Origin: Roseomonas indoligenes
GTDB lineage: Bacteria; Pseudomonadota; Alphaproteobacteria; Acetobacterales; Acetobacteraceae
Direction: 5' to 3'
DNA length: 64,000 nt
NCBI RefSeq assembly: GCF_017813365.1
Contig: NZ_JAGIZA010000003.1
Coordinates: 62,001-126,000 of the forward strand
Part shown: one piece after another, positions 1-64,000 of the stretch
Position numbering within the stretch: position 1 is the stretch's first letter
How the letters are laid out: every line of letters begins with the position of its first letter
Notes under the pieces: model-generated
Seen by the model: the letters and a program-made list of their open reading frames with translations, nothing else
What the model was told of the DNA's origin: nothing
Database searches by the model: none
Made by a program: the position numbers and the translations under genes

Positions 1-646
1 CGTCCTGGTCGAGCTCGATGCCGCCCCGCATATCGAGGGTGTCCATCCGCTGCGACGGATTGCTTAGCCGGTCGGGATCAAGAAGCTGCAGCGTGGTCGC
101 GTAGCGCGCACGGCCGTAGCCCATCCGGTCCGGGCGCCAAGCCAGTACGGCTAGCGCTTCCCCCTCAACGAGGTAGTGCCGGAAGGCCAAGCGGGCCATC
201 TGCCCGAAGGTAAGCCGGCGCGACGTATCGCAGTACCGCCCGGGATCATTGGCCCACACCCGCCATCCGGCCTCGGCCGCATCGCGGAACTCCTTTGCCC
301 AGACGGCATCGAAAGTGCGCCCAAACTGACGCTGGAGATGCCGGTAATCCGGCATGGCGGATAGCCGAAAGTCGGAGCCGATCGTCGCGTCCGTGATCCG
401 CATGATCGCGCCGGACGCCCAGCCATCGTTCCGGACAAGGTCTCGGATGCGAGCAACCGACTGGTCACGGTACGGGGTGGTCTCAGTGTCTGGGGAGCCG
501 AGCCAGGGATTCCAGCCCGACATCTCCGCCGACATCGTATCGGCTGCGTCGTATGGCGTGCGGCTGCCGTTAATCAGGGCGGACGCCCGGGGGCGGCGCA
601 GCGGCAAGGCCTTGCCGTCCGGGCCGAGAAGCGTGGCGCCGCTCAC
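1..646 (-). CDS. Phage portal protein, lambda family (N-terminal part, cut by window edge)
   Basis: The portal forms the dodecameric ring through which DNA enters the capsid. Reading the minus strand from a GTG at 646 gives about 215 residues that open with SGATLLGPDGKALP, followed by NPWLGSPDTETTPYRDQSVA, RNDGWASGAIMRITDATIGS and a tract with LLDPDRLSNP; this order is typical of the N-terminal half of lambda gpB-type portals. The family is usually around 500 residues, so the C-terminal half lies before position 1. The start is chosen because its GTG shares bases with the TGA of the gpW-like gene (GTGA), as elsewhere in this operon. Position directly after terminase and gpW is the standard packaging-module order. 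Confidence 0.88.
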   Translation of the reverse strand, partial: MSGATLLGPDGKALPLRRPRASALINGSRTPYDAADTMSAEMSGWNPWLGSPDTETTPYRDQSVARIRDLVRNDGWASGAIMRITDATIGSDFRLSAMPDYRHLQRQFGRTFDAVWAKEFRDAAEAGWRVWANDPGRYCDTSRRLTFGQMARLAFRHYLVEGEALAVLAWRPDRMGYGRARYATTLQLLDPDRLSNPSQRMDTLDMRGGIELDQD

Positions 647-912
647 CCGAAGCGGATCCCGATGGCGCGGCGGGCAGGACGGCGAGCGACAGCGAGGCCG
701 CGCAGCGCCATCTCCGCAGCGATCGCCGCCCCCCAAGCCAATAGGTCGTTCTTCGTCGCCTGCGTGAAGCTGACACTGCGGCTACCGGCGCCCTGGCTCA
801 CCGAAAGGCTGGCCTCCATGCGGCCGGTCGCGAGCTTGCCGATTGCCTCGGCGTAGCTGGCCGCTGCGGCACGCAGCTGGTCGTCCGTCAGGAGGTGCAG
901 CTGATAGTCCAT
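643..912 (-). CDS. gpW-like head-tail joining protein
   Basis: An 89-residue protein. The central part, AAAASYAEAIGKLATGRMEA then a Ser/Val-rich strand and FTQATKNDLLAWGAAIAAEM, matches the helix-hairpin-helix layout of lambda gpW, which plugs the connector and lets tails attach. It sits between terminase large subunit and portal, as in lambda. It has an Arg-rich C-terminus. The ATG at 912 is 12 bases after the terminase stop. The family assignment is by pattern and position. Confidence 0.75.
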   Translation of the reverse strand: MDYQLHLLTDDQLRAAAASYAEAIGKLATGRMEASLSVSQGAGSRSVSFTQATKNDLLAWGAAIAAEMALRGLAVARRPARRAIGIRFG

Positions 913-924
913 GCGGCCCTCCTT

Positions 925-2934
925 TCAGGCGAGGCGGCTGACGGCGCGGCGCGGCGCTCCGGCGACGGTGACGCGGGGGCCGGCGACAGCCGCTGGTGGC
1001 AGTGTGACGGGCCCGGCAGCGGGCGCTGCTTCTGGCAAGTCCATGAGAGGCCGCGGCGGCGCCACCTCAGTCCCGGAATAGCCAGACGAAACCCGCCCGA
1101 CCTCCTGGTTCAGCTTCAGGCCGAAATGCTGCAGCCCGGCCAGCGCGGCGTAGGCGTAAACCCGGCAGTCGAGCGCCTCATTCCGACGGCCCGGTAGTGG
1201 TTCCCAGACCCGGTAGCGGGCGCCGCCCGCGTCTTTCAGGACCGATCGCTCTGCGAGCAACTGGCTGAAGTAGGCCGCGTCCCGGTCCTCCGGGAAGTGC
1301 ATGAAGCCTGGGCCGTGCTCGTCTAGGTTAAGTCGGTGCCGGACGACGTCCTTCGCCGTATTAACCCCGATGATAACGGGCTTGAAGGATGCCTTCATGC
1401 GCGCCAGCGGCTTCTTCGTCGGCCAGACGGGGGATCGCTGCCCGGGCCGGGCGCTCTCTCCCTTGATGGCCCAAATCTTCCGGCCCAGCCTCGCCTTGGC
1501 GAATTCGTAGACCCTCTGCGTGTGGTGCCCGCCGCTGTCGCAGCAGCCCGCTGCCAGGCTGAAGAGCCGGCCATCCGCCCGCATCCACCGGCGCCGCAGG
1601 TACGGGTCGACCAGGTCGTTCCAGAAAGCGGGGGTGTCGAGGTCGCCCTCGATCGCCTCGTAGGCGACGGACCAGCTTTCCTCGTCCCGACCCCAGGCCA
1701 CAACCTCGATCTCGACCCGGTCGTCCTGGGTGTCCAAGCCAAAGGTCAGCACCGCGGCGCCGTCCGGAACCTCAGCGGGATAGACCTCGCGGCGCGCCAT
1801 GAGGCGGGCCTCGGCCAGCACCTTGTCCGCCCGCTCCTCGTAGGGCTCGCCCAGCACCAGGTTGTAGAAGGTCTGCCGCTCCAACGGCTTGTCCATGACC
1901 CGGAGCCACTCGCGGACGAGCTCGGCCCAGGCCGCATTCGTGTTCAGGCTATAGCCGGCCCAAATGTGGAACCCGGCGTGCCCACCCTTCGGGTTCGTCG
2001 CCCGCCACTCGCCGCCGGCGACCATGTCGGCCTTGTCGGCCTCGTCGATGATGCAGCCGTTCATCCGGCACACGTAGTGCGCCGTCTCCGGCCGCCCGTT
2101 GCCGTCCTCGTCCCGGGCCCACTTGATCCCGTAGGGCGTGTCGCGGCCGCCCCACTCCAGGAACTGCCGCTCGCCGCAATGCGGGCAGGCCACAAAGAAT
2201 CGCCGCTGGTCGCTCTCGTTCCAGGCGTCCTCAATGCGGGACTGCCCCTTCACGGTCGGGGTCGAGCCCAGCACGATCTTCCGGTTCCAGAAGGTCTCGC
2301 TGCGCTTCTTGCCCAGAGCAATCTGGTCGCCTTCACTGCCGGCGCCCGCCTTGGGATAGCCGTCCACCTCATCGAAGAGGATCACTCGCGCCGTGATGCG
2401 CCGGAACCCGCCCGGGCTGTTCGCCCCGACAAAGGAGACCGACGAGCCATTCCGGAAGACCCGCTTCAGCAGCTTTTGCTTGCTGTCCTTAGCCTTCAGA
2501 TCGCCGGCGATCTCGGCCAGCACCTCCGTGTCTCGGAGCATCGGCTCGATCTCGGTCGAGCTGTAGTCCTCGGCATCCTCGACGCGCGGCTGAACCACCA
2601 GGATCGGAGAAGGGTCCTGGTGGATGAAGTACCCGACGACGTGGTCCAGCACCTTCGTGTAGCCCACTCGGGCCGACTTCATCACGGTGACCTGCGTCAC
2701 GGAGGGGTCCGTGATCGCGTCCATGATACCGTCCTGGTACGCATAGGCCCGGAACCGGCCCGTCTGGGCGCTGGTCTCTCGGGAAAGGACCGCGTAGCGG
2801 GACGCCCATTGGCTCAGGGTGAGCCGCGGAGGCGGTGCCAGGTTGGCCCGGCGGGCCTCCAGCAGCCGCGTGCGTAGTTCCTGCGCCCCCTTGGCGTAGC
2901 GCCGCGCCTCAGTGGGCTCCAAGGGCAACGTCAC
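925..2934 (-). CDS. Terminase large subunit (gpA / GpA-ATPase family)
   Basis: This 669-residue protein is the packaging motor and cos/headful nuclease. Visible parts are an N-terminal ATPase with a Walker A-like segment VMKSARVGYTK near residue 84, a Walker B-like ILFDEVDGYP near 185, and the LGSTPTVKG coupling motif near 222. A CPHCGERQFLEW zinc-type element near 250 is characteristic of the lambda gpA family. The C-terminal nuclease fold starts with VLTFGLDTQDDRVEIEV near 390. Length is normal for the family (about 640-700). The start overlaps the small-subunit gene by 26 bases, which suggests coupled translation. The C-terminus is Pro/Ala-rich. Confidence 0.95.
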   Translation of the reverse strand: MTLPLEPTEARRYAKGAQELRTRLLEARRANLAPPPRLTLSQWASRYAVLSRETSAQTGRFRAYAYQDGIMDAITDPSVTQVTVMKSARVGYTKVLDHVVGYFIHQDPSPILVVQPRVEDAEDYSSTEIEPMLRDTEVLAEIAGDLKAKDSKQKLLKRVFRNGSSVSFVGANSPGGFRRITARVILFDEVDGYPKAGAGSEGDQIALGKKRSETFWNRKIVLGSTPTVKGQSRIEDAWNESDQRRFFVACPHCGERQFLEWGGRDTPYGIKWARDEDGNGRPETAHYVCRMNGCIIDEADKADMVAGGEWRATNPKGGHAGFHIWAGYSLNTNAAWAELVREWLRVMDKPLERQTFYNLVLGEPYEERADKVLAEARLMARREVYPAEVPDGAAVLTFGLDTQDDRVEIEVVAWGRDEESWSVAYEAIEGDLDTPAFWNDLVDPYLRRRWMRADGRLFSLAAGCCDSGGHHTQRVYEFAKARLGRKIWAIKGESARPGQRSPVWPTKKPLARMKASFKPVIIGVNTAKDVVRHRLNLDEHGPGFMHFPEDRDAAYFSQLLAERSVLKDAGGARYRVWEPLPGRRNEALDCRVYAYAALAGLQHFGLKLNQEVGRVSSGYSGTEVAPPRPLMDLPEAAPAAGPVTLPPAAVAGPRVTVAGAPRRAVSRLA

Positions 2935-3457
2935 GGGTCAGGGCCTCCAGGGCCTCGGTTACGACCTCAGTCAGGACCGCCTGGACTTCGGCAATCGTCT
3001 TGCACCGGTGGATCCGGGGCGCGTGCTCGGCAGGGATCGACAGGAGCTTCGACCGCACGGCCGCGTACTCCTTACCTACCGCCTCGGCCGTGTCGGCGAT
3101 CAGGGCCACCGCCTTGACCTCACGCTCGTATTCCACCTGCCGCAGCCGGGCGATGAAGCTGTCCCGGTGCCGTTCGGCGTCGGCGCGGGTCTCAAAGACT
3201 CCCTCAGCCTCGACCAGCTTCAGCGCATCTCGCGCATCGGCCGCTGCGGATCCGTCCACGCTCTCCCGTGCAACCGGCGCCCGGGTTGCGGGTGCATCCC
3301 GGTTCTGGCGGTCATTCAGCCACAGATCGAACGACGCGACGCGGACTTCGCCGGTCGCGGTCAGCGCGATGCGGCCAGCGCGAATGTGCTTCTCCAGCGC
3401 GGGCCGGCTTATGCCAGCGCGGCGCGCCGCTTCAGACCGCGAAAGCGTGTCCTGCAC
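2909..3457 (-). CDS. Terminase small subunit-like DNA-binding protein (Nu1 type)
   Basis: A 182-residue protein starting at a GTG. The N-terminus contains SRSEAARRAGISRPALEKHI, a winged helix-turn-helix of the Nu1/MerR type, followed by a wing (GRIALTATGEVRVASFDLWL). The middle is rich in Ala, Asp and Arg and probably coiled. The C-terminal half resembles the region that contacts the large subunit. It lies immediately upstream of, and overlaps, the large-subunit gene. It probably recognises the packaging site on phage DNA. The function is inferred from the domain plus position. Confidence 0.78.
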   Translation of the reverse strand: MQDTLSRSEAARRAGISRPALEKHIRAGRIALTATGEVRVASFDLWLNDRQNRDAPATRAPVARESVDGSAAADARDALKLVEAEGVFETRADAERHRDSFIARLRQVEYEREVKAVALIADTAEAVGKEYAAVRSKLLSIPAEHAPRIHRCKTIAEVQAVLTEVVTEALEALTRDVALGAH

Positions 3458-3548
3458 CCTGCAACCTCATTTCTGGCCTTCAGCTAGAGAGGGCGCGGGG
3501 TCGGGAATGCCCCGCATCCGGGGGGAGGGGGGCTGAAGGGACCCGCAT

Positions 3549-3610
3549 GGGGGGGGTGCCCCCCCTCCGAGCCATGCGTCTAATGCAGGTGTGGCGCCAT
3601 GGCCACACCT
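3549..3610. repeat. Two intergenic inverted repeats before the terminase genes
   Basis: The gap between the tail-protein-like gene and the small terminase gene (3458-3625) holds two hairpin-forming repeats. One is a run of eight G, TG, then seven C (3549-3565). The other has 9-base arms AGGTGTGGC and GCCACACCT around a 6-base loop (3587-3610). No T-rich tail follows either on the minus strand, so they are not convincing terminators. They may be processing or pausing structures, or part of a packaging site (cos/pac), which often lies beside terS. No gene is seen in the gap. Confidence 0.45.
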
Positions 3611-3625
3611 CGCCAATCCCCTGCC

Positions 3626-4243
3626 CTACCCCCTCCTCGTCCTCATCGCCTCGGCCAGCCTCTGCCTGAAAGCGGGCACCATGACCGCCTGCGCGGTCCG
3701 GACCACCTTGCGCTGAAAGCCGAAGCGAGGCCGATACTTCGCCACCTGCTTGAACGCGACGAGCAGCCTAGGCCGTCCTGCCTTCTCGCCTGAGCCCTTC
3801 GGGACAGGACGACGCTGCCAGATGCCACCGACGCCGCCAACGACGCCTGAGAAGGTGTCCTTGCGGTTTGAGACCCGCCGCACCCCGCCCCGCGGGATGT
3901 TGCCGTATTGGTCGCGCTGGATGGCCGCAGGCAGCACCAGCGCCCGCTTACGAGGGGTGCGTGTGCCGCCTGTCTCCTGGATGGCCAGATACTCGGCCTG
4001 CTTGGTCTTCACAAAGACCCGCGCCGTCAGGTCCGTCTTCCGCGCCGCCTTGATTGTCACCGCGTTGCGCGTGAACGGCGTGGGCTTCTCGAACACCCTG
4101 GGCAGGTCACGCGAGACGGCCACCCTGGCAGCTTGCGCGCTGTCCGTGAGCGCCCGGGCCATGGCGTAGGGCGCCTGCTTCCTGGCCACGTCGTCCAGGC
4201 CCCGGGTCATGCTGCGCATGTCGATGCGGACGACCGGGTTCAT
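3626..4243 (-). CDS. Minor tail protein-like (gpZ type) protein
   Basis: A 205-residue basic protein. The N-terminus (RSMTRGLDDVARKQAPYAMA, then ALTDSAQAARVAV) resembles minor tail protein Z and related tail-completion proteins, which begin with a helix pairing and an Ala-rich loop that calls for regular AMA..LTD helices. The middle carries RTPRKRALVLPAA and a Gly/Arg-rich stretch. The ATG at 4243 overlaps the TGA of the upstream P-loop gene (ATGA). Its place ahead of terS is unusual for a tail gene, so the assignment is tentative; a head-maturation or DNA-associated role cannot be excluded. Confidence 0.45.
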   Translation of the reverse strand: MNPVVRIDMRSMTRGLDDVARKQAPYAMARALTDSAQAARVAVSRDLPRVFEKPTPFTRNAVTIKAARKTDLTARVFVKTKQAEYLAIQETGGTRTPRKRALVLPAAIQRDQYGNIPRGGVRRVSNRKDTFSGVVGGVGGIWQRRPVPKGSGEKAGRPRLLVAFKQVAKYRPRFGFQRKVVRTAQAVMVPAFRQRLAEAMRTRRG

Positions 4244-4551
4244 CCGGCCTCGACCTGCACCCACCGGCAATCCGCCCCGGTCTCCCGCGCGAGTTCACGC
4301 CACCCAGCCCGGTCGTCGGCCTCCAGATTCCAACCCACCGCGCAGACACTGACGTCGGCCTGGAGCAGTGTCCGGGCCATGGCGAAGGTGGTCAGGGTTA
4401 CGACCCACTCATCGACTTGGTGCTGCAGCAGGCTCCGCACATGGTCCCGAGCGATCATAGCCTGCCCGCGGTAGGCGACCAGCGCCTCGGCGATCAGGCT
4501 CTTCCCCGTTTCGGGGCCGCCGGCGATGACAGTGAGGACCGGCCGGGCCAT
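4240..4551 (-). CDS. Small P-loop ATPase/kinase-like protein
   Basis: A 103-residue protein starting MARPVLTVIAGG. It has a Walker A motif GGPETGKS at residues 11-18 and a short Rossmann-like body (SVCAVGWNLEADDRAGW), so it looks like a truncated AAA_33/zeta-type kinase. Start 4551 is chosen because GGAGG lies 6 bases upstream; an in-frame ATG at 4602 is inside a terminator hairpin. It is the first gene after the predicted late promoter and terminator. The substrate is unknown. Zeta-like and polynucleotide-kinase-like roles are both possible. Confidence 0.6.
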   Translation of the reverse strand: MARPVLTVIAGGPETGKSLIAEALVAYRGQAMIARDHVRSLLQHQVDEWVVTLTTFAMARTLLQADVSVCAVGWNLEADDRAGWRELARETGADCRWVQVEAG

Positions 4552-4564
4552 CCGATCCTCCGGC

Positions 4565-4598
4565 AAAAGAAAAGCCCGGAAGCCAAAAGGCCCCGGGC
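4565..4598 (-). terminator. Intrinsic terminator upstream of the late genes
   Basis: On the minus strand a GC-rich stem pairs GCCCGG (4598-4593) with CCGGGC (4579-4574), with an inner GCC/GGC stem and an AAAA/TTTT loop. It is followed at once by TTTTCTTTT. It lies between the regulator gene at 4646-5290 and the first late gene. This is a textbook rho-independent terminator that late transcription would have to pass. Confidence 0.8.
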
Positions 4599-4620
4599 GC
4601 AAAACGACGAATTACGGAGA

Positions 4621-4649
4621 AACATGGAATAACCCCCTCGCCGCGTCAA
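4621..4649 (-). promoter_or_regulatory. Predicted late promoter (TTGACG, 17 bases, CATGTT)
   Basis: Minus-strand TTGACG at 4649-4644 is spaced 17 bases from CATGTT at 4626-4621. The -35 box overlaps the stop codon of the regulator gene. The expected transcript start, near 4614, is only about 16 bases before the terminator stem. A promoter followed directly by a terminator is the layout of lambda PR'-tR'. No experimental support is available from the sequence. Confidence 0.5.
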
Positions 4650-5290
4650 GATCCTTTTCGGCAGTAGTCCGCAGGGATGCGGTAGTGATCCACCAGCACC
4701 CGCAGCGCCTCATGCAGCAGTCGCATCCGGTCAGAGGCCCACTCGTCCTCTCCGCAGACCCCGATAACCACGGCTCGCATCCGCACGGGCAGGGCATCCA
4801 GGGCCGCCAGGTATTTCCGCTCGGCGTCGTTGCGAGCATCAACCGCCTCGGCCGTGCTCCCTTTTCCGCCCCGCTCCCCGTATTCCGCCGTGACTTTGGG
4901 GCGAGTGGTCGCAGCGCGGTACTGCGCCCGGAACATCATCCCCGCTCGCCAGAGCATGTCTACGAGCTGTCCCCGGGCATTGTAGGCATCCAGCACGCAC
5001 TCCACGGTATAGCGGCGGGCAATCGCCTTGACCGCAGCCTTACTTCCTGGCGCCGGCAACAACTCGATTTCCGTGGTTTCGATCGGGCGATGGCTGCCTG
5101 CTCCGACAACCTTACCTTCCGGATCCCTCACCTCTTGCCCGAGGTCTGGGGGGGTGCGGGCCTCCTTCAGCGCCCGCTTCCGAAGCACAGCTGTCTTTTC
5201 GGACGGCCAGAGGGATGCGGGCGTCAGCGCCGGCTTACCCCTCTTCATGGCCTGACTGCCCTCAAGTGCCTTCATAGCGCCCTTCCTCAT
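4646..5290 (-). CDS. DUF6456-like phage regulator, candidate late-gene activator or antiterminator
   Basis: A 214-residue basic protein. The N-terminal 60 residues are Lys/Arg/Pro-rich. The C-terminal half (RYTVECVLDAYNARGQLVDM, then MMFRAQYRAA, then a helix pair ending LHEALRVLVDHYRIP) resembles from memory the DUF6456 helical domain of alphaproteobacterial regulators. It is the last gene of the leftward early operon and ends on a predicted promoter and terminator, the position of Q or RinA in other phages. The role is inferred from place and fold. In-frame ATGs at codons 6 and 15 are alternative starts. The first ATG overlaps an upstream stop as ATGA. Confidence 0.5.
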   Translation of the reverse strand: MRKGAMKALEGSQAMKRGKPALTPASLWPSEKTAVLRKRALKEARTPPDLGQEVRDPEGKVVGAGSHRPIETTEIELLPAPGSKAAVKAIARRYTVECVLDAYNARGQLVDMLWRAGMMFRAQYRAATTRPKVTAEYGERGGKGSTAEAVDARNDAERKYLAALDALPVRMRAVVIGVCGEDEWASDRMRLLHEALRVLVDHYRIPADYCRKGS

Positions 5291-5393
5291 GCCCCAGCCC
5301 TCCCCTGTGTGTGTTGAGACCCCCTCCCCAACCCCCGCGCGATCTGCACCAGCCGCGCCCGCTTGGCGGTGAGGAAGGCGGCGTCGTCGGGGG

Positions 5394-5672
5394 CTAGGAC
5401 GGATAGGTCACGCCCTCCTTCATCGCCTGTTCAAGGTCTTCGGAAATCGAAGTCAGATGGACGAGATACCGGCCCTGCCCCTTGCGCCGGGCGGCCCGCC
5501 AAGCGTTGGCCCGCGACCGCCAGACGCCGTTGATGCCGCGCACGCCGTAGCGCTCACGCCCTAGGCGCCGGATGTTCGGGCCGTTGCCCTCTCCCCGATC
5601 CCAGGTTGTCAGGCTCTGTCCGCGCCATGCGACCGTGAAAAGCCGCCAGGCGGTTGGGTCTTCCACCGTCAC
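5394..5672 (-). CDS. Hypothetical phage protein (92 aa)
   Basis: This gene starts at a GTG that overlaps the stop of the preceding gene (GTGA). The protein is rich in Arg and Trp, with WRLFTVAWRGQSLTTWDRGE at the N-terminus and RANAWRAARRKGQGRYLVHL in the middle. No family is recognised. The basic surface suggests nucleic-acid contact, but that is a guess. A 100-base coding-like stretch without a start codon follows it (see findings). Confidence 0.6.
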   Translation of the reverse strand: MTVEDPTAWRLFTVAWRGQSLTTWDRGEGNGPNIRRLGRERYGVRGINGVWRSRANAWRAARRKGQGRYLVHLTSISEDLEQAMKEGVTYPS

Positions 5673-6118
5673 AGCGACCCCTCCCGTTCCCCTTCCCGCC
5701 CCACCTCAGCCTTCAGGGCCATTCCGTCAGGGCTGAGCCGCCAATACGCCGACCCTTCCATATCGTTCTCGGCCAACCCCATCCCCCGCATCTCCTCCAG
5801 CATCTCCACCTGCTCCGTGAGGGAGCGCGTCCAGCTGCCGTCGCCGGGGAGCCAGGACAGGGCGCGGCGTTGGGGTTGGGTGAGGGCGGCGAGGCGGATC
5901 ATGGAGCGACCCTCGCGCGGAGAGCCGCGCCGGCCGGGGGTGAGGCGGGCATGAAGGCCTCGCCATCCCTCGCCAGCGTCGTAACCACTCTCAGCCAGCT
6001 TCATGGTGCGGAGGCGCCGCACCGCCATCCGCATGCCTCGGGGGAAATCGCCTCGCCATTCAGTCGTCAGCCACAGCAAGGCGCGCTTCTGAGCGGGCGT
6101 GAGGTCAACGACGGTCAT
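5669..6118 (-). CDS. Two tandem paralogues joined in frame by a likely one-base frameshift
   Basis: This 149-residue frame contains two copies of a small domain. Copy B begins MTVVDLTPAQKRALLWL at 6118. Copy C begins with the ATG at 5902 and reads ALTQPQRRALSWLPGDGSW. Copy B should end in RLTPAGAALRARVAP and a TGA overlapping the ATG of copy C. A run of five G at 5936-5940 instead shifts the frame so that B continues into C. With one G fewer the normal end and ATGA overlap return. It may be a real fusion, a mutation or a read error. Both copies resemble the gene at 6115-6351. The fold is probably a winged helix, inferred from helix-helix-strand spacing. Confidence 0.65.
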   Translation of the reverse strand: MTVVDLTPAQKRALLWLTTEWRGDFPRGMRMAVRRLRTMKLAESGYDAGEGWRGLHARLTPGRRGSPREGRSMIRLAALTQPQRRALSWLPGDGSWTRSLTEQVEMLEEMRGMGLAENDMEGSAYWRLSPDGMALKAEVGREGEREGSL

Positions 6119-6351
6119 GCGCCCTCCATCTCGGCTTTGAGGGCTAGGCCGGCGGAAGTGAGGCGCCAGACCCAATCCCCGCTTCCAAGACGCGCCTGAG
6201 CCAAGCCAAGCATTCGGAGCCGGCGCAGAACGCCACGGTTGGGCCGAGGTGCCATGTCGGCGTCCAAGATGGACCCACGCCACCCCCCATCCCCCGGCAG
6301 CCACTCCAGCGCCCGCACCTGCGCGGGGGTGAGGTCTTCCAGGCGGGTCAT
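6115..6351 (-). CDS. Small winged-helix-like protein, tandem paralogue A
   Basis: A 78-residue protein: EDLTPAQVRALEWLPGDGGW, then a helix with RGVLRRLRMLGLAQARL, then WVWRLTSAGLALKAEMEG. The pattern (L-T-x-x-Q-x-R-A-L-x-W, R-x-x-M-G-L-A, W-R-L-T-x-x-G-x-A-L-K-A-E) recurs in the next two gene copies and more weakly at 26,486-26,731. It is linked by ATGA overlaps on both sides. It is probably a DNA- or protein-binding wing domain. The function is unknown. Confidence 0.75.
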   Translation of the reverse strand: MTRLEDLTPAQVRALEWLPGDGGWRGSILDADMAPRPNRGVLRRLRMLGLAQARLGSGDWVWRLTSAGLALKAEMEGA

Positions 6352-6569
6352 GTCCTGTCCCCATCTGCGCAGAGGTCGCGGACGTTCAGGAGGGCGTCGC
6401 GAAGCTTGGCAAGACCACCCAAGACGACTGCATCCTGGCCCTGCTCACGCATGAGGTCCGACAGGACGGCCACGTAGTCGGCAGCGCTCACTTCCCCGTC
6501 GAACCCCAGCGCCTCCCGTATCCGCAGCCGGTGGTAGGCTGTTGGGTCGGTGATTGTGCCGTCGGTCAT
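6348..6569 (-). CDS. Hypothetical phage protein (73 aa)
   Basis: This starts MTDGTITDPTAYHRLRIREA and continues with an acidic helical body ending LLNVRDLCADGDRT. The start at 6569 is chosen because its ATG overlaps the stop of the upstream membrane-protein gene. No known domain is seen. It is soluble and mostly helical by composition. Confidence 0.6.
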   Translation of the reverse strand: MTDGTITDPTAYHRLRIREALGFDGEVSAADYVAVLSDLMREQGQDAVVLGGLAKLRDALLNVRDLCADGDRT

Positions 6570-6760
6570 GAGCGGGTGTTCCGGTGAAAGGCGATGAGAA
6601 CCAGAGCCAGCCCACAGAGGGCCATCCACCCGGCGAACAGCGCATAGGCCAAGCGAGGCAGGCCGGCGATGATGGCGGCCAGCTGCAACAGCCCGAGGAT
6701 GCACAGGTGCCAGAGGAAGTAATCGGCCCAGGCCTGGGCGGCGGCGTAGATGCGGGTCAC
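6566..6760 (-). CDS. Small membrane protein with two hydrophobic segments
   Basis: A 64-residue protein from a GTG at 6760 that overlaps the upstream stop as GTGA. Two hydrophobic stretches are clear: FLWHLCILGLLQLAAIIAGL near 18-37 and LAYALFAGWMALCGLALVLI near 40-59. A short basic tail follows. The size and topology resemble a holin, but the gene sits in the early operon far from packaging, so a superinfection or membrane-tethering role is equally possible. Confidence 0.6.
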   Translation of the reverse strand: MTRIYAAAQAWADYFLWHLCILGLLQLAAIIAGLPRLAYALFAGWMALCGLALVLIAFHRNTRS

Positions 6761-6939
6761 CCCCTCACCTCCTTCACCCGCCACAGCCCGACGATGCGGG
6801 AGCGGTCACGGAAGGCGTGCCCGGCCTCGCGCTGGTGGGCGATCAGCGAGGCGGCGCCGTCCGCGGTGACCGGGCCTATGACGCCCTGAGCGGCTGACGG
6901 GGGCTGGACCACCAGCCAGGTGTCGCGGTGGGGGGTCAT
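6757..6939 (-). CDS. Hypothetical phage protein (60 aa)
   Basis: A 60-residue protein with RDTWLVVQPPSAAQGVIGPV at the N-terminus and a basic C-terminal half. No family is recognised. It overlaps both neighbours by four bases and so is probably translated with them. Confidence 0.55.
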   Translation of the reverse strand: MTPHRDTWLVVQPPSAAQGVIGPVTADGAASLIAHQREAGHAFRDRSRIVGLWRVKEVRG

Positions 6940-7283
6940 CGCGTCATGGCCTCCAGCCCGCGGTCTGCCTTGGTGGCGAAGTGCGGACGGAGCCGACCTC
7001 CCCCTTTCTCAGCCAGACGCGACGCGACCCACTGCCACAGATAGATCTGCCGGAAAGGCGGGGTGCTTCCCCGACCACTCCGCCCCCAGCGATACCGGAG
7101 CATCGCGCTGCGGTAGTCGAACCAGCAGTGGTCACAGAGTTCCGGGGCAATCTGCCGGCGGTAGCGTCTGGGCGGCAGCGGATGGCACCAGATCGACTGA
7201 CGCACCTCGTCGTCGTCCATGACCGTCGCGGCGTCGATGAGGCGGTCACAGACACCGCAGGAGAGGAAGGTCAGCCGGAGCAT
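6936..7283 (-). CDS. Zinc-finger-like hypothetical protein
   Basis: A 115-residue protein with two Cys pairs, CGVC near residue 9 and CDHC near residue 50, spaced as a zinc-ribbon-like module. The segment between them is acidic (MDDDEV) and then basic (PPRRYRRQI). The C-terminal half contains Tyr/Trp-rich RQIYLWQWVASRL. The stop overlaps the next start (ATGA). It probably binds DNA or RNA through a zinc knuckle; the specific role is unknown. Confidence 0.6.
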   Translation of the reverse strand: MLRLTFLSCGVCDRLIDAATVMDDDEVRQSIWCHPLPPRRYRRQIAPELCDHCWFDYRSAMLRYRWGRSGRGSTPPFRQIYLWQWVASRLAEKGGGRLRPHFATKADRGLEAMTR

Positions 7284-7741
7284 TCGGCACCTCCCGTCAG
7301 CACCAGGGGCGCCGGCGCATGGTCAGGCCCGAGGGCCGCAGCGCGCTCGGCATGCACCAGCTCCAGCTTCACCGTGTTGCAGATGCCGTCAGCCAGCTTC
7401 GCGGCGGCCAGGGCCTGCTTGGGCGAGGTCTTACCCTCCCTGAGAGAAGCCAGTTCCGCGAACAGGATGGCCCTGAGGCCGGCAGAGGTCATGGTGGTAG
7501 GCGATGGGCGGGGCGGCATCACAACGACCTCCTGCGTGGGCTGGGGCTGCGTGGCGGGCTGGGTAGGTGGCTGAGGGGCGGATGGGGCCTCACGCGCTGG
7601 CAGCAGCCCCTGCTGAGAGAGCGATACCTTCAGCAGCACGATGTCGCGGGCCGGCAGCGGGACCTTCCGGGCAACCTCGGCCTCGGTGTAGCCCTGCCTG
7701 AACAGGTCCTTCGCCTGCTCGCGCCGATCTTCCAGGGTCAC
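7271..7741 (-). CDS. HTH-containing phage protein (156 aa)
   Basis: This is read from a GTG at 7741 that overlaps the upstream stop as GTGA. The N-terminal segment EQAKDLFRQGYTEAEVARKV is a helix-turn-helix of the kind found in small terminases and regulators. It is followed by a Pro/Gln-rich linker and a C-terminal helical region (SLREGKTSPKQALAAAKLAD). It may be a transcription regulator. Longer upstream reading in this frame is unlikely, because it would overlap the neighbouring gene almost entirely and uses atypical codons. Confidence 0.6.
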   Translation of the reverse strand: MTLEDRREQAKDLFRQGYTEAEVARKVPLPARDIVLLKVSLSQQGLLPAREAPSAPQPPTQPATQPQPTQEVVVMPPRPSPTTMTSAGLRAILFAELASLREGKTSPKQALAAAKLADGICNTVKLELVHAERAAALGPDHAPAPLVLTGGAECSG

Positions 7742-7983
7742 GGCCGCCCCCTCCCCAGCGTCTCGCCCACCTGAAGCTGCTCCTGCGCCGCCTTCAGGGT
7801 GCGGGGGTTCGTGTACATGGCGAACTTCCCGTCGAGCTGCAGGCAGACCATGCCGCTGCTGCGCTCCTCGGCCGTGGCGCCGCGGGTCAGCAGGTCGGCC
7901 GCGCGGTTGATCTGGTGGATGTCGTCCCAGGTCTTGCCGGAGGTGCTGGGGTGCTTGCCCCGGGTGCGGTGCTGGGGGCGCAT
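7738..7983 (-). CDS. Hypothetical phage protein (81 aa)
   Basis: The ATG at 7983 overlaps the stop of the HNH-like gene (TGATG). The protein has SGKTWDDIHQINRAADLLTR and SSGMVCLQLDGKFAMYTNPR, with a regular alternation of helix and strand. No family is recognised. The order suggests a replication-associated accessory. Confidence 0.55.
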   Translation of the reverse strand: MRPQHRTRGKHPSTSGKTWDDIHQINRAADLLTRGATAEERSSGMVCLQLDGKFAMYTNPRTLKAAQEQLQVGETLGRGRP

Positions 7984-8552
7984 CAGGCGGCGCCCCGAAC
8001 GACACTTCGCATGCATGCGAACGGGGTCACGCCACTCTCTTCCAAGTAGGCGACCAGCGCCTTGAGCTCGTCGAGGGTGGCATCCGACTTCAGTCGGTTG
8101 GCGCGGTAGCTGATGACCCGCACATTGCTGGGCACGTAGCCCAGGGACGGCACGAGGCGGTCCAGAGTGGGGCTGTTGTCGCGCTGCCCACCAACCACGA
8201 GCGCCAAGCCCAGGACAGGACATGCGGCCGGGACAGCGATGTCCGAGGCCGAGAGCGTGAAGGCGATGCCATGGCGAGCGGCCCGATATCGCGCTTTATC
8301 GAACAGGTGCCGCGCTACGTCCGACTGGCGCCGCTCAGCGACCCGCAGCCGCTCGGCCGCCCGCTTTTCGGGGTTCGCAGCGCGGTAGGCCGCCTTCCTG
8401 GTGCGCTCGTAGGACCGCCTCTGATCTCTCTCCGCCCGGTCGCCATCCCAGGGGGACATAAAGGACATGTCTATAGACACATGTCCTTTTTGTCCCTTCG
8501 TAGGGACATGGGGACATTCTGGGGACATGTCCCTTTTGTCCCGGATGTTCAT
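7983..8552 (-). CDS. HNH-like endonuclease
   Basis: A 189-residue protein. The C-terminal part contains ACPVLGLALVVGGQRDNSPT, then LDRLVPSLGYVPSNVRVISY and RANRLKSDA. This S-x-D-R-x-x-P-x-x-G-Y-x-x-x-N-V-x-x-I-S-x-x-A-N-x-x-K pattern is the variant HNH fold of phage nucleases, with Asp/Asn in place of the central His. The middle third (ERTRKAAYRAANPEKRAAER) is a basic helix. The N-terminal 40 residues are encoded by a repeat cluster, so they look like a late addition. The ATG at 8552 overlaps the ATPase stop (ATGA). Confidence 0.65.
   Translation of the reverse strand: MNIRDKRDMSPECPHVPTKGQKGHVSIDMSFMSPWDGDRAERDQRRSYERTRKAAYRAANPEKRAAERLRVAERRQSDVARHLFDKARYRAARHGIAFTLSASDIAVPAACPVLGLALVVGGQRDNSPTLDRLVPSLGYVPSNVRVISYRANRLKSDATLDELKALVAYLEESGVTPFACMRSVVRGAA
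8453..8542. repeat. GGGACAT repeat cluster, candidate replication origin
   Basis: In 90 bases there are four direct copies of GGGACAT (8453, 8503, 8511, 8522). There is also an exact inverted repeat with 11-base arms AAAGGACATGT/ACATGTCCTTT around an 8-base loop (8460-8489). An 18-base direct repeat with one mismatch, ACATGTCC(T/C)TTTTGTCCC, occurs at 8479 and 8525. The cluster lies in the 5' part of the HNH-like gene, right beside the replication ATPase gene. It looks like a set of iterons. Confidence 0.6.
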
Positions 8553-9709
8553 TGGCCGTTCTCCATGCTGACTGCCCAGACCAAATCTCCCCACTTGCCG
8601 ACCTGGCGCCCGGCAATGAGGTCCCGAGAGGCCCGGTCAAACGCCTTTTTCTGGGCGTCCGGCTTGGCCTCGGTGAATGCGCGCTGGTAGGCATGCTCCC
8701 GCCAGTCCTTGATGGACACGCAGGGCATGTGCGGGGGCACGAACTCATTAACCGGTGGGATGCGGCCCTGCCGGGCGATCAGGTCGTGCAGGATGTCGAG
8801 GGCCTGCCCCATCTGGCCTGAGGGCTTCTTCGGCTTGCCCTTCGGCGCGTCGGTGGGATCGATGAGGCAGGTGGTAATATCGTCCCCGTCCTCGTCCTGG
8901 CCCAACACCACCCGGCGCAGGTTGAAGCCCAGCTTGTCCCCATCCGCGTCGTCCTTCGCCTTGGCGACCCGCATCAGACGCGGGCCGTCCTCCTCGGGGC
9001 GACTGATCTCCAACTCGCAGTCGCACGCGCCGTGCAGGCTGTTGTGGCCGCGCATGCCGCGCGTCACGTCCTTGCCAGTGTGGTGGATGACCGTGACGTG
9101 GGCGCCGGTCGCGTGACGGACATCGGAGAAGATGGACAGGATCTTGCCCATCCCCTCGGGGCCGTTCTCGTCTCCCCCGCCCATGGCCCGGCTCAGGGTG
9201 TCGATCAGGATCCACTGCGCGCCGACTGCCATGGCCGCCGCGATCAGCTCGGCCACGGCCTGCGGGTCGTCGTGCAGGTTCAAGGGCTGGGCGAGGTAAC
9301 AGAAGTCCGGGCAGTCCCCGAACTCGTCCGCCAAGGCCTGCAAGCGCTTGTCCGCTCCGCCCTCACCTTCCAGAAAGCCGTAGAGCACCTTCGTGCGCTT
9401 GACCCGCCGGCCGAAAACCTCGCGTCCTTGCGCGGCAGCGTAGGCGATGTGGCTGCCCATGAAGGACTTGCCCGACCCAGGCGGCCCGTAGATCGCGCTG
9501 AACTCGCGGGCGTAGAAAAGCCCCTTGACGATGTATTCCCGCGTGGTGGACTGCCGCGCCTCACCGATTGTCTTGACCAGCAGGCGGCCGACACGCAGCC
9601 CGCCTTCCTCAGCAACGGCCTTGATCGCCTCAGCCATGACGGCCGGGTTCGTGGCCTGGGTCGCCAGACGCGCCCGCTTCTCGGCCTCGCCCCACATGTC
9701 GGCGCTCAT
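8549..9709 (-). CDS. RepA-like RecA-fold helicase/ATPase
   Basis: A 386-residue protein. It has Walker A GPPGSGKS at residues 75-82, Walker B QWILIDTLSRAM near 165-176 and the TVIHHTGKD sensor near 206-214, in the order of the RSF1010 RepA/AAA_25 family of hexameric replicative helicases. The C-terminal part is a helical domain, MPCVSIKDWREHAYQRAF, that probably binds partners. It is likely the phage replicative helicase or its loader. The gene overlaps both neighbours by four bases (ATGA on each side). Confidence 0.85.
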   Translation of the reverse strand: MSADMWGEAEKRARLATQATNPAVMAEAIKAVAEEGGLRVGRLLVKTIGEARQSTTREYIVKGLFYAREFSAIYGPPGSGKSFMGSHIAYAAAQGREVFGRRVKRTKVLYGFLEGEGGADKRLQALADEFGDCPDFCYLAQPLNLHDDPQAVAELIAAAMAVGAQWILIDTLSRAMGGGDENGPEGMGKILSIFSDVRHATGAHVTVIHHTGKDVTRGMRGHNSLHGACDCELEISRPEEDGPRLMRVAKAKDDADGDKLGFNLRRVVLGQDEDGDDITTCLIDPTDAPKGKPKKPSGQMGQALDILHDLIARQGRIPPVNEFVPPHMPCVSIKDWREHAYQRAFTEAKPDAQKKAFDRASRDLIAGRQVGKWGDLVWAVSMENGQ

Positions 9710-10320
9710 GCAGCGCGGCCTTTCTCAATGAGCTTGGCAAGGCGGATGAGGGCGGCACCGTGTTTGCAGGACCAGCGCCAGGCGGCGAGGGAACCGAAGT
9801 TAGGTCCGGCAGCCTCGGTCGGCGCCTCCCGCGGCGCACCGGCCGGCTTGGCCGACCAAGCGCCGCTGGTCAGATCGACCTTCACCAGCAGGCGAGCACC
9901 TGCCCACTCCATCAGCGCCCAACTCTCGCCGCCCTTGATGCGCCGATCGAACAGCGTGAGCAGGACGAAGGGGCCGTCCAGGGCACAGGACCACTCGGCC
10001 AGGATCCATTCCGGTTCGCCGCGCTCCAAGGTCTGCAGGAAGGCGACCGCATAGTCCCGGGCCGTCCCGATCCCGAGCCGGATACGGTCCGCACGATCCT
10101 CGCGCATTCCGGCCTCGATCCAGGCGACGACATCCGGCGTGAAGGCGGGGAATTGCTCGATGACCGATACCGGCACCTGAGCGTCCCGGGCTGACAGGAG
10201 CCCGCGAACCTTTGCGAGCAGGCGCATATCCTCTGCCATGGGCAGCGGCACGTGCTGGCCGCCGACGTAATCGTCCGCGACCTGCGCCAGCCTGCTCAGA
10301 GTGGATGTGCCCCCGCTCAC
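9706..10320 (-). CDS. Hypothetical phage replication-module protein (204 aa)
   Basis: This starts at a GTG at 10,320, seven bases after the GapR-like gene. It has an N-terminal helical region (LAQVADDYVGGQHVPLPMAE), then a central strand-rich segment with PEWILAEWSCALDGPFVLLT and DRRIKGGESWALMEWAGARL. The C-terminus is basic and ends IRLAKLIEKGRAA. No family is recognised. Translational coupling to the helicase gene suggests an accessory role such as primer or origin recognition. Confidence 0.55.
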   Translation of the reverse strand: MSGGTSTLSRLAQVADDYVGGQHVPLPMAEDMRLLAKVRGLLSARDAQVPVSVIEQFPAFTPDVVAWIEAGMREDRADRIRLGIGTARDYAVAFLQTLERGEPEWILAEWSCALDGPFVLLTLFDRRIKGGESWALMEWAGARLLVKVDLTSGAWSAKPAGAPREAPTEAAGPNFGSLAAWRWSCKHGAALIRLAKLIEKGRAA

Positions 10321-10327
10321 CTGGATC

Positions 10328-10585
10328 TCACATACCCAGAGCGCGGCGGTAGAGATCGAGCAGGGTCTCTTGCTCTTCGACCTCAGCAGGCTCCTGCTTC
10401 CGCTGACGGATGATCTGGCGGATCACCTTCACGTCGAAGCCGGCACCCTTGGCTTCGGCCAGGATGTCCTTCTGGTCCTCGGAGAAGGCCTTCTTCTCCT
10501 CCTCCAGCTTCTCCCACCGCTCGATGATAGAGCGCAGGCGCTCAGCGGCGATGCCGCCCACATCAGTGTCGCTTTCGTCAGCCAT
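10328..10585 (-). CDS. GapR-like DUF2312 nucleoid protein
   Basis: An 85-residue protein with the family signature LRSIIERWEKLEEEKKAFSE, DQKDILAEAKGAGFDVKVIR, QIIRQRKQEP and the C-terminal EEQETLLDLYRRALGM. GapR clamps overtwisted AT-rich DNA ahead of forks and stimulates topoisomerases in Caulobacter. This copy has the paired coiled-coil and basic second helix. The start is at 10,585, where the ATG overlaps the upstream stop region; an earlier in-frame ATG lies inside the previous gene. It is a phage-borne copy placed next to the replication ATPase, so a role in phage replication is likely. Confidence 0.85.
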   Translation of the reverse strand: MADESDTDVGGIAAERLRSIIERWEKLEEEKKAFSEDQKDILAEAKGAGFDVKVIRQIIRQRKQEPAEVEEQETLLDLYRRALGM

Positions 10586-10808
10586 TGGAGCCTCGCTTGA
10601 AGGGGATGAACCGCTCGACACGCATCAGGCCGAGGGCGTTGATGACGCGCTCGCTGGGGTCGCGCCGGCCGCTGATCGTCTCGGAGACAACGGAGACCGG
10701 GATGTTATGGCGCTGCGCCCAGCGAGACTGGCCACCGGCCATTTCGCACGCATGCGAAAGTCGGTTTCGGAGGTCACCCGACGTGAGGGCCTGGGCGTCC
10801 TCGGTCAC
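10578..10808 (-). CDS. Small HTH DNA-binding protein (Cro/YdaS type)
   Basis: A 76-residue protein from a GTG. The segment QSRWAQRHNIPVSVVSETIS followed by GRRDPSERVINALGL is a Cro/CI-type helix-turn-helix. The N-terminal LRNRLSHACEM is a helix. It probably binds an operator or origin. It overlaps the neighbours by 4 and 8 bases. Confidence 0.7.
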   Translation of the reverse strand: MTEDAQALTSGDLRNRLSHACEMAGGQSRWAQRHNIPVSVVSETISGRRDPSERVINALGLMRVERFIPFKRGSNG

Positions 10809-11719
10809 CCCCGACCTCGCATCTCGGAAGCGAGGCGGTCCACCTGATCCTTAAAGACCACGTTCTTGCCGCTCGCCTTGAAAATGGCGATGAACTGCGC
10901 TTCGTCCGCGCCTACGCCCTCGTAGCGGCCAAGGAACAGGTGGCGGGACCCATTCCGCGTCATCTGCCGGAGCACCACCGGGTAATCGTCTCCGATCACC
11001 GGCTTGATCTCCACGCGGAGCGTGAAGGTGGGCTCGTAGGGGGTGTGGCTAGTCAGCCGCAACCCATCCAGACCAAGCCGGTACGAACCGGCCGAAGTGG
11101 CGCCCGCGGACGGCAGCGACGCGCCCAGCACCACGTCTTGCGGGGCTTCGAACGCCACCTTCAAGGAGAAGCTGGGCGCTCCCAGATTGGCGAGCTGGGC
11201 GAGGACGCCCTCACCTGCCGCGATGAGGCTGTTACGGCTGATGTCTTTGCCATAGCTGCAATGGGTCGAATCCGGCGCCTTCTGGGCAGCCTCAACCTGA
11301 GCCGCGATGAGCCCTCGAATTTCTTCTCGGATGTCCTCGCGGCTCCGGAGTTCCTTTGCTATCTCCTCCGCAATCCGTTCGCCCGCGGCGATCTGCGCGA
11401 AAGCCGCCTGATAAACAGGATCCAGGAACAGCGCTTGCAGCCGATTGTGGATCGGTGTCGCCTCGGCCTCAGCCCGGTCGTGTGCGTCGAGCAGATGCCC
11501 GAACCGCTCACGGAACCAAGGCTGGGCGCCGATCCATTCCATGTAGCCGGCGTCCGCCAGCATGTCCTCAACCGGCTTTCCCTTGTATTTGCCGAAGGGC
11601 ACGACATTATCGGCCATGTTCAATCCGCTCCTGACGGGTTGTGCACGACGCCCGTTCCCGTTCGCAGCGGGGCGGTCGTTTCCGTTTGAGGGGATGACGT
11701 GCGCGTCACTGTCGGACAT
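10805..11719 (-). CDS. Phage protein with exonuclease X-type PFGKYKGKP motif
   Basis: A 304-residue protein from the ATG at 11,719, preceded by GAGGGG. Residues 36-60 contain VVPFGKYKGKPVEDM and a Tyr/Trp-rich segment (YMEWIGAQPWFRERF), the pattern of the DUF3820/exodeoxyribonuclease X C-terminal domain that binds nucleic acid. A long helical middle (EEIAKELRSREDIREEIRGL) is followed by a strand-rich C-terminus. ATG 11,617 is an alternative start just before the motif. Frames extending further upstream run into a small separate gene, so they are not used. Confidence 0.6.
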   Translation of the reverse strand: MSDSDAHVIPSNGNDRPAANGNGRRAQPVRSGLNMADNVVPFGKYKGKPVEDMLADAGYMEWIGAQPWFRERFGHLLDAHDRAEAEATPIHNRLQALFLDPVYQAAFAQIAAGERIAEEIAKELRSREDIREEIRGLIAAQVEAAQKAPDSTHCSYGKDISRNSLIAAGEGVLAQLANLGAPSFSLKVAFEAPQDVVLGASLPSAGATSAGSYRLGLDGLRLTSHTPYEPTFTLRVEIKPVIGDDYPVVLRQMTRNGSRHLFLGRYEGVGADEAQFIAIFKASGKNVVFKDQVDRLASEMRGRG

Positions 11720-11879
11720 GCGGCTTGCCCCTCTCATCCACATGGACAGGCGGCAGGCTCTGCGCGCGGCGAAGCTCGTTTGCCCTCTCCAGCGCGTGCA
11801 CGTAGCAGCGCTGTTCCTGTCCCACACGGACGGCGATCTCGTCGGGGCAGCCCGGAACGTCACACCGGAGACCGCTCAT
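11706..11879 (-). CDS. Small cysteine-containing phage protein (57 aa)
   Basis: It begins MSGLRCDVPGCPDEI and has a Cys at residue 25 with a following His (QRCYVHALE). The four potential metal ligands C6, C11, C25 and H28 form a compact zinc-knuckle-like unit. It overlaps the RuvC-like gene upstream by ATGA and the next gene by 14 bases. It is shorter than common gene-calling cut-offs. Confidence 0.65.
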   Translation of the reverse strand: MSGLRCDVPGCPDEIAVRVGQEQRCYVHALERANELRRAQSLPPVHVDERGKPHVRQ

Positions 11880-12367
11880 GCCGCAAAGGCCGCCAGCCCG
11901 TGCATGCGGCCGGATCCATGCAGCGCGATCAGCGCTGCCTCCGCCCGCCCGTCATCCTTCACCCGGGCGAAGGAGGCCGCGGCGCCCGGCCAAAGTTGGC
12001 ACGCGCGTGCCCGGGACGCGCTCTTGTCCCGCCCCAGGCTGAGGTCGCGCTTCCAGACCTGCGGACGCACCATCGTGTAGGCGAGCCCCGCCGCGGCCAG
12101 AGCGCCCTCGATCTGCCCGAAGGAGCGCCCGAGATTGAAGGACTGCACCGCGCCGTCGTTCGGCATCGGCCCTACGTCCTCCAGAAAGGCGTGGACGACG
12201 GAACGCTCCCGCAGAAAGGCGGCCAGCACCGATGGAACCAATCGGGTGCGCTTGCCCTCCCCGACCTTAATCTTGACGGTCGGCAGATCGCGCACCTCAA
12301 CCAGGTGCCCGTCGTCGGTCATCCAAGCGATCGCGCCGGAAGCGCCGGGGTCGATGCCAACGATCAC
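11876..12367 (-). CDS. RuvC-like Holliday junction resolvase
   Basis: A 163-residue protein starting at a GTG that overlaps the upstream TGA. It has the RNase H-fold signature VGIDPGASGAIAWM with Asp7, a second acidic FLEDVGPMPNDG near 70, and a C-terminal DDGRAEAALIALHG with the clustered acidic residues of RuvC. It resolves recombination or replication junctions before packaging. The family normally has about 165-170 residues. Phage RuvC copies of this type are common in alphaproteobacterial phages. Confidence 0.85.
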   Translation of the reverse strand: MIVGIDPGASGAIAWMTDDGHLVEVRDLPTVKIKVGEGKRTRLVPSVLAAFLRERSVVHAFLEDVGPMPNDGAVQSFNLGRSFGQIEGALAAAGLAYTMVRPQVWKRDLSLGRDKSASRARACQLWPGAAASFARVKDDGRAEAALIALHGSGRMHGLAAFAA

Positions 12368-12654
12368 TGCACAACACCCCGCAACCGGAACACGCCCACC
12401 GGGCGGGAATGGCAGGTCTTGCGGCTGGAGCGCTCGTGCCGAAGCAGTTCCCAGTCCTTCGCCTGGAACACCGCCCCCATCACCCGCGGATCCACGTCCT
12501 CGGGCGGCGGGCACTTGGCGCGCACGTCGTTGATGGTGACCGTCCGGCCTCCGAGACCGAGCAGGCGGGCATGGGCGCGGGCCTGGGCCAGCCATTCGGC
12601 GCGGTGCGCCTCGAAGTGCGGAAGGACGGTGTCCTCGAAGAGGGTGGTGCTCAT
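12364..12654 (-). CDS. Conserved-looking phage protein (96 aa)
   Basis: It begins MSTTLFEDTVLPHFEAHRAE and contains TINDVRAKCPPPEDVDPRVM and GAVFQAKDWELLRHERSSRK. It ends with TCHSRPVGVFRLRG. The repeated CPPPxDVDPRVMGAVF block is a recurring phage signature seen near nuclease genes, recalled from similar phages and not checked here. It may be a DNA-binding or nuclease partner. The start at 12,654 overlaps the small upstream gene (TGATG). Confidence 0.55.
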   Translation of the reverse strand: MSTTLFEDTVLPHFEAHRAEWLAQARAHARLLGLGGRTVTINDVRAKCPPPEDVDPRVMGAVFQAKDWELLRHERSSRKTCHSRPVGVFRLRGVVQ

Positions 12655-12773
12655 CAGCGCCACCACCAGAAGCGCCGAATGCGCCACTCTTGAGCACGAC
12701 GAACGGCCTCCTCAGCGCGCGCGGTCCAAACCCGCTCACGCCAGCTGGCGAAGCGTTCCCATAGAGGCTTCAT
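12654..12773 (-). CDS. Very small basic, Trp-rich phage protein (39 aa)
   Basis: It begins MKPLWERFASWRERVWTARA and ends with Arg/Trp repeats (RIRRFWWWR). The ATG overlaps the upstream stop as ATGA and the stop overlaps the next start as TGATG, which supports real translation. The function is unknown. The amphipathic basic composition suggests nucleic-acid or membrane contact. Confidence 0.5.
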   Translation of the reverse strand: MKPLWERFASWRERVWTARAEEAVRRAQEWRIRRFWWWR

Positions 12774-13054
12774 GCGCTCCCTTTCAGGGCATCAAGCTTC
12801 GCGCGCACCAGGGCCTGGCGAGCGTCGAGCTGCCTCATCTCGTCTTGCATCCGCGCCTCGTAGGCGGCCTTGATGCGATCCTGCTCGTCGGCCCAGAGCC
12901 GCTTCGGCTCGCCGTAGAAGATCGCCTTCGCGCGCCGCGCAGACACGACGCAGGCGCGGGCCGCGCGGTCGATCGCGCCGTCTAGCCCGTGCTGCGGACG
13001 GTCCAGCAGGACCATCTCGCGCAGCAGCGTTCGACCGCTGAGCGCGCTATTCAT
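12770..13054 (-). CDS. Hypothetical helical phage protein (94 aa)
   Basis: It starts MNSALSGRTLLREMVLL at 13,054, where the ATG overlaps the TAG of the preceding gene. It is strongly helical, with RMQDEMRQLDARQALVRAKL near the C-terminus forming a likely coiled coil. The charge is mixed, with many Arg and Ala. No family is recognised. Confidence 0.55.
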   Translation of the reverse strand: MNSALSGRTLLREMVLLDRPQHGLDGAIDRAARACVVSARRAKAIFYGEPKRLWADEQDRIKAAYEARMQDEMRQLDARQALVRAKLDALKGSA

Positions 13055-13289
13055 GGCTTCCGAACCTTTGGACGGAATTTCCAACATCTGGGACAAGAGG
13101 CTCTCCATGCTTCAGGGCATGGAGAGCGAGCGTTTCACCATTCAGCAGCGTAGGCAGACCCGGGGGCTGGCACCCCTGGGTCGTCTGCTGTTGCGCCTGT
13201 TGACGCGCCTCCAAAGCAGTTCGGCAGCCGGCGGTGGGCTGGGCGGGGAGCCCGGCGTCGACGGCGGCGGGGGTAAAGGCGGCGGCCAT
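13047..13289 (-). CDS. Hypothetical phage protein (80 aa)
   Basis: An 80-residue protein: MAAAFTPAAVDAGLPAQPTA, then a Gln-rich stretch EARQQAQQQTTQ and a C-terminal LVPDVGNSVQRF. No domain is recognised. It lies directly after the HTH-rich regulator with no gap, so it is in the same transcript. Confidence 0.45.
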   Translation of the reverse strand: MAAAFTPAAVDAGLPAQPTAGCRTALEARQQAQQQTTQGCQPPGLPTLLNGETLALHALKHGEPLVPDVGNSVQRFGSHE

Positions 13290-14045
13290 TCAGGCAGCCC
13301 GCCGGGTGATGATGGGAGCGCCGTCTCGCTCCTTGCAGTCGGTGCAGACGAACCACCGGGGCGGATCCACGATGTCGGCCGGCTTGCGGCAGCACATGCA
13401 GAGGCGAGTGGGGACGGGATCCACGACGGTGGGCGCCTCCACCTTCTGCGGCAGTGCCGCGATTGCCGCCTTAGTCCGGCAGCGGTAGGGGATATGCTCT
13501 CCCTGCGCCCGCATCGCATTGAGAGCGTCGTGGACCGTGGCTTCCTTGCAGCCCAGACGTCGCGCAATCTCGCGCGTAGGCAAGGTCAGCGGGTCCAGAT
13601 AGAGAGCCTTCACCGCCTCGTAATCGACTGTAGGTGCGGGGCCACGCCGGGGCTTGGCTGGGACATTTACGCCAGCCTGGCGCTGAGCATGGAGGATCTT
13701 GCTGACGGCCCTCTCCGTGATGCCGAGAGAGGCTGCGATCTGCTTCTGCACGACCCCGTCGCGTGCCAGCTGGGTAACGGCGCGCCAGTCGAGCTTGCGC
13801 GGCGCCCCCGGCATATCCTGCAGAGGAAGGTCTATGCCCTTGCGCCGAGCCTTGGAGGCGTAGTCGTAAACGGCGCTGATGCTGATGCCCAGCTTATCGG
13901 CGATGGCCGAAGCAGCCCAACGCGCCTTATACAGTCGCGCGACCTCAGCCTCACGCGGTGTGAGAAGTGCGTCGGCTGCCTCGGCGGAAGTGCCGTGGGG
14001 GTTGGCAGCCGACGCGGCCGGACTGGAGGAGGTTCCGTCCGGCAT
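13290..14045 (-). CDS. Multi-HTH phage regulator with C-terminal Cys motifs
   Basis: A 251-residue protein with three repeated helix-turn-helix segments. These are REAEVARLYKARWAASAIAD with KLGISISAVYDYA near 32-64, VTQLARDGVVQKQIAASLGI near 90-108, and ALYLDPLTLPTREIARRLGC near 147-166 followed by KEATVHDALNAMRAQG. The C-terminus has CMCC and CTDC motifs (LCMCCRKPADIV, WFVCTDCKER), which suggest a zinc site. It probably binds DNA at several half-sites as an early regulator. It is the third gene of the leftward operon. Confidence 0.7.
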   Translation of the reverse strand: MPDGTSSSPAASAANPHGTSAEAADALLTPREAEVARLYKARWAASAIADKLGISISAVYDYASKARRKGIDLPLQDMPGAPRKLDWRAVTQLARDGVVQKQIAASLGITERAVSKILHAQRQAGVNVPAKPRRGPAPTVDYEAVKALYLDPLTLPTREIARRLGCKEATVHDALNAMRAQGEHIPYRCRTKAAIAALPQKVEAPTVVDPVPTRLCMCCRKPADIVDPPRWFVCTDCKERDGAPIITRRAA

Positions 14046-14285
14046 CTACTTGGCGCCTCGCAGGGTGGGCCCCATGCTGGCGTCCATCTGTTGGATCAGC
14101 GCGCGGGCGGCATCGTGCAGCGGCTCCGCGTCGTATTCGTGCGGGATGCCCTCCACCATCTCGCCGTCCGGGTACACGGCGCGCAGCATCACCGCGCCGA
14201 ACTCGTCCAGGACGATCTGCGCCTTCGGGCCTGGCACGCCGCGCTCAATGGTCAGAATGGTGGTGCGCTCGGGGAGGCCGGCCAT
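14046..14285 (-). CDS. Hypothetical phage protein (79 aa)
   Basis: A 79-residue protein with ILTIERGVPGPKAQIVLDEF and AVYPDGEMVEGIPHEYDAEP. It is strand-rich and acidic, with two short helices at the C-terminus. No family is recognised. It starts inside the stop of the Cro-like gene (TGATG). Confidence 0.5.
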   Translation of the reverse strand: MAGLPERTTILTIERGVPGPKAQIVLDEFGAVMLRAVYPDGEMVEGIPHEYDAEPLHDAARALIQQMDASMGPTLRGAK

Positions 14286-14491
14286 CAGGTGGCGTCCGCG
14301 AGCACGAAGAAGTCCTCGGGCTTGATGACCACGCCCGCCTCTCTGGCCTTCTGGACCACATCGCCTTGACGGCGAGCGGGGATGAACCCGGCATCCTTCC
14401 AGGACTGGACGGTAGTCGGGGGGCTGCCGAGGATGGCAGCAGCCTTCCGGGTGCCGCCGAGCTTGCTGATGATGCGGGCCGCAGGGGTCAT
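14285..14491 (-). CDS. Cro-like repressor of the leftward operon
   Basis: A 68-residue protein. ARIISKLGGTRKAAAILGSP and TTVQSWKDAGFIPARRQGD form a compact helix-turn-helix of the Cro/carph-isopro type. It is transcribed away from the CI gene across a shared operator region. The ATG at 14,491 is preferred over the one at 14,500, because the predicted -10 box (14,503-14,498) overlaps the latter; the mRNA would then start almost at the ATG, so it is probably leaderless. The protein is a likely early-lytic repressor. Confidence 0.75.
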   Translation of the reverse strand: MTPAARIISKLGGTRKAAAILGSPPTTVQSWKDAGFIPARRQGDVVQKAREAGVVIKPEDFFVLADAT

Positions 14492-14566
14492 GTACGACAT
14501 ATTCGACGTTTTCCGCCGAATGTCAACGATCTTGTCGTACAGACGAATCGTTCGAGTTTCTCGTAC
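14491..14566. promoter_or_regulatory. CI/Cro operator cluster
   Basis: The short intergenic region between the divergent CI and Cro-like genes carries TCGTAC-type half sites: GTACGA at 14,492-14,497, TCGTAC at 14,535-14,540 and TCGTACG at 14,561-14,567, with a related TCGTTCGA at 14,548. The same core occurs three times at the second control region (16,478-16,530). It is probably a shared repressor operator. The footprint is inferred. Confidence 0.55.
14498..14526 (-). promoter_or_regulatory. Leftward early promoter (TTGACA, 17 bases, AATATG)
   Basis: On the minus strand TTGACA lies at 14,526-14,521 and AATATG at 14,503-14,498, exactly 17 bases apart. It drives the Cro-like gene and the long leftward operon. 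It overlaps the GTACGA/TCGTAC operator cluster, so repressor binding would block it. Confidence 0.65.
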
Positions 14567-14575
14567 GGGCTCGTC

Positions 14576-15304
14576 ATGGTTGATGAAGAGCCGGCGGCTA
14601 TCCGCCTCCGAAAGCTAAGAGAGCGCTCCGGACTGTCTATTCAGGCGGTCGCGGACAAGCTGGGCCACGATGGACGCTCTACCTATGCCAGTCGCGAGGA
14701 CGTCAAAAAGGCCAAAGGCCGCTTCATAAAGGTGGAACACGCCCTGTCGTACCTGCCTGTTTTCGTCGGTCGCGGCGATCCTCCCATCACGCGAGACGAC
14801 GTGATGGCGCTGACCGGGACCGAGACCCTGCCGGCCGTTTCTGCCCCTGACCCCATGGACGACGACGACGAGGGCGAACCGAGGCAGGGCTACCTGGTGC
14901 TCCGGGAGTACGACGTTGCCGGCGCCGCCGGGTACGGCGCGTTCCCGAATCTAAGTCCCGGGGGTGAGGCCCGCATCGTGGGGGAATGGCGGGTTCCCAG
15001 GTCCATGCTGCCGGCGCGCTACCAGGGCGGCACGATCGCCATTGTCAGCGTCCAGGGCGACAGCATGGTCCCCGAGCTGATGCCTGAAGAGCGGGTCATG
15101 GTGGATATCTCCCAGACCTTCATGGGGCCGGAGGGCATCTACCTGCTGGTCTTTGACGACAGCCTTCTCGTAAAGAGGCTGCAGCGGGTCGGCAATGGCA
15201 AGCTGCGCTTGGTCAGCAAGAACCCGGACTTCGAGCCCCTGATCGTGCCGGCCTCCGAGGTCCGGATTGTCGGGCGCATCATCGGCCGTTGGGAGTGGAA
15301 GTGA
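14576..15304 (+). CDS. CI-type phage repressor with S24 (LexA-like) domain
   Basis: A 242-residue protein. An HTH_3 DNA-binding domain covers LRKLRERSGLSIQAVADKLG near residues 11-30. The C-terminal peptidase_S24 domain has the GDSMVPELMPEERVMVD block with Ser163 and the LLVKRLQRVGNGKLRLVSKN block with Lys200. It keeps the lysogen silent. Self-cleavage by RecA is possible but not shown: no classic Ala-Gly site was confirmed. No Shine-Dalgarno sequence is seen before the ATG, so a leaderless or weak start is likely. It faces the Cro-like gene. Confidence 0.88.
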   Translation: MVDEEPAAIRLRKLRERSGLSIQAVADKLGHDGRSTYASREDVKKAKGRFIKVEHALSYLPVFVGRGDPPITRDDVMALTGTETLPAVSAPDPMDDDDEGEPRQGYLVLREYDVAGAAGYGAFPNLSPGGEARIVGEWRVPRSMLPARYQGGTIAIVSVQGDSMVPELMPEERVMVDISQTFMGPEGIYLLVFDDSLLVKRLQRVGNGKLRLVSKNPDFEPLIVPASEVRIVGRIIGRWEWK

Positions 15305-15540
15305 CCCACCCTCCCCTCAACCCCTTCCCCGTCGAGCCCCGCGAGGACGAGACCCACCCGGCTTATGGTGAGGTCGGCCTCTGGGTCTTGAAGGCCATGG
15401 GCGAGGCGCCCTCGCCTGGCACGGTCGGGCGGATGGAGCTGCTGCGGATCTGGGACGTGCTCGGCCGGGATGCGCGGAAGGAGTTGGTGGCGAAGGGGCG
15501 GGAGCTGTTGAGGCGGGAGACGGGTGAGGATCGAGGTTAG
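15301..15540 (+). CDS. Small phage protein downstream of CI (79 aa)
   Basis: It starts at a GTG that overlaps the CI stop (GTGA). It begins VTHPPLNPFPVEPREDETHP and has a helical C-terminal half, MELLRIWDVLGRDARKELVA. The protein is short, acidic at the start and basic at the end, and precedes a PemK/MazF-like toxin gene with a one-base overlap. It could be the antitoxin of that pair, but no known antitoxin fold is seen. It is most likely a lysogeny-expressed gene. Confidence 0.55.
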   Translation: MTHPPLNPFPVEPREDETHPAYGEVGLWVLKAMGEAPSPGTVGRMELLRIWDVLGRDARKELVAKGRELLRRETGEDRG

Positions 15541-15980
15541 TGGGGCTACAGTTTCCGCCGAATGTCGGCTTGGTGGTGATCTGCAACTACAACTCGGGGT
15601 TCCGAGAGCCGGAGATGGTGAAGGAGCGGCTTGCCGTAGTCGTAAGCCCCCGCCTACCGCACCGGGACCGCCTGTGCACCGTTGTGCCGTTGAGCACGAC
15701 CCCGGCGCGGGCGGGCATCCGGTACCAGTGTAAGATCATGCTGCCGACCCCGGCGCCGGCCCCATACGAGGGCACGCTCAAGTGGGCCAAAGCGGACATG
15801 CTGGCCACGGTTTGCTACGACCGATTGACCTTGCCGTACACCGGACGTGATCCCGTAGGAGGCAAGCGCAAGTACTTGAAAATCATAGTACCCGAGTCCG
15901 GCATGCAAGACATACGGCTGGCTATGCTCCACGCGCTTGGAATGGAATCGTTGACCTCGAAACCGGCCGAGCCTATATAG
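15540..15980 (+). CDS. PemK/MazF-family endoribonuclease-like toxin
   Basis: A 146-residue protein from a GTG at 15,540. The N-terminal PNVGLVVICNYNSGFREPEM and KERLAVVVSPRL block, followed by LCTVVPLSTTPARAG, is the MazF/PemK core. WAKADMLATVCYDRL is the next conserved element. The size is larger than classical MazF (about 110 residues), because a C-terminal extension follows. It is coexpressed with CI in the lysogen, so it may aid maintenance of the prophage or exclude other phages. The target specificity is unknown. Confidence 0.7.
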   Translation: MGLQFPPNVGLVVICNYNSGFREPEMVKERLAVVVSPRLPHRDRLCTVVPLSTTPARAGIRYQCKIMLPTPAPAPYEGTLKWAKADMLATVCYDRLTLPYTGRDPVGGKRKYLKIIVPESGMQDIRLAMLHALGMESLTSKPAEPI

Positions 15981-16088
15981 CGTTCCGCTAGCGTTCGCCG
16001 AATGCTCACAGGATTTGGCGGTACGCCTCAAGTCCACTCCCGGGTGGCGGATAGTACTTGGGCAATGACAAGCCTGTATTATTGACAA

Positions 16089-16117
16089 CCCCGCCTTCCG
16101 AGGCGGGGTTTTCTTTT
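16089..16117 (+). terminator. Rho-independent terminator after the CI operon
   Basis: An 8-base stem pairs CCCCGCCT (16,089-16,096) with AGGCGGGG (16,101-16,108) around the tetraloop TCCG, followed by TTTTCTTTT. It ends the CI, 79-residue and toxin gene transcript. The 108 bases between the toxin stop and the stem contain no gene; they hold a small CCAC/GTGG stem and CTTG/CAAG pairs, so a structured 3' end or small RNA is possible. Confidence 0.85.
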
Positions 16118-16162
16118 GTGGTGTCGGCTCAATAGCCGGGCGCGTGGCTGCATCTCCCCACA

Positions 16163-16432
16163 TTACTTCGCCGGCCACTTATACTCCGGCGGCAGCCGCC
16201 CCTGGTCCAGCCAGTAGTCGATCACCCGCGTAATCACCCCGACCCCTGAGCCATTCAGCTTGAATGGCAGCCCCTCCGGCTGGGTCCTGGCCGTCCAGAT
16301 GTGCTCCCCTTTGGCCGACCACACCTCGAACCCGCGGTAGGTGTAGGTCCGCCCGCCGAGAGAGTTCTCCTTGCCAGTCCACTTCATCTCGTGACGGTCG
16401 TGCGGACTGGGCGGGAGTAGGTCTGCGGGCAT
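16163..16432 (-). CDS. Hypothetical protein facing the rightward operon (89 aa)
   Basis: It begins MPADLLPPSPHDRHEMKWTG and contains TYTYRGFEVWSAKGEHIWTA. The C-terminus is VITRVIDYWLDQGRLPPEYK. It is strand-rich with many aromatic residues. A GTG at 16,456 is an alternative start and neither has a good ribosome binding site. It is divergent from the rightward operon and shares its control region, so it could be a lysogenic conversion or exclusion gene. No family is recognised. Confidence 0.5.
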   Translation of the reverse strand: MPADLLPPSPHDRHEMKWTGKENSLGGRTYTYRGFEVWSAKGEHIWTARTQPEGLPFKLNGSGVGVITRVIDYWLDQGRLPPEYKWPAK

Positions 16433-16477
16433 GGAACGTAGGTAGCAGAACAACACGCCCGCGTGTGCCGGGACGCT

Positions 16478-16530
16478 TTCGTACGAACCGTACGATTTTG
16501 TCGTTGACTGCCCGACGATCTATTCGTACG
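16478..16530. promoter_or_regulatory. Second operator cluster with TTCGTACGAA palindrome
   Basis: It contains the perfect 10-base palindrome TTCGTACGAA (16,478-16,487), CGTACGAT at 16,489-16,496 and TTCGTACG at 16,523-16,530. The core is the same as in the CI-Cro region 2 kb away. It lies between a divergent gene and the rightward operon and overlaps the rightward promoter, so repressor binding here would shut that operon in the lysogen. Confidence 0.6.
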
Positions 16531-16532
16531 TT
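16504..16532 (+). promoter_or_regulatory. Rightward early promoter (TTGACT, 17 bases, TACGTT)
   Basis: TTGACT at 16,504-16,509 and TACGTT at 16,527-16,532 are 17 bases apart. The first gene starts at 16,571. The -10 box lies within a TCGTACG operator copy. It is the only good sigma70-like pair between the operator cluster and the operon. Confidence 0.55.
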
Positions 16533-16570
16533 TTCCCTCACCAGCCACCCGCTGATGAGGCCCGAACCCG

Positions 16571-16849
16571 ATGCCGTATCCCACCGGACAACTCCCCGCC
16601 GTTGCGATCCCCCGCGAGCTGCAGCTGCAGCTGGTGACGCCCGTCCTGGCGATGGTGCTCAGCGACGACGAGCAGGAGGAACTGCGCGACTGTCTCCGGC
16701 AGCGCCGGCTGCAGGTCGTGATGCAGGGCTATGCCGAGCACGCGGCCGGCTACCGCAGCAACGCGCGCTGGCACTTCGCTCGGGCTGACCGGGTGAGCGG
16801 CATCATTGCGAAGCTGGGGCTGGTGCCGGCGGCGGAGGTGGTGTCGTGA
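16571..16849 (+). CDS. Hypothetical early phage protein (92 aa)
   Basis: The first gene of the rightward operon. It is helical: LVTPVLAMVLSDDEQEELRD, then a basic block LRQRRLQVVMQGYAEHAAGY and ARADRVSGIIAKLGLVP. No domain is recognised. Its stop overlaps the next GTG start, so translation is coupled. Confidence 0.5.
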   Translation: MPYPTGQLPAVAIPRELQLQLVTPVLAMVLSDDEQEELRDCLRQRRLQVVMQGYAEHAAGYRSNARWHFARADRVSGIIAKLGLVPAAEVVS

Positions 16850-17118
16850 ACGCCGTCATGCCGCCCCGCATGCAAGGCTGGACGTGCGAGCTGGACCGTA
16901 TGTCCGCTGCGGCGGAACTCCCCAAGGCCCAGCAGGGCGCGAACGCATCGCTGCGCGAGGTGATGGCGCTCTTCGAGGAGGAGGTTGCCGCCGTCGAGTT
17001 CGTGCCGGAGCACCCGACGCTGACGTGGATCGACTACCGCGAGACTGAGCGGGTCGAGCGCGCGATGCGGGCCGCCTGGGCTGCGTTCGGCGCTGCCATG
17101 GGGAGGGCCGCCCTGTGA
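16846..17118 (+). CDS. Hypothetical early phage protein (90 aa)
   Basis: It starts at a GTG overlapping the previous stop. It contains SLREVMALFEEEVAAVEFVP and a helical tail ERVERAMRAAWAAFGAAMGR. The composition is acidic at first and then mixed. The function is unknown. Confidence 0.5.
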   Translation: MNAVMPPRMQGWTCELDRMSAAAELPKAQQGANASLREVMALFEEEVAAVEFVPEHPTLTWIDYRETERVERAMRAAWAAFGAAMGRAAL

Positions 17119-17312
17119 CCGAGACCCGCACCATCACCATGACGCGCGAGCAGTGGCGCCGGACTGAAGCCTGGGCCGAGGCGCAGCGCGTTTCGGACCT
17201 GCGCGAGAAGGACCGCCTCGACGAGGAGGGCGAGCTGATTGCCGCCACGCTTTGCGAGGACGATGCGGCAGACGCGCTGGACATCCTCACCGCCATCCGG
17301 AGAGCCGCCTGA
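17115..17312 (+). CDS. Hypothetical early phage protein (65 aa)
   Basis: It starts at a GTG that shares bases with the previous stop. It begins with TETRTITMTREQWRRTEAW and continues as an acidic helix (LREKDRLDEEGELIAATL). It is probably all-helical. No homologous family is recognised. Its stop shares the base A at 17,312 with the next ATG. Confidence 0.5.
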   Translation: MTETRTITMTREQWRRTEAWAEAQRVSDLREKDRLDEEGELIAATLCEDDAADALDILTAIRRAA

Positions 17313-17788
17313 TGCCCACCTGCCAATGGCTCTGGATCCGCGGCTGCATGCGCTGCATCGACGGCGTGAGCCCCAACCGCACGCACATCCAGTGCGACAC
17401 GCGCAACGGCCCGCACGCGACGGTGGGCGAGTTGGAGGCTGGTGGCGCTGTGGGCGGCTGGTCCTTCCCGACATTCGCGGGCGGTGGTGGGGCTGTCCTC
17501 TCCCCGCAAGAGGCGGTGCTCCTCTCTCAGGCCGGCGCGTTCGGGACCGGCCCCGTGCTGGTGCGCGACACGGCGACCGGCACCTGGCTGGCAGTGAGCC
17601 AGCAGGAGCTGGCCACGGCGTGGAGCTACATGCCGCCGATGCTGTCGCTGCCGGAGGTTGGGGCGAGCGGGGGTGTTCCGCCGATGCGAACGCCGGTCGC
17701 TGTGCCGGAGCCGGGGGCGGCGCTGATGTTCGTGGTCGCTCTTGTGGCGCTGGCTGTGGCGCGGTGCCGGATGGGGAGGGCTGCGTAG
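17312..17788 (+). CDS. Phage protein with a PEP-CTERM-like C-terminal tail
   Basis: A 158-residue protein. The N-terminus is Cys-rich (CQWLWIRGCMRCIDG). The middle is Gly-rich and strand-like (ELEAGGAVGGWSFPTFAGGG). The C-terminus reads VPEPGAALMFVVALVALAVA and then RCRMGR, which has the motif, hydrophobic helix and basic tail of a PEP-CTERM sorting signal. There is no signal peptide at the N-terminus, so classical exosortase handling is doubtful; the tail may simply be a membrane anchor. It lies in the early operon. The function is unknown. Confidence 0.6.
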   Translation: MPTCQWLWIRGCMRCIDGVSPNRTHIQCDTRNGPHATVGELEAGGAVGGWSFPTFAGGGGAVLSPQEAVLLSQAGAFGTGPVLVRDTATGTWLAVSQQELATAWSYMPPMLSLPEVGASGGVPPMRTPVAVPEPGAALMFVVALVALAVARCRMGRAA

Positions 17789-18175
17789 ATGGCCGACGAG
17801 ACGAGCGGCGAGGCGGTGGGGGATGCTGCCGCCATCAGCGCCTGGATTGAGCACCACACGAAGCCCGGCGAAGACAATATGCGCGATCCATTCTGCGCAC
17901 CCCGGATCGAGTGCGTCGACGGCTTCCGGGTGAGCGTCCAGGCTGGCGCCTACCACTACTGCCTCCCTCGCGAGATGTGTGGCCCCTGGACGCACTTCGA
18001 ATGCGGCTTCCCGTCCGCTGCCGTGCCCGAGTGGCTGGAATGGCGTGACGGCCCCGGACCCGACACTGAGACCGTGTTCGGCTGGGTTCCGGCGACCGCA
18101 ATTATGGACGTGATCCGCCAGCACGGCGGGGCTGCTGCGCTAGGTGCTCTCACGATGAGGGGAGACGCCGCATGA
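17789..18175 (+). CDS. Hypothetical phage protein (128 aa)
   Basis: It directly follows the PEP-CTERM-like gene. It has PFCAPRIECVDGFRVSVQAG and YCLPREMCGPWTHFECGFPS, with six Cys in the first two thirds. The C-terminal third is helical with ATAIMDVIRQHGGAAALGAL. It may be a metal-binding protein. No family is recognised. Confidence 0.5.
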   Translation: MADETSGEAVGDAAAISAWIEHHTKPGEDNMRDPFCAPRIECVDGFRVSVQAGAYHYCLPREMCGPWTHFECGFPSAAVPEWLEWRDGPGPDTETVFGWVPATAIMDVIRQHGGAAALGALTMRGDAA

Positions 18176-18393
18176 CCCCGCCCGACGAGAACAGCGGCGG
18201 GGCGGCTCTAGCCGAACTCCGTGGGCGCGCTCGGAACGCTGACATTCAAGTTTGGCCTTCTGAGGGGGCGCGCTATCCCGGCGATGATGCTCCGTGGCGC
18301 TACCGGATAGGTGGGCGAGAGGTCGGCTCCCTCGTCTGCGAGACGGAGGCTGAGTGCCTCTCCTACCTGCTGGATGAAAGGCGCAACCCATGA
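18172..18393 (+). CDS. Hypothetical phage protein (73 aa)
   Basis: It starts by an ATGA overlap. It contains ALAELRGRARNADIQVWPSE and YRIGGREVGSLVCETEAECL. It is a mixed alpha/beta protein with a possible strand hairpin. The function is unknown. Confidence 0.45.
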   Translation: MTPPDENSGGAALAELRGRARNADIQVWPSEGARYPGDDAPWRYRIGGREVGSLVCETEAECLSYLLDERRNP

Positions 18394-18578
18394 CCGACGC
18401 CAACGGCGGGGCGGCGGATCTGTTCGAGGCGCTGAGGGCTGCACAGAAGGCCCTGGCGATGATCGTATCTCCCGACGCGATCAAGCAGACGACCACGATG
18501 AGTGCCTTTGCCGCCGCGACGGCAGCGGAGGTGCAGGCCCGCGCCGCCCTCACCCGCGCGAAGGGCACCGCGCCATGA
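18390..18578 (+). CDS. Hypothetical phage protein (62 aa)
   Basis: A small helical protein, LFEALRAAQKALAMIVSPDA and AAATAAEVQARAALTRAKG. It overlaps the genes on both sides by four bases. No family is recognised. Confidence 0.45.
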   Translation: MTDANGGAADLFEALRAAQKALAMIVSPDAIKQTTTMSAFAAATAAEVQARAALTRAKGTAP

Positions 18579-18673
18579 CCCCCTGGCCTGTCGCCGCCCG
18601 TCGCATCGCCCTTCTCTCCTTCGCGGGATGGGGGCCGCTCCTCCTCGCCGTTCTGTGGGTGTCCAGCCGATGA
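18575..18673 (+). CDS. Very small membrane peptide (32 aa)
   Basis: It reads MTPWPVAARRIALLSF and AGWGPLLLAVLWVSSR: a basic start and one hydrophobic segment of about 18 residues. It overlaps its neighbours with ATGA on both sides, so it is likely translated. It is the kind of tiny membrane protein used by phages in exclusion or signalling, but nothing more can be claimed. Confidence 0.45.
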   Translation: MTPWPVAARRIALLSFAGWGPLLLAVLWVSSR

Positions 18674-18825
18674 GCAACGAGAACTGGCTGCGTGACAGCC
18701 GCCGCGCGACCCACGGCCTGAGCGCGGAAGAGATCGCGCTGGGCTGCGTGCAGGCCCTCGGCGGCGGGGTGCTGTTTGCCGCCGTGCTGGCGGTCTTCTG
18801 CTTCGCGGCGGGGGTGATGCAGTGA
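18670..18825 (+). CDS. Small membrane protein (51 aa)
   Basis: It begins MSNENWLRDSRRATHGL and then a helix QALGGGVLFAAVLAVFCFAA. It has a soluble N-terminal half and one C-terminal transmembrane helix. Its ATG overlaps the upstream stop (ATGA), and the methyltransferase GTG overlaps its own stop (GTGA). The function is unknown. Confidence 0.5.
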   Translation: MSNENWLRDSRRATHGLSAEEIALGCVQALGGGVLFAAVLAVFCFAAGVMQ

Positions 18826-20015
18826 TCTTTGGATCCGTTTGCTCCGGCATTGAGGCCGCGTCCGCTGCGTGGGAACCGCTGGGCTGGAAGGCTTCCTTCC
18901 TGTCCGAGATCGCGCCCGCCCCTCGCGCCGTCCTCAAGCACCACTACCCCGACACGCCCCTGCGCGGGGACTTCACGGAGATCCAGCGCGTTGACCATGA
19001 TCCAATCGAGCTTCTCGTTGGAGGCACCCCCTGCCAGTCGTTCAGCGTCGCAGGGCTGCGGCGAGGCATGGCCGACGAGCGCGGAAATCTGGCCCTTGAG
19101 TATCTTCGGCTGGCTGACCGACTACGCCCCCGCTGGCTGGTTTGGGAGAACGTCCCCGGCGTCCTGTCGAGCAACGGAGGACGGGACTTTGGTTCCCTCC
19201 TCGGGGGCCTTCGCCAACTCGGGTATTGTGGGTGCTACCGAGTGCTTGACGCTCAGTACATCGGAGTACCCCAGCGACGCCGTCGTGTCTTCCTTGTCGG
19301 ATATCTTGGAGACTGGCGACGTGCCGCCGCGGTTCTTCTTGAGCCCGCGAGCCTGCGCGGGGATCCTCCGCCGCGCCGAGAAGAGGGGGAAAGAACTTCC
19401 CCAACCCTTAGCGCGCGCGCTTCGGCAGGTGGCGGGCTTGGAACCGACCACGACCTCAACGGGGGTCTGATCGAGGCCGCCGATACGGCGCGCTGTCTGA
19501 CGGCCAAGAAGGGATACCGCAGCGATGGTGAGAGCGAGACCTTCATCGCCACGGTGGACACGTCGCCTGCCCTGCGAGCTCAGTCCCAAGCAAGTCACCG
19601 AGCCGACAGCGAGGCGTACGTCGCCCACACCCTTCGGGGCGAGGGCTTTGACGCGAGCGAGGATGGAACGGGACGCAGGACACCGCTGGTGCCCGTCGCC
19701 TTTGACTGCAAGGCATCAGGCCGCAACGGCTTCGGTGTGGGCGAGATCGCCAGCACGCAGCGCGCCATGGGGCACTCGGATAGCCACCAGAACGGCGGCG
19801 GGCACCAAGCCGTCATGGCCGGGGCTGCTGTCCGCCGCCTCACCCCGCGTGAGTGCGAGCGACTGCAGGACTTTCCCGACGACTACACGCTGGTCCCGTA
19901 CCGGGGCCGGATGATGGCCGATGGGCCGCGCTACCAGATGCTCGGGAACAGCATGGCGCGCTGCGTCATGGTTTGGCTCGGGCGCCGCATCCAGATGGTG
20001 GAGAGCATGGCATGA
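18822..20015 (+). CDS. C5-cytosine DNA methyltransferase
   Basis: A 397-residue protein from a GTG. Motif I is FGSVCSGIEAASAAWE, motif IV GGTPCQSFSVAG with the catalytic Cys71, motif VI WENVPGV near 108, and motif VIII QRRRRVFLVG near 155. The large target-recognition region near 190-340 is Ser/Thr/Gly-rich. Motifs IX-X are LTPRECERLQDFPDDY and LGNSMAR. All catalytic motifs are present, so it is probably active and may protect phage DNA from host restriction. No cognate restriction gene is nearby. The target sequence cannot be read from the sequence. Confidence 0.92.
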   Translation: MIFGSVCSGIEAASAAWEPLGWKASFLSEIAPAPRAVLKHHYPDTPLRGDFTEIQRVDHDPIELLVGGTPCQSFSVAGLRRGMADERGNLALEYLRLADRLRPRWLVWENVPGVLSSNGGRDFGSLLGGLRQLGYCGCYRVLDAQYIGVPQRRRRVFLVGYLGDWRRAAAVLLEPASLRGDPPPRREEGERTSPTLSARASAGGGLGTDHDLNGGLIEAADTARCLTAKKGYRSDGESETFIATVDTSPALRAQSQASHRADSEAYVAHTLRGEGFDASEDGTGRRTPLVPVAFDCKASGRNGFGVGEIASTQRAMGHSDSHQNGGGHQAVMAGAAVRRLTPRECERLQDFPDDYTLVPYRGRMMADGPRYQMLGNSMARCVMVWLGRRIQMVESMA

Positions 20016-20266
20016 CCGAGCGCCGCGAGTACTTCAGCCGCTGGCAGATTGAGGATCTGATCCGCCGCGAGTTGCATGTATATATGCCGGGCGTTGAAAT
20101 TGAGTGGGCTGGCAACTGCAGCGCCGTCGCCGTCTGGACCGAGGAAGACGAGCGACGCGTCAGTGCTTCCGCATGTAGCTCGAACGGCTGTCTGGACCGC
20201 CTTTGGTGCCTCCAGCGCGAGACGTGCAAGCGCACTCTCGACGTATCTCGGGAGCCCTCCCCATGA
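20012..20266 (+). CDS. Hypothetical phage protein (84 aa)
   Basis: It starts by an ATGA overlap with the methyltransferase stop. It begins MTERREYFSRWQIEDLIRRE and has several Cys (ASACSSNGCLDRLWCLQRETC). It is probably a small metal-binding or disulfide-containing protein; the function is unknown. Confidence 0.5.
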   Translation: MTERREYFSRWQIEDLIRRELHVYMPGVEIEWAGNCSAVAVWTEEDERRVSASACSSNGCLDRLWCLQRETCKRTLDVSREPSP

Positions 20267-20322
20267 CCCGCCGCCTCCGGGTGTTCGGGGTGTTTCTGCC
20301 GCTGCCGGGTGGGAGGGGGTGA
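20263..20322 (+). CDS. Micro-ORF of 19 codons
   Basis: ATG at 20,263 overlaps the upstream stop and the TGA at 20,320-20,322 overlaps the next ATG as TGATG. It would encode MTRRLRVFGVFLPLPGGRG. The end GGGAGGGGGTGATG contains a purine-rich ribosome binding site for the next gene. It may be a translated coupling peptide. It is supported only by the overlaps. Confidence 0.35.
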   Translation: MTRRLRVFGVFLPLPGGRG

Positions 20323-20528
20323 TGGCGCTGGTTATCCGCCGTCAATCTGACGAGAGCTGGCGCGCAGCCGTTGAGCGCATCGCCGGCAAGTATGGCTTGG
20401 CCGCCGAGTGCCTCGAAGTCTTCGATGACGAAATCGAGGATGGAGCGGACGAGGGGCGCGCGGCCTGGAACGCCCTCTACGAGTGGGACTGCCTCGCCTA
20501 CGTGCCCGACCCGGAGGACGAGGAATGA
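20322..20528 (+). CDS. Hypothetical phage protein (68 aa)
   Basis: It begins MALVIRRQSDESWRAAVERI and is acidic towards the end (FDDEIEDGADEGRAAWNALY), with aromatic residues near the C-terminus. The purine-rich GGGAGGGGG upstream is a strong ribosome binding site. No family is recognised. Confidence 0.5.
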   Translation: MALVIRRQSDESWRAAVERIAGKYGLAAECLEVFDDEIEDGADEGRAAWNALYEWDCLAYVPDPEDEE

Positions 20529-20740
20529 CCCGGTATCGCCCAACTGAGATGGAGTGCCGCTGCATGCTCTGTGGCGACCAGACCGTCATCCCGAACCTTT
20601 GGTTCGACACGGAGCCGCCCGACCGAAAGTGCGTCGAGGGCGCGCAGGTGGTGACGGACTGCCGGCAGGCCATGGAGCGCGCCGGGGCATCTGCCTGGCT
20701 GCTCAAGACCCTTGCACGCAAGGACCCCACCCATGTCTAA
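20525..20740 (+). CDS. Hypothetical phage protein with Cys pair (71 aa)
   Basis: It starts by an ATGA overlap. MECRCMLCGDQTVIPNLWF contains a C-x-C-x-x-C motif; a further Cys occurs in DRKCVEGAQVVTDC. It is possibly a small zinc-ribbon protein. The function is unknown. Confidence 0.5.
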   Translation: MTRYRPTEMECRCMLCGDQTVIPNLWFDTEPPDRKCVEGAQVVTDCRQAMERAGASAWLLKTLARKDPTHV

Positions 20741-21476
20741 CCCCACCCCGCCCCCCGCTGACCAGCCGGTTCGGCCCTCGCGCGAGGGGGTGACGGACAC
20801 GATGTGCGAGGCCCTTGTTGACGCGCTGAAGCCTGACCGCATCCAAGGCTTTCAGTATGGCGACGAGCTGGTCATCCGCGATGTCTGGCTGCCTGACGGT
20901 AAGCAAGTTCTCTGGCGCGCACCAGCAGACCCACGCCCAGAAGGTGAGCGGTTCTCCCCCAGCGGCCCGCAGCACGACAAGATGATGCGGCGCTGCGAGA
21001 TTGAGCGCGCTCGGCTCGGTCTTGCCGCCGCTCTTGCCGACCCGGACACCCCCGCTCCGTCGCTGGGCGAGGCGGCGATGCGACTGCGCGAGGAGTACGA
21101 CGGCTTCAAAGAGCAAGCGGTCGCTCTAGCAAAGCTTCGGAACAACACGTCCACCTATGCATCTGGGTGGGACGATGGAGTTGTGTTTGGGTTGGATCGA
21201 GCGCTGGAGATCGTCTCCGGAGAGCACGGCACCGCCCTCTCCCGCCCCAGCCCTGTCGCGCACGAGGATGGGGAGGTGGGCCGGTTGAGGGATGTGGTCA
21301 GCCGCCTTCTAACCTGGGCCGACAAGAAGTGCCCTTGTGAGAACGAACAGCCGAACCCTTGCCCCTTGTGCGGCGCCTCGGTCGAGAACCTTGAGCCGTG
21401 CAAGGCCGCCGACCAGACACTCCCCCGCGACCTGCTTGCCGCAGCCCGTGCCGCCCTTCCCGGCTCCCCGTCATGA
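20733..21476 (+). CDS. Hypothetical phage protein with C-terminal Cys cluster (247 aa)
   Basis: The start at 20,733 overlaps the previous stop. The N-terminal part has PSREGVTDTMCEALVDALKP. A helical middle contains AAMRLREEYDGFKEQAVALA. The C-terminus holds a Cys cluster, KKCPCENEQPNPCPLCGAS, typical of metal-binding fingers. The gene ends GSPS at the first copy of a 20-base junction repeat. No enzymatic motif is seen. Confidence 0.5.
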   Translation: MSNPTPPPADQPVRPSREGVTDTMCEALVDALKPDRIQGFQYGDELVIRDVWLPDGKQVLWRAPADPRPEGERFSPSGPQHDKMMRRCEIERARLGLAAALADPDTPAPSLGEAAMRLREEYDGFKEQAVALAKLRNNTSTYASGWDDGVVFGLDRALEIVSGEHGTALSRPSPVAHEDGEVGRLRDVVSRLLTWADKKCPCENEQPNPCPLCGASVENLEPCKAADQTLPRDLLAAARAALPGSPS

Positions 21477-21691
21477 CGGCGGTCAAAGTCTACCTCTTCA
21501 GTCGAGAGGCGGAGAACGCGCTGGTTGATCTGGCTGAGATGCTGGCGCCGGACGCCAAGATGACGCTGGTCGTCTACTTCGACGGCAAGCCCGAGCAGGA
21601 CATCATCATCACGAACGGCAACCTGGGCGAGGTCGTGGCCGCAGTCGAGCGCCGCCGCACGGTCCCAGCCGATGGAGGCTCCCCGTCATGA
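21473..21691 (+). CDS. Hypothetical phage protein (72 aa)
   Basis: MTAVKVYLFSREAENALVDL begins a compact alpha/beta domain with VVYFDGKPEQDIIITNGNLG. It ends GSPS, as does the preceding protein. Start and end both lie on copies of the junction repeat GGCTCCCCGTCATGACGGCG. The function is unknown. Confidence 0.5.
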   Translation: MTAVKVYLFSREAENALVDLAEMLAPDAKMTLVVYFDGKPEQDIIITNGNLGEVVAAVERRRTVPADGGSPS

Positions 21692-21993
21692 CGGCGCAGA
21701 GCGAGGGTGCGGGGGTGGTGAAGGGGCGCGGCGACGGGCTGAAGCTCGGCGACTACGTGACAGCGACCTGCCCTGGCGTTGACGGTCCGAGGCAGGGCGT
21801 CATCACGACGCTCAATGCCAACTGGATGATCCTTGAAGGACAGATCGGAACCTACGTCGCGAAGCGCAAAGGCGCGGTGCTGGTGCCAGACGTGAACCTC
21901 TGGGGCGATGCTTTGAAACACGTCCAGCAGGTCCGCGCCCTCCTCACCGGAGAACCCGCACGCGCCGCCCAGGTCCGCGGGGAGGAGGGGTGA
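21688..21993 (+). CDS. Hypothetical phage protein (101 aa)
   Basis: It starts at the second junction repeat. It is strand-rich: GLKLGDYVTATCPGVDGPRQ, then VITTLNANWMILEGQIGTYV, a possible SH3/KOW-type beta barrel. A short helix NLWGDALKHVQQVRALL and an acidic tail follow. The function is unknown. Confidence 0.5.
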   Translation: MTAQSEGAGVVKGRGDGLKLGDYVTATCPGVDGPRQGVITTLNANWMILEGQIGTYVAKRKGAVLVPDVNLWGDALKHVQQVRALLTGEPARAAQVRGEEG

Positions 21994-22331
21994 TGCCGAT
22001 CCGAGCCTCTGAGCGCGCCCGCTACCCGAAGGACTGGCCGGCGATCAGCAAGCGGATCCGCGAACGCTCCGGCGGGCGCTGTGAGTTCGAGGCTGACGGC
22101 GCGCGCTGCGAGGCGCTGAACGGCCAGCCGCACCCGATCACCGGCAGCAAGGTCGTGCTGACCGTGGCCCACCTGGACCACACCCCGGAGAACTGCGCCG
22201 ACGACAACCTGCTGGCGGGCTGCCAGCGCTGCCACCTCCGATACGACGCGGCGCACCACGCGGCTAACGCCGCCGCCTCTCGTCGCGCCGCCCTTCAAAC
22301 CCGAGACCTGCTCGCCCAGGAGGACCGCTGA
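21990..22331 (+). CDS. HNH endonuclease
   Basis: A 113-residue protein. The pattern RSGGRCEFEADGARCEALNG, then VVLTVAHLDHTPENCADDNL and LAGCQRCHLRYDAAHH is a complete HNH module with the zinc Cys pairs, the D/H motif and the H/N following it. It may cut phage or competitor DNA, or act with the terminase. A GTG at 21,990 and ATG at 21,993 are both usable starts; the GTG overlaps the previous stop. Confidence 0.82.
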   Translation: MMPIRASERARYPKDWPAISKRIRERSGGRCEFEADGARCEALNGQPHPITGSKVVLTVAHLDHTPENCADDNLLAGCQRCHLRYDAAHHAANAAASRRAALQTRDLLAQEDR

Positions 22332-22332
22332 C

Positions 22333-22626
22333 ATGGAGACCCGCGCCCCCACCCGCGTCCAACTATCCCGCAAGAAGGGATGGAGGATGCCGGAGAACAC
22401 GGTGAAGGTGGATCGCACCAGCCGTTGGGGGAACCCGTTCCGCGCCACAGGGCACACGCCGCAGCAGGTGGTGGATCACTACCGGCACTGGCTGGAGGTC
22501 AACCCCAGCGGCCGATGGGTGACGCAACTCGCCCGCACGGAACTACGCGGCCTCAACCTCGCCTGCTGGTGCAAGCCCGGCGCGCCCTGCCACGCCGATG
22601 TGCTGCTGGAGATTGCCAATGCCTGA
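22333..22626 (+). CDS. DUF4326 domain protein
   Basis: A 97-residue protein. VKVDRTSRWGNPFRATGH and a helix with QQVVDHYRHWLEVNPSGRW are followed by ELRGLNLACWCKPGAPCHAD and VLLEIANA. The WGNPF, CWC and CHAD elements are the DUF4326 signature of phage and plasmid genes. The function of the family is not established. It follows the HNH gene by one base. Confidence 0.78.
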   Translation: METRAPTRVQLSRKKGWRMPENTVKVDRTSRWGNPFRATGHTPQQVVDHYRHWLEVNPSGRWVTQLARTELRGLNLACWCKPGAPCHADVLLEIANA

Positions 22627-22813
22627 CATGGAGCCGACCACCCCCACCCGCGCCGATCGTATCCGGCAGGCCCTGGACGACGTGCTGATGCAGCTGACCA
22701 CGAAGGACCATCGGCCGGCGGAGCAGATCGCGGAGGACATCATCTACCGGCTGAACGAGGCCAAGAGCAGACCGCTCGCCGCGGGCACCACCAGCGGGCA
22801 GGGCGGGGAGTGA
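22619..22813 (+). CDS. Hypothetical phage protein (64 aa)
   Basis: MPDMEPTTPTRADRIRQALD and DVLMQLTTKDHRPAEQIAED define a helical, acidic protein. It overlaps the DUF4326 gene by 8 bases and the nuclease gene by the terminal ATG. It could be a small partner or inhibitor of the nuclease that follows. No family is recognised. Confidence 0.45.
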   Translation: MPDMEPTTPTRADRIRQALDDVLMQLTTKDHRPAEQIAEDIIYRLNEAKSRPLAAGTTSGQGGE

Positions 22814-23694
22814 TGGCTGTGAAGATCGAGAACCCAGGCATCTACGACATGCCAGCGGCCGACTACCACGCGGACCCGTGCCCGGAGCCGAGCCTGTCCA
22901 GCGGCATCGCGAAGCTGCTGGTGCGGCGCTCGCCCCGCCACGCCCGACATGCCCACCCTCGCCTGGGCGGCGTCACGAGGACTGCCACGGAAGCCATGGA
23001 CGCAGGTTCCATCCTCCACGGTCTGCTGCTGGGTGAGGGCGGCGACTACGTGGCTGTTGATGCCGATGACTGGCGCAGCAAGGCGGCAAAGGAGCAGCGG
23101 TCCGCCATTCGCGAGCAGGGCAAGATACCGGTCCTGGCCGATGAAATGGAGGCGCTGCACGAGGCGGCTGGCATCGCGGAAGCCGAGATGATGGACCGGC
23201 CCGACCTGCGCGCCTTCTTCAGCCCCGGCCGGTCGGAAGCGGTTCTGACCTGGCAGGATAGCGGCGTCTGGTGCCGCGCCATGGTGGATCGCCTGCCGTC
23301 CGAGGGTGGCATCTGGTTCGACCTGAAGACGACGGCGACCAGCGGTGCGCCAGAGGACTACCAGCGCACGATGATCCGAGATCACGCCTTCCAGGCAGCC
23401 TTCTATCTGCGCGGCGGCCGGGCGCTGGGCATGCGCCCCAAGGAGATGCGCTTTGTCGTGGTGGAGCGGCACCCGCCCTACGGCGTGTGCGTCATGGCCT
23501 GCGCGCCTTCCCTGCTGGCGATGGCCGAAGCCGAGGTGGAGCGCGCCATCCGGGCCTGGGGCGATTGCCTGCGGTCAGACCACTGGCCCGGCTACCTCAC
23601 TCAAACCGCCTACGTCGAAGCGCCGGCCTGGATGATGGTCGCTGAAGATGAGCGCGAGCTGCGCGAAGAGATCATGAAGGAGAACGCCCTGTGA
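22813..23694 (+). CDS. PD-(D/E)XK exonuclease, RecE/DUF3799-like
   Basis: A 293-residue protein. An N-terminal region with SLSSGIAKLLVRRSPRHARH and GSILHGLLLGEG matches the helix-rich start of phage exonucleases. The catalytic core contains SEAVLTW, VWCRAMVDRLP with Asp160, and IWFDLKTTATSG with Asp171 and Lys173, the PD-(D/E)XK triad. It processes DNA ends for recombination or repair. It is coupled to the RecA-fold ATPase gene by a GTGA overlap. The upstream GTG at 22,810 is an alternative start; the ATG at 22,813 is preferred. Confidence 0.85.
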   Translation: MAVKIENPGIYDMPAADYHADPCPEPSLSSGIAKLLVRRSPRHARHAHPRLGGVTRTATEAMDAGSILHGLLLGEGGDYVAVDADDWRSKAAKEQRSAIREQGKIPVLADEMEALHEAAGIAEAEMMDRPDLRAFFSPGRSEAVLTWQDSGVWCRAMVDRLPSEGGIWFDLKTTATSGAPEDYQRTMIRDHAFQAAFYLRGGRALGMRPKEMRFVVVERHPPYGVCVMACAPSLLAMAEAEVERAIRAWGDCLRSDHWPGYLTQTAYVEAPAWMMVAEDERELREEIMKENAL

Positions 23695-24650
23695 GCTTCA
23701 CCGTCCGCCCGGCCGTCCGGGAGAAGATTGGCCTGCTGTTCGGCATCGCGGGGGCCAGCGGCTCCGGCAAGACCTTCTCGGCGCTCATGCTCGCCAAGGG
23801 CATCGCGAACGGCACCGGCAAGATCGCCGTCATCGACACTGAGGCCGGTCGCGCCCTGCACTACGCCCCGAAGCCTGGCGAGAAGGGCGACGGGATCCGC
23901 ACCTTCGACTTCCTGCATATTGACTTCCCGCCCCCGTTCACGCCGGAACGCTACATTGAGGCAATCCGCGCCGCCGAGGGCGCCGGAGCCACGGTGATCG
24001 TTATCGACAGCATGTCGCATGAGTGGGATGGCGAGGGCGGCTGCGCCGACATGGCGGACGCGGACCCGTCCTGGAAGACGCCGAAGAAGCGCCACAAGCG
24101 TATGATGGCCCGGCTGATCCAGACCCGCACGCACCTGATCTTCTGCCTGCGCGCCCAGGAGAAAGTGAAGTTCGTCAAGAACCCGAAGACCGGCAAGAAC
24201 GACATCGTGCCCATGGGCTTCATGCCCATTTGCGAGAAGTCCTTTATGTTCGAGCTCTCTGGCTCCATGACGATGCACCCGGAGAGCCCGGGCCAGCCCC
24301 GCTACGACCTGCCGCACAAGCTTAACGACGACCTGCGCGGCATCTTCGCGGAGGGCGACCGAGTTGGCCCTGATGCCGGCAAACGCCTTCGGCTGTGGGC
24401 CGAGAGCGGCGAGGATAGGCCGCCTGTGGACCGCGTGGCTGAGGGTGTGCGCGAGCTGATCGAGCGTATTCAGGATGCGGACAGCATGGCGGCTCTGGAG
24501 GCCATTACGGCGGATCCCGAGGTGATGAAGCGCCGCGAGTGGCTGGCACAAAAGCGCATCGACTTGGCTGCCCGCGTGACCGATGCCGTGAACGCGGCCC
24601 TTGATGCCCTGAACAGCGAGGAAGAGACCCGCCAGGAGGACGCAGCATGA
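23691..24650 (+). CDS. RecA-fold phage ATPase (Sak4-like / phage nucleotide-binding protein)
   Basis: A 319-residue protein from a GTG. Walker A GASGSGKT is at residues 21-28. A sensor-type VIDTEAGRALHYAPKPGEKG and Walker B VIVIDSMSHEWDGEGG near 103-116 follow. The C-terminal 100 residues are helical. The pairing with the exonuclease gene resembles exonuclease plus annealing-protein modules; Sak4-type ATPases are one known class. It probably coats or remodels single-stranded DNA. Neighbour and motif evidence is good but the exact subfamily is uncertain. Confidence 0.75.
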   Translation: MSFTVRPAVREKIGLLFGIAGASGSGKTFSALMLAKGIANGTGKIAVIDTEAGRALHYAPKPGEKGDGIRTFDFLHIDFPPPFTPERYIEAIRAAEGAGATVIVIDSMSHEWDGEGGCADMADADPSWKTPKKRHKRMMARLIQTRTHLIFCLRAQEKVKFVKNPKTGKNDIVPMGFMPICEKSFMFELSGSMTMHPESPGQPRYDLPHKLNDDLRGIFAEGDRVGPDAGKRLRLWAESGEDRPPVDRVAEGVRELIERIQDADSMAALEAITADPEVMKRREWLAQKRIDLAARVTDAVNAALDALNSEEETRQEDAA

Positions 24651-24697
24651 CCGAGGCGGATCGGGTGGTGAAGGCGCTGGGGATGGGAGAGGGGTGA
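24647..24697 (+). CDS. Micro-ORF of 16 codons
   Basis: ATG overlaps the ATPase stop (ATGA), and TGA overlaps the next ATG (TGATG). It would encode MTEADRVVKALGMGEG. Like the micro-ORF at 20,263 it ends in a purine-rich block (GGGAGAGGGGTGATG) that carries the next ribosome binding site. It may act only as a coupling element. Confidence 0.35.
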   Translation: MTEADRVVKALGMGEG

Positions 24698-25011
24698 TGG
24701 GACGTATTACGATCGACGGGCGCACGTTCACGGGCCGCTCCGTCAGCATCATCAACGGCCGGGTGACGGTGGATGGCGTGCCTCAGGACGGCACCCTCTC
24801 GGGCGTAGTGGAAATTCGAGTTGTGGAGGGCGTGCTGGGCGAGTTGCGGACCGATGCCGCCGTGAACTGCGGAACGGTCCAGGGCAGCGTTCAAGCAGGC
24901 GGTTCCGTCAACTGCGATGACGTGGGCGGCAACGTAAGCGCGGGCGGCTCGGTAAATTGCGATGCCGTCCGGGGCTCGGTGAACGCTGGAGGAAGTGTCC
25001 GCCATGGCTAA
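24697..25011 (+). CDS. Bactofilin-like repeat protein
   Basis: A 104-residue protein. The N-terminal half, MGRITIDGRTFTGRSVSIIN and GRVTVDGVPQDGTLSG, is strand-rich. The C-terminal half has three repeats of about 16-17 residues: VNCGTVQGSVQAGGS, VNCDDVGGNVSAGGS, VNCDAVRGSVNAGGS. Regular Val/Cys/Gly periodicity indicates a right-handed beta-helix such as bactofilin or polymer-forming proteins. It has a Cys in each turn. It may form a filament or scaffold. An in-frame GTG three bases earlier is possible. Confidence 0.65.
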   Translation: MGRITIDGRTFTGRSVSIINGRVTVDGVPQDGTLSGVVEIRVVEGVLGELRTDAAVNCGTVQGSVQAGGSVNCDDVGGNVSAGGSVNCDAVRGSVNAGGSVRHG

Positions 25012-25393
25012 TCAGACCGCCCCGCACCCCCCGCCCGCCGAAGCCGTGATGGCGCGGGCGATTGAGAACGGGAACACCGCGCAGCACGGGCTGACCTGGG
25101 GCGACTGTCAAGCGCGGGCTCGGGCCGCCCTCACCGCCCTCCACGACGCCGGGTACGAGCTGACCCAGGGCTGGCAGCCGATCGAAGGCGCGCCAAGAGA
25201 TGGTACGGAGGTTCTGCTCTGCTCCCCGCGTTGGAGAGGCGGCCCCCTTGTGGCCGCTGGCCGCTACCATGTCGAAGGAGCGCCGTTTGCTCATCTGAGC
25301 CAATGGCGCGACGCATTTGGAAGTTGGGTAGAGCCGACACACTGGAAGCCCCTCGGCCCACTTCCCAACCCGGAGGCCCGCGATGCCGAGTGA
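25004..25393 (+). CDS. DUF551-like phage protein (129 aa)
   Basis: The start at 25,004 is chosen because GGAGG lies 12 bases before it. The C-terminal part contains WQPIEGAPRDGTEVLLCSPR, a Trp-rich core and PTHWKPLGPLPNP. This pattern is common in DUF551-type phage proteins of unknown function. The N-terminus is Ala-rich and helical. Confidence 0.6.
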   Translation: MANQTAPHPPPAEAVMARAIENGNTAQHGLTWGDCQARARAALTALHDAGYELTQGWQPIEGAPRDGTEVLLCSPRWRGGPLVAAGRYHVEGAPFAHLSQWRDAFGSWVEPTHWKPLGPLPNPEARDAE

Positions 25394-25832
25394 GAAGGGC
25401 TGGGAGGGGGTGGTGGGGGTGCCGGCGGGGGCATTCCGCTTCGCCTCCGAGCATGGATGCATGCTGGCATCCCTGTCGCGCGACGGCGTGGCGCAGTTTC
25501 ACTGGACAGCAATCGAGCAAGCCGCCGCCATGGAAATGAGGGGGCCGGCGGACGCCACGGCGATTGCCATGGCCAAACTGTTGCTCGCGGCCCGAGAACA
25601 GGAGCGCACCCAAGTCGCCGCCCGGCTCGCGGAGGCTCGGAAGGCGGCGCTGGAGGAGGCGGCGGTGCGGGTGGAGGGAATGCGCGACTGGCATTCCGAG
25701 AAGAAGGACGCAGCCGAACGGATGGACCTGCACGAGCCGTATCTGCGCTACCACCAGCGGATCGTAGCGTTTGAAGACGCCATTGACGCCATCCGCCAGC
25801 GAGGCCGCGCCGATCAGCAGGGGGAGGGGTAG
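25383..25832 (+). CDS. Hypothetical coiled-coil phage protein (149 aa)
   Basis: It starts MPSEKGWEGVVGVPAGAFRF and continues with a long helical section: KLLLAAREQERTQVAARLAE, then ARKAALEEAAVRVEGMRDWH. The heptad pattern suggests a coiled coil. The C-terminus is DAIDAIRQRGRADQQGEG. It overlaps the preceding gene by 11 bases. No family is recognised. Confidence 0.5.
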   Translation: MPSEKGWEGVVGVPAGAFRFASEHGCMLASLSRDGVAQFHWTAIEQAAAMEMRGPADATAIAMAKLLLAAREQERTQVAARLAEARKAALEEAAVRVEGMRDWHSEKKDAAERMDLHEPYLRYHQRIVAFEDAIDAIRQRGRADQQGEG

Positions 25833-26099
25833 ATGGGAAAGATCGACCCCAGCGCGCCACTGTCCAAGCACACGATGCGCTTCGTATCGGCATACCTGCG
25901 CATCGGCGCCGACCGATCCGAGCGGGAGGCGATGGTCTTGAGGCATAATGCGGCGGGCCTCACGGACCCGTCCGCCACTCTTCGTCACGCCCGCAAAGAG
26001 GAGGGCAAGGCTGCGCGGCTACGGAGCGGATCCGACTACTTCCGGCGCCTCGCGACCACCACGCGCCCGCCGGCCAGCGAGGGAGGGGAGGCGAAGTGA
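25833..26099 (+). CDS. Hypothetical phage protein (88 aa)
   Basis: It begins MGKIDPSAPLSKHTMRFVSA and contains GADRSEREAMVLRHNAAGLT and a basic C-terminal half with KGARLRSGSD-like composition. It follows a GGGGAGGGGTAG stop-start junction with no gap. No family is recognised; helical throughout. Confidence 0.45.
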   Translation: MGKIDPSAPLSKHTMRFVSAYLRIGADRSEREAMVLRHNAAGLTDPSATLRHARKEEGKAARLRSGSDYFRRLATTTRPPASEGGEAK

Positions 26100-26326
26100 G
26101 AACGAACCCTGAGACGATAGCCGCGCTCGTCGCCAAGGCGCCAAACGGTCTGCAGCCCTTCATCCTCATTGCCGCCGCCAGGAAGTTCGGCATGACGCCC
26201 GGTGAGGCCCGTCGAGCCGTGCAAACCGCCCTCGATAAAGGGCTGGTGCACTTTGGCCCACGAATGGAGCTTCAGCCCGGCTCTCTGTGGACCACCCCCG
26301 CGCCCGTGGTGGAGGGGGAGCCATGA
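26096..26326 (+). CDS. Winged-helix-like phage protein (76 aa)
   Basis: It is read from a GTG overlapping the upstream stop. PETIAALVAKAPNGLQPFIL and AARKFGMTPGEARRAVQTAL form a helix-turn-helix, and DKGLVHFGPRMELQPG is a possible wing. It could be a DNA-binding regulator. The function is unknown. Confidence 0.5.
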   Translation: MRTNPETIAALVAKAPNGLQPFILIAAARKFGMTPGEARRAVQTALDKGLVHFGPRMELQPGSLWTTPAPVVEGEP

Positions 26327-26493
26327 GCGATCCGCGAGAGGTGCGGAAGGCCGCGATGGAAGATGCCGCCAAGATCTGCGACAGCATGGTGAAGACCATC
26401 CTCTTCATCCATCCGGAGAAGGAGAAGGATCCGGCGGTTGTCTACCTGCGCGCGGCAGCCCAGACGATCCGTGAGGTGGCCGGCTATGCCTGA
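26323..26493 (+). CDS. Hypothetical phage protein (56 aa)
   Basis: It starts by an ATGA overlap after a GGAGGGGGAG block. MSDPREVRKAAMEDAAKICD and MVKTILFIHPEKEKDPAVVY make a small helical protein. The pattern of a charged helix then a strand resembles other phage accessory genes in the operon. The function is unknown. Confidence 0.45.
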   Translation: MSDPREVRKAAMEDAAKICDSMVKTILFIHPEKEKDPAVVYLRAAAQTIREVAGYA

Positions 26494-26731
26494 CCTCACC
26501 CTCAACGACCTAACCCGCGAGCAGCAGCACGCACTGCGCGAGTGGCCGTCTGGGTGGGACCGGTGCGCCACAGAGGAGGAGATGGAGAAGCAGTTCGGAC
26601 GCGGTTCCGGTCTGTTGGTCCGGTCTGGGGCCGAAAGGCACGGCCTCTACACCTTCAAGCTATCCCGATTGGGGCGGTTCCTCTGGGGGCTGGAACGAGG
26701 GTCGTTTGCGATCAGGGCTGCCGATGCCTGA
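26486..26731 (+). CDS. Distant paralogue of the small winged-helix family (81 aa)
   Basis: LNDLTREQQHALREWPSGWD lines up with LTPAQxRALxWLPGDG of the three tandem copies at 5,669-6,351, and YTFKLSRLGRFLWGLERG with their C-terminal W-R-L-T-x-x-G-x-A-L block. The similarity is by eye only. Start 26,486 overlaps the previous gene by 8 bases. It is on the other arm from its relatives. Confidence 0.5.
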   Translation: MPDLTLNDLTREQQHALREWPSGWDRCATEEEMEKQFGRGSGLLVRSGAERHGLYTFKLSRLGRFLWGLERGSFAIRAADA

Positions 26732-27074
26732 AGGCTCCCTCCCTCCCCGCGTCCGTGCCGAATGGGTGGCTGAGCAGACCACCCTCTCCGTCCGAAAGGT
26801 ACAGGAGCTGGCCGCCGCCGGCCGCCTGGAAGGCGCTGCCAAGCTGAGCGGCGTCTGGACCTTCGACCCCATTAAGATCCGCGAGTGGATCGCGGCTGAG
26901 GAACGCAAAGCATGGCGAGGACGCCTCGCAACCTATACCTCCGCGGAGACACGTGGTGGGGTCGGACCAAGATTGCCGGCCAGCAGTACCGATGCAGCCT
27001 ACGAACGTCTGATCCGCGGGAAGCGGCGCGCCTCTTCAAGGCTTGGCGGAAGCGCCTCGTCCGCGAGACCCTAG
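26724..27074 (+). CDS. Excisionase-like HTH protein overlapping the integrase
   Basis: A 116-residue protein. The N-terminal 65 residues contain RVRAEWVAEQTTLSVRKVQE and LAAAGRLEGAAKLSGVWTFD and IKIREWIA, a MerR/Xis winged helix. The C-terminal part (AYERLIRGKRRASSR) overlaps the integrase start by 163 bases in another frame. Phage excisionases of this type bind att arms. The overlap suggests the Xis-integrase pair is made at a fixed ratio. The C-terminal tail may be a genuine conserved segment or simply frame overlap. Confidence 0.65.
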   Translation: MPEGSLPPRVRAEWVAEQTTLSVRKVQELAAAGRLEGAAKLSGVWTFDPIKIREWIAAEERKAWRGRLATYTSAETRGGVGPRLPASSTDAAYERLIRGKRRASSRLGGSASSARP

Positions 27075-27988
27075 GAGACCCGGACGCGCCGACCTTCAAG
27101 GAGGCGGTGCTCCGCTGGGCCAAGGAGGTTCTGCCCGGCGCCGTGAAGCCCGCCGTCGCCACACGCTACCTCGCCAGCATCGGGCAGCTCGACGCGATCT
27201 TCGGCGCCCTCCGCATGGACCAGATCACGCCGCAGACCGTGGCGGCCTATGTGAGCGCCAGGACCGGCAAGGTGACGAACGCCACCATTCGGCGCGACCT
27301 GACGGCCCTCTCCCGTCTCATGGCGGCCTGCGTGTCCTGGGGCTGGCGTACGGACAACCCGGCCAGCGCCTACGACCGGTCCATGGTCCGGGAGAAGCGG
27401 GACCCCATCACCCTGCCCGGGGACCGGGAGTGGCATCTTCTGCTGGCGGAAGCGCCGGAGGAGATAAGGCGGATCCTGCGCCTGCTGGACGCGACGGGGT
27501 TCCGGAGCAAGGAGGGGGAAGACCTGCGCGGTGAGCAGGTGGACAAGGCCCGGGGGCAGATCACCCTCAGCATCACCAAGACGATGCGGCGCCGGGTGGT
27601 GAACTGGCGCACCCCTGGCGGCGACGCCACGCCCCTGCTGGCCGACGCTCCGCGGACGGGCCGGCTGTTCCGGGCCTACCCGAACTTCTCATCCAACGTC
27701 GGCCAGGTCATGCGCCGCATTGAGCGTCAGGAGCAGAAGGCGGGGCGGGAATTCCGGCGGTTCCGGGTCCATGACCTCCGGCATCGTTTCGCCGTCCGGT
27801 GGCTCAAGGAGGGCGGCAACATCTACAGCCTGTCCAATCACCTGGGGCACACATCGGTGAAGACCACCGAGATCTACCTCGATCACCTCACGGAACAAGA
27901 ACGGGGGGTGGCACAAAAAGGGACACAGACGGCGCCTGAACGTGTCGAATCCCCCAGCGCCAAGGGCGATCTGGAGGATGCAGATTAG
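26912..27988 (+). CDS. Tyrosine site-specific integrase
   Basis: A 358-residue protein. An N-terminal arm-binding/core domain is followed by the catalytic domain with Arg198 (TGFRSKEGEDL), His287 and Arg290 in RVHDLRHRFA, His313 in NHLGHTSVKTTE and the nucleophile Tyr322 in EIYLDHL. It directs insertion and excision at the attachment site. The gene stops 20 bases before a tRNA-Ser gene, the usual att arrangement. All catalytic residues are present, so it is likely functional. Confidence 0.95.
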   Translation: MARTPRNLYLRGDTWWGRTKIAGQQYRCSLRTSDPREAARLFKAWRKRLVRETLGDPDAPTFKEAVLRWAKEVLPGAVKPAVATRYLASIGQLDAIFGALRMDQITPQTVAAYVSARTGKVTNATIRRDLTALSRLMAACVSWGWRTDNPASAYDRSMVREKRDPITLPGDREWHLLLAEAPEEIRRILRLLDATGFRSKEGEDLRGEQVDKARGQITLSITKTMRRRVVNWRTPGGDATPLLADAPRTGRLFRAYPNFSSNVGQVMRRIERQEQKAGREFRRFRVHDLRHRFAVRWLKEGGNIYSLSNHLGHTSVKTTEIYLDHLTEQERGVAQKGTQTAPERVESPSAKGDLEDAD

Positions 27989-28008
27989 CTAGGAAATGCG
28001 GGAGTAAA

Positions 28009-28101
28009 TGGCGGAGGGGATGGGATTCGAACCCACGATAGGACTTGACATCCTATAACGGTTTAGCAAACCGCCGCCTTCGGCCACTCGGCCACCCCTC
28101 C
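28009..28101 (-). tRNA. tRNA-Ser (anticodon GCU)
   Basis: The minus strand folds into a class II tRNA: acceptor GGAGGGG/CCCCTCC, discriminator G, encoded CCA, anticodon loop TTGCTAA with anticodon GCT, a long variable arm TATAGGATGTCAAGTCCTAT and the T-loop TTCGAAT. The 3' end points to the integrase, and it is the likely bacterial attachment site of the prophage. The other attachment copy must lie left of position 1. Confidence 0.95.
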
Positions 28102-28137
28102 GCAGGAGTGGAAGTCAACACGGCGTTGCAGGCGCCG

Positions 28138-28166
28138 CTTCTAGCCGGCCCCTGCCCCGCCGTCAA
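28138..28166 (-). promoter_or_regulatory. Promoter of the tRNA-Ser gene
   Basis: On the minus strand TTGACG (28,166-28,161) and TAGAAG (28,143-28,138) are exactly 17 bases apart. The expected start is about 30 bases before the tRNA 5' end. The fit to a sigma70-type promoter is good. Confidence 0.55.
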
Positions 28167-28176
28167 ACCTCCCCGA

Positions 28177-28806
28177 TCAGGAAAGTGCCACCTCGAAGCC
28201 GCGCTTCACCCCGGGGCGGGCCATCATCCGCTCGTACCAGGCCGCCACGTTGGGCAGGTCGTCGAAGGGCACCTGGTGCCGCTCATGCCGCCAGGCCCAT
28301 CCGATGATCGCGAAATCGGCCACGCTCGGTTCCCCCTCGGTCGCGACGAATTCACGGCCCGCGAGCCTTTTCTCCAGCACGCCGTAGAGCCGCCGCGTCT
28401 CCTTGCCGTAGCGCGCCAGACCGTAGTCCTTCGCAGGCCCGTCCGGCTGCATCAGGAAGTGGTGCACCTGCCCGGGCATCGGCCCGAAGCCGCCCATCTG
28501 CCACATCAGCCACTCCAGCACCGGCACCCGCGCGCGCAGGTCCACCGGCAGGAACCGACCGTTCTTCTCGCCGAGATAGAGCAGGATGGCTCCCGACTCG
28601 AAGATGCTCATCGGGCTTCCGCCCGGCCCCTCGTCGTCCACGATGGCCGGGATCCGGTTATTCGGGCTGATCGCCAGGAACTCCGGCCGGAACTGCTCAT
28701 CCTTGCCGATGTTCACGGTCTTCACCGTATAGGGCAGCCCCATCTCCTCCAGCGCCACGCTGATCTTTCGCCCGTTCGGCGTGTTCCAGGTGTGCAGCGT
28801 GATCAT
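28177..28806 (-). CDS. Glutathione S-transferase family protein
   Basis: A 209-residue protein of the GST superfamily. The thioredoxin-like N-domain begins MITLHTWNTPNGRKISVALE and carries EFLAISPNNRIPAIVDDEGP and SIFESGAILLYLGEK, the glutathione-binding SNAIL/TRAC-like element. The all-helical C-domain contains GGFGPMPGQVHHFL and FAIIGWAWRHERHQVPFDDL. The features match the Nu/YfcG-type or Ure2p-like GSTs, which detoxify or reduce substrates. It is divergent from the P450 gene, with about 125 bases between. Confidence 0.93.
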   Translation of the reverse strand: MITLHTWNTPNGRKISVALEEMGLPYTVKTVNIGKDEQFRPEFLAISPNNRIPAIVDDEGPGGSPMSIFESGAILLYLGEKNGRFLPVDLRARVPVLEWLMWQMGGFGPMPGQVHHFLMQPDGPAKDYGLARYGKETRRLYGVLEKRLAGREFVATEGEPSVADFAIIGWAWRHERHQVPFDDLPNVAAWYERMMARPGVKRGFEVALS

Positions 28807-28932
28807 CCGCGCTCTCCATCCATCCCCCCGCAGGGCAGATGCCGCGGGCGCGGCAGCATCGCCCCGTGCCACCGCGATGAGAAGCCGCCCGGCCTGGAAC
28901 CCGGGCCCGGCCGGGACGATATCCCCGGTGCC

Positions 28933-30300
28933 ATGCCGGACATCCATCAGCCCGATCTCGCACGCCTCACGCCGCCGGAGGCGCCTCTCGGCAGCCTCGC
29001 ACTTCTCCGGGCCATTATCCGCAATCCGCTGGAGGCCCTGCCGCGCGAAGCCTTTGAGAGCGCCCTGACACGCCGCACCCTGCTGGGCCGGGAACGCGTT
29101 TTCGTCACCGGCCCGGACCTCATTCAGACCGTCCTGCTGACGGAGGCCGACGCCTTCGTGAAGTCGGACGCCATGCGCCGCGCCCTCTCCCCCGCGCTGG
29201 GCGACGGCATCCTCACGGCGGACGGGGAGCGCTGGCGGTGGCAGCGCCGGGCCGTCGCCCCGATCTTCCGCCCGGACCGGGTGAACGGCTTCCTGCGTCC
29301 CATGCTGGACGCGGCGGCCGCAACACGGGACCGCTGGCTCGCCCTCCCCCCGGGCAGCACGGTGGAACTGGGCCACGAGATGATGCGGACCACCTTCGAC
29401 ATCATCGTGGAAACCATGCTCTCCGGCCACGGCGCCATCGACGTCGCCCGGGTGGAGCGCGGGATCACCGACTACCTGGCGAGCACGGGCTGGTCGATTG
29501 CGCTCGCCATGGCCCGTGCTCCAGGCTGGACCCCCTATCCCGGCCAGCGCCGCGCCGCCCGCGCCCGGGACTACCTGCGCGGCGAGCTGCTTCGCCTGGT
29601 GGAGGAGCGCCGCCGCCTCGGCTCGGAGCGCGACGACCTCATTGCCTCCCTCCTCGCCGCGCGAGACCCGGAAACGGGGCAGGCGATGGATGACCGGGAC
29701 ATCGCCGACAACCTCCTCACCTTCATCACCGCCGGGCACGAAACCACCGCCCTCGCCCTCACCTGGGCCTTCTATCTCCTCGCCAGGCACCCGGAGGAGG
29801 AGGAGCGCCTGCTGGCCGAAATCGCCTCCGCTGCTGGAAGCAGCCCGTTGCAGCCGTCGCAGGTCTCCGCCCTCACCCGCACCCGGCAGGCGGTGCAGGA
29901 GGTCCTGCGCCTCTACCCGCCCGCCCCCATCATCGCCCGCACCACCACCCGCGCCGTCCAGTTGGGCGAGGAGCGGGTGGAGGCCGGCGCGAACGTCCTT
30001 CTCCCCGTCGTCGCCACGCATCGCCTTCCCGATCTCTGGCCCGACCCGGACCGCTTCGATCCCTCGCGCTTCGACCCGGCGCCGGCGAAGGCCCGCCACC
30101 GCTACGCCTGGCTCCCCTTCGGCGGCGGCCCACGCATCTGCATCGGCCTCGGCTTTGCGCTGGAGGAAGCGACGGCGATCCTCGCCACCCTCCTCCCGGC
30201 CCTGCGGCTGCGGCCGGACCCGGCCTTCGATCCCGGGCTCCAGATGCGCATCACCTTGCGCCCCGCGCGCGGCATGCCAATGCGGGTGGAACGGCGCTGA
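28933..30300 (+). CDS. Cytochrome P450
   Basis: A 455-residue soluble P450. It has the I-helix AGHETT near residue 267, the ExxR motif EVLRLYPPAPIIAR near 323 and the haem loop FGGGPRICIGLGFALEEA near 396 with the Cys ligand near 403. It lacks a membrane anchor. It oxidises a small hydrophobic molecule; the substrate is not known. The family is often called CYP in acetic-acid-bacteria genomes. The adjacent ferredoxin partner is not visible. It is divergent from the GST gene. Confidence 0.95.
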   Translation: MPDIHQPDLARLTPPEAPLGSLALLRAIIRNPLEALPREAFESALTRRTLLGRERVFVTGPDLIQTVLLTEADAFVKSDAMRRALSPALGDGILTADGERWRWQRRAVAPIFRPDRVNGFLRPMLDAAAATRDRWLALPPGSTVELGHEMMRTTFDIIVETMLSGHGAIDVARVERGITDYLASTGWSIALAMARAPGWTPYPGQRRAARARDYLRGELLRLVEERRRLGSERDDLIASLLAARDPETGQAMDDRDIADNLLTFITAGHETTALALTWAFYLLARHPEEEERLLAEIASAAGSSPLQPSQVSALTRTRQAVQEVLRLYPPAPIIARTTTRAVQLGEERVEAGANVLLPVVATHRLPDLWPDPDRFDPSRFDPAPAKARHRYAWLPFGGGPRICIGLGFALEEATAILATLLPALRLRPDPAFDPGLQMRITLRPARGMPMRVERR

Positions 30301-30352
30301 ACCGGACCGGGCGGAACCGCGCCTGAATTCCTCGCCAGCACAGGAAATCCAG

Positions 30353-30688
30353 ATGGCCATAGCCCAGCGCATCCCGAACACCGGCAATCCGGGGCTGAGC
30401 GACGCCGCGGCGCTGATGCATTACGACGCCAACAAGCGCTCTGTCCTCGTCGCCTACATTCTCTGGTTCGTCCTCGGCTGGTTCGCGGCCCACCGCTTCT
30501 ACGCCGGGCGCGTTTTCAGCGGCCTCGTCATGCTCGCCGTCAGCCTCGTTTCCTGGGCGCTGACGGCGATCGCCGTCGGCTATGTCGGGCTCTTCTTCAT
30601 CGGCCTCTGGCTCTTCCTGGACGCCTTCCTCATTCCCGGGATGATCCGGTCGTACAACCGGGGAATCATCGCCTCCCTCGGCCGTTAG
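30353..30688 (+). CDS. TM2 domain membrane protein
   Basis: A 111-residue protein with two predicted transmembrane helices separated by a short loop. The signature RSVLVAYILWFVLGWFAAHR then FYAGRVFSGLVMLAVSLVSW, followed by GLWLFLDAFLIPGMIRSYNR, is the TM2 motif. It is of unknown function. It sits 52 bases after the P450 gene and may share its promoter. Confidence 0.9.
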   Translation: MAIAQRIPNTGNPGLSDAAALMHYDANKRSVLVAYILWFVLGWFAAHRFYAGRVFSGLVMLAVSLVSWALTAIAVGYVGLFFIGLWLFLDAFLIPGMIRSYNRGIIASLGR

Positions 30689-30824
30689 CCCCGAGCCCTC
30701 CAGCTTCGCCCCGCCGGAGCTTCGTTGACACCGCGCCCGCCGCCATGCGCCAATCGCCGCGGCATCCCCGGCAAAAAGGGGAGCCGGGGGTGCCAGGCCG
30801 TCACGCAGACACATGGAGACGACC

Positions 30825-32450
30825 ATGGCCGAACGCATGCCCGCGCTCCAGCGCCGAGCCTTTCTCGCCCTGCCTGGCGCAGGCCTCTTGGCGAGCGCGA
30901 CCGGCGCCCGGGCGCAAACGGGTGTGGCAGCTGGGACAGCGCCAGGGACCACCCTGAACCTCGCCGTCGCGGCGCCCGTCACCTCGCTGGATCCGCACTA
31001 CCACACGCTCTCCCCCAACAACATGATGGCGGAGCACTTCTTCGACCCGCTGGTGGGCCGGGACGCGAAGGCAGCGCTGCGCCCGGCGCTGGCAGAGTCC
31101 TGGCACCTGGTGGACGAGACCACCTGGGAGTTCAGGCTGCGGCGCGGCGTGAAGTTCAGCAACGGCCAGGACTTCACCGCGGAGGATGTGGCCTACACCT
31201 ATCGGCGCGTGCCGACCGTGGTGAACAGCCCCGGTTCCTTCGGCATCTACACGAAGGCGATCACCGGCACGGAGATCGTCGATCCCCACACGATCCGCTT
31301 CAAGACGAACGGCGTATACCCGTTGCTGCCGCAGGATCTCAGCCAAGTCTACATCATCTGCAAGGCGGCCGGCGAGAACGTCGCCACCGGCGACTTCAAC
31401 AACGGCCGCGCCATGATCGGCACAGGCCCCTTCCGCTTCGTCTCCTTCAACGCCGACGACCGCGTGGTGATGAGCCGCAACGACGCCTACTGGGCCGAGA
31501 AGCCGGAGTGGTCCCAGGTGGTGTACCGTTTCATCCCCGGGGATGGCGTGCGCGTGGCCGCCCTGCTCTCTGGCGACGTGCAGATGATCGACGTGGTGCC
31601 GCCCAACGACATGCCGCGCCTTCGCACCACTCCCGGCATCGCCTTCGCCGAGATGCCGAGCCTGCGCTGCATCTACATCAAGCTCGACACGGCCCACGAC
31701 GTCTCGCCCTACATCACGGACAACGACGGCAAGCCCTTCACGAGGAATCCGCTGCGCGACCTGCGCGTTCGCCAGGCTCTCTCCATCGGCATCAACCGGC
31801 AGGCGATCGTGGACCGGGTGATGCAGGGCGCGGGCACCCCCATCGGCCAGATGATGCCGCCCGGCGCCAACGGTTACGTCGCCGACCTGCCGCCGCCCAC
31901 CTTCAGCATCGACCGCGCCAAGGCCCTGCTGGCGGAGGCCGGCTATCCCAACGGCTTCCAGATCACCCTGATCGGCCCAAACAACCGCTACGTGAACGAC
32001 GCGCAGATCATCCAGGCCGTGGGCCAGATGTGGCAGCGCATCGGCGTGCGCACGCGGGTTGAGGCGATGCCCTTCGCCGTCATGGCGCAGCGGCAGGCGC
32101 GGAACGACATGTCCGCCATGCTGATCGGATGGGCGACGGCGGGCGAACCCTCCACCGCCATCCGCGGCAATCTCACCACCCGCATCCCGGACAAGGGCTT
32201 CGGCACAGTGAACTTCAGCGGCTACTCCAACCCGCAGGTGGACGCGCTGACCGACGAAGGGCTGCGGACTGCCGACGACGCGAAGCGGGAGGCGATCTTC
32301 GGCCGGGCCATGCGGGTGGCGATGGAGGACGTCGCCCTCATCACCCTGCACATGCAGAAGAACATCTGGGCGCTGAAGGGCGGCATGACCTACGAGGCGC
32401 GGGCGGACGAGTATACCCTGGCCATGGGGGTGAAGCGCGCTGTCGGCTGA
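30825..32450 (+). CDS. Oligopeptide-type ABC transporter binding protein (SBP_bac_5)
   Basis: A 541-residue exported protein. The N-terminus PALQRRAFLALPGAGLLASA carries a Tat-like twin-Arg and a cleavage site near GARA. The mature domain begins TLNLAVAAPVTSLDPHYHTL and contains the binding-cleft segments of SBP family 5, with IGTGPFRFVSFNADDRVVM and the C-terminal GMTYEARADEYTLAM. It captures peptides, nickel or opine-like compounds in the periplasm. No permease is near. The start at 30,825 follows a GGAGA; an upstream ATG at 30,813 is an alternative. Confidence 0.93.
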   Translation: MAERMPALQRRAFLALPGAGLLASATGARAQTGVAAGTAPGTTLNLAVAAPVTSLDPHYHTLSPNNMMAEHFFDPLVGRDAKAALRPALAESWHLVDETTWEFRLRRGVKFSNGQDFTAEDVAYTYRRVPTVVNSPGSFGIYTKAITGTEIVDPHTIRFKTNGVYPLLPQDLSQVYIICKAAGENVATGDFNNGRAMIGTGPFRFVSFNADDRVVMSRNDAYWAEKPEWSQVVYRFIPGDGVRVAALLSGDVQMIDVVPPNDMPRLRTTPGIAFAEMPSLRCIYIKLDTAHDVSPYITDNDGKPFTRNPLRDLRVRQALSIGINRQAIVDRVMQGAGTPIGQMMPPGANGYVADLPPPTFSIDRAKALLAEAGYPNGFQITLIGPNNRYVNDAQIIQAVGQMWQRIGVRTRVEAMPFAVMAQRQARNDMSAMLIGWATAGEPSTAIRGNLTTRIPDKGFGTVNFSGYSNPQVDALTDEGLRTADDAKREAIFGRAMRVAMEDVALITLHMQKNIWALKGGMTYEARADEYTLAMGVKRAVG

Positions 32451-32479
32451 ATAGGCGCGGCGGCTGCAACGCAGGGACC

Positions 32480-32509
32480 CCTCCGCGCGTCTGTAACGGG
32501 GCGCGGAGG
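32480..32509 (+). promoter_or_regulatory. Stem-loop that masks the ribosome binding site of the flavoprotein gene
   Basis: A perfect 9-base stem pairs CCTCCGCGC (32,480-32,488) with GCGCGGAGG (32,501-32,509). The 3' arm contains the GGAGG that lies 7 bases before the ATG at 32,516. The ribosome site would be hidden in the folded mRNA. Confidence 0.6.
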
Positions 32510-32515
32510 TGAAAC

Positions 32516-33451
32516 ATGGCGGAAGACGGCGTCCTCGATGCCCTTATCATCGGCGGCGGCCCGGCGGGGCTGACCGCCGCCCTCTACCTCGCCCGGTTCC
32601 GGCGCCGCCTGGCGCTGGTCGATGCCGGGGACAGCCGCGCCGCCTGGATTCCAACCAGCCACAACGTCCCTTTCTTCGCCGAGGGCATCGGCGGCCGCGA
32701 GATGCTGGCCCGCCAGCGGGAAAGCCTCGCCGCCTACGGCATCGCCCCGCGCCGCGCCGAGGTGACGACCCTGGCCCAGGAGGACGGCCATTTCGTCGCC
32801 TCCACCGCGGAGGGCGAGCCGATCCGGGCCCGCCGCGTCCTGCTGGCCACGGGCTGCCGCGACACCCCGCCCGACCTTCCCGATCTGCACGAGGCCCTAG
32901 GCCGCGGCCTGCTGCGCTACTGCCCGATCTGCGACGGCTACGAGGCCCGCGGGCGCAAGGTGGCCATCCTCGGCCACGGCGCGCGTGGCCTGGGGGAGGC
33001 CGTCTTCATCGCCCGCACCTACTCGCGGGATGTCACCCTCCTCACCCTCGGCGAGACCCTCTCCCCCGAGGACCGGGCACGGGCGGAGGAGCACGGCATC
33101 CGCCTCCTCACCGCGCCGATCGAGGCGCTGGAGACTGAGGGCGACCGCATCTCCGCGGTCCGCCTCGGCGGCCAGGAGCACCGGTTCGAGACGCTCTACT
33201 CCGCGCTCGGCCTGAAGGTTCGCTCTGGCCTCGCCATCGATCTGGGCGCGGAATGCGACGACACCGGCGCCCTGACCGTGGACGACCACGCCCGCACCAC
33301 CGTCCCCGGCCTCTACGCGGCGGGCGACGTGGTGCGCGGGCTGAACCAGATCGTGGTGGCGATGGGCCACGCGGCCATCGCCGCGACCGACATCCACAAC
33401 CGCTGCGAACTGCCGACCGAAGACGAACCGGGCGGGAACCGCGGCCGCTGA
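32516..33451 (+). CDS. Thioredoxin-reductase-like flavoprotein
   Basis: A 311-residue FAD/NAD(P)-binding protein. The FAD site is LDALIIGGGPAGLTAALYLA near residue 7, the redox Cys pair is YCPICDGYEARG with Cys136 and Cys139, the NAD(P) site is KVAILGHGARGLGEA near 146, and the second FAD motif is GLYAAGDVVRGLNQIVVAMG near 265. The length and single CxxC are those of TrxB-like proteins. It may reduce a thioredoxin or a related partner, or be a ferredoxin-type reductase. The promoter was not identified. Confidence 0.9.
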   Translation: MAEDGVLDALIIGGGPAGLTAALYLARFRRRLALVDAGDSRAAWIPTSHNVPFFAEGIGGREMLARQRESLAAYGIAPRRAEVTTLAQEDGHFVASTAEGEPIRARRVLLATGCRDTPPDLPDLHEALGRGLLRYCPICDGYEARGRKVAILGHGARGLGEAVFIARTYSRDVTLLTLGETLSPEDRARAEEHGIRLLTAPIEALETEGDRISAVRLGGQEHRFETLYSALGLKVRSGLAIDLGAECDDTGALTVDDHARTTVPGLYAAGDVVRGLNQIVVAMGHAAIAATDIHNRCELPTEDEPGGNRGR

Positions 33452-33464
33452 TCGGCAGGCTGCC

Positions 33465-35012
33465 TCAATAGGTGCCGGAGACCGGGAGTCCGTCCAGGAA
33501 GGCCAGCGCCTCACGCCGGACCGCCTCGACCCGAACGGGATCCATGCGGTCCAACGTCTGCACGGCGTGGCGCGCGCGCGGGTTGCGGGACAGTCGTTCC
33601 CGGTGGCGCGCCACGAAGTCCCAGTAGAGCAGGTTCAGCGGGCAGGCCCCCCGGCCCAGGCGCTTTCGCACGTCGTACCGGCAATGCGCGCAGTAATCCG
33701 ACATCTTGTGGATGTAGTTGCCGGACGCCGCATAGGGCTTCGTCGCGAAAAGCCCGCCATCCGCGTAGAGGATCATGCCGACGACGTTCGGCATCTCCAC
33801 CCACTCGTAGGCGTCGTGGTAGACGATCAGGTACCACTCCTGCACCGCCTTCGGGTCGATCCCCGCCAGCAGCAGGAAGTTGCCCAGCACCATCAGCCGC
33901 TGGATATGGTGGGAATAGGCGTTGTCCCGCGTGCCCTCGATCGCCTGGCGAAGGCAGTTCAGCTCCGTCTCCGCCGTCCAGAAGAAGTCCGGCAGAGGGC
34001 GGCCAGCGCCCAACGCGTTGCTCGCGCCGTAGCCCGGCATCTCCCGCCAGTAGACGCCACGGATGAACTCCCGCCAGCCGATGAGCTGCCGCACGAAACC
34101 CTCCGCCGCGCTCAGCGGCGCCGCGCCGTCATCATAGGCCTCCGCAGCCGCGTCGCAGCACTCAGCGGCCGTCAGCAGCCCGCAATTAATGAGAGCCGAG
34201 AGGTGGGAGTGGAACAGCATCGGCTCGCCCTGCCGCATCGCGTCCTGGTAGGCGCCGAAGCCCGGCAGCGCATCCCGCACGAACCAGCCGAGATAGGCCC
34301 GGGCCTGCGCGCGGGTAACGGGGTAGTCGAAACCGTCCAGCCGCCCGAAATGGTTCCCGAAACGCCGGGCGACGAGGGCCAGCACCTCCTTCGTCACCGC
34401 ATCGGGCTCGAACCCCGGCCGCTCCGGCGGGCGGACGCCGCGGGGGATGGGCGCGCGGTTCTCCTCGTCCAGGTTCCAGCGCCCGCCCTCCGGCTCGCCC
34501 TCCTCCGTCATCAGGTAACCGGTCCGGCGCCGCATCTGCCGGTAGAAGCCCTCCATCACGAGGGGCGTTCCCGGCCTGCCCAGCCGCGCGAACTCCTCGT
34601 GCCGGCAGAGGAAGCGATCGTCCTCACGCACCTGGACCGGCAGGCCCAGCGCCGCCCCCCAATCCTCCTGCGCCGCGCGCACACGCCACTCGCCGGCCTC
34701 GGTCACCACCACGCCGGAGACTTCGTGCCGCCCCAGCGCCCGCGCCAGCTCCCCGCCGAGGCTGCCGGTATTCCCTGGATCGTCCAGCCGCACGTAGTCC
34801 ACGGCCACCCCCTCGGAGGCCAGATCCATCGCGAAGTGCCGCATGGCCGAGAAGAGGAAGGCGATCTTGCGCTGATGGTGGCGCACATAGGTCGCCTCCT
34901 CATGCACCTCCGCCATCAGCACCACGTCGCCGGGCGCGAGGTCGCGCAGGCAGGAGACGTCCCGCGTCAGCTGATCGCCCAGAACAAATCGGATACACGC
35001 CATCCACGGCAT
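33465..35012 (-). CDS. Fe-S bacterial photolyase (PhrB type)
   Basis: A 515-residue protein of the FeS-BCP (DPRP) class. The N-terminal domain starts ACIRFVLGDQLTRDVSCLRD. The C-terminal half contains FVRQLIGWREFIRGVYW and HHIQRLMVLGNFLLLAGIDP (FAD pocket). Four Cys, near residues 353, 440, 443 and 455 (ELNCLRQ, DYCAHC, GACPLN), match the spacing of the [4Fe-4S] ligands of PhrB. It repairs UV dimers, probably (6-4) photoproducts, using blue light. Neighbouring genes are unrelated. Confidence 0.93.
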   Translation of the reverse strand: MPWMACIRFVLGDQLTRDVSCLRDLAPGDVVLMAEVHEEATYVRHHQRKIAFLFSAMRHFAMDLASEGVAVDYVRLDDPGNTGSLGGELARALGRHEVSGVVVTEAGEWRVRAAQEDWGAALGLPVQVREDDRFLCRHEEFARLGRPGTPLVMEGFYRQMRRRTGYLMTEEGEPEGGRWNLDEENRAPIPRGVRPPERPGFEPDAVTKEVLALVARRFGNHFGRLDGFDYPVTRAQARAYLGWFVRDALPGFGAYQDAMRQGEPMLFHSHLSALINCGLLTAAECCDAAAEAYDDGAAPLSAAEGFVRQLIGWREFIRGVYWREMPGYGASNALGAGRPLPDFFWTAETELNCLRQAIEGTRDNAYSHHIQRLMVLGNFLLLAGIDPKAVQEWYLIVYHDAYEWVEMPNVVGMILYADGGLFATKPYAASGNYIHKMSDYCAHCRYDVRKRLGRGACPLNLLYWDFVARHRERLSRNPRARHAVQTLDRMDPVRVEAVRREALAFLDGLPVSGTY

Positions 35013-35054
35013 ATGCCGTTGCGGCGCCGGATCGCAAGACCCGACGCCGCCCGG

Positions 35055-36506
35055 TCAGCGGTCCAGGCGCGCCTTGAGCACCTCGTTCACCAGGGCCGGG
35101 TTCCCCTGCCCCTTCATGGCCTTCATCACCTGGCCCACGAACCAGCCGAAGAGCGTCGGCTTGGCCCGGTACTGCTCTACCTTTTCGGGATTGGCGGCGA
35201 TGATGGCGTCCACGGCGGCCTCGATCGCGCCGGTATCCGTCACCTGCCGGAGCCCGCGCTGCTCCACGATGGTGCCGGGCGCCTCGCCCGTCTCACCCAT
35301 CGCCTCCAGCACCTCCTTCGCCATCTTCCCGGACAAGGTCTTGTCCGCAATCAGGTCCAGCAGCGCGCCGAGGTGTCTGGCCGAGACCGGGCTGTCCTCG
35401 ATCCCCTTCCCCAGCCGGTTCAGCATGGCGAAGAAGTCACCCATGACCCAGTTCGCCGCCACCTTCGGGTCGCGGCCCGTGGCCACCTCCTCGTAGAAGG
35501 CGGCCGTTTCCTTCTCCGCAACCAGCACGCTGGCGTCGTAGGCGGAAAGGCCGAACTCGTTCACGTAGCGGGTGCGGCGCGCATCCGGCAGCTCCGGCAG
35601 ACCCGCGCGCAGCTCCTCGATCCAGGCGGGGTCCACCACCAGCGGGGGCAGGTCCGGGTCTGGGAAGTAGCGGTAGTCATGCGCGTCCTCCTTGGACCGC
35701 ATGGAGCGCGTCACACCGCGCGACGTGTCGAACAGCCGCGTCTCCTGGTCCACGGTACCGCCGGATTCCCAGACCTCGATCTGGCGCCGCGCCTCCGCCT
35801 CCACGGCCTGCATGACAAAGCGGATGGAGTTGACGTTCTTCACCTCGCAGCGCGTGCGGAAGCCCTCGCCCGCCTTGCGGACGGAAACGTTCACGTCCGC
35901 CCGCAGCGAGCCCTCCTCCATGTTCCCGTCGCAGGTGCCGAGGTAGCGCAGGATCTGCCGCAGCTTCGTCAGATAGGCCCCCGCCTCCTCCGGCGAGCGC
36001 ATGTCCGGCTCCGACACGATCTCCATCAGCGCCACGCCGGAGCGGTTGAGGTCGATGAAGCTCTTCGTGGCGTGCTGGTCGTGGATCGACTTGCCCGCAT
36101 CCTGCTCCAGGTGCAGCCGGGTGATCCCGATCTCCTTCGTGCTGCCGTCCGAGAGCTCCACGCTGATCACGCCCGTGCCCACGATCGGGTGCGCGAACTG
36201 GCTGATCTGGTAGCCCTGCGGCAGGTCCGCGTAGAAGTAGTTCTTCCGGTCGAAGCGCGACCAGGGGTTCACCTGGGCATTCAGACCCAGCCCCGTGCGC
36301 ACGGCCTGGGCCACGCATTCCCGGTTGATCACCGGCAGCATGCCCGGGAATCCCGCATCCACGAAGCTGACCTGGGAATTCGGCTCAGCCCCGAACTCCG
36401 TCGCTGCGCCACTGAACAGCTTGGCGTTGCTGGTCACCTGGGCGTGGACCTCAAGCCCGATCACCAGTTCCCAGGGGCCGGTCTCGCCCTCGATCGTATA
36501 GGTCAT
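35055..36506 (-). CDS. gatB: Aspartyl/glutamyl-tRNA amidotransferase subunit B
   Basis: A 483-residue GatB. It has [20 protein letters not shown] near residue 9, then [20 protein letters not shown] and [16 protein letters not shown] near 270. The C-terminal YqeY-like tail domain ends with [19 protein letters not shown]. It transamidates Glu-tRNA(Gln) or Asp-tRNA(Asn) with GatA and GatC. The start is set at 36,506, where GGAGAG precedes the ATG. It is separated from gatCA by a lipoprotein gene, which is unusual. Confidence 0.97.
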
Positions 36507-36578
36507 CCACATCTCTCCGACGGCGCGCCAGCAAGCCCAAGACCTGCCCGGCGTCAAGCCGCCAGAGCCGGACCAGTC

Positions 36579-37550
36579 CTATCGGAAGGCCTGCACCAAG
36601 TAGGCCGGCATGCTGATCCAGGTCCAGCGGTTGCGCTCACGGCCGAGCGCCGAGACGGTCACCACACGCGAGCCCTCCCGGCTGACCTCGTAGCCCAGGG
36701 ACCGCGTTTCCGCCCAGAAGGCACCCTCCCTCCCGTTGGGCGCTGTGCCGACCAGCAGCGAGACGCCCGTGCTGGGGATTTCGAGGGACGGCATGCGCTC
36801 GATGTCGAGGGGCTGGGTCGAGAAAACCGCCAGCCGGACCACCGAAGCCAGCTCCTCGGCCAGGGGCCCTGCCTGCTCCCGGATCAGCCGGCTGTCATCC
36901 GCCGTCCACCGGGCGACTGCCTCCTCCTCCGAGGGCGCATTCACCGGGCGCGAGAAAGCCGCCGCGTACCGGACGATGCTGCGCCGCGCGGCGCCCTCGC
37001 CGACCGTATGCATCGTCGTCGCCCGCGCGACGAGGAAGCGGCCATCGGTGGTCAGGACGACGTCGCGGTAGATCTGCAGGCCGGCGCCCTCGCCCAGCTG
37101 CACCTGGGCACCTCGCGGCGCCTGGTCGAAACGCTCCACGCGCAGCGCCGGCACCCCGGCCAGCTGCTGCTTGAAGGCCTCGTTGAACTGGCGTGCGAAG
37201 TCGGAGGCGATCGGCCCCGTCTCGCCCAGGCGCGCGGCCAGCTCGTCGCGGCGCGCGGTCCGATTGCTCTCGGTGATGCTGTTCACCACCGCATCGCCCG
37301 CCGTCATGACGGCCCCGATAAGGAGCCCGGCCGGCGAGAGCCCGACGAAGGCCGTGCGCCGCAGGTCCAGGTTGACGTCCACGGGCACGTTGGGCCGTGG
37401 CTCGTCCACAACGACCCGATGCGGTGCCGCGATTTGTGCGGCAGTGGGAGGTTCAGGCGGCTTCGCGGCACAACCGACGACGAAGGCGAGGAGGATGATC
37501 GGGCGCAAAGGCTTGAGCATGGGAACCGTCGGAGGCGTGATGTAAAACAT
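36579..37550 (-). CDS. Predicted lipoprotein between gatA and gatB
   Basis: A 323-residue lipoprotein. MLKPLRPIILLAFVVGC gives a typical signal with the lipobox Cys; a stretch of 100 residues then looks strand-rich (VVVDEPRPNVPVDVNLDLRR). The remainder has FLVARATTMHTVGEGAARRS and YEVSREGSRVVTV. It probably lies on the periplasmic face of the outer or inner membrane. The start at 37,550 has GGAGG 4 bases upstream; 37,520 would give a shorter signal but has no ribosome site. No family is recognised. Confidence 0.6.
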   Translation of the reverse strand: MFYITPPTVPMLKPLRPIILLAFVVGCAAKPPEPPTAAQIAAPHRVVVDEPRPNVPVDVNLDLRRTAFVGLSPAGLLIGAVMTAGDAVVNSITESNRTARRDELAARLGETGPIASDFARQFNEAFKQQLAGVPALRVERFDQAPRGAQVQLGEGAGLQIYRDVVLTTDGRFLVARATTMHTVGEGAARRSIVRYAAAFSRPVNAPSEEEAVARWTADDSRLIREQAGPLAEELASVVRLAVFSTQPLDIERMPSLEIPSTGVSLLVGTAPNGREGAFWAETRSLGYEVSREGSRVVTVSALGRERNRWTWISMPAYLVQAFR

Positions 37551-37560
37551 CACGCCTCCG
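37530..37560 (-). promoter_or_regulatory. Perfect hairpin covering the ribosome site and ATG of the lipoprotein gene
   Basis: Two 14-base arms CGGAGGCGTGATGT and ACATCACGCCTCCG are exact complements around a 3-base loop (37,530-37,560). On the minus-strand mRNA the first arm contains GGAGG and the GTG/ATG start of the lipoprotein gene. The fold would block translation initiation. It has no T-tail, so it is not an obvious terminator. Confidence 0.6.
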
Positions 37561-37591
37561 TGATTTTAGGTCAATGCGCGCGCAACCAGTT

Positions 37592-39073
37592 TCAGGCGAA
37601 GGCCCGGAGCTGTGGCATTCCCGTCAGTCCCGCGGCGCGCTCGACGACCGTGCCCACCGCGAACACGGTCTCCTCGTCGAAGTCGCGCCCGAGCACCTGC
37701 AGCCCCAGCGGCAGCCCGTGGCGGTCGAACCCCGCCGGCACGGTCATGCCGGGGATGCCCGCCAGGTTGGCCGTCACCGTGAACACGTCGTTCAGGTACA
37801 TCGCCACCGGATCGTCCTGCTTCTCCCCCGCCGGGAAGGCAGCGGAAGGGGTGGCCGGCGTCAGGATGGCGTCCACTTTCGTGAAGGCCTCGTCGAAGTC
37901 GCGCTTGATCAGCGCGCGCACCTTCTGCGCCTTCAGGTAGTAGGCGTCGTAGTAGCCGGCGCTCAGCACATAGGTGCCGATCATGATGCGCCGCTTCACC
38001 TCGGCCCCGAATCCCGCCGCGCGCGTGCGCTCGTACAGATCCTTCAGGTCCTGGCCGTCCACCCGCGCGCCGTAGCGCACGCCGTCATAGCGCGCGAGGT
38101 TGGAGGAGGCCTCCGCCGGCGCCACGATGTAGTAGGTCGGCAGCGCGTATTTCGTGTGCGGAAGGGAGATCTCGACGATCTCGGCTCCCTCTGCCCGCAG
38201 CCACTCCAGCCCCTGCTGCCACAGCGCCTCGATCTCGTCGGGCATGCCCTCCAGCCGGTACTCCTTCGGCACGCCGATCCGCAGTCCCTTTACACCGCGC
38301 GCGCAGGCCGCAGCGAAGTCCGGCACCGGCAGGTTCGCGCTGGTGCTGTCCTTCGGATCGTGCCCGGACATGCTCTCCAGCAGGATGGCGCAGTCCTCCA
38401 CGGTGCGCGCCACCGGCCCCGGCGTGTCCAGGGAGGAGGCGAAGGCCACCACGCCCCAGCGGGAGCACCGCCCATAGGTCGGCTTGATCCCGGCGATGCC
38501 GCAGAAGGCCGCGGGCTGACGGATGGAGCCGCCCGTGTCCGTCGCCGTCGCGCCCAGCGCCAGCCGCGCTGCCACGGCCGCCGCCGATCCGCCGGAGGAC
38601 CCGCCCGGCACCAGCCGCACGCCATCGTCGTTGGAGCGCTGCCAGGGGTTCTCCACCTCGCCATAGGCCGAGGTGGCGTTGGAGGAGCCCATGGCGAACT
38701 CGTCCAGATTCACCTTGCCCAGGAACACCGCGCCGTCCCGCAGCAGGTTGGACGTGACCGTGCTCTCATAGGGCGGCGTGAACTCGCCCAGGATCCGGCT
38801 GGCAGCCGTGGTCCGGGTGCCGGCCGTGCAGAACAGGTCCTTGATCGCCAGCGGGATGCCCTCAAGCTTCCCGGCAAGACCATCGGCCCGGCGCTTGTCG
38901 GAGGCCCGCGCCGCCTCCAGCGCCTTCTCCGCCGTTACGGTGATGAAGGCGTTCAGGCGGGGGTTCAGGGCCTGGATCGCGTCTAAGTGGGCCTGCGTCA
39001 GCGCCTCTGAGGTGACGATGCCCTCGTTCAGCGCCTCGAGCGCGCCGCGGATGGTAAAATCGGTGGGGTGCAT
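37592..39073 (-). CDS. gatA: Aspartyl/glutamyl-tRNA amidotransferase subunit A
   Basis: A 493-residue amidase. The signature [20 protein letters not shown] follows the catalytic Lys78 ([14 protein letters not shown]), and [20 protein letters not shown] supplies the nucleophile Ser183. The end is [10 protein letters not shown]. It hydrolyses Gln to supply ammonia to GatB. The ATG overlaps the gatC stop (TGATG), so they are one operon. Length and motifs are normal. Confidence 0.97.
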
Positions 39074-39360
39074 CACTCGACAACCTTCGGAACGGCGAAG
39101 AAATCGCCCGCGCGATCTGGGGCGTTGGCCAGAACGGCCGCGGCCTGCCCGCCATCGGTGACGACATCCTCGCGCATCGGCATGGCGGAAGCCCCGGCGC
39201 CGGCCAGGGGCTCCACATCGGCGGTATCAACCTCCTGCAGCTGCTCGATCCAGCCGAGGATGCCGTTCAGCTCCGCTTGCAGGCGCTGGTCCTCCCCCTC
39301 CTCCAGATGGAGCCGGGCGAGCGACGCGACGCGCCTCACGGTCTGCAAGTCGAGTGACAT
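39073..39360 (-). CDS. gatC: Aspartyl/glutamyl-tRNA amidotransferase subunit C
   Basis: A 95-residue GatC. It begins [20 protein letters not shown] and contains [20 protein letters not shown], then [20 protein letters not shown] and [10 protein letters not shown]. It joins GatA and GatB. It is the first gene of the operon gatC-gatA-lipoprotein-gatB. Confidence 0.96.
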
Positions 39361-39468
39361 GGAACGTCCTGGTCAGAAGGCGAAGAGCCCTCAGGAAGCC
39401 GCCGCCCCCCCTCAAGTCAAGGGGCAGCGCCTTTCCCGCCCGGCGGCGCGGGCGCATATCGCGGGGGA

Positions 39469-40407
39469 ATGCCGCATCACCGCTCCCTCGCCGCCCTCCT
39501 GGCCACCTTCATCCTCGCGCCGGGCGCCGCCTCCGCCGCCTGCCTTCCCGGCGAGGGCGAGCGCCTGATCCTCGCGGCCCAGGCCTCCCCCGCCGCCCGC
39601 GCCCTGCTCGGCCCCGCGGCCGCCGGCCCGCTGCCGATCGTTCTCGCCCAGGCCAATGGCGCAGCCCTGGCCTTCGTGCTGGATACCGGCTCCAACCTCA
39701 CCCTCCTCCGCCCGGAGGCGGCCGTGGCGCTCGGCCTGTCGATGGACCCGGACCGGTCCACCCCCATCACCGGCGTTGGCGGTACATCCCGCATGCCGAA
39801 CGCCGTGATGCGCCATTTCCAGATCGGCCGGCGCGTGTTCCAGAACCTCTCCGTCCCCGTCGCCCCGGGCAGCGAGGACGAGGGCGGCATCGCCGGCATC
39901 GTCGGCGCCGACCTGCTCCGCCAGGGCGCGCTGGAGCTGGACCTCGCCGCCGGACGCGCCGTGCTGCACGACAGCCCCGGCTGCATCGCCGCCCCGCCCC
40001 CCTGGCCCGCGGAGGCCATCCCGGCGGAGGTGACGGGCGAGGGGCTGGTGGTGATCCCCCTGCGCCTGAACGGCCGCCCCGCCCGCGCCCTGCTCGATAC
40101 CGGGGCGGTCCGCACGGTGCTGCGGCAGGACCGGATCACCGATTTCGGCATCCCCGCCAGCGCGCTCGGCGCCCCGGCCGCCGGCACCGTTTTCGGCACG
40201 GGCGGGGAGGCCGCCGCCTTCCGCATCCATGAGGGCGCGACCCTCAAGCTCGGCGAATACACCACGGCCGCAATGCCGATCGTCATCGCCCCCCTCCCGC
40301 CTTCCCTGCCCGTGGACCTGGTGCTCGGCCAGGACATCCTCGGCACCCGCCGCCTTCTGCTGTCCTACGCCGCCCGGCGCCTCTGGGTCGGTCCCTCGGC
40401 GCGCTGA
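39469..40407 (+). CDS. Two-domain retropepsin-like aspartic protease
   Basis: A 312-residue exported protein. A signal peptide covers the first 23 residues (LAALLATFILAPGAASAACL). Two aspartic protease half-domains carry LAFVLDTGSNLTLLRPEAAV near residue 66 and RPARALLDTGAVRTVLRQDR near 205, with DLVLGQDILGTRRLLLSY near 285. Both catalytic Asp-Thr-Gly triads are present. It may process or fold envelope proteins; the target is unknown. It overlaps nothing. Confidence 0.85.
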   Translation: MPHHRSLAALLATFILAPGAASAACLPGEGERLILAAQASPAARALLGPAAAGPLPIVLAQANGAALAFVLDTGSNLTLLRPEAAVALGLSMDPDRSTPITGVGGTSRMPNAVMRHFQIGRRVFQNLSVPVAPGSEDEGGIAGIVGADLLRQGALELDLAAGRAVLHDSPGCIAAPPPWPAEAIPAEVTGEGLVVIPLRLNGRPARALLDTGAVRTVLRQDRITDFGIPASALGAPAAGTVFGTGGEAAAFRIHEGATLKLGEYTTAAMPIVIAPLPPSLPVDLVLGQDILGTRRLLLSYAARRLWVGPSAR

Positions 40408-40408
40408 C

Positions 40409-40870
40409 ATGCCGGTCACCCCCCTCCCCGCGCTTCGCGCCGCCCTGCCCCGCCACGCCCGCCTGATCGGGCTCGATCCCGGCAGCAAGACAATCGGCAT
40501 CGCCCTCTCGGACGTCCTGCTGATGCTCGCCTCACCCTATGCCGCCCTGGCCCGCGGCAAGCTGGCCCCCAACGCCGCCGAGATCCGCCGCATCGCGGAG
40601 AAGGAGGGCGCGGGCGGCCTGGTCTGCGGGCTGCCACTGGGCATGGACGGCTCCTTCGGCCCCGCCGCCCAGGCCGCGAAGGATTGGGCCATGGCTGTCT
40701 CCAACGCCACCGGCCTGCCGGTCGCGCTCTGGGACGAGCGCCTCTCCTCCTCCGCCGTGAACCGGATGATGATCGAGGCCGACCTCTCCCGCGCCAAGCG
40801 CGCGAAAGCCGTGGATGCGGCCGCGGCCGCCTACATGCTCCAGGCCGCGCTGGACGCCACGCGGGGCTGA
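40409..40870 (+). CDS. ruvX: Holliday junction resolvase-like / 16S rRNA processing protein
   Basis: A 153-residue YqgF/RuvX protein. It has ARLIGLDPGSKTIGIALSDV near residue 17, VCGLPLGMDGSFGPAAQAAK near 70, WDERLSSSAVNRMMIEADLS near 107 and DAAAAAYMLQAALDA. It is an RNase H-fold nuclease implicated in 16S rRNA 5' processing. The ATG follows the preceding stop by one base, so they are likely one transcript. Confidence 0.92.
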   Translation: MPVTPLPALRAALPRHARLIGLDPGSKTIGIALSDVLLMLASPYAALARGKLAPNAAEIRRIAEKEGAGGLVCGLPLGMDGSFGPAAQAAKDWAMAVSNATGLPVALWDERLSSSAVNRMMIEADLSRAKRAKAVDAAAAAYMLQAALDATRG

Positions 40871-40939
40871 CGCCCGCGCATTGGACATCCCGCCCGGCCT
40901 GGCGCATCCCACGGGATACAGCCGGAGGATCCCGAGACG

Positions 40940-41530
40940 ATGCAGAGCCCGAGCGACAGCGCAGCGGCCCTGGCCATGGAGGGGGCCGACGCCGATCGCC
41001 CGCCGCCGAGCTGCACGGACCTGTTCCTCGGCTTCCTCGGCCTCGGCCTGATGGGCTTCGGCGGCGTGCTCCCCATGGCGCGCCGCATGCTCGTGGAGGA
41101 CCGGCGCTGGCTGGCCCCGGACCAGTTCACGGAGCTGCTGGGCCTCTGCCAGTTCCTCCCGGGCGGCAACATCATCAACCTCTCCGTCGCGGTGGGCCTC
41201 GAGTTCCGCGGCGTGGCGGGCGCCATGTCAGCCATTCTCGGCCTGATCCTCGGCCCGACCGCTGTGGTGATCGGCCTCGGCGTCCTTTACGACCAGTACA
41301 AGGACGACCCGACCCTCCGGCACATCTTCATGGGCCTGGCCGCCGCCGCCGCGGGGCTGCTGGTTGCAACGGCGTGGAAGATGCTGGTGCCGCTGCGCGC
41401 CCGGCCGGTGACGCTGGGCATCGTCCTCCTCACCGCCCTCGCGATCGCCGTGCTGCGCCTGCCGCTGCTGCCGAGCATGGCGGTGCTGGCGCCCCTCAGC
41501 ATCCTCGCGACCTGGCGCCTCAGCCGATGA
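40940..41530 (+). CDS. Chromate transporter, N-terminal half-type subunit
   Basis: A 196-residue membrane protein. LFLGFLGLGLMGFGGVLPMA and LCQFLPGGNIINLSVAVGLE are the signature of the ChrA half family. About six membrane segments are expected. GGAGG lies 10 bases upstream of the ATG. It is paired with the next gene, which provides the second half. The pair exports chromate or other anions; the substrate is not proven. Confidence 0.9.
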   Translation: MQSPSDSAAALAMEGADADRPPPSCTDLFLGFLGLGLMGFGGVLPMARRMLVEDRRWLAPDQFTELLGLCQFLPGGNIINLSVAVGLEFRGVAGAMSAILGLILGPTAVVIGLGVLYDQYKDDPTLRHIFMGLAAAAAGLLVATAWKMLVPLRARPVTLGIVLLTALAIAVLRLPLLPSMAVLAPLSILATWRLSR

Positions 41531-42045
41531 GCACCCTCGTCGCCCTCGCCGTCATCTTCACCCAGCTCTCCCTGCTCGCCTTCGGCGGCGGGAACACCAT
41601 CCTGCCGGAGATGCAGCGCCAGGTGGTGGAGGTGCACCGCTGGATGAGCGCGCAGGACTTCACCGCCCTTTTTGCCCTCGCCCAGGCCGCGCCGGGTCCG
41701 AACATGATGGTGGTGCCGCTGGTGGGCTGGCACGTCGCGGGCTGGTCGGGCGTGCTCGTCTCATCGCTGGCGAAGTTTGGCCCCTCCTCCATCCTCACCG
41801 GAATCGTCCTGGGCCTCTGGCGGCGCTTCAAGGACCGCCCCTGGCGCAAGGTGGTGCAGGCCGGTCTGGTGCCGATGACGGTGGGGCTGGTCACGGCCAG
41901 CGCCTTTCTCATCACGGAAGCGACCACGACCGAATGGCTGCTCGGCGTGATCACGGCGGCCGTCGCGGCCCTGTCGGTCAGGACGAAGCTGCACCCGCTC
42001 TGGCTGCTGGGCGGCGGCGCCCTGGCCGCGCTCGCCCTGCTGTGA
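41527..42045 (+). CDS. Chromate transporter, C-terminal half-type subunit
   Basis: A 172-residue membrane protein that overlaps the first half by four bases (ATGA). LLAFGGGNTILPEMQRQVVE and FALAQAAPGPNMMVVPLVGW are the second ChrA half signature. It acts with the preceding gene as a split ChrA. No regulator such as ChrB is adjacent. Confidence 0.9.
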   Translation: MSTLVALAVIFTQLSLLAFGGGNTILPEMQRQVVEVHRWMSAQDFTALFALAQAAPGPNMMVVPLVGWHVAGWSGVLVSSLAKFGPSSILTGIVLGLWRRFKDRPWRKVVQAGLVPMTVGLVTASAFLITEATTTEWLLGVITAAVAALSVRTKLHPLWLLGGGALAALALL

Positions 42046-42113
42046 AGCCGGGCAGGCCGGGAATGCCCGGCGCAGGTGGATGCGGAATCGCACGAAAGGG
42101 CTAGCTTGCCGCC

Positions 42114-42812
42114 ATGCGCCTGCTGCCAGCCGTCCTCGCCCTGCTCCTTGCCCCTCTACCGGCCCTGGCCGCGGACTGCCTCGGGCTCGGCGCCGCCGGC
42201 ACGCCCGCGGAGCTCCGCATGGTGCGCGACGGCCCGCCTCACCCTCTCTATCGCGGCGCGGCGGATGCGAGCTGCCCCGCCGAAACTGCTGCCTGCCGGT
42301 CAAGCGCGACGCTCGGGCCGCGTTTCCGCGTGGTGGCGGGGGAGGCGAACGGGGCCTTCACCTGCGTGGTCCGGGCCGACGCGAAGGGTCGGATGACGGC
42401 GGGCTGGCTGCCCACCTCCGCCCTGGCCCTCCCGCCCGAGGTCCCGCCGCTTCGCGCCGCGGACTGGATTGGGCGCTGGCACAGCGGGACGGATCGCTAC
42501 CTCATCGTCACCGCGACGCTGGACGGCGCCCTCGTCCTGCGCGGAGAGGCGCGCGAGGGCGCCCGCGCCGCGCGGCGAGGGCCGCGCCCGGCAGTCCATC
42601 ACGGCGTGCTGGACGCCCGTATCCAGACGGACGGCGACGACGCCGCCCTCGTCATCGGGGAGGACGGCGCCGCCCGCCCGGACGCGCCGGAGGAGGCCGA
42701 GCTCTGCCGCGTGGCCCTGCGCCGGCGCGGCCCCTATCTCATCGTTCAGGACAACGGCCGGTGCGGCGAGGCCGGTGTCGGCTTCACCGGCGCCTATCGC
42801 CGGACCGGCTGA
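42114..42812 (+). CDS. Secreted protein of unknown function (232 aa)
   Basis: It has a signal peptide (LLPAVLALLLAPLPALAADC) and a mature domain with paired Cys (DASCPAETAACRSS, FTCVVRADAKGRM), suggesting disulfides. A second domain contains IGRWHSGTDRYLIVTATLDG. It is strand-rich. No known family is recognised. It overlaps the convergent GNAT gene by 29 bases. Confidence 0.6.
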   Translation: MRLLPAVLALLLAPLPALAADCLGLGAAGTPAELRMVRDGPPHPLYRGAADASCPAETAACRSSATLGPRFRVVAGEANGAFTCVVRADAKGRMTAGWLPTSALALPPEVPPLRAADWIGRWHSGTDRYLIVTATLDGALVLRGEAREGARAARRGPRPAVHHGVLDARIQTDGDDAALVIGEDGAARPDAPEEAELCRVALRRRGPYLIVQDNGRCGEAGVGFTGAYRRTG

Positions 42813-43272
42813 CCGGCCGTTCCATGTAGCGGGCGCCGGAGTCGTAGCGCCGCAGCACCGCCTCAAGTGCCGGGTCCGGCACGGCGGCGAACCCCTGAAC
42901 CTGCCAGAACCCCTCCGTGCCCCCGATGGCCACGAGCGCCATGGGCAGCCCACCCGTCAGCTCCTCCAATTCCCGCAACGCCCCGCCGCCGGCGCCCTGG
43001 CCACGCGCGGCCGGCAGGATCGCCAGATCGTGCAGGTAGAAGACCCCGGGCGCCTCCGGCAGCGCGCCCAGTAGCGTGTCCAGGGCCGGCGGGCGCCGCC
43101 GGTGCCAGGGATGCGCGATGGCATAGCCCAGGGCGGTCTCCCCAGCCTCCAGCAGCAGGCATCCGGGCGGGTGCAGGGCCAGCCGCTCCGCGAAGACGGC
43201 ATCCGATTCCGGGTGCCCGGGGTGCACGGCCGCCGCGATCGCGCGGACCTCCGGCAGGTCCCCCGCCCGCAT
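42784..43272 (-). CDS. GNAT-family acetyltransferase
   Basis: A 162-residue protein starting MRAGDLPEVRAIAAAVHP. It has a central ALGYAIAHPWHRRRPP and the acetyl-CoA loop FYLHDLAILPAARGQGAGGG near 90, followed by ALVAIGGTEGFWQVQGFAAV. The fold is that of RimI-like acetyltransferases. It overlaps the convergent secreted-protein gene by 29 bases. The target is unknown. Confidence 0.85.
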   Translation of the reverse strand: MRAGDLPEVRAIAAAVHPGHPESDAVFAERLALHPPGCLLLEAGETALGYAIAHPWHRRRPPALDTLLGALPEAPGVFYLHDLAILPAARGQGAGGGALRELEELTGGLPMALVAIGGTEGFWQVQGFAAVPDPALEAVLRRYDSGARYMERPVSRSGDRRR

Positions 43273-43374
43273 CGCCCGCCAGATCCCGCCCTTTTCGCCC
43301 AGCCCCGCCTCCCCTAAACAGCCGGGGGTCGGCGACTCACCGGCCCTCGCCCCGTCCACCGCCAGCGAGGCCCC

Positions 43375-44316
43375 ATGCCCCTTTATCCGCACCGGCACCT
43401 CCTCGCGCTCCAGGGGCTGGAGCCCCCCTATATCGCGGAACTCCTGGACCTCGCCGAGAGCTACGCCTTGCTGAACCGCGGCGGAAAGGCCCAGCGGGAC
43501 GTGCTCCGGGGCCGCACCCTCATCAACCTGTTCTTCGAGGACAGCACCCGCACCCGCACCAGCTTCGAGCTGGCGGGCAAGCGGCTGGGCGCGGACGTGA
43601 TCAACATGTCCGTCTCCACCAGCAGCGTGAACAAAGGCGAGACGCTGCTCGACACCGCCTCCACGCTCAATGCCATGAAGACAGACCTCCTGGTGGTCCG
43701 CCACGCCCAGTCCGGCGCCCCCGCCCTTCTCTCCCAGAAGGTGGACGCCGCCGTGATCAATGCCGGCGACGGCACGCATGAGCACCCCACCCAAGCCCTG
43801 CTGGACGCGCTGACGATCCGCCGCCGCAAGGGGACGCTGGAGAACCTCACGGTCGCGATCTGCGGCGACGTGCTGCACAGCCGCGTGGCCCGCAGCAACA
43901 TCCACCTGCTGCTGGCGATGAACTGCCGCGTCCGCGTCGTCGGCCCGCCCACGCTCATCCCCGCGGAGGTAGAGGCGCTCGGCGTGGAGGTGTTCCACGA
44001 CATGCGGGCGGGCATCAAGGACGCGGATGTCGTGATGATGTTGCGGCTCCAGAAGGAGCGGATGGCGGGCGGCCTCGTCCCCTCCGCCCGCGAGTTCTTC
44101 CGTTTCTATGGGCTGGACGCGGCGAAGCTGAAGCTCGCCAAGCCCGACGCCATCGTCATGCATCCCGGCCCGATGAACCGCGGCGTGGAGATCGACAGCG
44201 CCGTCGCCGACGACCCCGCCCGCAGCGTGATCGGTGAGCAGGTGGAGATGGGCGTCGCCGTCCGCATGGCCGTCCTCGACATCCTCTCCCAGAACAACCG
44301 GCGGAACGCGCGATGA
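43375..44316 (+). CDS. pyrB: Aspartate carbamoyltransferase catalytic subunit
   Basis: A 313-residue ATCase. The carbamoyl-phosphate loop [20 protein letters not shown], the [14 protein letters not shown] site near 138 and [16 protein letters not shown] are all present. It catalyses the first committed step of pyrimidine synthesis. The ATGA overlap ties it to the next gene. No PyrI regulatory gene is visible. Confidence 0.97.
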
Positions 44317-45584
44317 GCACTCTTCTCCTCGACAACGCCCGCCTGGTCTGCCCCGCCACCGGCCGCGACGCCCCGGGCCGCCTGCTGGTGCAGGACGGCC
44401 GCATCGCCGGGCTGGACGGCAGCGGCGCGCCTGAGGGCGCGACCGTAGTGGACTGCGGCGGAGCCGTGCTCGCCCCCGGCCTGATCGACCTGCGCGCCAC
44501 CCTCGGCGAGCCGGGCCACGAGCACCGCGAGACGATCGAGAGCGCGGCCGAGGCGGCGGCGGCGGGCGGCATCACCACCCTCTGCGCCCTGCCGGACAGC
44601 GAGCCGGCGCTGGACGACCCCGCGCCGCTGCAATTCATCCTGCGCCGCGGCGAGATGACGGGCAGCCTCACCATCCTGCCCTACGGCGCCGCCACGCGTG
44701 GCTGCGCCGGGAAGGAGATGACGGAGTTCGGCCTGCTGCGGGAGGCCGGCGCGGTCGCCTTCACGGACGGCACCCGCGCCATCGCCGATGCGCGCACCAT
44801 GCGCCTCGCCCTCTCCTACGCCCGCGCCTTCGGCACCTTCATCGTGCAGCACCCGGAGGAGCCGAGCCTCGGCCGGAACGCGAGCGCGACCGAGGGCGAG
44901 ATGGCCACCCGCATGGGCCTGCCCTCCGCCCCCGCCGCCGCGGAGGCGATGATGGTGGCGCGGGACATCGCCCTCGCCCGGCTGACGAAGGGCCATGTCC
45001 ACTTCGCCCATGTCTCCACCGGTGCCGCTCTGGATCTGATCCGTGCCGCCAAGGCGGAGGGCCTGCGCGTTACCTGCGATACCGCGCCCCCCTATTTCGA
45101 CCTGAACGAGACGGCGATCGGCGACTTCCGCACCTACGCCAAGCTCTCCCCGCCCTTGCGGCGGGAGGAGGACCGCCTGGCCGTGATTGCGGCGCTGAAA
45201 GACGGTACGATCGACGCCATCGCCTCCGACCACCAGCCGCGCGACGCCGATGACAAGCGCGTGCCCTTCGCCCAGGCCGAGGCGGGCGGCGCCGGCCTCG
45301 CCACCCTGCTCGGCGTCACCCTGGCGCGTTATCACGGCGGCGACCTGACGCTGCTGCGCGCCCTCGAGCTCCTCACCGCCGCGCCCGCGAAGCTGCTGGG
45401 CCTCGAAGCCGGCCGCCTCGCCCCCGGGGCGCCTGCGGACCTCGTCCTTTTCTCCCCGGATCGCGGCTGGAAGGTCGAGGCCGGGAAGCTGCCGGGCAAG
45501 GCGCAGAACTCTCCCTTCGACGGCCGGGCGCTGGAGGGGAAGGTCCTCGGCACCTGGAAGGAAGGAAGGCGCGTCTTCGGATGA
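44313..45584 (+). CDS. Non-catalytic dihydroorotase-like partner (PyrC')
   Basis: A 423-residue dihydroorotase homologue. The zinc-binding HxH of active enzymes (usually DxHxH) is replaced by [12 protein letters not shown], and the second zinc-site element reads [11 protein letters not shown] in place of the usual His-containing block. [15 protein letters not shown] and IASDHQPRD are kept. A pseudo-dihydroorotase of this kind stabilises PyrB in many proteobacteria (pyrBC'). An active PyrC should be elsewhere on the chromosome. It is coupled to pyrB by ATGA. Confidence 0.85.
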
Positions 45585-46165
45585 ACGGGCTCCTCGCCGC
45601 GATCCTCGGCCTGCTCCTGGGATCCATCCCCTTCGGCCTCCTCCTCACCCGCGCCGCCGGGCTGGGGGACATCCGCAGCATCGGCTCCGGCAACATCGGC
45701 GCCACCAACGTCCTGCGGACGGGCAACAAGAAGCTGGCCGCCGCCACCCTGGTGCTGGACTTCCTCAAGGGCGCCGCCGCCGTCTGGCTCGCCGCCGCCC
45801 TCTTCGGCCCGGAGACAGCGGGAATAGCCGCGATCGCGGCCGTCCTGGGCCACTGTCACCCGCCCTGGCTCGCCTTTCGCGGCGGCAAGGGCGTCGCCAC
45901 GGCGCTCGGCGTCTTCCTGGCCCTGGCCTGGCCCGTCTTCGTCGCGGCCGCCCTGACCTGGCTCGTCATGGCGAAGCTGGTGAAGATCTCCTCCGCCTCC
46001 GCCCTGACCGGAATGGCGGTGGCGGCGATCGTGGCCTTCGCCTGGGGGGGCTGGCCGCTGTTCTGGCCGGTCGCGTTGATCGTCGCCTATGTCACGCTGC
46101 GCCACCATGCCAACATCGCCCGCCTGATCGCCGGGACGGAGCCGCGGATCGGCCAAGGCAAGTGA
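45581..46165 (+). CDS. plsY: Acyl-phosphate:glycerol-3-phosphate acyltransferase
   Basis: A 194-residue Pls[21 protein letters not shown] and RSIGSGNIGATNVLRTGNKK are conserved, with about five membrane helices; HPPWLAFRGGKGVATALGVF supplies the GGKGVATALG motif. It makes lysophosphatidic acid from acyl phosphate. It overlaps pyrC' and the dprA start by four bases. Confidence 0.96.
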   Translation: MNGLLAAILGLLLGSIPFGLLLTRAAGLGDIRSIGSGNIGATNVLRTGNKKLAAATLVLDFLKGAAAVWLAAALFGPETAGIAAIAAVLGHCHPPWLAFRGGKGVATALGVFLALAWPVFVAAALTWLVMAKLVKISSASALTGMAVAAIVAFAWGGWPLFWPVALIVAYVTLRHHANIARLIAGTEPRIGQGK

Positions 46166-47294
46166 TCGCACCGGCCGAGTCCCTCGCCCGCCTCCGACTA
46201 GTGCGCTCCGAGGGAGTCGGCCCGCAGACCTTCCGCCGACTTCTCTCGGAACATGGCAGCACCGCCAGAGCCCTACGCACTCTCGGCAGCCGCGCCGCAG
46301 ACCTCGCCGCTGTAGAGCGTGAACACGACGCGGTCCTCGCCATGGGCGGCCACTGGCTCCATCTCGGCACCCCCGCCTACCCGCCCCTGCTGGCCGCGAT
46401 CGCGGATCCGCCCCTGTTCTTGCCGCCCTGGGCGACCTCTCTCTCCTCACCTCCCGCCAGGTCGCCATCGTCGGCGCCCGCAACGCCTCCGCGGGCGGCC
46501 GCCGCATCGCGGAGGAGATGGCGGAGGCCCTGGCCGCCGCCGGCGTGGCGGTCACCTCCGGCCTGGCCCGCGGCATCGACACTGCCGCCCATCTCGGCGC
46601 CCTTCCCCACGGCCGCACCATTGGCGTGGTCCCCGGCGGGCTGGACGTGGCCTACCCGCCCGAGAACGCCGCCCTCCAGCGCCGCATCGGGACGGAGGGC
46701 CTGCTCCTGGCCGAAGTCCCGCTCGGAACGGCCCCCCTGGCCACGCATTTCCCCCGCCGGAACCGGATCGTGGCCGGCCTCGCCCTCGGCGTGGTGGTGG
46801 TGGAGGCCGCTCCGCGCTCCGGCACCCTCATCACCGCCCGCCTGGGCGCCGAGGCCGGGCGGGAGATCTACGCGGTCCCCGGCTCCCCGCTCGACCCCCG
46901 CTGCCGGGGCTCCAACGACCTGATCCGCAACGGCGCCCATTTCTGCGAGGGCGCTGCGGACGTGCTGGAAACCCTGCCCGCCAGCGCGGAGGCCGCCCCC
47001 ATTTTCCATGATCCCTTTCACCGCCCCCCCTCGCGCGCGCCCGCGTATACCCCCGCGCCCGCCCGCGATGCGCGCGAGGAATCAAGGGGTTCCGACCTCC
47101 TCTCCCTCGTCGGCCCGACACCCGTCGCGGTTGACGAGGTGCTCCGCCGCTGCCACCTCTCCCCGCCTGAGGCCCGTGCCGCGCTCCTCGAGCTGGAGCT
47201 GGAAGGGCTGATCGAGGCGCTGCCCGGAAACCGCGTCATGCGCTCCGGCCATCAGCGCGAAAAGGATTTCGGAGGGTTCCGCACCCCCACATGA
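46162..47294 (+). pseudogene. dprA: DNA processing protein DprA with a one-base frameshift
   Basis: It begins at a GTG overlapping plsY. The N-terminal part reads LARLRLVRSEGVGPQTFRRL and YPPLLAAIADPP in one frame. From near 46,415 the sequence continues in another frame with AALGDLSLLTSRQVAIVGAR, VTSGLARGIDTAAH and VVVVEAAPRSGTLITARLGA, all typical of the DprA Rossmann fold. A single C missing from the run at 46,411-46,414 would restore DPPPVLAALGDL. The protein loads RecA on single-stranded DNA during transformation. It may be truly inactive or a sequencing error. Confidence 0.85.
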
Positions 47295-50029
47295 CGGATG
47301 TCGTCGTCGTCGAATCGCCTGCGAAGGCGAAGACCATCAACAAGTACCTGGGCAGCGACTATCATGTCCTGGCCAGCTTCGGGCACGTGCGCGACCTGCC
47401 GGCCAAGGACGGTTCCGTCCGGCCGGAGGAGGACTTCGCCATGGACTGGTCCTCCGAGGACCGGGGCGAGAAGCAGGTGCGCGAAATCGTCCAGGCCCTG
47501 AAGGCCGGCCATTCCAAGCGCCTCTACCTCGCCACCGACCCGGACCGGGAAGGCGAGGCGATCTCCTGGCACGTGCGCCAGATGCTGGAGGACCGCCGCG
47601 CCCTGAAGGGGGTGGAAGTCCACCGGATCACCTTCAACGAGATCACCAAGCGCGCCATCCAGCACGCCATCGAGAACCCGCGCGAGCTGGACGTCCCGCT
47701 GATCGACGCCTATCTGGCCCGGCGCGCGCTGGACTACCTAGTGGGCTTCACCCTCTCCCCGGTGCTGTGGCGCAAGCTCCCCGGTTCCCGCTCCGCCGGC
47801 CGCGTGCAGTCGGTCGCCCTGCGCCTGATCACCGACCGGGAGTCGGAGATCGAGGTCTTCAAGGCGCGGGAGTACTGGACGGTCGAGGCCGCCTTCCGCA
47901 GCCCGGCCGGCGCCCCCTTCACGGCCCGCCTGACCCACCTGGAAGGCAAGAGGCTCGACCAGTTCGACCTTCCGAACGAGGCGGCGGCGCATCACGCCAA
48001 GGCCCTGGTGGAGAGCGGCAGCTACACCGTCTCCGCCGTCGAGAAGAAGCGCGTCCGCCGCAACCCGCCGCCACCCTTCACCACCTCCACCCTGCAGCAG
48101 GAATCCTCCCGCAAGCTCGGCTTCGGGGCCCAGGCGACGATGCGCCTGGCCCAGCAGCTCTATGAGGGCGTTGACATCGGCGGCGAGACCGTCGGTCTCA
48201 TCACCTACATGCGGACGGACGGCGTGCAGATGTCGCGCGAAGCCATCTCGGCCATCCGCGACCACGTCAAGGGTGAGTTCGGCGACAACTACCTGCCGGC
48301 CGCCCCGCGCGAGTACACGTCCAAGGCGAAGAACGCCCAGGAGGCGCACGAGGCCATCCGTCCGACCGATGTGGGCCGCACCCCGCAGGAGGTGGCCCGC
48401 TATCTCAACCCCGAGCAGCGCCGCCTTTACGACCTCGTCTGGAAGCGCGCCATGGCTTCCCAGATGGCATCCGCCGAGATGGACCAGACGGCGGTGGACA
48501 TCGAGGATGCCGCCGGCAAGGCCCGGCTGCGCGCCACGGGCCAGGTCATCGCCTTCGACGGCTACCTCAAGCTCTACCGCGAGGACATCGACGACGCGAA
48601 GCTCGCGGCCGACGACGAGAACCGCACCCTCCCACCGCTGAACGAGGGCGAGCAGCCCAAGCGCGGCGACGTCGCGGCCAACCAGCACTTCACCCAGCCC
48701 CCGCCCCGCTACACCGAGGCCTCGCTGGTGAAGAAGATGGAGGAGCTGGGCATCGGCCGCCCCTCCACCTACGCCTCCATCCTCCAGACCTTGCAGGACC
48801 GCGACTACGTCCGGCTGGAGAGCCGGCGCTTCATCCCGGAAGACCGCGGCCGCCTCGTCACCGCCTTCCTCGTTTCCTTCTTCGAGCGTTATGTGGACAC
48901 CGGCTTCACCGCCGCGCTGGAGGAGAAGCTCGACGACATCTCCGGCGGCAGGGCCGAGTGGCGCCAGGTGATGCACGAGTTCTGGGACCAGTTCCGGACC
49001 GCGGTGGACGCCACCAAGGACCTGAAGATCAGCGACGTCATCGACGAGCTGGACGAAGACCTTGGCCCCCACTTCTTTCCACAGAGGGAGGACGGCGCCG
49101 ACCCGCGCGGCTGCCCCCGCTGCCAGCAGGAGAACCGCCTCGGCGGCCGCCTGGGCCTGCGCCTGGGTCGCACTGGCGCCTTCATCGGCTGCTCCAACTA
49201 CCCGGAATGCCGCTACACCCGCCCGCTGGCCGTACCCGGCGCCGAGGGTGAGGCGGCCGAGGGCGAGGGCGGCGACCGCGGCCTGGGCACCGATCCCACG
49301 ACGCAGCAGGAGATCTCCCTCCGCCGTGGCCCCTACGGCCTCTACGTCCAGCTTGGAGAGCCGGGGGTGGACGAGAAGGGCAAGGCCACGAAGCCCCGCC
49401 GCGCGTCCCTGCCCCGCGGCATGGACCCGGAGACGCTGACGCTGGATCGGGCGATCGCCCTCCTCAACATGCCGCGCGTCGTCGGCATGCATCCGGAAAC
49501 GGGGGAGGAGATCACGGCCAATCTCGGCCGCTTCGGGCCCTACCTGAAGATGGGCGCCCTGTCCCAGAGCCTGCAGCCCGGGGACGACGTGCTCTCCATC
49601 GGCATGAACCGGGCGATGGAACTGCTGGCCAACGCCAAGCCGCGCGGCGTCACCCTGGGCAACCATCCCAAGGATGGCGCCCCGGTCGAGGTGAAGCGCG
49701 GCCGCTTCGGTCCCTTCGCGCAGCACGGCCAGACCGTGGCGTCACTCCCGCGCGGGACGGAGATGGAGAGCTACACCCTCGACCAGGCCGTCGCGCTGCT
49801 GGCGGAGAAGGGCAAGGTCCTCGCGCCGAAGAAGGGCGCCGCGGGCCGTAAGGCGCCAGCGAAGAAGACCGCCCCGGCGGCCGACGCGGCCCCGAAGGCC
49901 CCGGCCCGCGCCAAGGCGGCCGCAAAGCCGGCGGCAGCGAAGCCGAAAGCGGCGGCGGCCAAGAAGCCGGCGAAGAAGCCCGCCACAGCGAAGGCGCCGA
50001 AGTCCGCCACTGCAAAGCAGTCGGGCTGA
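47291..50029 (+). CDS. topA: DNA topoisomerase I
   Basis: A 912-residue type IA topoisomerase. The Toprim domain opens VVVESPAKAKTINKYLG and carries LATDPDREGEAISWH. The active Tyr is in GLITYMRTDG near residue 305, and YTEASLVKKMEELGIGRPST follows. The C-terminus has a Cys4 zinc motif (CPRCQQENRL...GCSNYPECRY), then repeats and a Lys/Ala-rich tail of about 80 residues (KAPAKKTAPAADAAPKAPAR). It relaxes negative supercoils. It is coupled to dprA by ATGA. Confidence 0.98.
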   Translation: MTDVVVVESPAKAKTINKYLGSDYHVLASFGHVRDLPAKDGSVRPEEDFAMDWSSEDRGEKQVREIVQALKAGHSKRLYLATDPDREGEAISWHVRQMLEDRRALKGVEVHRITFNEITKRAIQHAIENPRELDVPLIDAYLARRALDYLVGFTLSPVLWRKLPGSRSAGRVQSVALRLITDRESEIEVFKAREYWTVEAAFRSPAGAPFTARLTHLEGKRLDQFDLPNEAAAHHAKALVESGSYTVSAVEKKRVRRNPPPPFTTSTLQQESSRKLGFGAQATMRLAQQLYEGVDIGGETVGLITYMRTDGVQMSREAISAIRDHVKGEFGDNYLPAAPREYTSKAKNAQEAHEAIRPTDVGRTPQEVARYLNPEQRRLYDLVWKRAMASQMASAEMDQTAVDIEDAAGKARLRATGQVIAFDGYLKLYREDIDDAKLAADDENRTLPPLNEGEQPKRGDVAANQHFTQPPPRYTEASLVKKMEELGIGRPSTYASILQTLQDRDYVRLESRRFIPEDRGRLVTAFLVSFFERYVDTGFTAALEEKLDDISGGRAEWRQVMHEFWDQFRTAVDATKDLKISDVIDELDEDLGPHFFPQREDGADPRGCPRCQQENRLGGRLGLRLGRTGAFIGCSNYPECRYTRPLAVPGAEGEAAEGEGGDRGLGTDPTTQQEISLRRGPYGLYVQLGEPGVDEKGKATKPRRASLPRGMDPETLTLDRAIALLNMPRVVGMHPETGEEITANLGRFGPYLKMGALSQSLQPGDDVLSIGMNRAMELLANAKPRGVTLGNHPKDGAPVEVKRGRFGPFAQHGQTVASLPRGTEMESYTLDQAVALLAEKGKVLAPKKGAAGRKAPAKKTAPAADAAPKAPARAKAAAKPAAAKPKAAAAKKPAKKPATAKAPKSATAKQSG

Positions 50030-50030
50030 C

Positions 50031-52421
50031 TTGGCCACCAAGCGCCCGCCCCGCAAACCCCGTCGTGGCGGCCCAGGCCCCTCGGTGCCGGGGGAAGCCG
50101 GGCGTGTGCGGGTGGTGCTGAACCGCAACAAGCTCCCGCCCCGCGGCGGCGGGGTACCCCGGCCGCCCGTCGCGGGTGCGGCGCCCGCCCCCCTGCCGAG
50201 CCGGGAGGAGTTGCGTGCCTTCCTACGCACCGCGACCGGCCGGGTCGGGAAGACGGAGATCTCCCGCCATTTCGGGCTTTCCACCGATCAGCGCCCCGCC
50301 CTGCGCCAGCTGATGGCGGAGCTGAAGGAAGAGGGCAGCATCGCCCCAGTGGGCCGCCGCACCGTCCGCCACGCCGCCAACCTGCCGGACATGGCCGCGC
50401 TGGAGGTCTTCGGCACCGATGCGGATGGCGACCCCATGGCCCGGCCCATCGCCTGGGAAGGATCCGAGAAGCCGGTCGTCTACATGCGGCCTGAACGGGC
50501 CGGCCAGCCCGCCCTTGCCCCGGGGGACCGCGTGCTCGCCCGCATCACGCGACTGGGCCCGAACAAGTATGAAGGCCGCACCTTCAAGCGCATCGGCACC
50601 GGCTCGCCCTCCCGCGTCCTCGGGATCTTCAGCGCGGGCCTGGTCGAGCCCGTGGACCGTCGCTCCCGCGCCAGTTGGATCATCCCGCCGGGCGAGGAGA
50701 ACGGCGCGGAGGATGGCGAGCTGGTGCAGGCGGAGCCGATCGCCGGCGGCACCCGCGAGCGCCTCTTCGGCCCGAAGCCCGCCCGGATCGTGGAGCGGCT
50801 CGGGCGGATGGACGACCCCAAGGCCGTCTCCCGCCTCGTGATCGCCGCCCACCGCATCCCCGACGAGTTCCCGGAGGAGGTGGTTCAGGTCGCCGAGCGC
50901 GCGCGGGCCGTGCCGCTGGGCACGCGCGACGACCTCCGCGACATTCTCCTCGTCACCATAGATGGCGAGGACGCGCGCGACTTCGACGATGCCGTCTTCG
51001 CGGAGCCGAAGGAGGATGGCTGGCGCGTCCTCGTCGCCATCGCCGACGTAGCCCACTATGTCCGCCCGAAGGCGCCGCTGGACCGGGAAGCCTGGCACCG
51101 CGGCAATTCCGTCTACTTCCCCGACCGCGTCGTGCCGATGCTGCCGGAAGCCCTCTCCAACGGCTGGTGCAGCCTGAAACCGGACGAGGATCGCGGCTGC
51201 CTCTATGTCGAGATGCATTTCGACCGCGAGGGCACGAAGACCGGCCACCGCTTCGGCCGCGCCCTGATGCGCAGCGCCGCCCGCCTCACCTACGAGACGG
51301 TCCAGGCCGCCCGCGACGCCGGCGAGGATGCCGGGCTGGAGCAGGGCCATATCGCCCGCCTCTACGGCGCGTTCCAGGCCCTGCTGGCCGCCCGCCTGCG
51401 CCGCGGCACGCTGGACCTCGACATCGCCGAGCGCCGCGTGATCCTCGGCCCGGAGGGCAAGGTGGCCTCCATCGCGCCCCGCGCTCGCCTCGACAGCCAC
51501 CGGCTGATCGAGGAGTTCATGGTGGCCGCGAATGTCTGCGCCGCGGAGGAGCTGGAGCGGCTGCACATGCCCTGCATGTACCGCGTGCACGACCGCCCCT
51601 CGGACGAGAAGATGGAGACGCTGCGCGGCTTCCTCTCCGGCTTCGGCTTCTCCCTTCCGCCCTCCGACCGGATCCGCCCTCGCGACTTCGCGGACATCCT
51701 GGAGAAGACGCGGGAGACTCCCGAATCCCGCCTGATCAGCGAGACGATCCTGCGCGGCCAGTCCCAGGCGGAGTACAACCCGGAGAACATGGGCCATTTC
51801 GGCCTCGCCCTGCCCCGCTACGCCCATTTCACCAGCCCGATCCGCCGCTACGCGGACCTGCTGGTCCACCGTGCCCTCATCCGCGGCCTGAAGCTCGGTG
51901 ACGACGGGCTGACGGACGAGGAAGCGGCCTCGATGCCTGATACGGGCGAGCACATCACGAAAACCGAGCGCCGTGCGGCCCTGGCGGAACGGGACGCGGT
52001 GGACCGCTACCTCGCCGCCTACATGGCAGACCGCGTCGGCGCGCATTTCCCGGCGCGCGTTTCGGGGGTGACACGCTTCGGCCTCTTCGTGACACTGGAG
52101 GAGAACGGCGCCAGCGGAATCGTCCCGATGAACGCCCTTCCGGACGACCAATGGTTCCACGAGGAAGCGGCGATGCGCCTGGTCGGCCGCCGCACGGGTT
52201 TGAGCTTCGCCCTCGGCCAGGAGGTGGAGGTTCGGCTGGCGGAGGCGGTGCCGCGAACGGGCAGCCTCACCTTCCAGCTGCTGCAGGGCGATCCGCGCAC
52301 GGCCGGGCCGCGCGCGACATCCGGCCAGGGGACGCCCCCGCGCGGGCGCCAGAAGATCACGGACCGAAAGCCGAAGGCCGGGAAGCCCGCACGCCCCGGC
52401 AAAGGCAAGCGGCCGCGCTGA
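50031..52421 (+). CDS. rnr: Ribonuclease R
   Basis: A 796-residue RNase II-family enzyme. It has an N-terminal winged helix (REELRAFLRTATGRVGKTEI), cold-shock domains, the RNB core with DARDFDDAVFAEPKEDGWRV near residue 314, and an S1 domain near 660-740. A Lys/Arg-rich tail ends the protein. It degrades structured RNA. The start is a TTG one base after the topA stop; the next in-frame alternatives are deep in the protein, so TTG is kept. Confidence 0.95.
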   Translation: MATKRPPRKPRRGGPGPSVPGEAGRVRVVLNRNKLPPRGGGVPRPPVAGAAPAPLPSREELRAFLRTATGRVGKTEISRHFGLSTDQRPALRQLMAELKEEGSIAPVGRRTVRHAANLPDMAALEVFGTDADGDPMARPIAWEGSEKPVVYMRPERAGQPALAPGDRVLARITRLGPNKYEGRTFKRIGTGSPSRVLGIFSAGLVEPVDRRSRASWIIPPGEENGAEDGELVQAEPIAGGTRERLFGPKPARIVERLGRMDDPKAVSRLVIAAHRIPDEFPEEVVQVAERARAVPLGTRDDLRDILLVTIDGEDARDFDDAVFAEPKEDGWRVLVAIADVAHYVRPKAPLDREAWHRGNSVYFPDRVVPMLPEALSNGWCSLKPDEDRGCLYVEMHFDREGTKTGHRFGRALMRSAARLTYETVQAARDAGEDAGLEQGHIARLYGAFQALLAARLRRGTLDLDIAERRVILGPEGKVASIAPRARLDSHRLIEEFMVAANVCAAEELERLHMPCMYRVHDRPSDEKMETLRGFLSGFGFSLPPSDRIRPRDFADILEKTRETPESRLISETILRGQSQAEYNPENMGHFGLALPRYAHFTSPIRRYADLLVHRALIRGLKLGDDGLTDEEAASMPDTGEHITKTERRAALAERDAVDRYLAAYMADRVGAHFPARVSGVTRFGLFVTLEENGASGIVPMNALPDDQWFHEEAAMRLVGRRTGLSFALGQEVEVRLAEAVPRTGSLTFQLLQGDPRTAGPRATSGQGTPPRGRQKITDRKPKAGKPARPGKGKRPR

Positions 52422-53893
52422 TCCGCCGCCTCGCCGCCCCTCTCCTGGCCGTCCTCCTCCTGCTCCCCGGCGCTGCCCGGGCGCAGGATTTCGCGGCCAC
52501 CCTGCGCGCGGCCTATGGCGCCATCGCGGAGCGTCATCTCGAGGGCACTGACCCCGGCGACCTGGCCCTTTGGACCCTGCGCGGGCTCGAGGCGATCGAC
52601 CCCTACCTTTCCGCCGTCCGCCGTGGGCCGGAACTCGCGCTCGGCCTCTCGGACACGGCCCTGGCCCGGCGCCCGGTCGGCACCACGCCGGAAACCGCCG
52701 CCGACGCGGTGGCCGCCCTGTTCGCGGCGGCGGAGCGGGAATCCCCGGCCCTGCGACGCGCCGGCCGGCAGGCCATGCTCCAGGCAGGGTTCGAGGAGGT
52801 GTTCAACCACCTCGATCCCTACAGCCGCTACCTGACCCCACCGGAAGCCACGCGGGGCCGGGAACGCCACCTCGGCGCAACCGATCTCGGCCTGACGCTG
52901 TCCGCGGGCCGGCGGCGGGAGGTGACGATCTCCGCCGTCGCTCCGGGCAGCGCCGCCGAGCGGGCCGGCCTCCGCCCCGGAGACCGGGTGGCCGCCGCGG
53001 ACGGCATCACCCTGGACGCCGAGGAGATGGACGAGGCGCATGCGGCGATGGAAGGAGCGCCCGGCAGCAGCGTCCTCCTCTCCATCCGCCGCGGACGCCG
53101 CCGGCTGGACGTCCTCCTCACCCGTGCCGCCGCGCCCCAGCTCTCCGTGGCCGCCGGCGTGCGGGATGGGATCCTCTGGCTCACCCTTCCCCTCTTCTCC
53201 TCCGCCACGCCGGAGCAGCTGGATCGTGCGCTCGCCGATACGCCCACCGCGGCCGCGCCGCTGGGGGTGGTGCTGGACCTGCGCGGCAACCGCGGCGGGC
53301 TCCTCCAGCAGGCCATCCGGGTCGCGGATTCCTTCGTTCCCACCGGCACGATCGCCTTCACGGAAGGCCGGCATCCCGACTCCCGCCGCCGCTTCGACGC
53401 GATCGGGGCCGACCTGGCCGGCGGCCGCCGCCTCATAGTCCTGGTGGATGGCCGCACCGCCTCGGCGGCCGAGGTGGTGGCGGCCGCCATTGGCGACCTT
53501 GGCCGCGGCGTGGTGGTGGGCAGCGCCACCATGGGCAAGGGGCTGATCCAGGTCCTCGTCCCGTTGCCCGGCGGAGCCCAGCTCGCCCTGTCCTGGTCCC
53601 GCATCCTCGCGCCGCGCGGCTGGCCATTGCAGATGCTCGGCGTCCTGCCCGCCCTCTGCACCAGCAACGGGGCGGAGGCCACGGCCCGCAACCTGGCCAC
53701 GCTCGGCACCGCGGACAGCCCCATGGCGGTCCCGCTCGCCCGCGCCCGGGCCGCCCGCGCGCCGGTGCCGGGCAGCGAAATTGCCGCCCTGCGCGGCGCC
53801 TGCCCGGCGGCCGAGGGCCGCGACGCCGACCTTGCCGCCGCGCGGGCCGTGCTGGAGCGCCCGGAGATTTACGAGGCCGCCCTGGCCCGCTGA
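52418..53893 (+). CDS. S41-family C-terminal processing protease
   Basis: A 491-residue exported protease. A signal peptide (LAAPLLAVLLLLPGAARA) is followed by a helical region, a PDZ domain (VTISAVAPGSAAERAGLRPG near 170) and the S41 catalytic domain with LVDGRTASAAEVVAAAIGD (Ser near 349) and VVVGSATMGKGLIQVLVPLP (Lys near 374). It degrades or trims periplasmic proteins. No ATG, GTG or TTG lies near the signal peptide, so a CTG at 52,418, overlapping the rnr stop, is the likely start. Confidence 0.8.
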   Translation: MIRRLAAPLLAVLLLLPGAARAQDFAATLRAAYGAIAERHLEGTDPGDLALWTLRGLEAIDPYLSAVRRGPELALGLSDTALARRPVGTTPETAADAVAALFAAAERESPALRRAGRQAMLQAGFEEVFNHLDPYSRYLTPPEATRGRERHLGATDLGLTLSAGRRREVTISAVAPGSAAERAGLRPGDRVAAADGITLDAEEMDEAHAAMEGAPGSSVLLSIRRGRRRLDVLLTRAAAPQLSVAAGVRDGILWLTLPLFSSATPEQLDRALADTPTAAAPLGVVLDLRGNRGGLLQQAIRVADSFVPTGTIAFTEGRHPDSRRRFDAIGADLAGGRRLIVLVDGRTASAAEVVAAAIGDLGRGVVVGSATMGKGLIQVLVPLPGGAQLALSWSRILAPRGWPLQMLGVLPALCTSNGAEATARNLATLGTADSPMAVPLARARAARAPVPGSEIAALRGACPAAEGRDADLAAARAVLERPEIYEAALAR

Positions 53894-54025
53894 CCAGGGG
53901 TCCCGCCCAGATGGCCGCCGCGCCATTCCGACCCTCATGGGCCGTTTTGAAGATCTTCACACTTCCGGGCCTAGGAAGGCGGAGGCGGACGCGACGTTCG
54001 GGTCCCTGCCCTGGGATGGACGAGC

Positions 54026-55390
54026 ATGGACAGCATGATCGGAGCAGTAAGGCCCGCCGCGGGGGCCGGGCGCTGCCAGTCCTGTGCCGGCCCGCTCTGG
54101 CAGGGCGACGAGTTGACGAAGCTGGCCGACCGGCGCGAGTTCCTCGCCCGCCTCAGCGACGCGCTCACCGTCTCGGCCCAGTCGAACCATGACGGCGGGG
54201 AACGCCGCGTCGCCGTGATGATGATCGACCTGGACCGCTTCAAGGCCGTGAATGACGGCCTTGGCCACCCGGCCGGGGATGCCCTGCTGCGAAAGGTGGC
54301 GGCTCGCCTTCGCTCCGCGTTGCGGGAGACGGACATGCCGGCCCGCCTCGGCGGCGACGAGTTCGCGGTCCTGCTGGACAAGCCGGTGGACGAGTGCGTC
54401 GTGGAAGCGATCGCCACCCGGTTGGTGGACCTGATCAGCCGCCCCTACATGATCGACGGCAGCGTCGCGAACATCGGCGCCAGCATCGGCATCGCCTTCG
54501 CGGCGCCTGGGACGGGCCCGGACGACCTCCTGGGCCAGGCGGACCTCGCCCTCTACAAGAGCAAGGCGGAGGGGCGCGGCCGCTTCGCCTTCTTCGAGCC
54601 CGCCCTGCAGGAGGCCGCGCGGGCCCGGCGGGCGCTGGAATTCGATCTGCGGGCGGCGCTCGCGCTCGGCCAGTTCGAGCTGTTCTACCAGCCCAAGATC
54701 CACCTGGGCGAGAACTGCCTGAGCGGCTTCGAGGCGCTGATCCGTTGGCGCCACCCGCTGCGCGGTCTCGTCCGGCCCGACGACTTCATCCCCATGGCCG
54801 AGGACCTGGGCCTTATCATCCGCATCGGGGAATGGGTGCTGCGCGCCGCCTGCTCGGAGGCGGTGAACTGGCCGGAGGGGCTGAGCGTGGCGGTGAACGT
54901 TGCCCCGGCGCAGTTCTACACGGGATCCCTCGTGCCCGCCGTCGCCGCCGCCCTCGCCGCCTCCGGCCTGCCCGGCCCGCGGCTGGAACTCGAGATCACC
55001 GAGACCGCGCTCCTGCGCAACGGGCCAGAGGTGCTGCGGCAGCTCGCCGCGCTGAAGGCGCTGGGGGTGAAGATCGCGCTGGACGACTTCGGGACCGGCT
55101 ACTCTTCCCTCACCCAGCTCCGCAGCTTTCCCTTTGACCGGGTGAAGATCGACCGCTCCTTCGCCGATGACGGCGTGGTGGTGCGCGCCGTCGCGGCGCT
55201 CGGCACCAGCCTCGGCATGTGCGTCACGGCTGAGGGGGTGGAAACCGCCGAGCAGATGCGCCGCCTGCGTCAGGACGGCTGCACGGAGGCGCAGGGATAC
55301 CACCTCAGCCGCCCCGTGCCGGTCCCCGCCCTGCCCGGGATCATCCGGCGGCACCTCGAAGCATCCAACGTGGAGGAGAGCAACCGATGA
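54026..55390 (+). CDS. GGDEF-EAL cyclic-di-GMP protein
   Basis: A 454-residue protein. A short N-terminal region with CQSCAGPL precedes a GGDEF domain with RLGGDEFAVLLDKPVD near residue 109 and an EAL domain with SGFEALIRWRHPL near 235, ELEITETALLRNGPE near 322 and VKIALDDFGTGYSSL near 350. The GGDEF motif is intact and the EAL metal ligands appear present, so both synthesis and hydrolysis of c-di-GMP are possible. It overlaps the BLUF gene by ATGA, so the two are translated together. Confidence 0.95.
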   Translation: MDSMIGAVRPAAGAGRCQSCAGPLWQGDELTKLADRREFLARLSDALTVSAQSNHDGGERRVAVMMIDLDRFKAVNDGLGHPAGDALLRKVAARLRSALRETDMPARLGGDEFAVLLDKPVDECVVEAIATRLVDLISRPYMIDGSVANIGASIGIAFAAPGTGPDDLLGQADLALYKSKAEGRGRFAFFEPALQEAARARRALEFDLRAALALGQFELFYQPKIHLGENCLSGFEALIRWRHPLRGLVRPDDFIPMAEDLGLIIRIGEWVLRAACSEAVNWPEGLSVAVNVAPAQFYTGSLVPAVAAALAASGLPGPRLELEITETALLRNGPEVLRQLAALKALGVKIALDDFGTGYSSLTQLRSFPFDRVKIDRSFADDGVVVRAVAALGTSLGMCVTAEGVETAEQMRRLRQDGCTEAQGYHLSRPVPVPALPGIIRRHLEASNVEESNR

Positions 55391-55818
55391 CGGGAAACCC
55401 GGAGAGTTACCGCCTTATCTATATCAGCAGGAATGCCCTCCGCGGCACCGCGGCGGAGCTGGAGGCCGAGGTGGGCCACATCCTCGTGGTCTCCCGGCGC
55501 AACAACGCGCGGGACGGGATCACCGGGGCCCTGCTCTTCAACGAGAGCTGCTTTGCGCAGGTTCTGGAAGGCGGATCCGACGTCGTCCAGGAAGTGTTCG
55601 AGCGCATTCAGCTCGACCCTCGCCACTGCGACACGGTGGTGCTGGCCTTCGGGCCCGCCCCGCGGGAGTTCGGCGAGTGGTCCATGGCCTATGCCGGCGC
55701 CATGGGGGCGGATTCCGCCGGCTATCACCATCTCGCCATGCCCGGCGGCGCCGAGGCGGCGTCCGGCCACATCCTGGACCTCCTCCGCGGCGTGCTGCTC
55801 CGCCAGGGCGCGGCCTGA
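55387..55818 (+). CDS. BLUF-domain blue-light sensor
   Basis: A 143-residue protein. RLIYISRNALRG gives the flavin Tyr near residue 12, VVSRRNNARDGITGALLFNE the Asn/Asp signature, SCFAQVLEGGSDV the Gln near 58, and EFGEWSMAYAGAMG the Trp/Met near 98. These are the BLUF features. The remaining C-terminal helices are short, so it has no output domain of its own. It overlaps the GGDEF-EAL gene; it likely signals light to that protein. Confidence 0.92.
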   Translation: MTGNPESYRLIYISRNALRGTAAELEAEVGHILVVSRRNNARDGITGALLFNESCFAQVLEGGSDVVQEVFERIQLDPRHCDTVVLAFGPAPREFGEWSMAYAGAMGADSAGYHHLAMPGGAEAASGHILDLLRGVLLRQGAA

Positions 55819-55850
55819 GGCGCCGGGCACTCGAAGCGCGGCTAAAATGC

Positions 55851-55878
55851 TTGACGCGGCAGCGTCGGACGCTAGTTT
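55851..55878 (+). promoter_or_regulatory. Promoter of rpmG (TTGACG, 16 bases, TAGTTT)
   Basis: TTGACG (55,851-55,856) and TAGTTT (55,873-55,878) are 16 bases apart and lie about 55 bases before the rpmG ATG. The match to sigma70-like boxes is fair. Confidence 0.5.
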
Positions 55879-55932
55879 GCGCGGCCTCTACGCCCCGGCC
55901 CTGGCCGGCATCCGTCCTATTGGAATCGAGTC

Positions 55933-56100
55933 ATGGCCAAGTCCAACACCATCCAGATCCGCCTCGTCTCCTCCGCCGACACCGGCTACTTCTACGTGAC
56001 GAAGAAGAACACCCGGAACGCGACCGGCAAGATGGAGAAGAAGAAGTACGATCCGGTGGCCCGCAAGCACGTCACCTTCCGCGAGGCGAAGATCAAGTAA
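55933..56100 (+). CDS. rpmG: 50S ribosomal protein L33
   Basis: A 55-residue basic protein: [40 protein letters not shown] and [15 protein letters not shown]. It is the Cys-free type of L33 (no zinc ligand pairs). It binds the tRNA E-site region of the ribosome. It stands alone between the BLUF gene and an alcohol dehydrogenase gene. Confidence 0.98.
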
Positions 56101-56140
56101 TCCGCGGCGGGCCGCTCGCCCGCCACTGAGCGGCATCGGA

Positions 56141-56173
56141 AGCGCCCGGGGACCAGGGGTCCCGCGGGCGCTT
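56141..56173. terminator. Bidirectional terminator-like hairpin between rpmG and the dehydrogenase gene
   Basis: The hairpin pairs GCGCCC with GGGCGC and GGGACC with GGTCCC. On the plus strand it is followed by TTT. It lies between two convergent genes, so it may end transcription from both. Confidence 0.65.
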
Positions 56174-56188
56174 TGCCGCGTCCGCGGC

Positions 56189-57259
56189 TCAGGCTGCCTC
56201 GGCCCTTAGCACCACGCGGCCGGTCACCTTCCCGTCGCGCAGCCGCTCCAGCACGGCGTTCGCCTGCGGCATCGGCTCCGTGGTGACGGGCAGCGCCGCC
56301 AGTTTCCCGGCTTTGGCCAGCCCCATCACCGCCCGCAGGTCCGCCAGCGACCCGACATAGGAACCCTGCAGCGTCAGGGCGCGGATGGCCATGATCGGCA
56401 GTGGCAGCGTCACCTCGCCCCCGAACAGCCCGACCTGGATCAGCTTCCCGCCCTTGGCCAGCGCATCGAAGGCGAAGCGCGCGGTGGCGCTGCCGTTCAC
56501 CAGGTCGATTACGGCGGGGGCGGGTCCGTCACAGGCCGCGACGATGGCCTTTGTCGTCCCGGCCCCGTCGGAGGAGGCCAGCACCGTCTCGGTCGCGCCG
56601 GCCGCCTTCGCGGCGTCCAGCTTCTCCGCGGAGACATCGACCGAGACGATGCGCCGGTGCCCCAGCGCGCGCAGCATGTGGATGGCGTTCAGCCCTAGCC
56701 CGCCGGCGCCCACCAGCACCACGGGCCGGTCCGGCGGCAGATCGCCGAGCTTCTTGATGGCCGCATGCACGGTGATGCCCGAGCAGGCATAGGTCGCAGC
56801 CACGGAGGGCTCCACCCCGTCCATCGAGACCAGGTACTTTGCGTCCGGCACCAGAACATGGGTCGCGTAGCCGCCCTGGCGGTAGATGCCGATGGTGCGC
56901 GGCGGGTTGGGGCACATGTTGTCCTCCTCCCGCGCGCAGGCCTCGCAGTGCCCGCAGCCGATCCAGGGGAAGACCACCTTGGCCTCGCCGACGGCGACAC
57001 CCTTCGCATCCGGCCCCATCGCGGCCACGCGCCCGGCGATCTCGTGCCCCATCACCAGCGGCAGGGTCATGCCCCGGTCCTGCATGGAGAGCCGCCCGCG
57101 ACTGCCCAGGTCGTAGCCACCCTCCCAGATATGCAGGTCGGAGTGGCAGACACCGCAATGCGTCACCTCCACCAGCACCTCGGCGCCCTTCGGCTCCGGC
57201 GTCGGCCAGTCCTTCTCCTGAAGGGGCTGTCCCGTCTCCACCACTGCCCAGGCGCGCAT
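56189..57259 (-). CDS. Zinc-dependent alcohol dehydrogenase
   Basis: A 356-residue medium-chain dehydrogenase. Catalytic zinc ligands are in VEVTHCGVCHSDLHIWEGGY and MGHEIAGRV, the structural zinc Cys set is GCGHCEACAREEDNMC, and the cofactor fold begins PVVLVGAGGLGLNAIHML. The ATG at 57,259 has GGAGG 7 bases before it. It oxidises alcohols or reduces aldehydes with NAD(P); the substrate is not known. Confidence 0.95.
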   Translation of the reverse strand: MRAWAVVETGQPLQEKDWPTPEPKGAEVLVEVTHCGVCHSDLHIWEGGYDLGSRGRLSMQDRGMTLPLVMGHEIAGRVAAMGPDAKGVAVGEAKVVFPWIGCGHCEACAREEDNMCPNPPRTIGIYRQGGYATHVLVPDAKYLVSMDGVEPSVAATYACSGITVHAAIKKLGDLPPDRPVVLVGAGGLGLNAIHMLRALGHRRIVSVDVSAEKLDAAKAAGATETVLASSDGAGTTKAIVAACDGPAPAVIDLVNGSATARFAFDALAKGGKLIQVGLFGGEVTLPLPIMAIRALTLQGSYVGSLADLRAVMGLAKAGKLAALPVTTEPMPQANAVLERLRDGKVTGRVVLRAEAA

Positions 57260-57320
57260 GTCGTGTCCTCCTGCTTCGACGGGGATGGCACACCCCGGCC
57301 GCCGAGGGGTCAAGCCGGGC

Positions 57321-58082
57321 TCAGTCGAAGAGTTCCGGCCGGTACTCGAAGTGCATGGTGTCGTAGTGGTACCACTTGCCGCCCCAGATGAACTGCTCGG
57401 CCTCGAAGGCCTCCACGATCTCGAAGGGGATGCGGTTGCGGTAGGGGATCTCGCCGTCGCCCCGGGCGCGCGCCCAGTGCCAGTAGTCGGAGTTGCGGGT
57501 ATTGATGTCGATGGCGGCGCCGAATGCGTGCATGCTCACCAGCCCCGTATCCGCCACGCCACGGCAGCTCAACGTGCCGGCGGAGGGCACGAGATAGGCC
57601 TGGAAGCGGTCCGGCAATCCTTCCAGCGAGGCCGCGATCCGTTCCAGCCTGTCGGCCACCCCGTTCACCGTGGTCACGGGGAGTCGCTGCCGGCCCATCC
57701 AGGCCACGCCACGCGGGCTGACGCCGCCCCCGTGGCAGTCGCCGTACATGCGCGTGAAGAGCGCGGCGTTGCGGATGCGGCCCGGGCTGAAATCCCGCGG
57801 TGGAGGCCCGTCCGTTGGGCCCGGGCGGTAGGGCTGCCGAAGGCCATCGGCCACCGTCGCGTCGTGGAGCATCACCTCGAAGGGACGTTCCGGCAGGCCG
57901 GCGCCGATCGGCATCCGCGCCCCGTCCCGCCAGACCAGCAGGTCGCCCTCCACCCCCGCCAGGTGGTCGGGATAGGCGCGCACGAGCCGCGCGATCCGCG
58001 CCGCCTCCACCCCCGCCGCCCGCGCCGTGCCCGCCGCGGCCAGGAAACCGGCCAGGAGGGCTCGGCGGCCGGAATTGGGCAT
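57321..58082 (-). CDS. M15-type D,D-carboxypeptidase-like protein
   Basis: A 253-residue exported protein. A signal is visible (RRALLAGFLAAAGTARA). The C-terminal catalytic region has VSMHAFGAAIDINTRNSDYW with His and Asp zinc ligands, and GGKWYHYDTMHFEYRP with the second His. It trims peptidoglycan peptides or related substrates. It is divergent from the TRAP binding-protein gene, with 126 bases between. The family match is to the VanY/extensin-like group. Confidence 0.85.
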   Translation of the reverse strand: MPNSGRRALLAGFLAAAGTARAAGVEAARIARLVRAYPDHLAGVEGDLLVWRDGARMPIGAGLPERPFEVMLHDATVADGLRQPYRPGPTDGPPPRDFSPGRIRNAALFTRMYGDCHGGGVSPRGVAWMGRQRLPVTTVNGVADRLERIAASLEGLPDRFQAYLVPSAGTLSCRGVADTGLVSMHAFGAAIDINTRNSDYWHWARARGDGEIPYRNRIPFEIVEAFEAEQFIWGGKWYHYDTMHFEYRPELFD

Positions 58083-58208
58083 GGGGCGAATCCTGGTGGG
58101 GGCGTCGATCCCATCCCGGCAACGGCCGGGGCGCCTGTCAATCGCTCCCCTCTTCCGCATGGCGCGCGGGAAGGCTACGCAGGCCACAAGACTCGGGAGA
58201 GAAACGCC

Positions 58209-59312
58209 ATGGATCGCCGCGCCCTTCTCGGCCGCGCAACCCTCGCCGCCGGCACTGCCGCGGTGGCGACGCCGCTGGCCGCGCCGGCCATCGCGCAAAC
58301 GGCGCAGCCCAGCCTGCGCTGGCGCCTCACCTCTACCTACCCGAAGTCGCTGGACTGCATCTACGGCGCGGGCGAGGTCTTCGCGAAGGCTGTCGGCGAG
58401 CTGACGGACGACCGCTTCCGCATCACCGTCCACTCCGCCGGCGAGATCACGCCGCCGCTCCAGGCGCTGGATGCCGTGCAGGCCGGCAGCGTGGAGTGCT
58501 GCCACACCACCAGCTTCCTCTACACCGGCAAGAACGAGGCCTTCGGCTTCGCCACCGGCCTGCCCTTCGGCCTCAACACCCGCCAGCAGAATGCCTGGAT
58601 GTATGAGGGCGGCGGGATCGATCTGCTGAACGAGGTGCACCGCAAGTTCAACGTCTACGGCATGCCGCTGGGCGCGACGGGCGCGCAGATGGGCGGCTGG
58701 TTCCGCAAGCCGCTCGGCCCGGCCACCGACCTGCAGGGCCTGAAGATGCGGATCGGCGGCCTCGCCGGCCAGGTGCTGTCAAAGCTCGGCGGCGTGCCGC
58801 AGCAGCTCGGCGCCGGCGATCTCTACCCGGGCCTGGAGCGCGGCACGATCGACGCCGCGGAGTGGCTCGGCCCCTATGACGACGAGAAGCTGGGCTTCGT
58901 GAAGGTGGCGCCCTTCTACCACTATCCGGCCTGGTGGGAGGGCGGCGCCTCCACCTACTTCTACGTCAACCTGGACCAGTGGAACGGCCTGCCGAAATCC
59001 TACCAGGCCGCAATCCGCACGGCCTGCGCAGAGGCGACGCACTGGATGGTCGCGCGCTACGACATCCGCAATCCCGACAGCATGCGCCGTCTGATCGCGC
59101 AGGGCGCGAAGCTCACGCCTTTCTCCCGCGACATGCTGGACACCTGCTACCGAACCTGGCTGGACATCGAGAAGGACCTCGTCGCGAAGAACCCGGACTT
59201 CGCGAAGGTGCATGAGAGCTGGTCGAAGCACCGCGACGACATGCGGACCTGGTTCCGCGTCGCCGAGCTCTCCTTCGACAACTACGTCTCCCAGGCCAGC
59301 GCCCGGCGCTGA
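58209..59312 (+). CDS. TRAP transporter solute-binding protein (DctP family)
   Basis: A 367-residue periplasmic protein. MDRRALLGRATLAAGTAAVA and TPLAAPAIAQT are a Tat-type leader. The mature region includes WRLTSTYPKSLDCIYGAGEV, a binding helix, and GLKMRIGGLAGQVLSKLGGV with Arg near residue 180, plus GTIDAAEWLGPYDDEKLGF. It binds a carboxylate or a similar ligand. No permease genes (dctQ, dctM) are beside it, so it is an orphan subunit in this window. Confidence 0.92.
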   Translation: MDRRALLGRATLAAGTAAVATPLAAPAIAQTAQPSLRWRLTSTYPKSLDCIYGAGEVFAKAVGELTDDRFRITVHSAGEITPPLQALDAVQAGSVECCHTTSFLYTGKNEAFGFATGLPFGLNTRQQNAWMYEGGGIDLLNEVHRKFNVYGMPLGATGAQMGGWFRKPLGPATDLQGLKMRIGGLAGQVLSKLGGVPQQLGAGDLYPGLERGTIDAAEWLGPYDDEKLGFVKVAPFYHYPAWWEGGASTYFYVNLDQWNGLPKSYQAAIRTACAEATHWMVARYDIRNPDSMRRLIAQGAKLTPFSRDMLDTCYRTWLDIEKDLVAKNPDFAKVHESWSKHRDDMRTWFRVAELSFDNYVSQASARR

Positions 59313-59321
59313 CCTGCTAGC

Positions 59322-59346
59322 GGGAGCGCGGCACGCCCGCGCTCCC
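59322..59346. terminator. Hairpin between convergent TRAP and telA genes
   Basis: GGGAGCGCGG (59,322-59,331) pairs with CCGCGCTCCC (59,337-59,346) around a 5-base loop. It is placed between two convergent genes. There is no clear T-run, so it may be a weak terminator. Confidence 0.5.
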
Positions 59347-59348
59347 CG

Positions 59349-60407
59349 TCACTTCCGGGCGGGTGCAGCGGGCGCCCGGGATGCGGTGAGGGCCCGGCGG
59401 ATCTCACCCTCCGCCTGGGCCAGCGCCTTGGTGGCCTCCTGGCGGCGGCTCCGCCCCTCCTGCGCGATCCGGAGCGAATCCTCGATCGTGGAGACGAGGG
59501 CCGCGTTGGCCTTCTGCACCGCCTCCAGATCCACCACCCCGCGCTCGATCTCCGTCCGCACCTCCACATTGGCGCGGCGCAGGCCCTCGGCATTGGCCGT
59601 CAGCAGCTCGTTCGTCAGGTCCGTCGCGGCCTTCACCGCCGCGCCCGCCTCCCGCATGCGCTGCAGGGCCAGGGCCTGCGCCAGCTGGGTGCGCCAGAGC
59701 GGAACGGTGTTGGCCAGCACGGAGTAGATCCGCCCGGCCAGCGCCTTGTCGTTCTCCTGGATCAGCCGGATGGAGGGCAGCGCCTGCATCGCCACCTGCC
59801 GCGTCAGCCGCAGGTCGTGCACGCGCCGGTCCAGGTCCTCCCGCGCCGCGCGCAGGTCGCGCAGGCGCTGCGGCGCCAGCGGGTCGTTCGGGTTCTCCGC
59901 CGCGCGCTCCGCGGCCGGGATCGCCTCCCGGTCCGTGCGCTCCATGACGGCCTCGCCCGCCGCCACGTGGTCGGCCAGGGCGTGGAACCACTCCAGCGTG
60001 GCGCCATAGAGCCGCTCCAGCCGCTCCACATCCTCCATCAGACGGGTGCGGTGGGTGTCCAGCTTGTCGCCAATCGTCTCCACCTGCCCGCGCACGCTCT
60101 CGTAGCGCTGCAGGATGGCGGTCGTCTCGCTGCCGGCACGGCTGAACAGGCGCGAGATCAGCCCGGGCTTCTCGTCCAGCCTCGTCACGTCGAAGCCGCG
60201 CAGGGTGGAAAGCAGCTTGGACAGCGAGTCCCCCGCCTCCCCGACCGCGTCGCTGCGGGCGGAGCCTAGCATGGCATCGGCCGCCGCGGCGGCACGCCCC
60301 TGCGCCTCCTGCCCGAAGCGGGTGATGCTGACGGGATCGTTCAGGTCGATCCGGGCGGAGAGTTCGGCCACGCGCTCCGGCACGGGCTCCAGGTTGCTGT
60401 CGCTCAC
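59349..60407 (-). CDS. TelA/KlaA toxic-anion-resistance family protein
   Basis: A 352-residue protein, mostly helical, with ERVAELSARIDLNDPVSITR and the core IILQRYESVRGQVETIGDKL-type helices; RVHDLRLTRQVAMQALPSIR and IQENDKALAGRIYSVLANTV are the TelA signature. It is linked to tellurite and other toxic-anion resistance and to cell-envelope stress. It starts at a GTG and overlaps the XpaC-like gene by four bases. Confidence 0.9.
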   Translation of the reverse strand: MSDSNLEPVPERVAELSARIDLNDPVSITRFGQEAQGRAAAAADAMLGSARSDAVGEAGDSLSKLLSTLRGFDVTRLDEKPGLISRLFSRAGSETTAILQRYESVRGQVETIGDKLDTHRTRLMEDVERLERLYGATLEWFHALADHVAAGEAVMERTDREAIPAAERAAENPNDPLAPQRLRDLRAAREDLDRRVHDLRLTRQVAMQALPSIRLIQENDKALAGRIYSVLANTVPLWRTQLAQALALQRMREAGAAVKAATDLTNELLTANAEGLRRANVEVRTEIERGVVDLEAVQKANAALVSTIEDSLRIAQEGRSRRQEATKALAQAEGEIRRALTASRAPAAPARK

Positions 60408-61159
60408 GAGATGCCCTCCTGATGCAGGCGGTCCTGCAGGACCTTCACCTGGATTGCCAGCGCCTCGGTCTCCGCCGAGCGCAGGTCGGCGGCGGACTGG
60501 CTCGCCACGCGGGTCAGGTCGTCCAACAGGGTCGGCAGGGTCTCCGGCGGATCGGCACCCTGCGCCAGCCGCACCCCGATCCGCTCCAGCCCGTCCACGC
60601 CCACCACCAGCACGCGCCGCGCCTGGCCCGCGGCGTCCGGGCGCTGCGCCAGCTCGTCCAGGAGCCCGCGCAGGGCCGTCGCGGCCGGGCGCAGCCGGTA
60701 ATCCCCGAAAAGAAGGCCTGCCAGGCGGGCCCGCAAAGGCTCCAGCGTATCCGGCGGCTGCGGCACGGGCAGGGGCGGCGGCGCGGGCGGCGGTGCCGCC
60801 TCGGTCACGCCCTCATAGAGCAGCCGCGCCCCAGCCCAGGCCATGAGGCCCAGCGCCACGGCACCCACCGGGCCTGTCCCGGCCGCGAAGCCGGCCGCCA
60901 AGCCGGTGCCCACGCCCAGCACGGCCCCGGCCCGCCTTGCATCCCCTCGCCGCGCGCGGGCGAGCCTGGACATGGCCATGCCGACCCCGGCCAGCCCGGC
61001 GATGGTTCCGCCGACCAGCCGTCCCTCCCCGCTGGCGAGCGCCAGGAAGAAACTCGGCATGAAAGGCACGGCAAAGACGGCGATCGGCACGCCGCGCAGG
61101 CCGGTCCACCAGCCCGGCAGCCTGTCGAAGCCCTGATAGGGACGCCGCGGCTGGCTCAA
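60404..61159 (-). CDS. XpaC-like membrane protein
   Basis: A 251-residue protein starting at TTG. Two or three membrane helices occupy the N-terminal 120 residues (LRGVPIAVFAVPFMPSFFLA, VGAVALGLMAWAGARLLYEG). A Pro-rich linker and a helical C-terminus (DDLTRVASQSAADLRSAETE) follow. It is the usual partner of TelA. The TTGA overlap with the small membrane gene suggests tight coupling. Confidence 0.85.
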   Translation of the reverse strand: MSQPRRPYQGFDRLPGWWTGLRGVPIAVFAVPFMPSFFLALASGEGRLVGGTIAGLAGVGMAMSRLARARRGDARRAGAVLGVGTGLAAGFAAGTGPVGAVALGLMAWAGARLLYEGVTEAAPPPAPPPLPVPQPPDTLEPLRARLAGLLFGDYRLRPAATALRGLLDELAQRPDAAGQARRVLVVGVDGLERIGVRLAQGADPPETLPTLLDDLTRVASQSAADLRSAETEALAIQVKVLQDRLHQEGIS

Positions 61160-61278
61160 TCGAAAAGCTCGATCAGGATGTGCACGAAGGAGAGCACCCC
61201 CGTGAAGCCGACACTGGCCGCGATCAGGGCGAGCCCGGCCAGGCGCCGCGCGGGGGCAGGAAGAAGGGAGGGGTTCAT
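61156..61278 (-). CDS. Small membrane protein of the telA operon (40 aa)
   Basis: It reads MNPSLLPAPARRLAGLALIA and ASVGFTGVLSFVHILIELFD: one transmembrane segment. It overlaps the XpaC-like gene (TTGA), so it is probably part of the operon. It is short and may be missed by gene callers. The function is unknown. Confidence 0.55.
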   Translation of the reverse strand: MNPSLLPAPARRLAGLALIAASVGFTGVLSFVHILIELFD

Positions 61279-61327
61279 CGCGCGCCCTAGATCGCCCCGC
61301 GACGCCCCTTGTTCAAGCGGCCGGGGG

Positions 61328-62338
61328 CTACAGTTTCACCCGGAGGAGACGGGCGACCTCCCCCACGATGCCGGCGCGGAAGGCGAGGACACAGAGGACG
61401 AAGATGACGCCCTGGATGATCGTCACCCAGGCGCCGTAGGGGGCGAGGTAGGTCTGCATCCCGACCACGAGGCCCGCCCCGACCACCGGCCCGAAGAGGG
61501 TCCCGAGACCGCCGAGAAGGGTCATCAGCACCACCTCCCCGGACATGGCCCAGTGCACGTCCGTCAGGGTGGCGATGCCCACCGTGATGGCCTTGGCCCC
61601 GCCCGCGATGCCCGCGATTCCGGCCGAGAGGACGAAGGCGACGAGCTTGTAGTCGTCGACCCTGTAGCCCAGCGAGGTCGCGCGGGGCTCGTTCTCCCGG
61701 ATCGCGGTCAGCACCTGCCCGAAGGGAGAGCGGATGACGCGCTGGACCAGCAGGAAGCCCGCCAGGAACAGGGCGGCAATGAACCAGTACAGGGTCATGT
61801 CCGCCTGCAGGTCGATCAGGCCGAAGAGCTTCCCGCGGGGGATGGACTGGATCCCGTCCTCGCCATGGGTGAAGGGTGCCTGGAGGCAGAAGAAGTAGAC
61901 CATCTGGGCCAGCGCCAGGGTGATCATGGCGAAGTAGATCCCCGCCCGCCGGATGGCGATCCAGCCGAAGACGAGGCCGAAAGCCGCCCCCGCGACGCCG
62001 CCGAGCAGGATCGAGACCTCGGGCGTCAGCCCCCAGACCTTGGCCGCGTGGGCGGCGACGTAGCTGCCCATGCCGAAATAGGCGGCGTGGCCGAAGGAGA
62101 GCAGCCCGACATAGCCGATCAGCAGGTTGAAGGCGCAGGCGAACAGGGCGAAGCAGAGCAGCTTCATCAGGAACTGCGGGTAGAGGAAGAAGGGGCACAC
62201 GACCACCGCGGCGATCATCACCAGCAGCGCGATCCCCTGCGCGCGGTTGAGACCGAGGAGGCCGGGCGCGGAGGGTGGCAGGGTGGCCGGCGGCACGCCC
62301 TGGGAGACCTCCGTCCGGAGTGTGGTGGCGGACGCCAT
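61328..62338 (-). CDS. Branched-chain amino-acid ABC permease (LivM-like)
   Basis: A 336-residue membrane protein. It has about eight to ten helices and the family signature LLIGYVGLLSFGHAAYFGMG, plus RVIRSPFGQVLTAIRENEPR, where a cytoplasmic loop meets the ATPase. It starts four bases after the LivH-like gene. It takes up Leu/Ile/Val or another small amide together with LivH and the missing ATPases. Confidence 0.95.
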   Translation of the reverse strand: MASATTLRTEVSQGVPPATLPPSAPGLLGLNRAQGIALLVMIAAVVVCPFFLYPQFLMKLLCFALFACAFNLLIGYVGLLSFGHAAYFGMGSYVAAHAAKVWGLTPEVSILLGGVAGAAFGLVFGWIAIRRAGIYFAMITLALAQMVYFFCLQAPFTHGEDGIQSIPRGKLFGLIDLQADMTLYWFIAALFLAGFLLVQRVIRSPFGQVLTAIRENEPRATSLGYRVDDYKLVAFVLSAGIAGIAGGAKAITVGIATLTDVHWAMSGEVVLMTLLGGLGTLFGPVVGAGLVVGMQTYLAPYGAWVTIIQGVIFVLCVLAFRAGIVGEVARLLRVKL

Positions 62339-62341
62339 GGG

Positions 62342-63229
62342 TCAGGCCCTTCCGAACAGGCCGGCGGGGCGTGCGAGCAGCACGATCGCCATGATGACGA
62401 AGATCACGGTGGCCGAGGCCTCCGGGTAGACCACCCGCGTCAGGCCCTCCACCAGCCCGAGGCCGAAGCCGGTGATGACGGAGCCTAGGATGGAGCCCAT
62501 GCCGCCGATCACGACCACCGCGAAGACGGTGATGATGAAGTTGGATCCCATGCCCGGGTTCACCGAGTAGATCGGCGCGGCCAACACCCCGGCCAGCGCC
62601 GCCAGCGCGACCCCCGCGGCGTAGGTCAGCGTCACCAGCCGCGGCACGTTCACGCCGAAGGCCTGCACGAGCGGCGCGTTCTCCGTCGCGGCGCGCAGAT
62701 AGGCTCCGAGGCGCGTCTTCTCGATCACCAGCCAGGTCGCGATGCAGACGACGAAGGCGGCGGCCACGACCCAGAGCCGGTACTTCGGCAGCATCATGAA
62801 GCCGAGGTCGACCGGCGCGCCCGACAGCGCCGCCGGCGGGGCATAGGGCAGGCCGGAGGAGCCGAAGCCGTTGCGGAACAGCCCCTCGATGATCAGCGCC
62901 AGGCCGAAGGTCAGCAGCAGGCCGTAGAGATGGTCCAGCTTATAGAGGCGGGAGATCATCAGCCGTTCCAGCACCACGCCGAAGGCGCCCACGATCAGCG
63001 GCGAGAGGATCAGCGCCCCCCAGTAGGGGATGCCCGCCCAGTTCAGCAGCATCCAGGCGACGAAGGCGCCCATCATGAACTGCGCGCCATGGGCGAAGTT
63101 GATCACGTTCAGCATGCCGAAGATCACGGCGAGGCCCAGCGAGAGCAGCGCGTAGAAGGCGCCGTTCACCAGCCCCAGCACGATCTGCGGCGCCGACATC
63201 TCCAGCTGAAACAGGAATTCCTCGAGCAA
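62342..63229 (-). CDS. Branched-chain amino-acid ABC permease (LivH-like)
   Basis: A 295-residue permease with FYALLSLGLAVIFGMLNVIN and FAHGAQFMMGAFVAWMLLNW near the start and the EAA-type RAATENAPLVQAFGVNVPRL loop near 190. It forms the heterodimer channel with LivM. It is 57 bases after the binding-protein gene. No ATP-binding gene (livG, livF) is in the window. Confidence 0.95.
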   Translation of the reverse strand: MLEEFLFQLEMSAPQIVLGLVNGAFYALLSLGLAVIFGMLNVINFAHGAQFMMGAFVAWMLLNWAGIPYWGALILSPLIVGAFGVVLERLMISRLYKLDHLYGLLLTFGLALIIEGLFRNGFGSSGLPYAPPAALSGAPVDLGFMMLPKYRLWVVAAAFVVCIATWLVIEKTRLGAYLRAATENAPLVQAFGVNVPRLVTLTYAAGVALAALAGVLAAPIYSVNPGMGSNFIITVFAVVVIGGMGSILGSVITGFGLGLVEGLTRVVYPEASATVIFVIMAIVLLARPAGLFGRA

Positions 63230-63286
63230 GGCGGATCACCCGTGAGAGGCGGGGTACCCGGCGGCGGGCACCCCGCGGATTGCAGT

Positions 63287-64000
63287 TCAGGTATTGACGA
63301 GGGAGCAGCCGCCATCCTTCAGCGGCCGCCACGCCTCCTCGGGCGGGGTCGTGCGGACGAGCTTGTAGTAGTCCCAGGCCCCCTTGCTCTCGCCCGGCGT
63401 CTTCACCTCGAACAGATAGGCCGGATGGATCTTCCGCCCGTCCTGCCGGATGGAGCCGGCGCCGAAGGCGTCGTCATCCGTCGGCATCGCCTTCATCCGC
63501 ATCACCGTCTCCGCACCGCTCGCGCGCGCCTGGGCGACGCCCATGTCGGCAGCGGCCTTCAGGTAGTGCAGCGCCGCGCTGTAGCAGCCCGCCTGCCACA
63601 TGGTCGGCATGGCGCCGCCCATGCTGCCCTTCACCTTGTTGGCGAGATTGCGGGTGCGGTCGTTCAGGTCCCAGTAGTAGGTTTCGCTCAGCACCAGGCC
63701 CTGGGCGGTGTTCAGGCCCAGGCTGTGCACGTCGCTGACGATCATCAGCAGCACCGCGAGCTTCTGCCGGCGCGTCAGCCCGAACTCGGCCGCCTGCTTC
63801 ACGCAGTTGATCGTGTCCACGCCAGCATTCGCCAGCCCCACCACCTTCGCGCGGGACTGCTGCGCCTGCAGCAGGAAGGAGGAGAAGTCCGTGGTGCCGG
63901 GGAAGGGATGACGGATATTCCCGACCACGCGGCCGCCGTTCTTCCTGATCACCTCGCCCGTGTCGCGCTCAAGCGCATGGCCGAAGGCGTAGTCGGCGGT
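63287..64000 (-). CDS. Liv-type ABC binding protein (C-terminal part; cut by window edge)
   Basis: The visible 237 residues open inside the protein with TADYAFGHALERDTGEVIRK, continue GGRVVGNIRHPFPGTTDFSS and FLLQAQQSRAKVVGLANAGV, and end PLKDGGCSLVNT. The segment matches the Peripla_BP_6 fold of branched-chain amino-acid or amide-binding proteins. The N-terminal third, with its signal peptide, lies beyond 64,000. It supplies substrate to the LivH and LivM permeases. Confidence 0.92.
   Translation of the reverse strand, partial: TADYAFGHALERDTGEVIRKNGGRVVGNIRHPFPGTTDFSSFLLQAQQSRAKVVGLANAGVDTINCVKQAAEFGLTRRQKLAVLLMIVSDVHSLGLNTAQGLVLSETYYWDLNDRTRNLANKVKGSMGGAMPTMWQAGCYSAALHYLKAAADMGVAQARASGAETVMRMKAMPTDDDAFGAGSIRQDGRKIHPAYLFEVKTPGESKGAWDYYKLVRTTPPEEAWRPLKDGGCSLVNT

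Follow-up and report, generated by a model that had tools for sequence, protein, structure and literature searches.

A possible Q-type late-gene switch with a DUF6456/GafZ-family regulator in a temperate phage of Roseomonas indoligenes

We analyzed a stretch of 64,000 nucleotides from Roseomonas indoligenes (the window) and observed, between the early and late genes of a temperate phage, a regulator gene, a promoter, a pause sequence and an intrinsic terminator in direct succession. This arrangement is probably a Q-type late-gene switch that uses a processive antiterminator of the GafZ/DUF6456 family; its transcription and activity are untested. In the best reading of the data the switch works like Q with a regulator from the DUF6456/GafZ family, not from the Q protein families, the activity being inferred. 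What we observed are the parts with their order and spacing, the conservation of this set in two phage clades, the GafZ-type kinship of the regulator and the fact that no further promoter fits ahead of the first late ATG.

Organization of the phage

The phage was read from gene calls over the first 17 kb of the window and the 40 kb to its left. It has a lambda-like early operon on the minus strand that extends down to position 4646. The late block, also on the minus strand, begins at 4551 and covers about 36 kb, ending roughly 31.8 kb to the left of the window; plus-strand calls within it are a single called gene at about −24.5 kb and short ones at about −19.2 and −12 kb as well as among the last genes. 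The genes relevant here are:

14576..15304, plus strand: repressor-like gene, facing the early operon (gene call and sequence, named by eye)
5394..14500, minus strand: remainder of the early operon, ahead of the regulator gene (gene calls)
8549-9709, minus strand: AAA_25 helicase-like protein of the early operon (Pfam)
4646..5290, minus strand: DUF6456/GafZ-family gene, 214 aa, proposed antiterminator, "the regulator" (PF20057, 22.3 bits; phrog_31762, 4.2e-14)
4240..4551, minus strand: first late ORF, AAA_33/polynucleotide-kinase-like (Pfam AAA_33, 24.8 bits, below the cut-off; phrog_505, 3e-7)
3626..4243, minus strand: minor tail/tail completion gene (phrog_1924, 5.6e-47)
2909..3457, minus strand: terminase small subunit, TerS (phrog_57, 4.1e-20)
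925..2934, minus strand: terminase large subunit, TerL, of the gpA type (GpA_ATPase and GpA_nuclease above the Pfam cut-off)

TerS, TerL and the tail completion gene were named via Pfam or PHROGs; for the portal, capsid, sheath and integrase-like genes, visual inspection is the only basis. A preliminary description of this DNA had made the DUF6456-like gene the last of the leftward early operon, and the gene calls indeed put the end of the operon at 4646. Its statement that the packaging genes come next is nearly right: TerS and TerL do follow, but only after the AAA-like ORF and the tail completion gene. Two minor observations concern the neighboring genes. An early protein (13290-14045, minus strand) has three helix-turn-helix stretches (HTH_23, 62 bits), and an endonuclease-like gene contains a cluster of GGACATG/CATGTCC repeats (8460-8533) with hairpins on both strands.

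Promoter and terminator

The elements between the regulator gene and the late block are:

4649-4644, minus strand: −35 element TTGACG, overlapping the TGA of the regulator gene; identical in the related virus L002
4626..4637, minus strand: GGGGGTTATTCC block, candidate protein-binding element, identical in L002; no binding data
4626-4621, minus strand: −10 element CATGTT, spacer 17, three of six consensus bases
4598..4608, minus strand: consensus pause G-10 N6 T-3 G-2 C-1 G+1, with C-1 at 4599 (about +16); it includes the start of a conserved GCGCC
4598-4574, minus strand: terminator hairpin GCCCGG-G-GCC-TTTT-GGC-TT-CCGGGC, −18.7 kcal/mol
4573-4565, minus strand: terminator T tract TTTTCTTTT, eight T in nine

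Transcription is predicted to start at about 4614, and the hairpin begins 16 nt past this point. A 55-nt segment with the hairpin gave a fold of −20.1 (z −1.97; 7 of 200 shuffles were as good). Hairpins with a dG of −12 or below and at least six T in nine occur at four sites of the 64 kb on both strands, and the 4598-4565 terminator is the second strongest; the strongest (16084-16113, plus strand) lies on the repressor side. On the late strand, at a weaker threshold, the next site that lies between called genes is found at −13.8 kb, with several others inside genes. A simple consensus scan lists neither the TTGACG-17-CATGTT promoter, whose −10 element matches only three of six bases, nor the 4598-4565 terminator, whose stem is interrupted. 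Both had been proposed in the preliminary description. The TGA does lie within TTGACG, coordinates and 17-nt spacer check out, and an intrinsic terminator about 16 nt past the predicted start is confirmed by folding, shuffles and the site scan.

The T tract is followed by GGAGG and the ATG of the first late ORF at 4551. Since it ends 13 nt before this ATG, no promoter fits between them, and RNA for the first late ORF must pass the terminator. Upstream of the ATG the reading frame stays open as far as a TTG at 4602, which precedes the hairpin; this TTG shows no ribosome site and is a less probable start.

The GGGGGTTATTCC block is located mostly between the −35 and −10 elements, its last base being the first of the −10. 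It is present in a single copy in the 104 kb searched and is common to the window and L002 only; it is not conserved in the prophage locus L030 or in the Komagataeibacter clade described below, and the spacer blocks differ between clades. No inverted repeat was found in seven promoter stretches with an exact seed of 6 nt. The published GafZ element shares only five exact bases per arm, so that this search would miss it.

Pause sequence at the predicted leader

The putative pause position is one base before the hairpin begins. This sequence was noticed first and tested afterwards. T-3 and G-2 are consensus pause bases. G-10, Y-1 and G+1 have been described as such (PMC4604602), and the pattern scanned was G-10 N6 T-3 G-2 Y-1 G+1. 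At the sequence level, a full consensus pause is present at +15 to +17 in 11 of 12 phages from two clades, with a background of 0.7-1.0% per 3-nt interval. These are not 12 independent cases, since phiKX1 and phiKX2 are identical over the aligned leader. Counted from the first −35 base, GCGCC has index 49 in ten of the 12, 48 in L048 and 47 in L041; the motif is common in such DNA (0.3-0.9% of positions). The pause of L030/L041 is without G-10 and T-3. Loci G281 and G703 and the Rhodobacter phage RcRhea have neither GCGCC nor a full pause at this position.

We counted TTGAC, TTGTA, TTGAA and TTGAT as −35-like sites. Among 156 of them in a 57-kb region (both strands), the promoter at 4649 alone carries a pause at index 48-51, and no other site combines pause and terminator. 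In phiKX1 (50 kb) this combination occurs at two of 283 sites, of which one follows the DUF6456-like gene and the other lies at 46536.

The published GafZ half-site GCGCCCG recurs with the same letters at +15 in the window, in L002 and in L030. Because GCGCC equals the start of this half-site it may be a binding site, and a role as half-site instead of, or besides, a pause is not excluded; the data, being sequences, do not decide.

The regulator protein

The Pfam cut-off for DUF6456 is 26.3 bits; the regulators of the window (22.3) and phiKX1 (25.9) stay below it, those of L002 (30.4) and G496 (29.8) exceed it, and the L030 and G613 proteins have no match to this family. The PF20057 match was also obtained in the Caulobacter vibrioides control. 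In a Pfam scan of the window up to E 1 the regulator matches only DUF6456. The same scan (E <= 1) gave no match to the lambda Q, 21Q and 82Q families PF03589, PF06530 and PF06323, accessions taken from PMC7171158.

An hhalign comparison with a profile of 14 chromosomal DUF6456 proteins yielded Prob 97.0 and E 9.6e-11 (A5) and Prob 98.1 and E 1.2e-13 (A8) over about 140 columns, which ties the regulator to chromosomal GafZ-type DUF6456 proteins. Several of the 14 have, as judged by eye, a DnaA-like ORF just upstream, which parallels GafY beside GafZ. PF08299 has no match on the prophage contig and a single one in the whole genome (contig 3, 501-aa frame); whether it detects GafY is unchecked.

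The predicted fold is confident mainly for residues ~99-203 (mean pLDDT 62.9). Its best viral fold match is a phage DUF6456 protein (E 4.5e-6). Foldseek returned nothing at E <= 0.001 among solved structures, and the sequence profile found none of these at E <= 10. As to a sigma-like helix-turn-helix in the C-terminal part, a criterion for the GafZ/DUF6456 family, the top three solved structures are sigma region 4 domains with Z 5.0, 4.7 and 4.6 (65, 58 and 62 residues, rmsd 3.0-3.4), weak values, as Z < 8 may mean little.

Conservation in related phages

The uncultivated virus L002 has a regulator 69% identical to that of the window. From the −35 element to the T tract, 66 of 83 aligned positions are identical (80%), compared to 450 of 631 (71%) in the regulator gene and 397 of 591 (67%) in the tail gene. 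The promoter-to-terminator segment is thus more conserved than the adjacent genes. The L002 −10 element is TACATT with a spacer of 18. In a Pseudoroseomonas cervicalis prophage (L030, L041 and L050 are the same place) the regulator is 36% identical over 129 residues, TerS has no match, and a promoter TTGACT-16-TAGGTT precedes a terminator. The terminators of the window, L002 and L030 share their stem letters and have different letters in loop and bulge. In L002 and the P. cervicalis prophage the tail completion gene follows the cassette directly, without the AAA-like ORF. A nucleotide search of phages with window positions 3600-5800 gave no match.

A second clade comprises Komagataeibacter phages (phiKX1, phiKX2, L015, L042-L049) with TTGTAC-16-CATTAT and a terminator after the DUF6456-like gene; the −10 element is TAATAT in L048/L049 and CATTAC in L047. 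phiKX1 and phiKX2 come from Komagataeibacter xylinus NBRC 13772 and 13773, and PHAST classed them as "incomplete" and "questionable" (PMC8566455). The terminator stem carries compensating changes (G-C to A-T, and C-G to A-T at another pair), with one mismatch each in L042 and L044. Between phiKX1 and L042 the regulator is 82% identical at the protein level and the next 285 nt are kept (80/93 and 141/181 identical), whereas TerS has no real match and TerL matches over only 44 residues. Regulator and leader therefore travel together before different terminases. These phages also have about 190 nt of conserved non-coding DNA from terminator to terS (L010 6500-6690 and the same place in L042-L049), which is kept before unrelated terminases and could be a cos/pac site or a structured leader. 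Rfam gave no family at gathering score for window positions 1-17000, L010, L042, L002 and L030.

Survey and controls

We compared 12 chosen DUF6456-like loci with 170 other co-directional genes of the same regions. A hairpin score <= −10 within 140 nt of the stop codon was obtained for 9 of the 12 loci and for 17 of the 170 controls, a promoter score >= 8 near the stop codon for 9 and 7, respectively, and the combination of a hairpin <= −10 with a promoter >= 6 for 7/12 and 1/170. The loci were picked with knowledge of earlier outputs and are not independent, representing at most eight lineages: the window, L002 and G409, a genome of the same family, form one clade, and phiKX1, L042 and L048 another. 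Counted as eight lineages, six have the hairpin, five a promoter score >= 8 and four both. The six include G281, whose hairpin (~110-137 nt) is outside the scan range and was read by eye.

G281 (GC 38%) has TTGAAA-17-TATAAA and a hairpin in the same order, with its own terminase (TerS phrog_1482, TerL phrog_3717). In G703 a hairpin is followed by TerL. G496 and G613 have a hairpin without a good promoter and G762 has neither; in L053, L055, L056 and L069 the DUF6456-like gene overlaps a terS-like ORF (by eye) and no hairpin is present. Among 25 DUF6456-like loci displayed (21 of the 30 in one set and 4 of the 30 in another), only four have a hairpin with dG <= −12 after the gene. L007, L019, L024, L035, L038 and L062, for which a wrong frame had been taken, L040, without a stop codon in the reading, and L008 and L009 were left out of the inspected loci. 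Since some loci lack promoter or hairpin, the cassette is not universal in the DUF6456-like family. Absence of the arrangement in related phages had been named beforehand as grounds to refute the switch; it is present in the nearest relatives and a second clade, and absent in several distant DUF6456-like loci.

Proposed mechanism

We propose that RNA polymerase would start from the promoter that shares sequence with the 3' end of the regulator gene and pause at about +16 on the consensus pause. By default, the terminator would end transcription at a length of about 47 nt, short of the first late start codon. Once the early operon has built up enough DUF6456 protein, the protein would recognize the promoter region and load onto the paused polymerase. 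The modified polymerase could then run through the terminator and the late block of about 36 kb. Expression and binding data are lacking, and each step, from promoter use and pausing to binding, loading and read-through, is inferred.

The preliminary description had suggested a Q-type switch with lambda-like order. Anatomy, conservation and homology back this proposal, which is support and not proof. It had also spoken of a different protein family doing the same job. The relation of the regulator family to the GafZ antiterminator makes this claim more credible and, at the same time, less unprecedented. The GafZ link, the pause at about +16 and the conservation in other phages go beyond that description.

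The protein could instead activate initiation at the promoter, with a leaky terminator that only sets the level of late RNA and no antitermination. GafA was initially regarded as an activator that works via the omega subunit (PMC9638019), the −10 element of the window is weak, as in activator-dependent promoters, and the top three solved-structure matches correspond to the DNA-binding part, sigma region 4. We nevertheless consider this unlikely. GafZ, which is closer in its domain, has been demonstrated to act at the elongation stage; most polymerases should be halted by so strong a hairpin with eight T in nine, and the hairpin is maintained through compensating changes; and plain activation leaves the conserved pause sequence unexplained.

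Antitermination would be unnecessary if the hairpin merely ended the early transcript and the late promoters lay beyond it, in or after the first late ORFs. The TTGACG promoter would then be fortuitous, and it is in fact absent from the consensus scan list; moreover, the ~190 nt between terminator and terS in the Komagataeibacter phages would offer space. In the window, however, only 13 nt separate the T tract from the first late ATG. A −35-like sequence is found at the same place in L002, L030 and the Komagataeibacter clade, and promoter scores >= 8 near stop codons are rare in the controls (7/170), which makes this explanation quite improbable. That a leader RNA or a host factor, and not the DUF6456 protein, decides on passage through the terminator is hardly tenable: a terminator directly before a ribosome-binding site is also typical of attenuators, but no Rfam family reached gathering score in the sequences scanned (window 1-17000, L010, L042, L002, L030), the leader of about 16 nt ahead of the hairpin is too short for a second structure, and the element follows DUF6456-like genes before unrelated terminases.

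Comparison with known systems

Tran and Le report that Caulobacter crescentus GafZ moves along with polymerase and Nus factors and allows terGTA and rrnB T1 to be read through, an element between −10 and −35 being required; predicted GafZ structures are described as bearing no likeness to known antiterminators (PMC11150451). By profile comparison, GafZ (which acts with GafY) and the C-terminal part of Rhodobacter GafA belong to the same family as the regulator, and GafZ lets polymerase pass terminators ahead of a phage-like late cluster (PMC11150451). The regulator of the window, in contrast, sits in a phage with integrase, replication and late genes, beside its own putative target promoter, and no GafY-like gene was found in the PF08299 scan. 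The terminator is about 16 nt past the start in the window and after the first gene in the GafZ system, and GCGCC lies in the transcribed region, whereas the GafZ element lies between −35 and −10.

In lambda the regulator gene is the last of the early operon, and the terminator is much farther from the start than in the window. Lambda Q, 21Q and 82Q, with PR' and tR', share with the window a late promoter directly after the regulator, a terminator ahead of the late genes and a promoter-proximal pause, which the window matches at the sequence level (PMC6606751, PMC7171158). The pause of a Q-type switch is expected near +14 to +17. The regulator has no sequence relation to the Q families in the Pfam scan, and the late block differs in that it opens with an AAA-like ORF, tail completion and packaging genes. 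Q needs a −10-like element in the initial transcribed region (PMC6606751). Only weak candidates for such an element at +1 to +6 are present in the window, L002 and L041, none of them convincing in the window. AlpA of Pseudomonas aeruginosa has its binding element between −10 and −35 and a terminator downstream, and it requires a −10-like sequence at −1 to +5 (PMC9371919). The Komagataeibacter-type phages may resemble it in this respect, with CATCAT or TACCAT at +1 to +6 in seven of eight scanned, but AlpA is of another protein family and regulates a bacterial lysis operon.

Publications exist on Q-type switching as well as on GafZ antitermination. In the open-access literature searched, mostly abstracts, we found no account of a true phage in which a DUF6456 protein serves as late switch and has pause and terminator next to its gene. 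To date, the function of the DUF6456/GafZ family has been established only in gene transfer agents, and the phage family is listed as unknown (phrog_31762, DUF6456); the present proposal gives it a testable function and joins the Q-type late control of gammaproteobacterial phages with the GafZ control of gene transfer agents. The loading step of GafZ is open, and the arrangement in the window suggests that loading could take place at the consensus pause around +16. The cassette, which fits promoter, pause and terminator into 85 bp, is a compact natural template for asking by what means an unrelated protein prevents termination. Gene transfer agent regulators could also have a simple origin in a phage late switch that was inherited. 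As a tentative generalization, which may well prove wrong, DUF6456/GafZ could be a further, unrelated Q-type class in alphaproteobacterial temperate phages, loading at the ~+16 pause of a promoter that overlaps the end of its own gene, with GafZ and GafA of gene transfer agents as domesticated descendants.

Other DUF6456-like genes

The chromosomal relatives L011-L027 (except L015) and L031-L039 were considered as phage switches and dropped, because no phage late genes were seen in their 1.5-kb flanks. L015 carries the phage cassette. L011-L014, L016-L018, L020-L023 and L025-L027 lie beside non-phage genes, without a promoter-terminator cassette, and are possibly domesticated copies. Further DUF6456-like genes with small neighbors are L054, L080 (G613) and L064 (G496); in L054 and L064 strong hairpins follow the gene and the promoters are poor. 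A tblastn search of phages with three other DUF6456-like proteins gave no match.

Gp44 of RcRhea was considered as a relative on account of a viral fold match (E 0.16), equated with gp44 from its length of 172 aa, and gene order. The profile comparison gave Prob 0.4, and gp44 was therefore not counted. RcRhea remains among the 12 loci; its scored promoter is not the TTGACT one. Its genome (L120) contains TTGACTTTTAGAACCGNNNCCGGCTCTT twice. The copy at 35252 directly follows gp44, the gene ahead of a phrog_1924 tail gene, and the copy at 17688 stands before gp19; GGCTTGATCCT comes after both. The pair looks like a two-site late promoter class, gp44 not having been shown to be a DUF6456 relative. 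Finally, gp20 of the Acidithiobacillus phage AcaML1 (L121 5905-6432), whose host is outside the Alphaproteobacteria, has a weak DUF6456 match of 21.9 bits.
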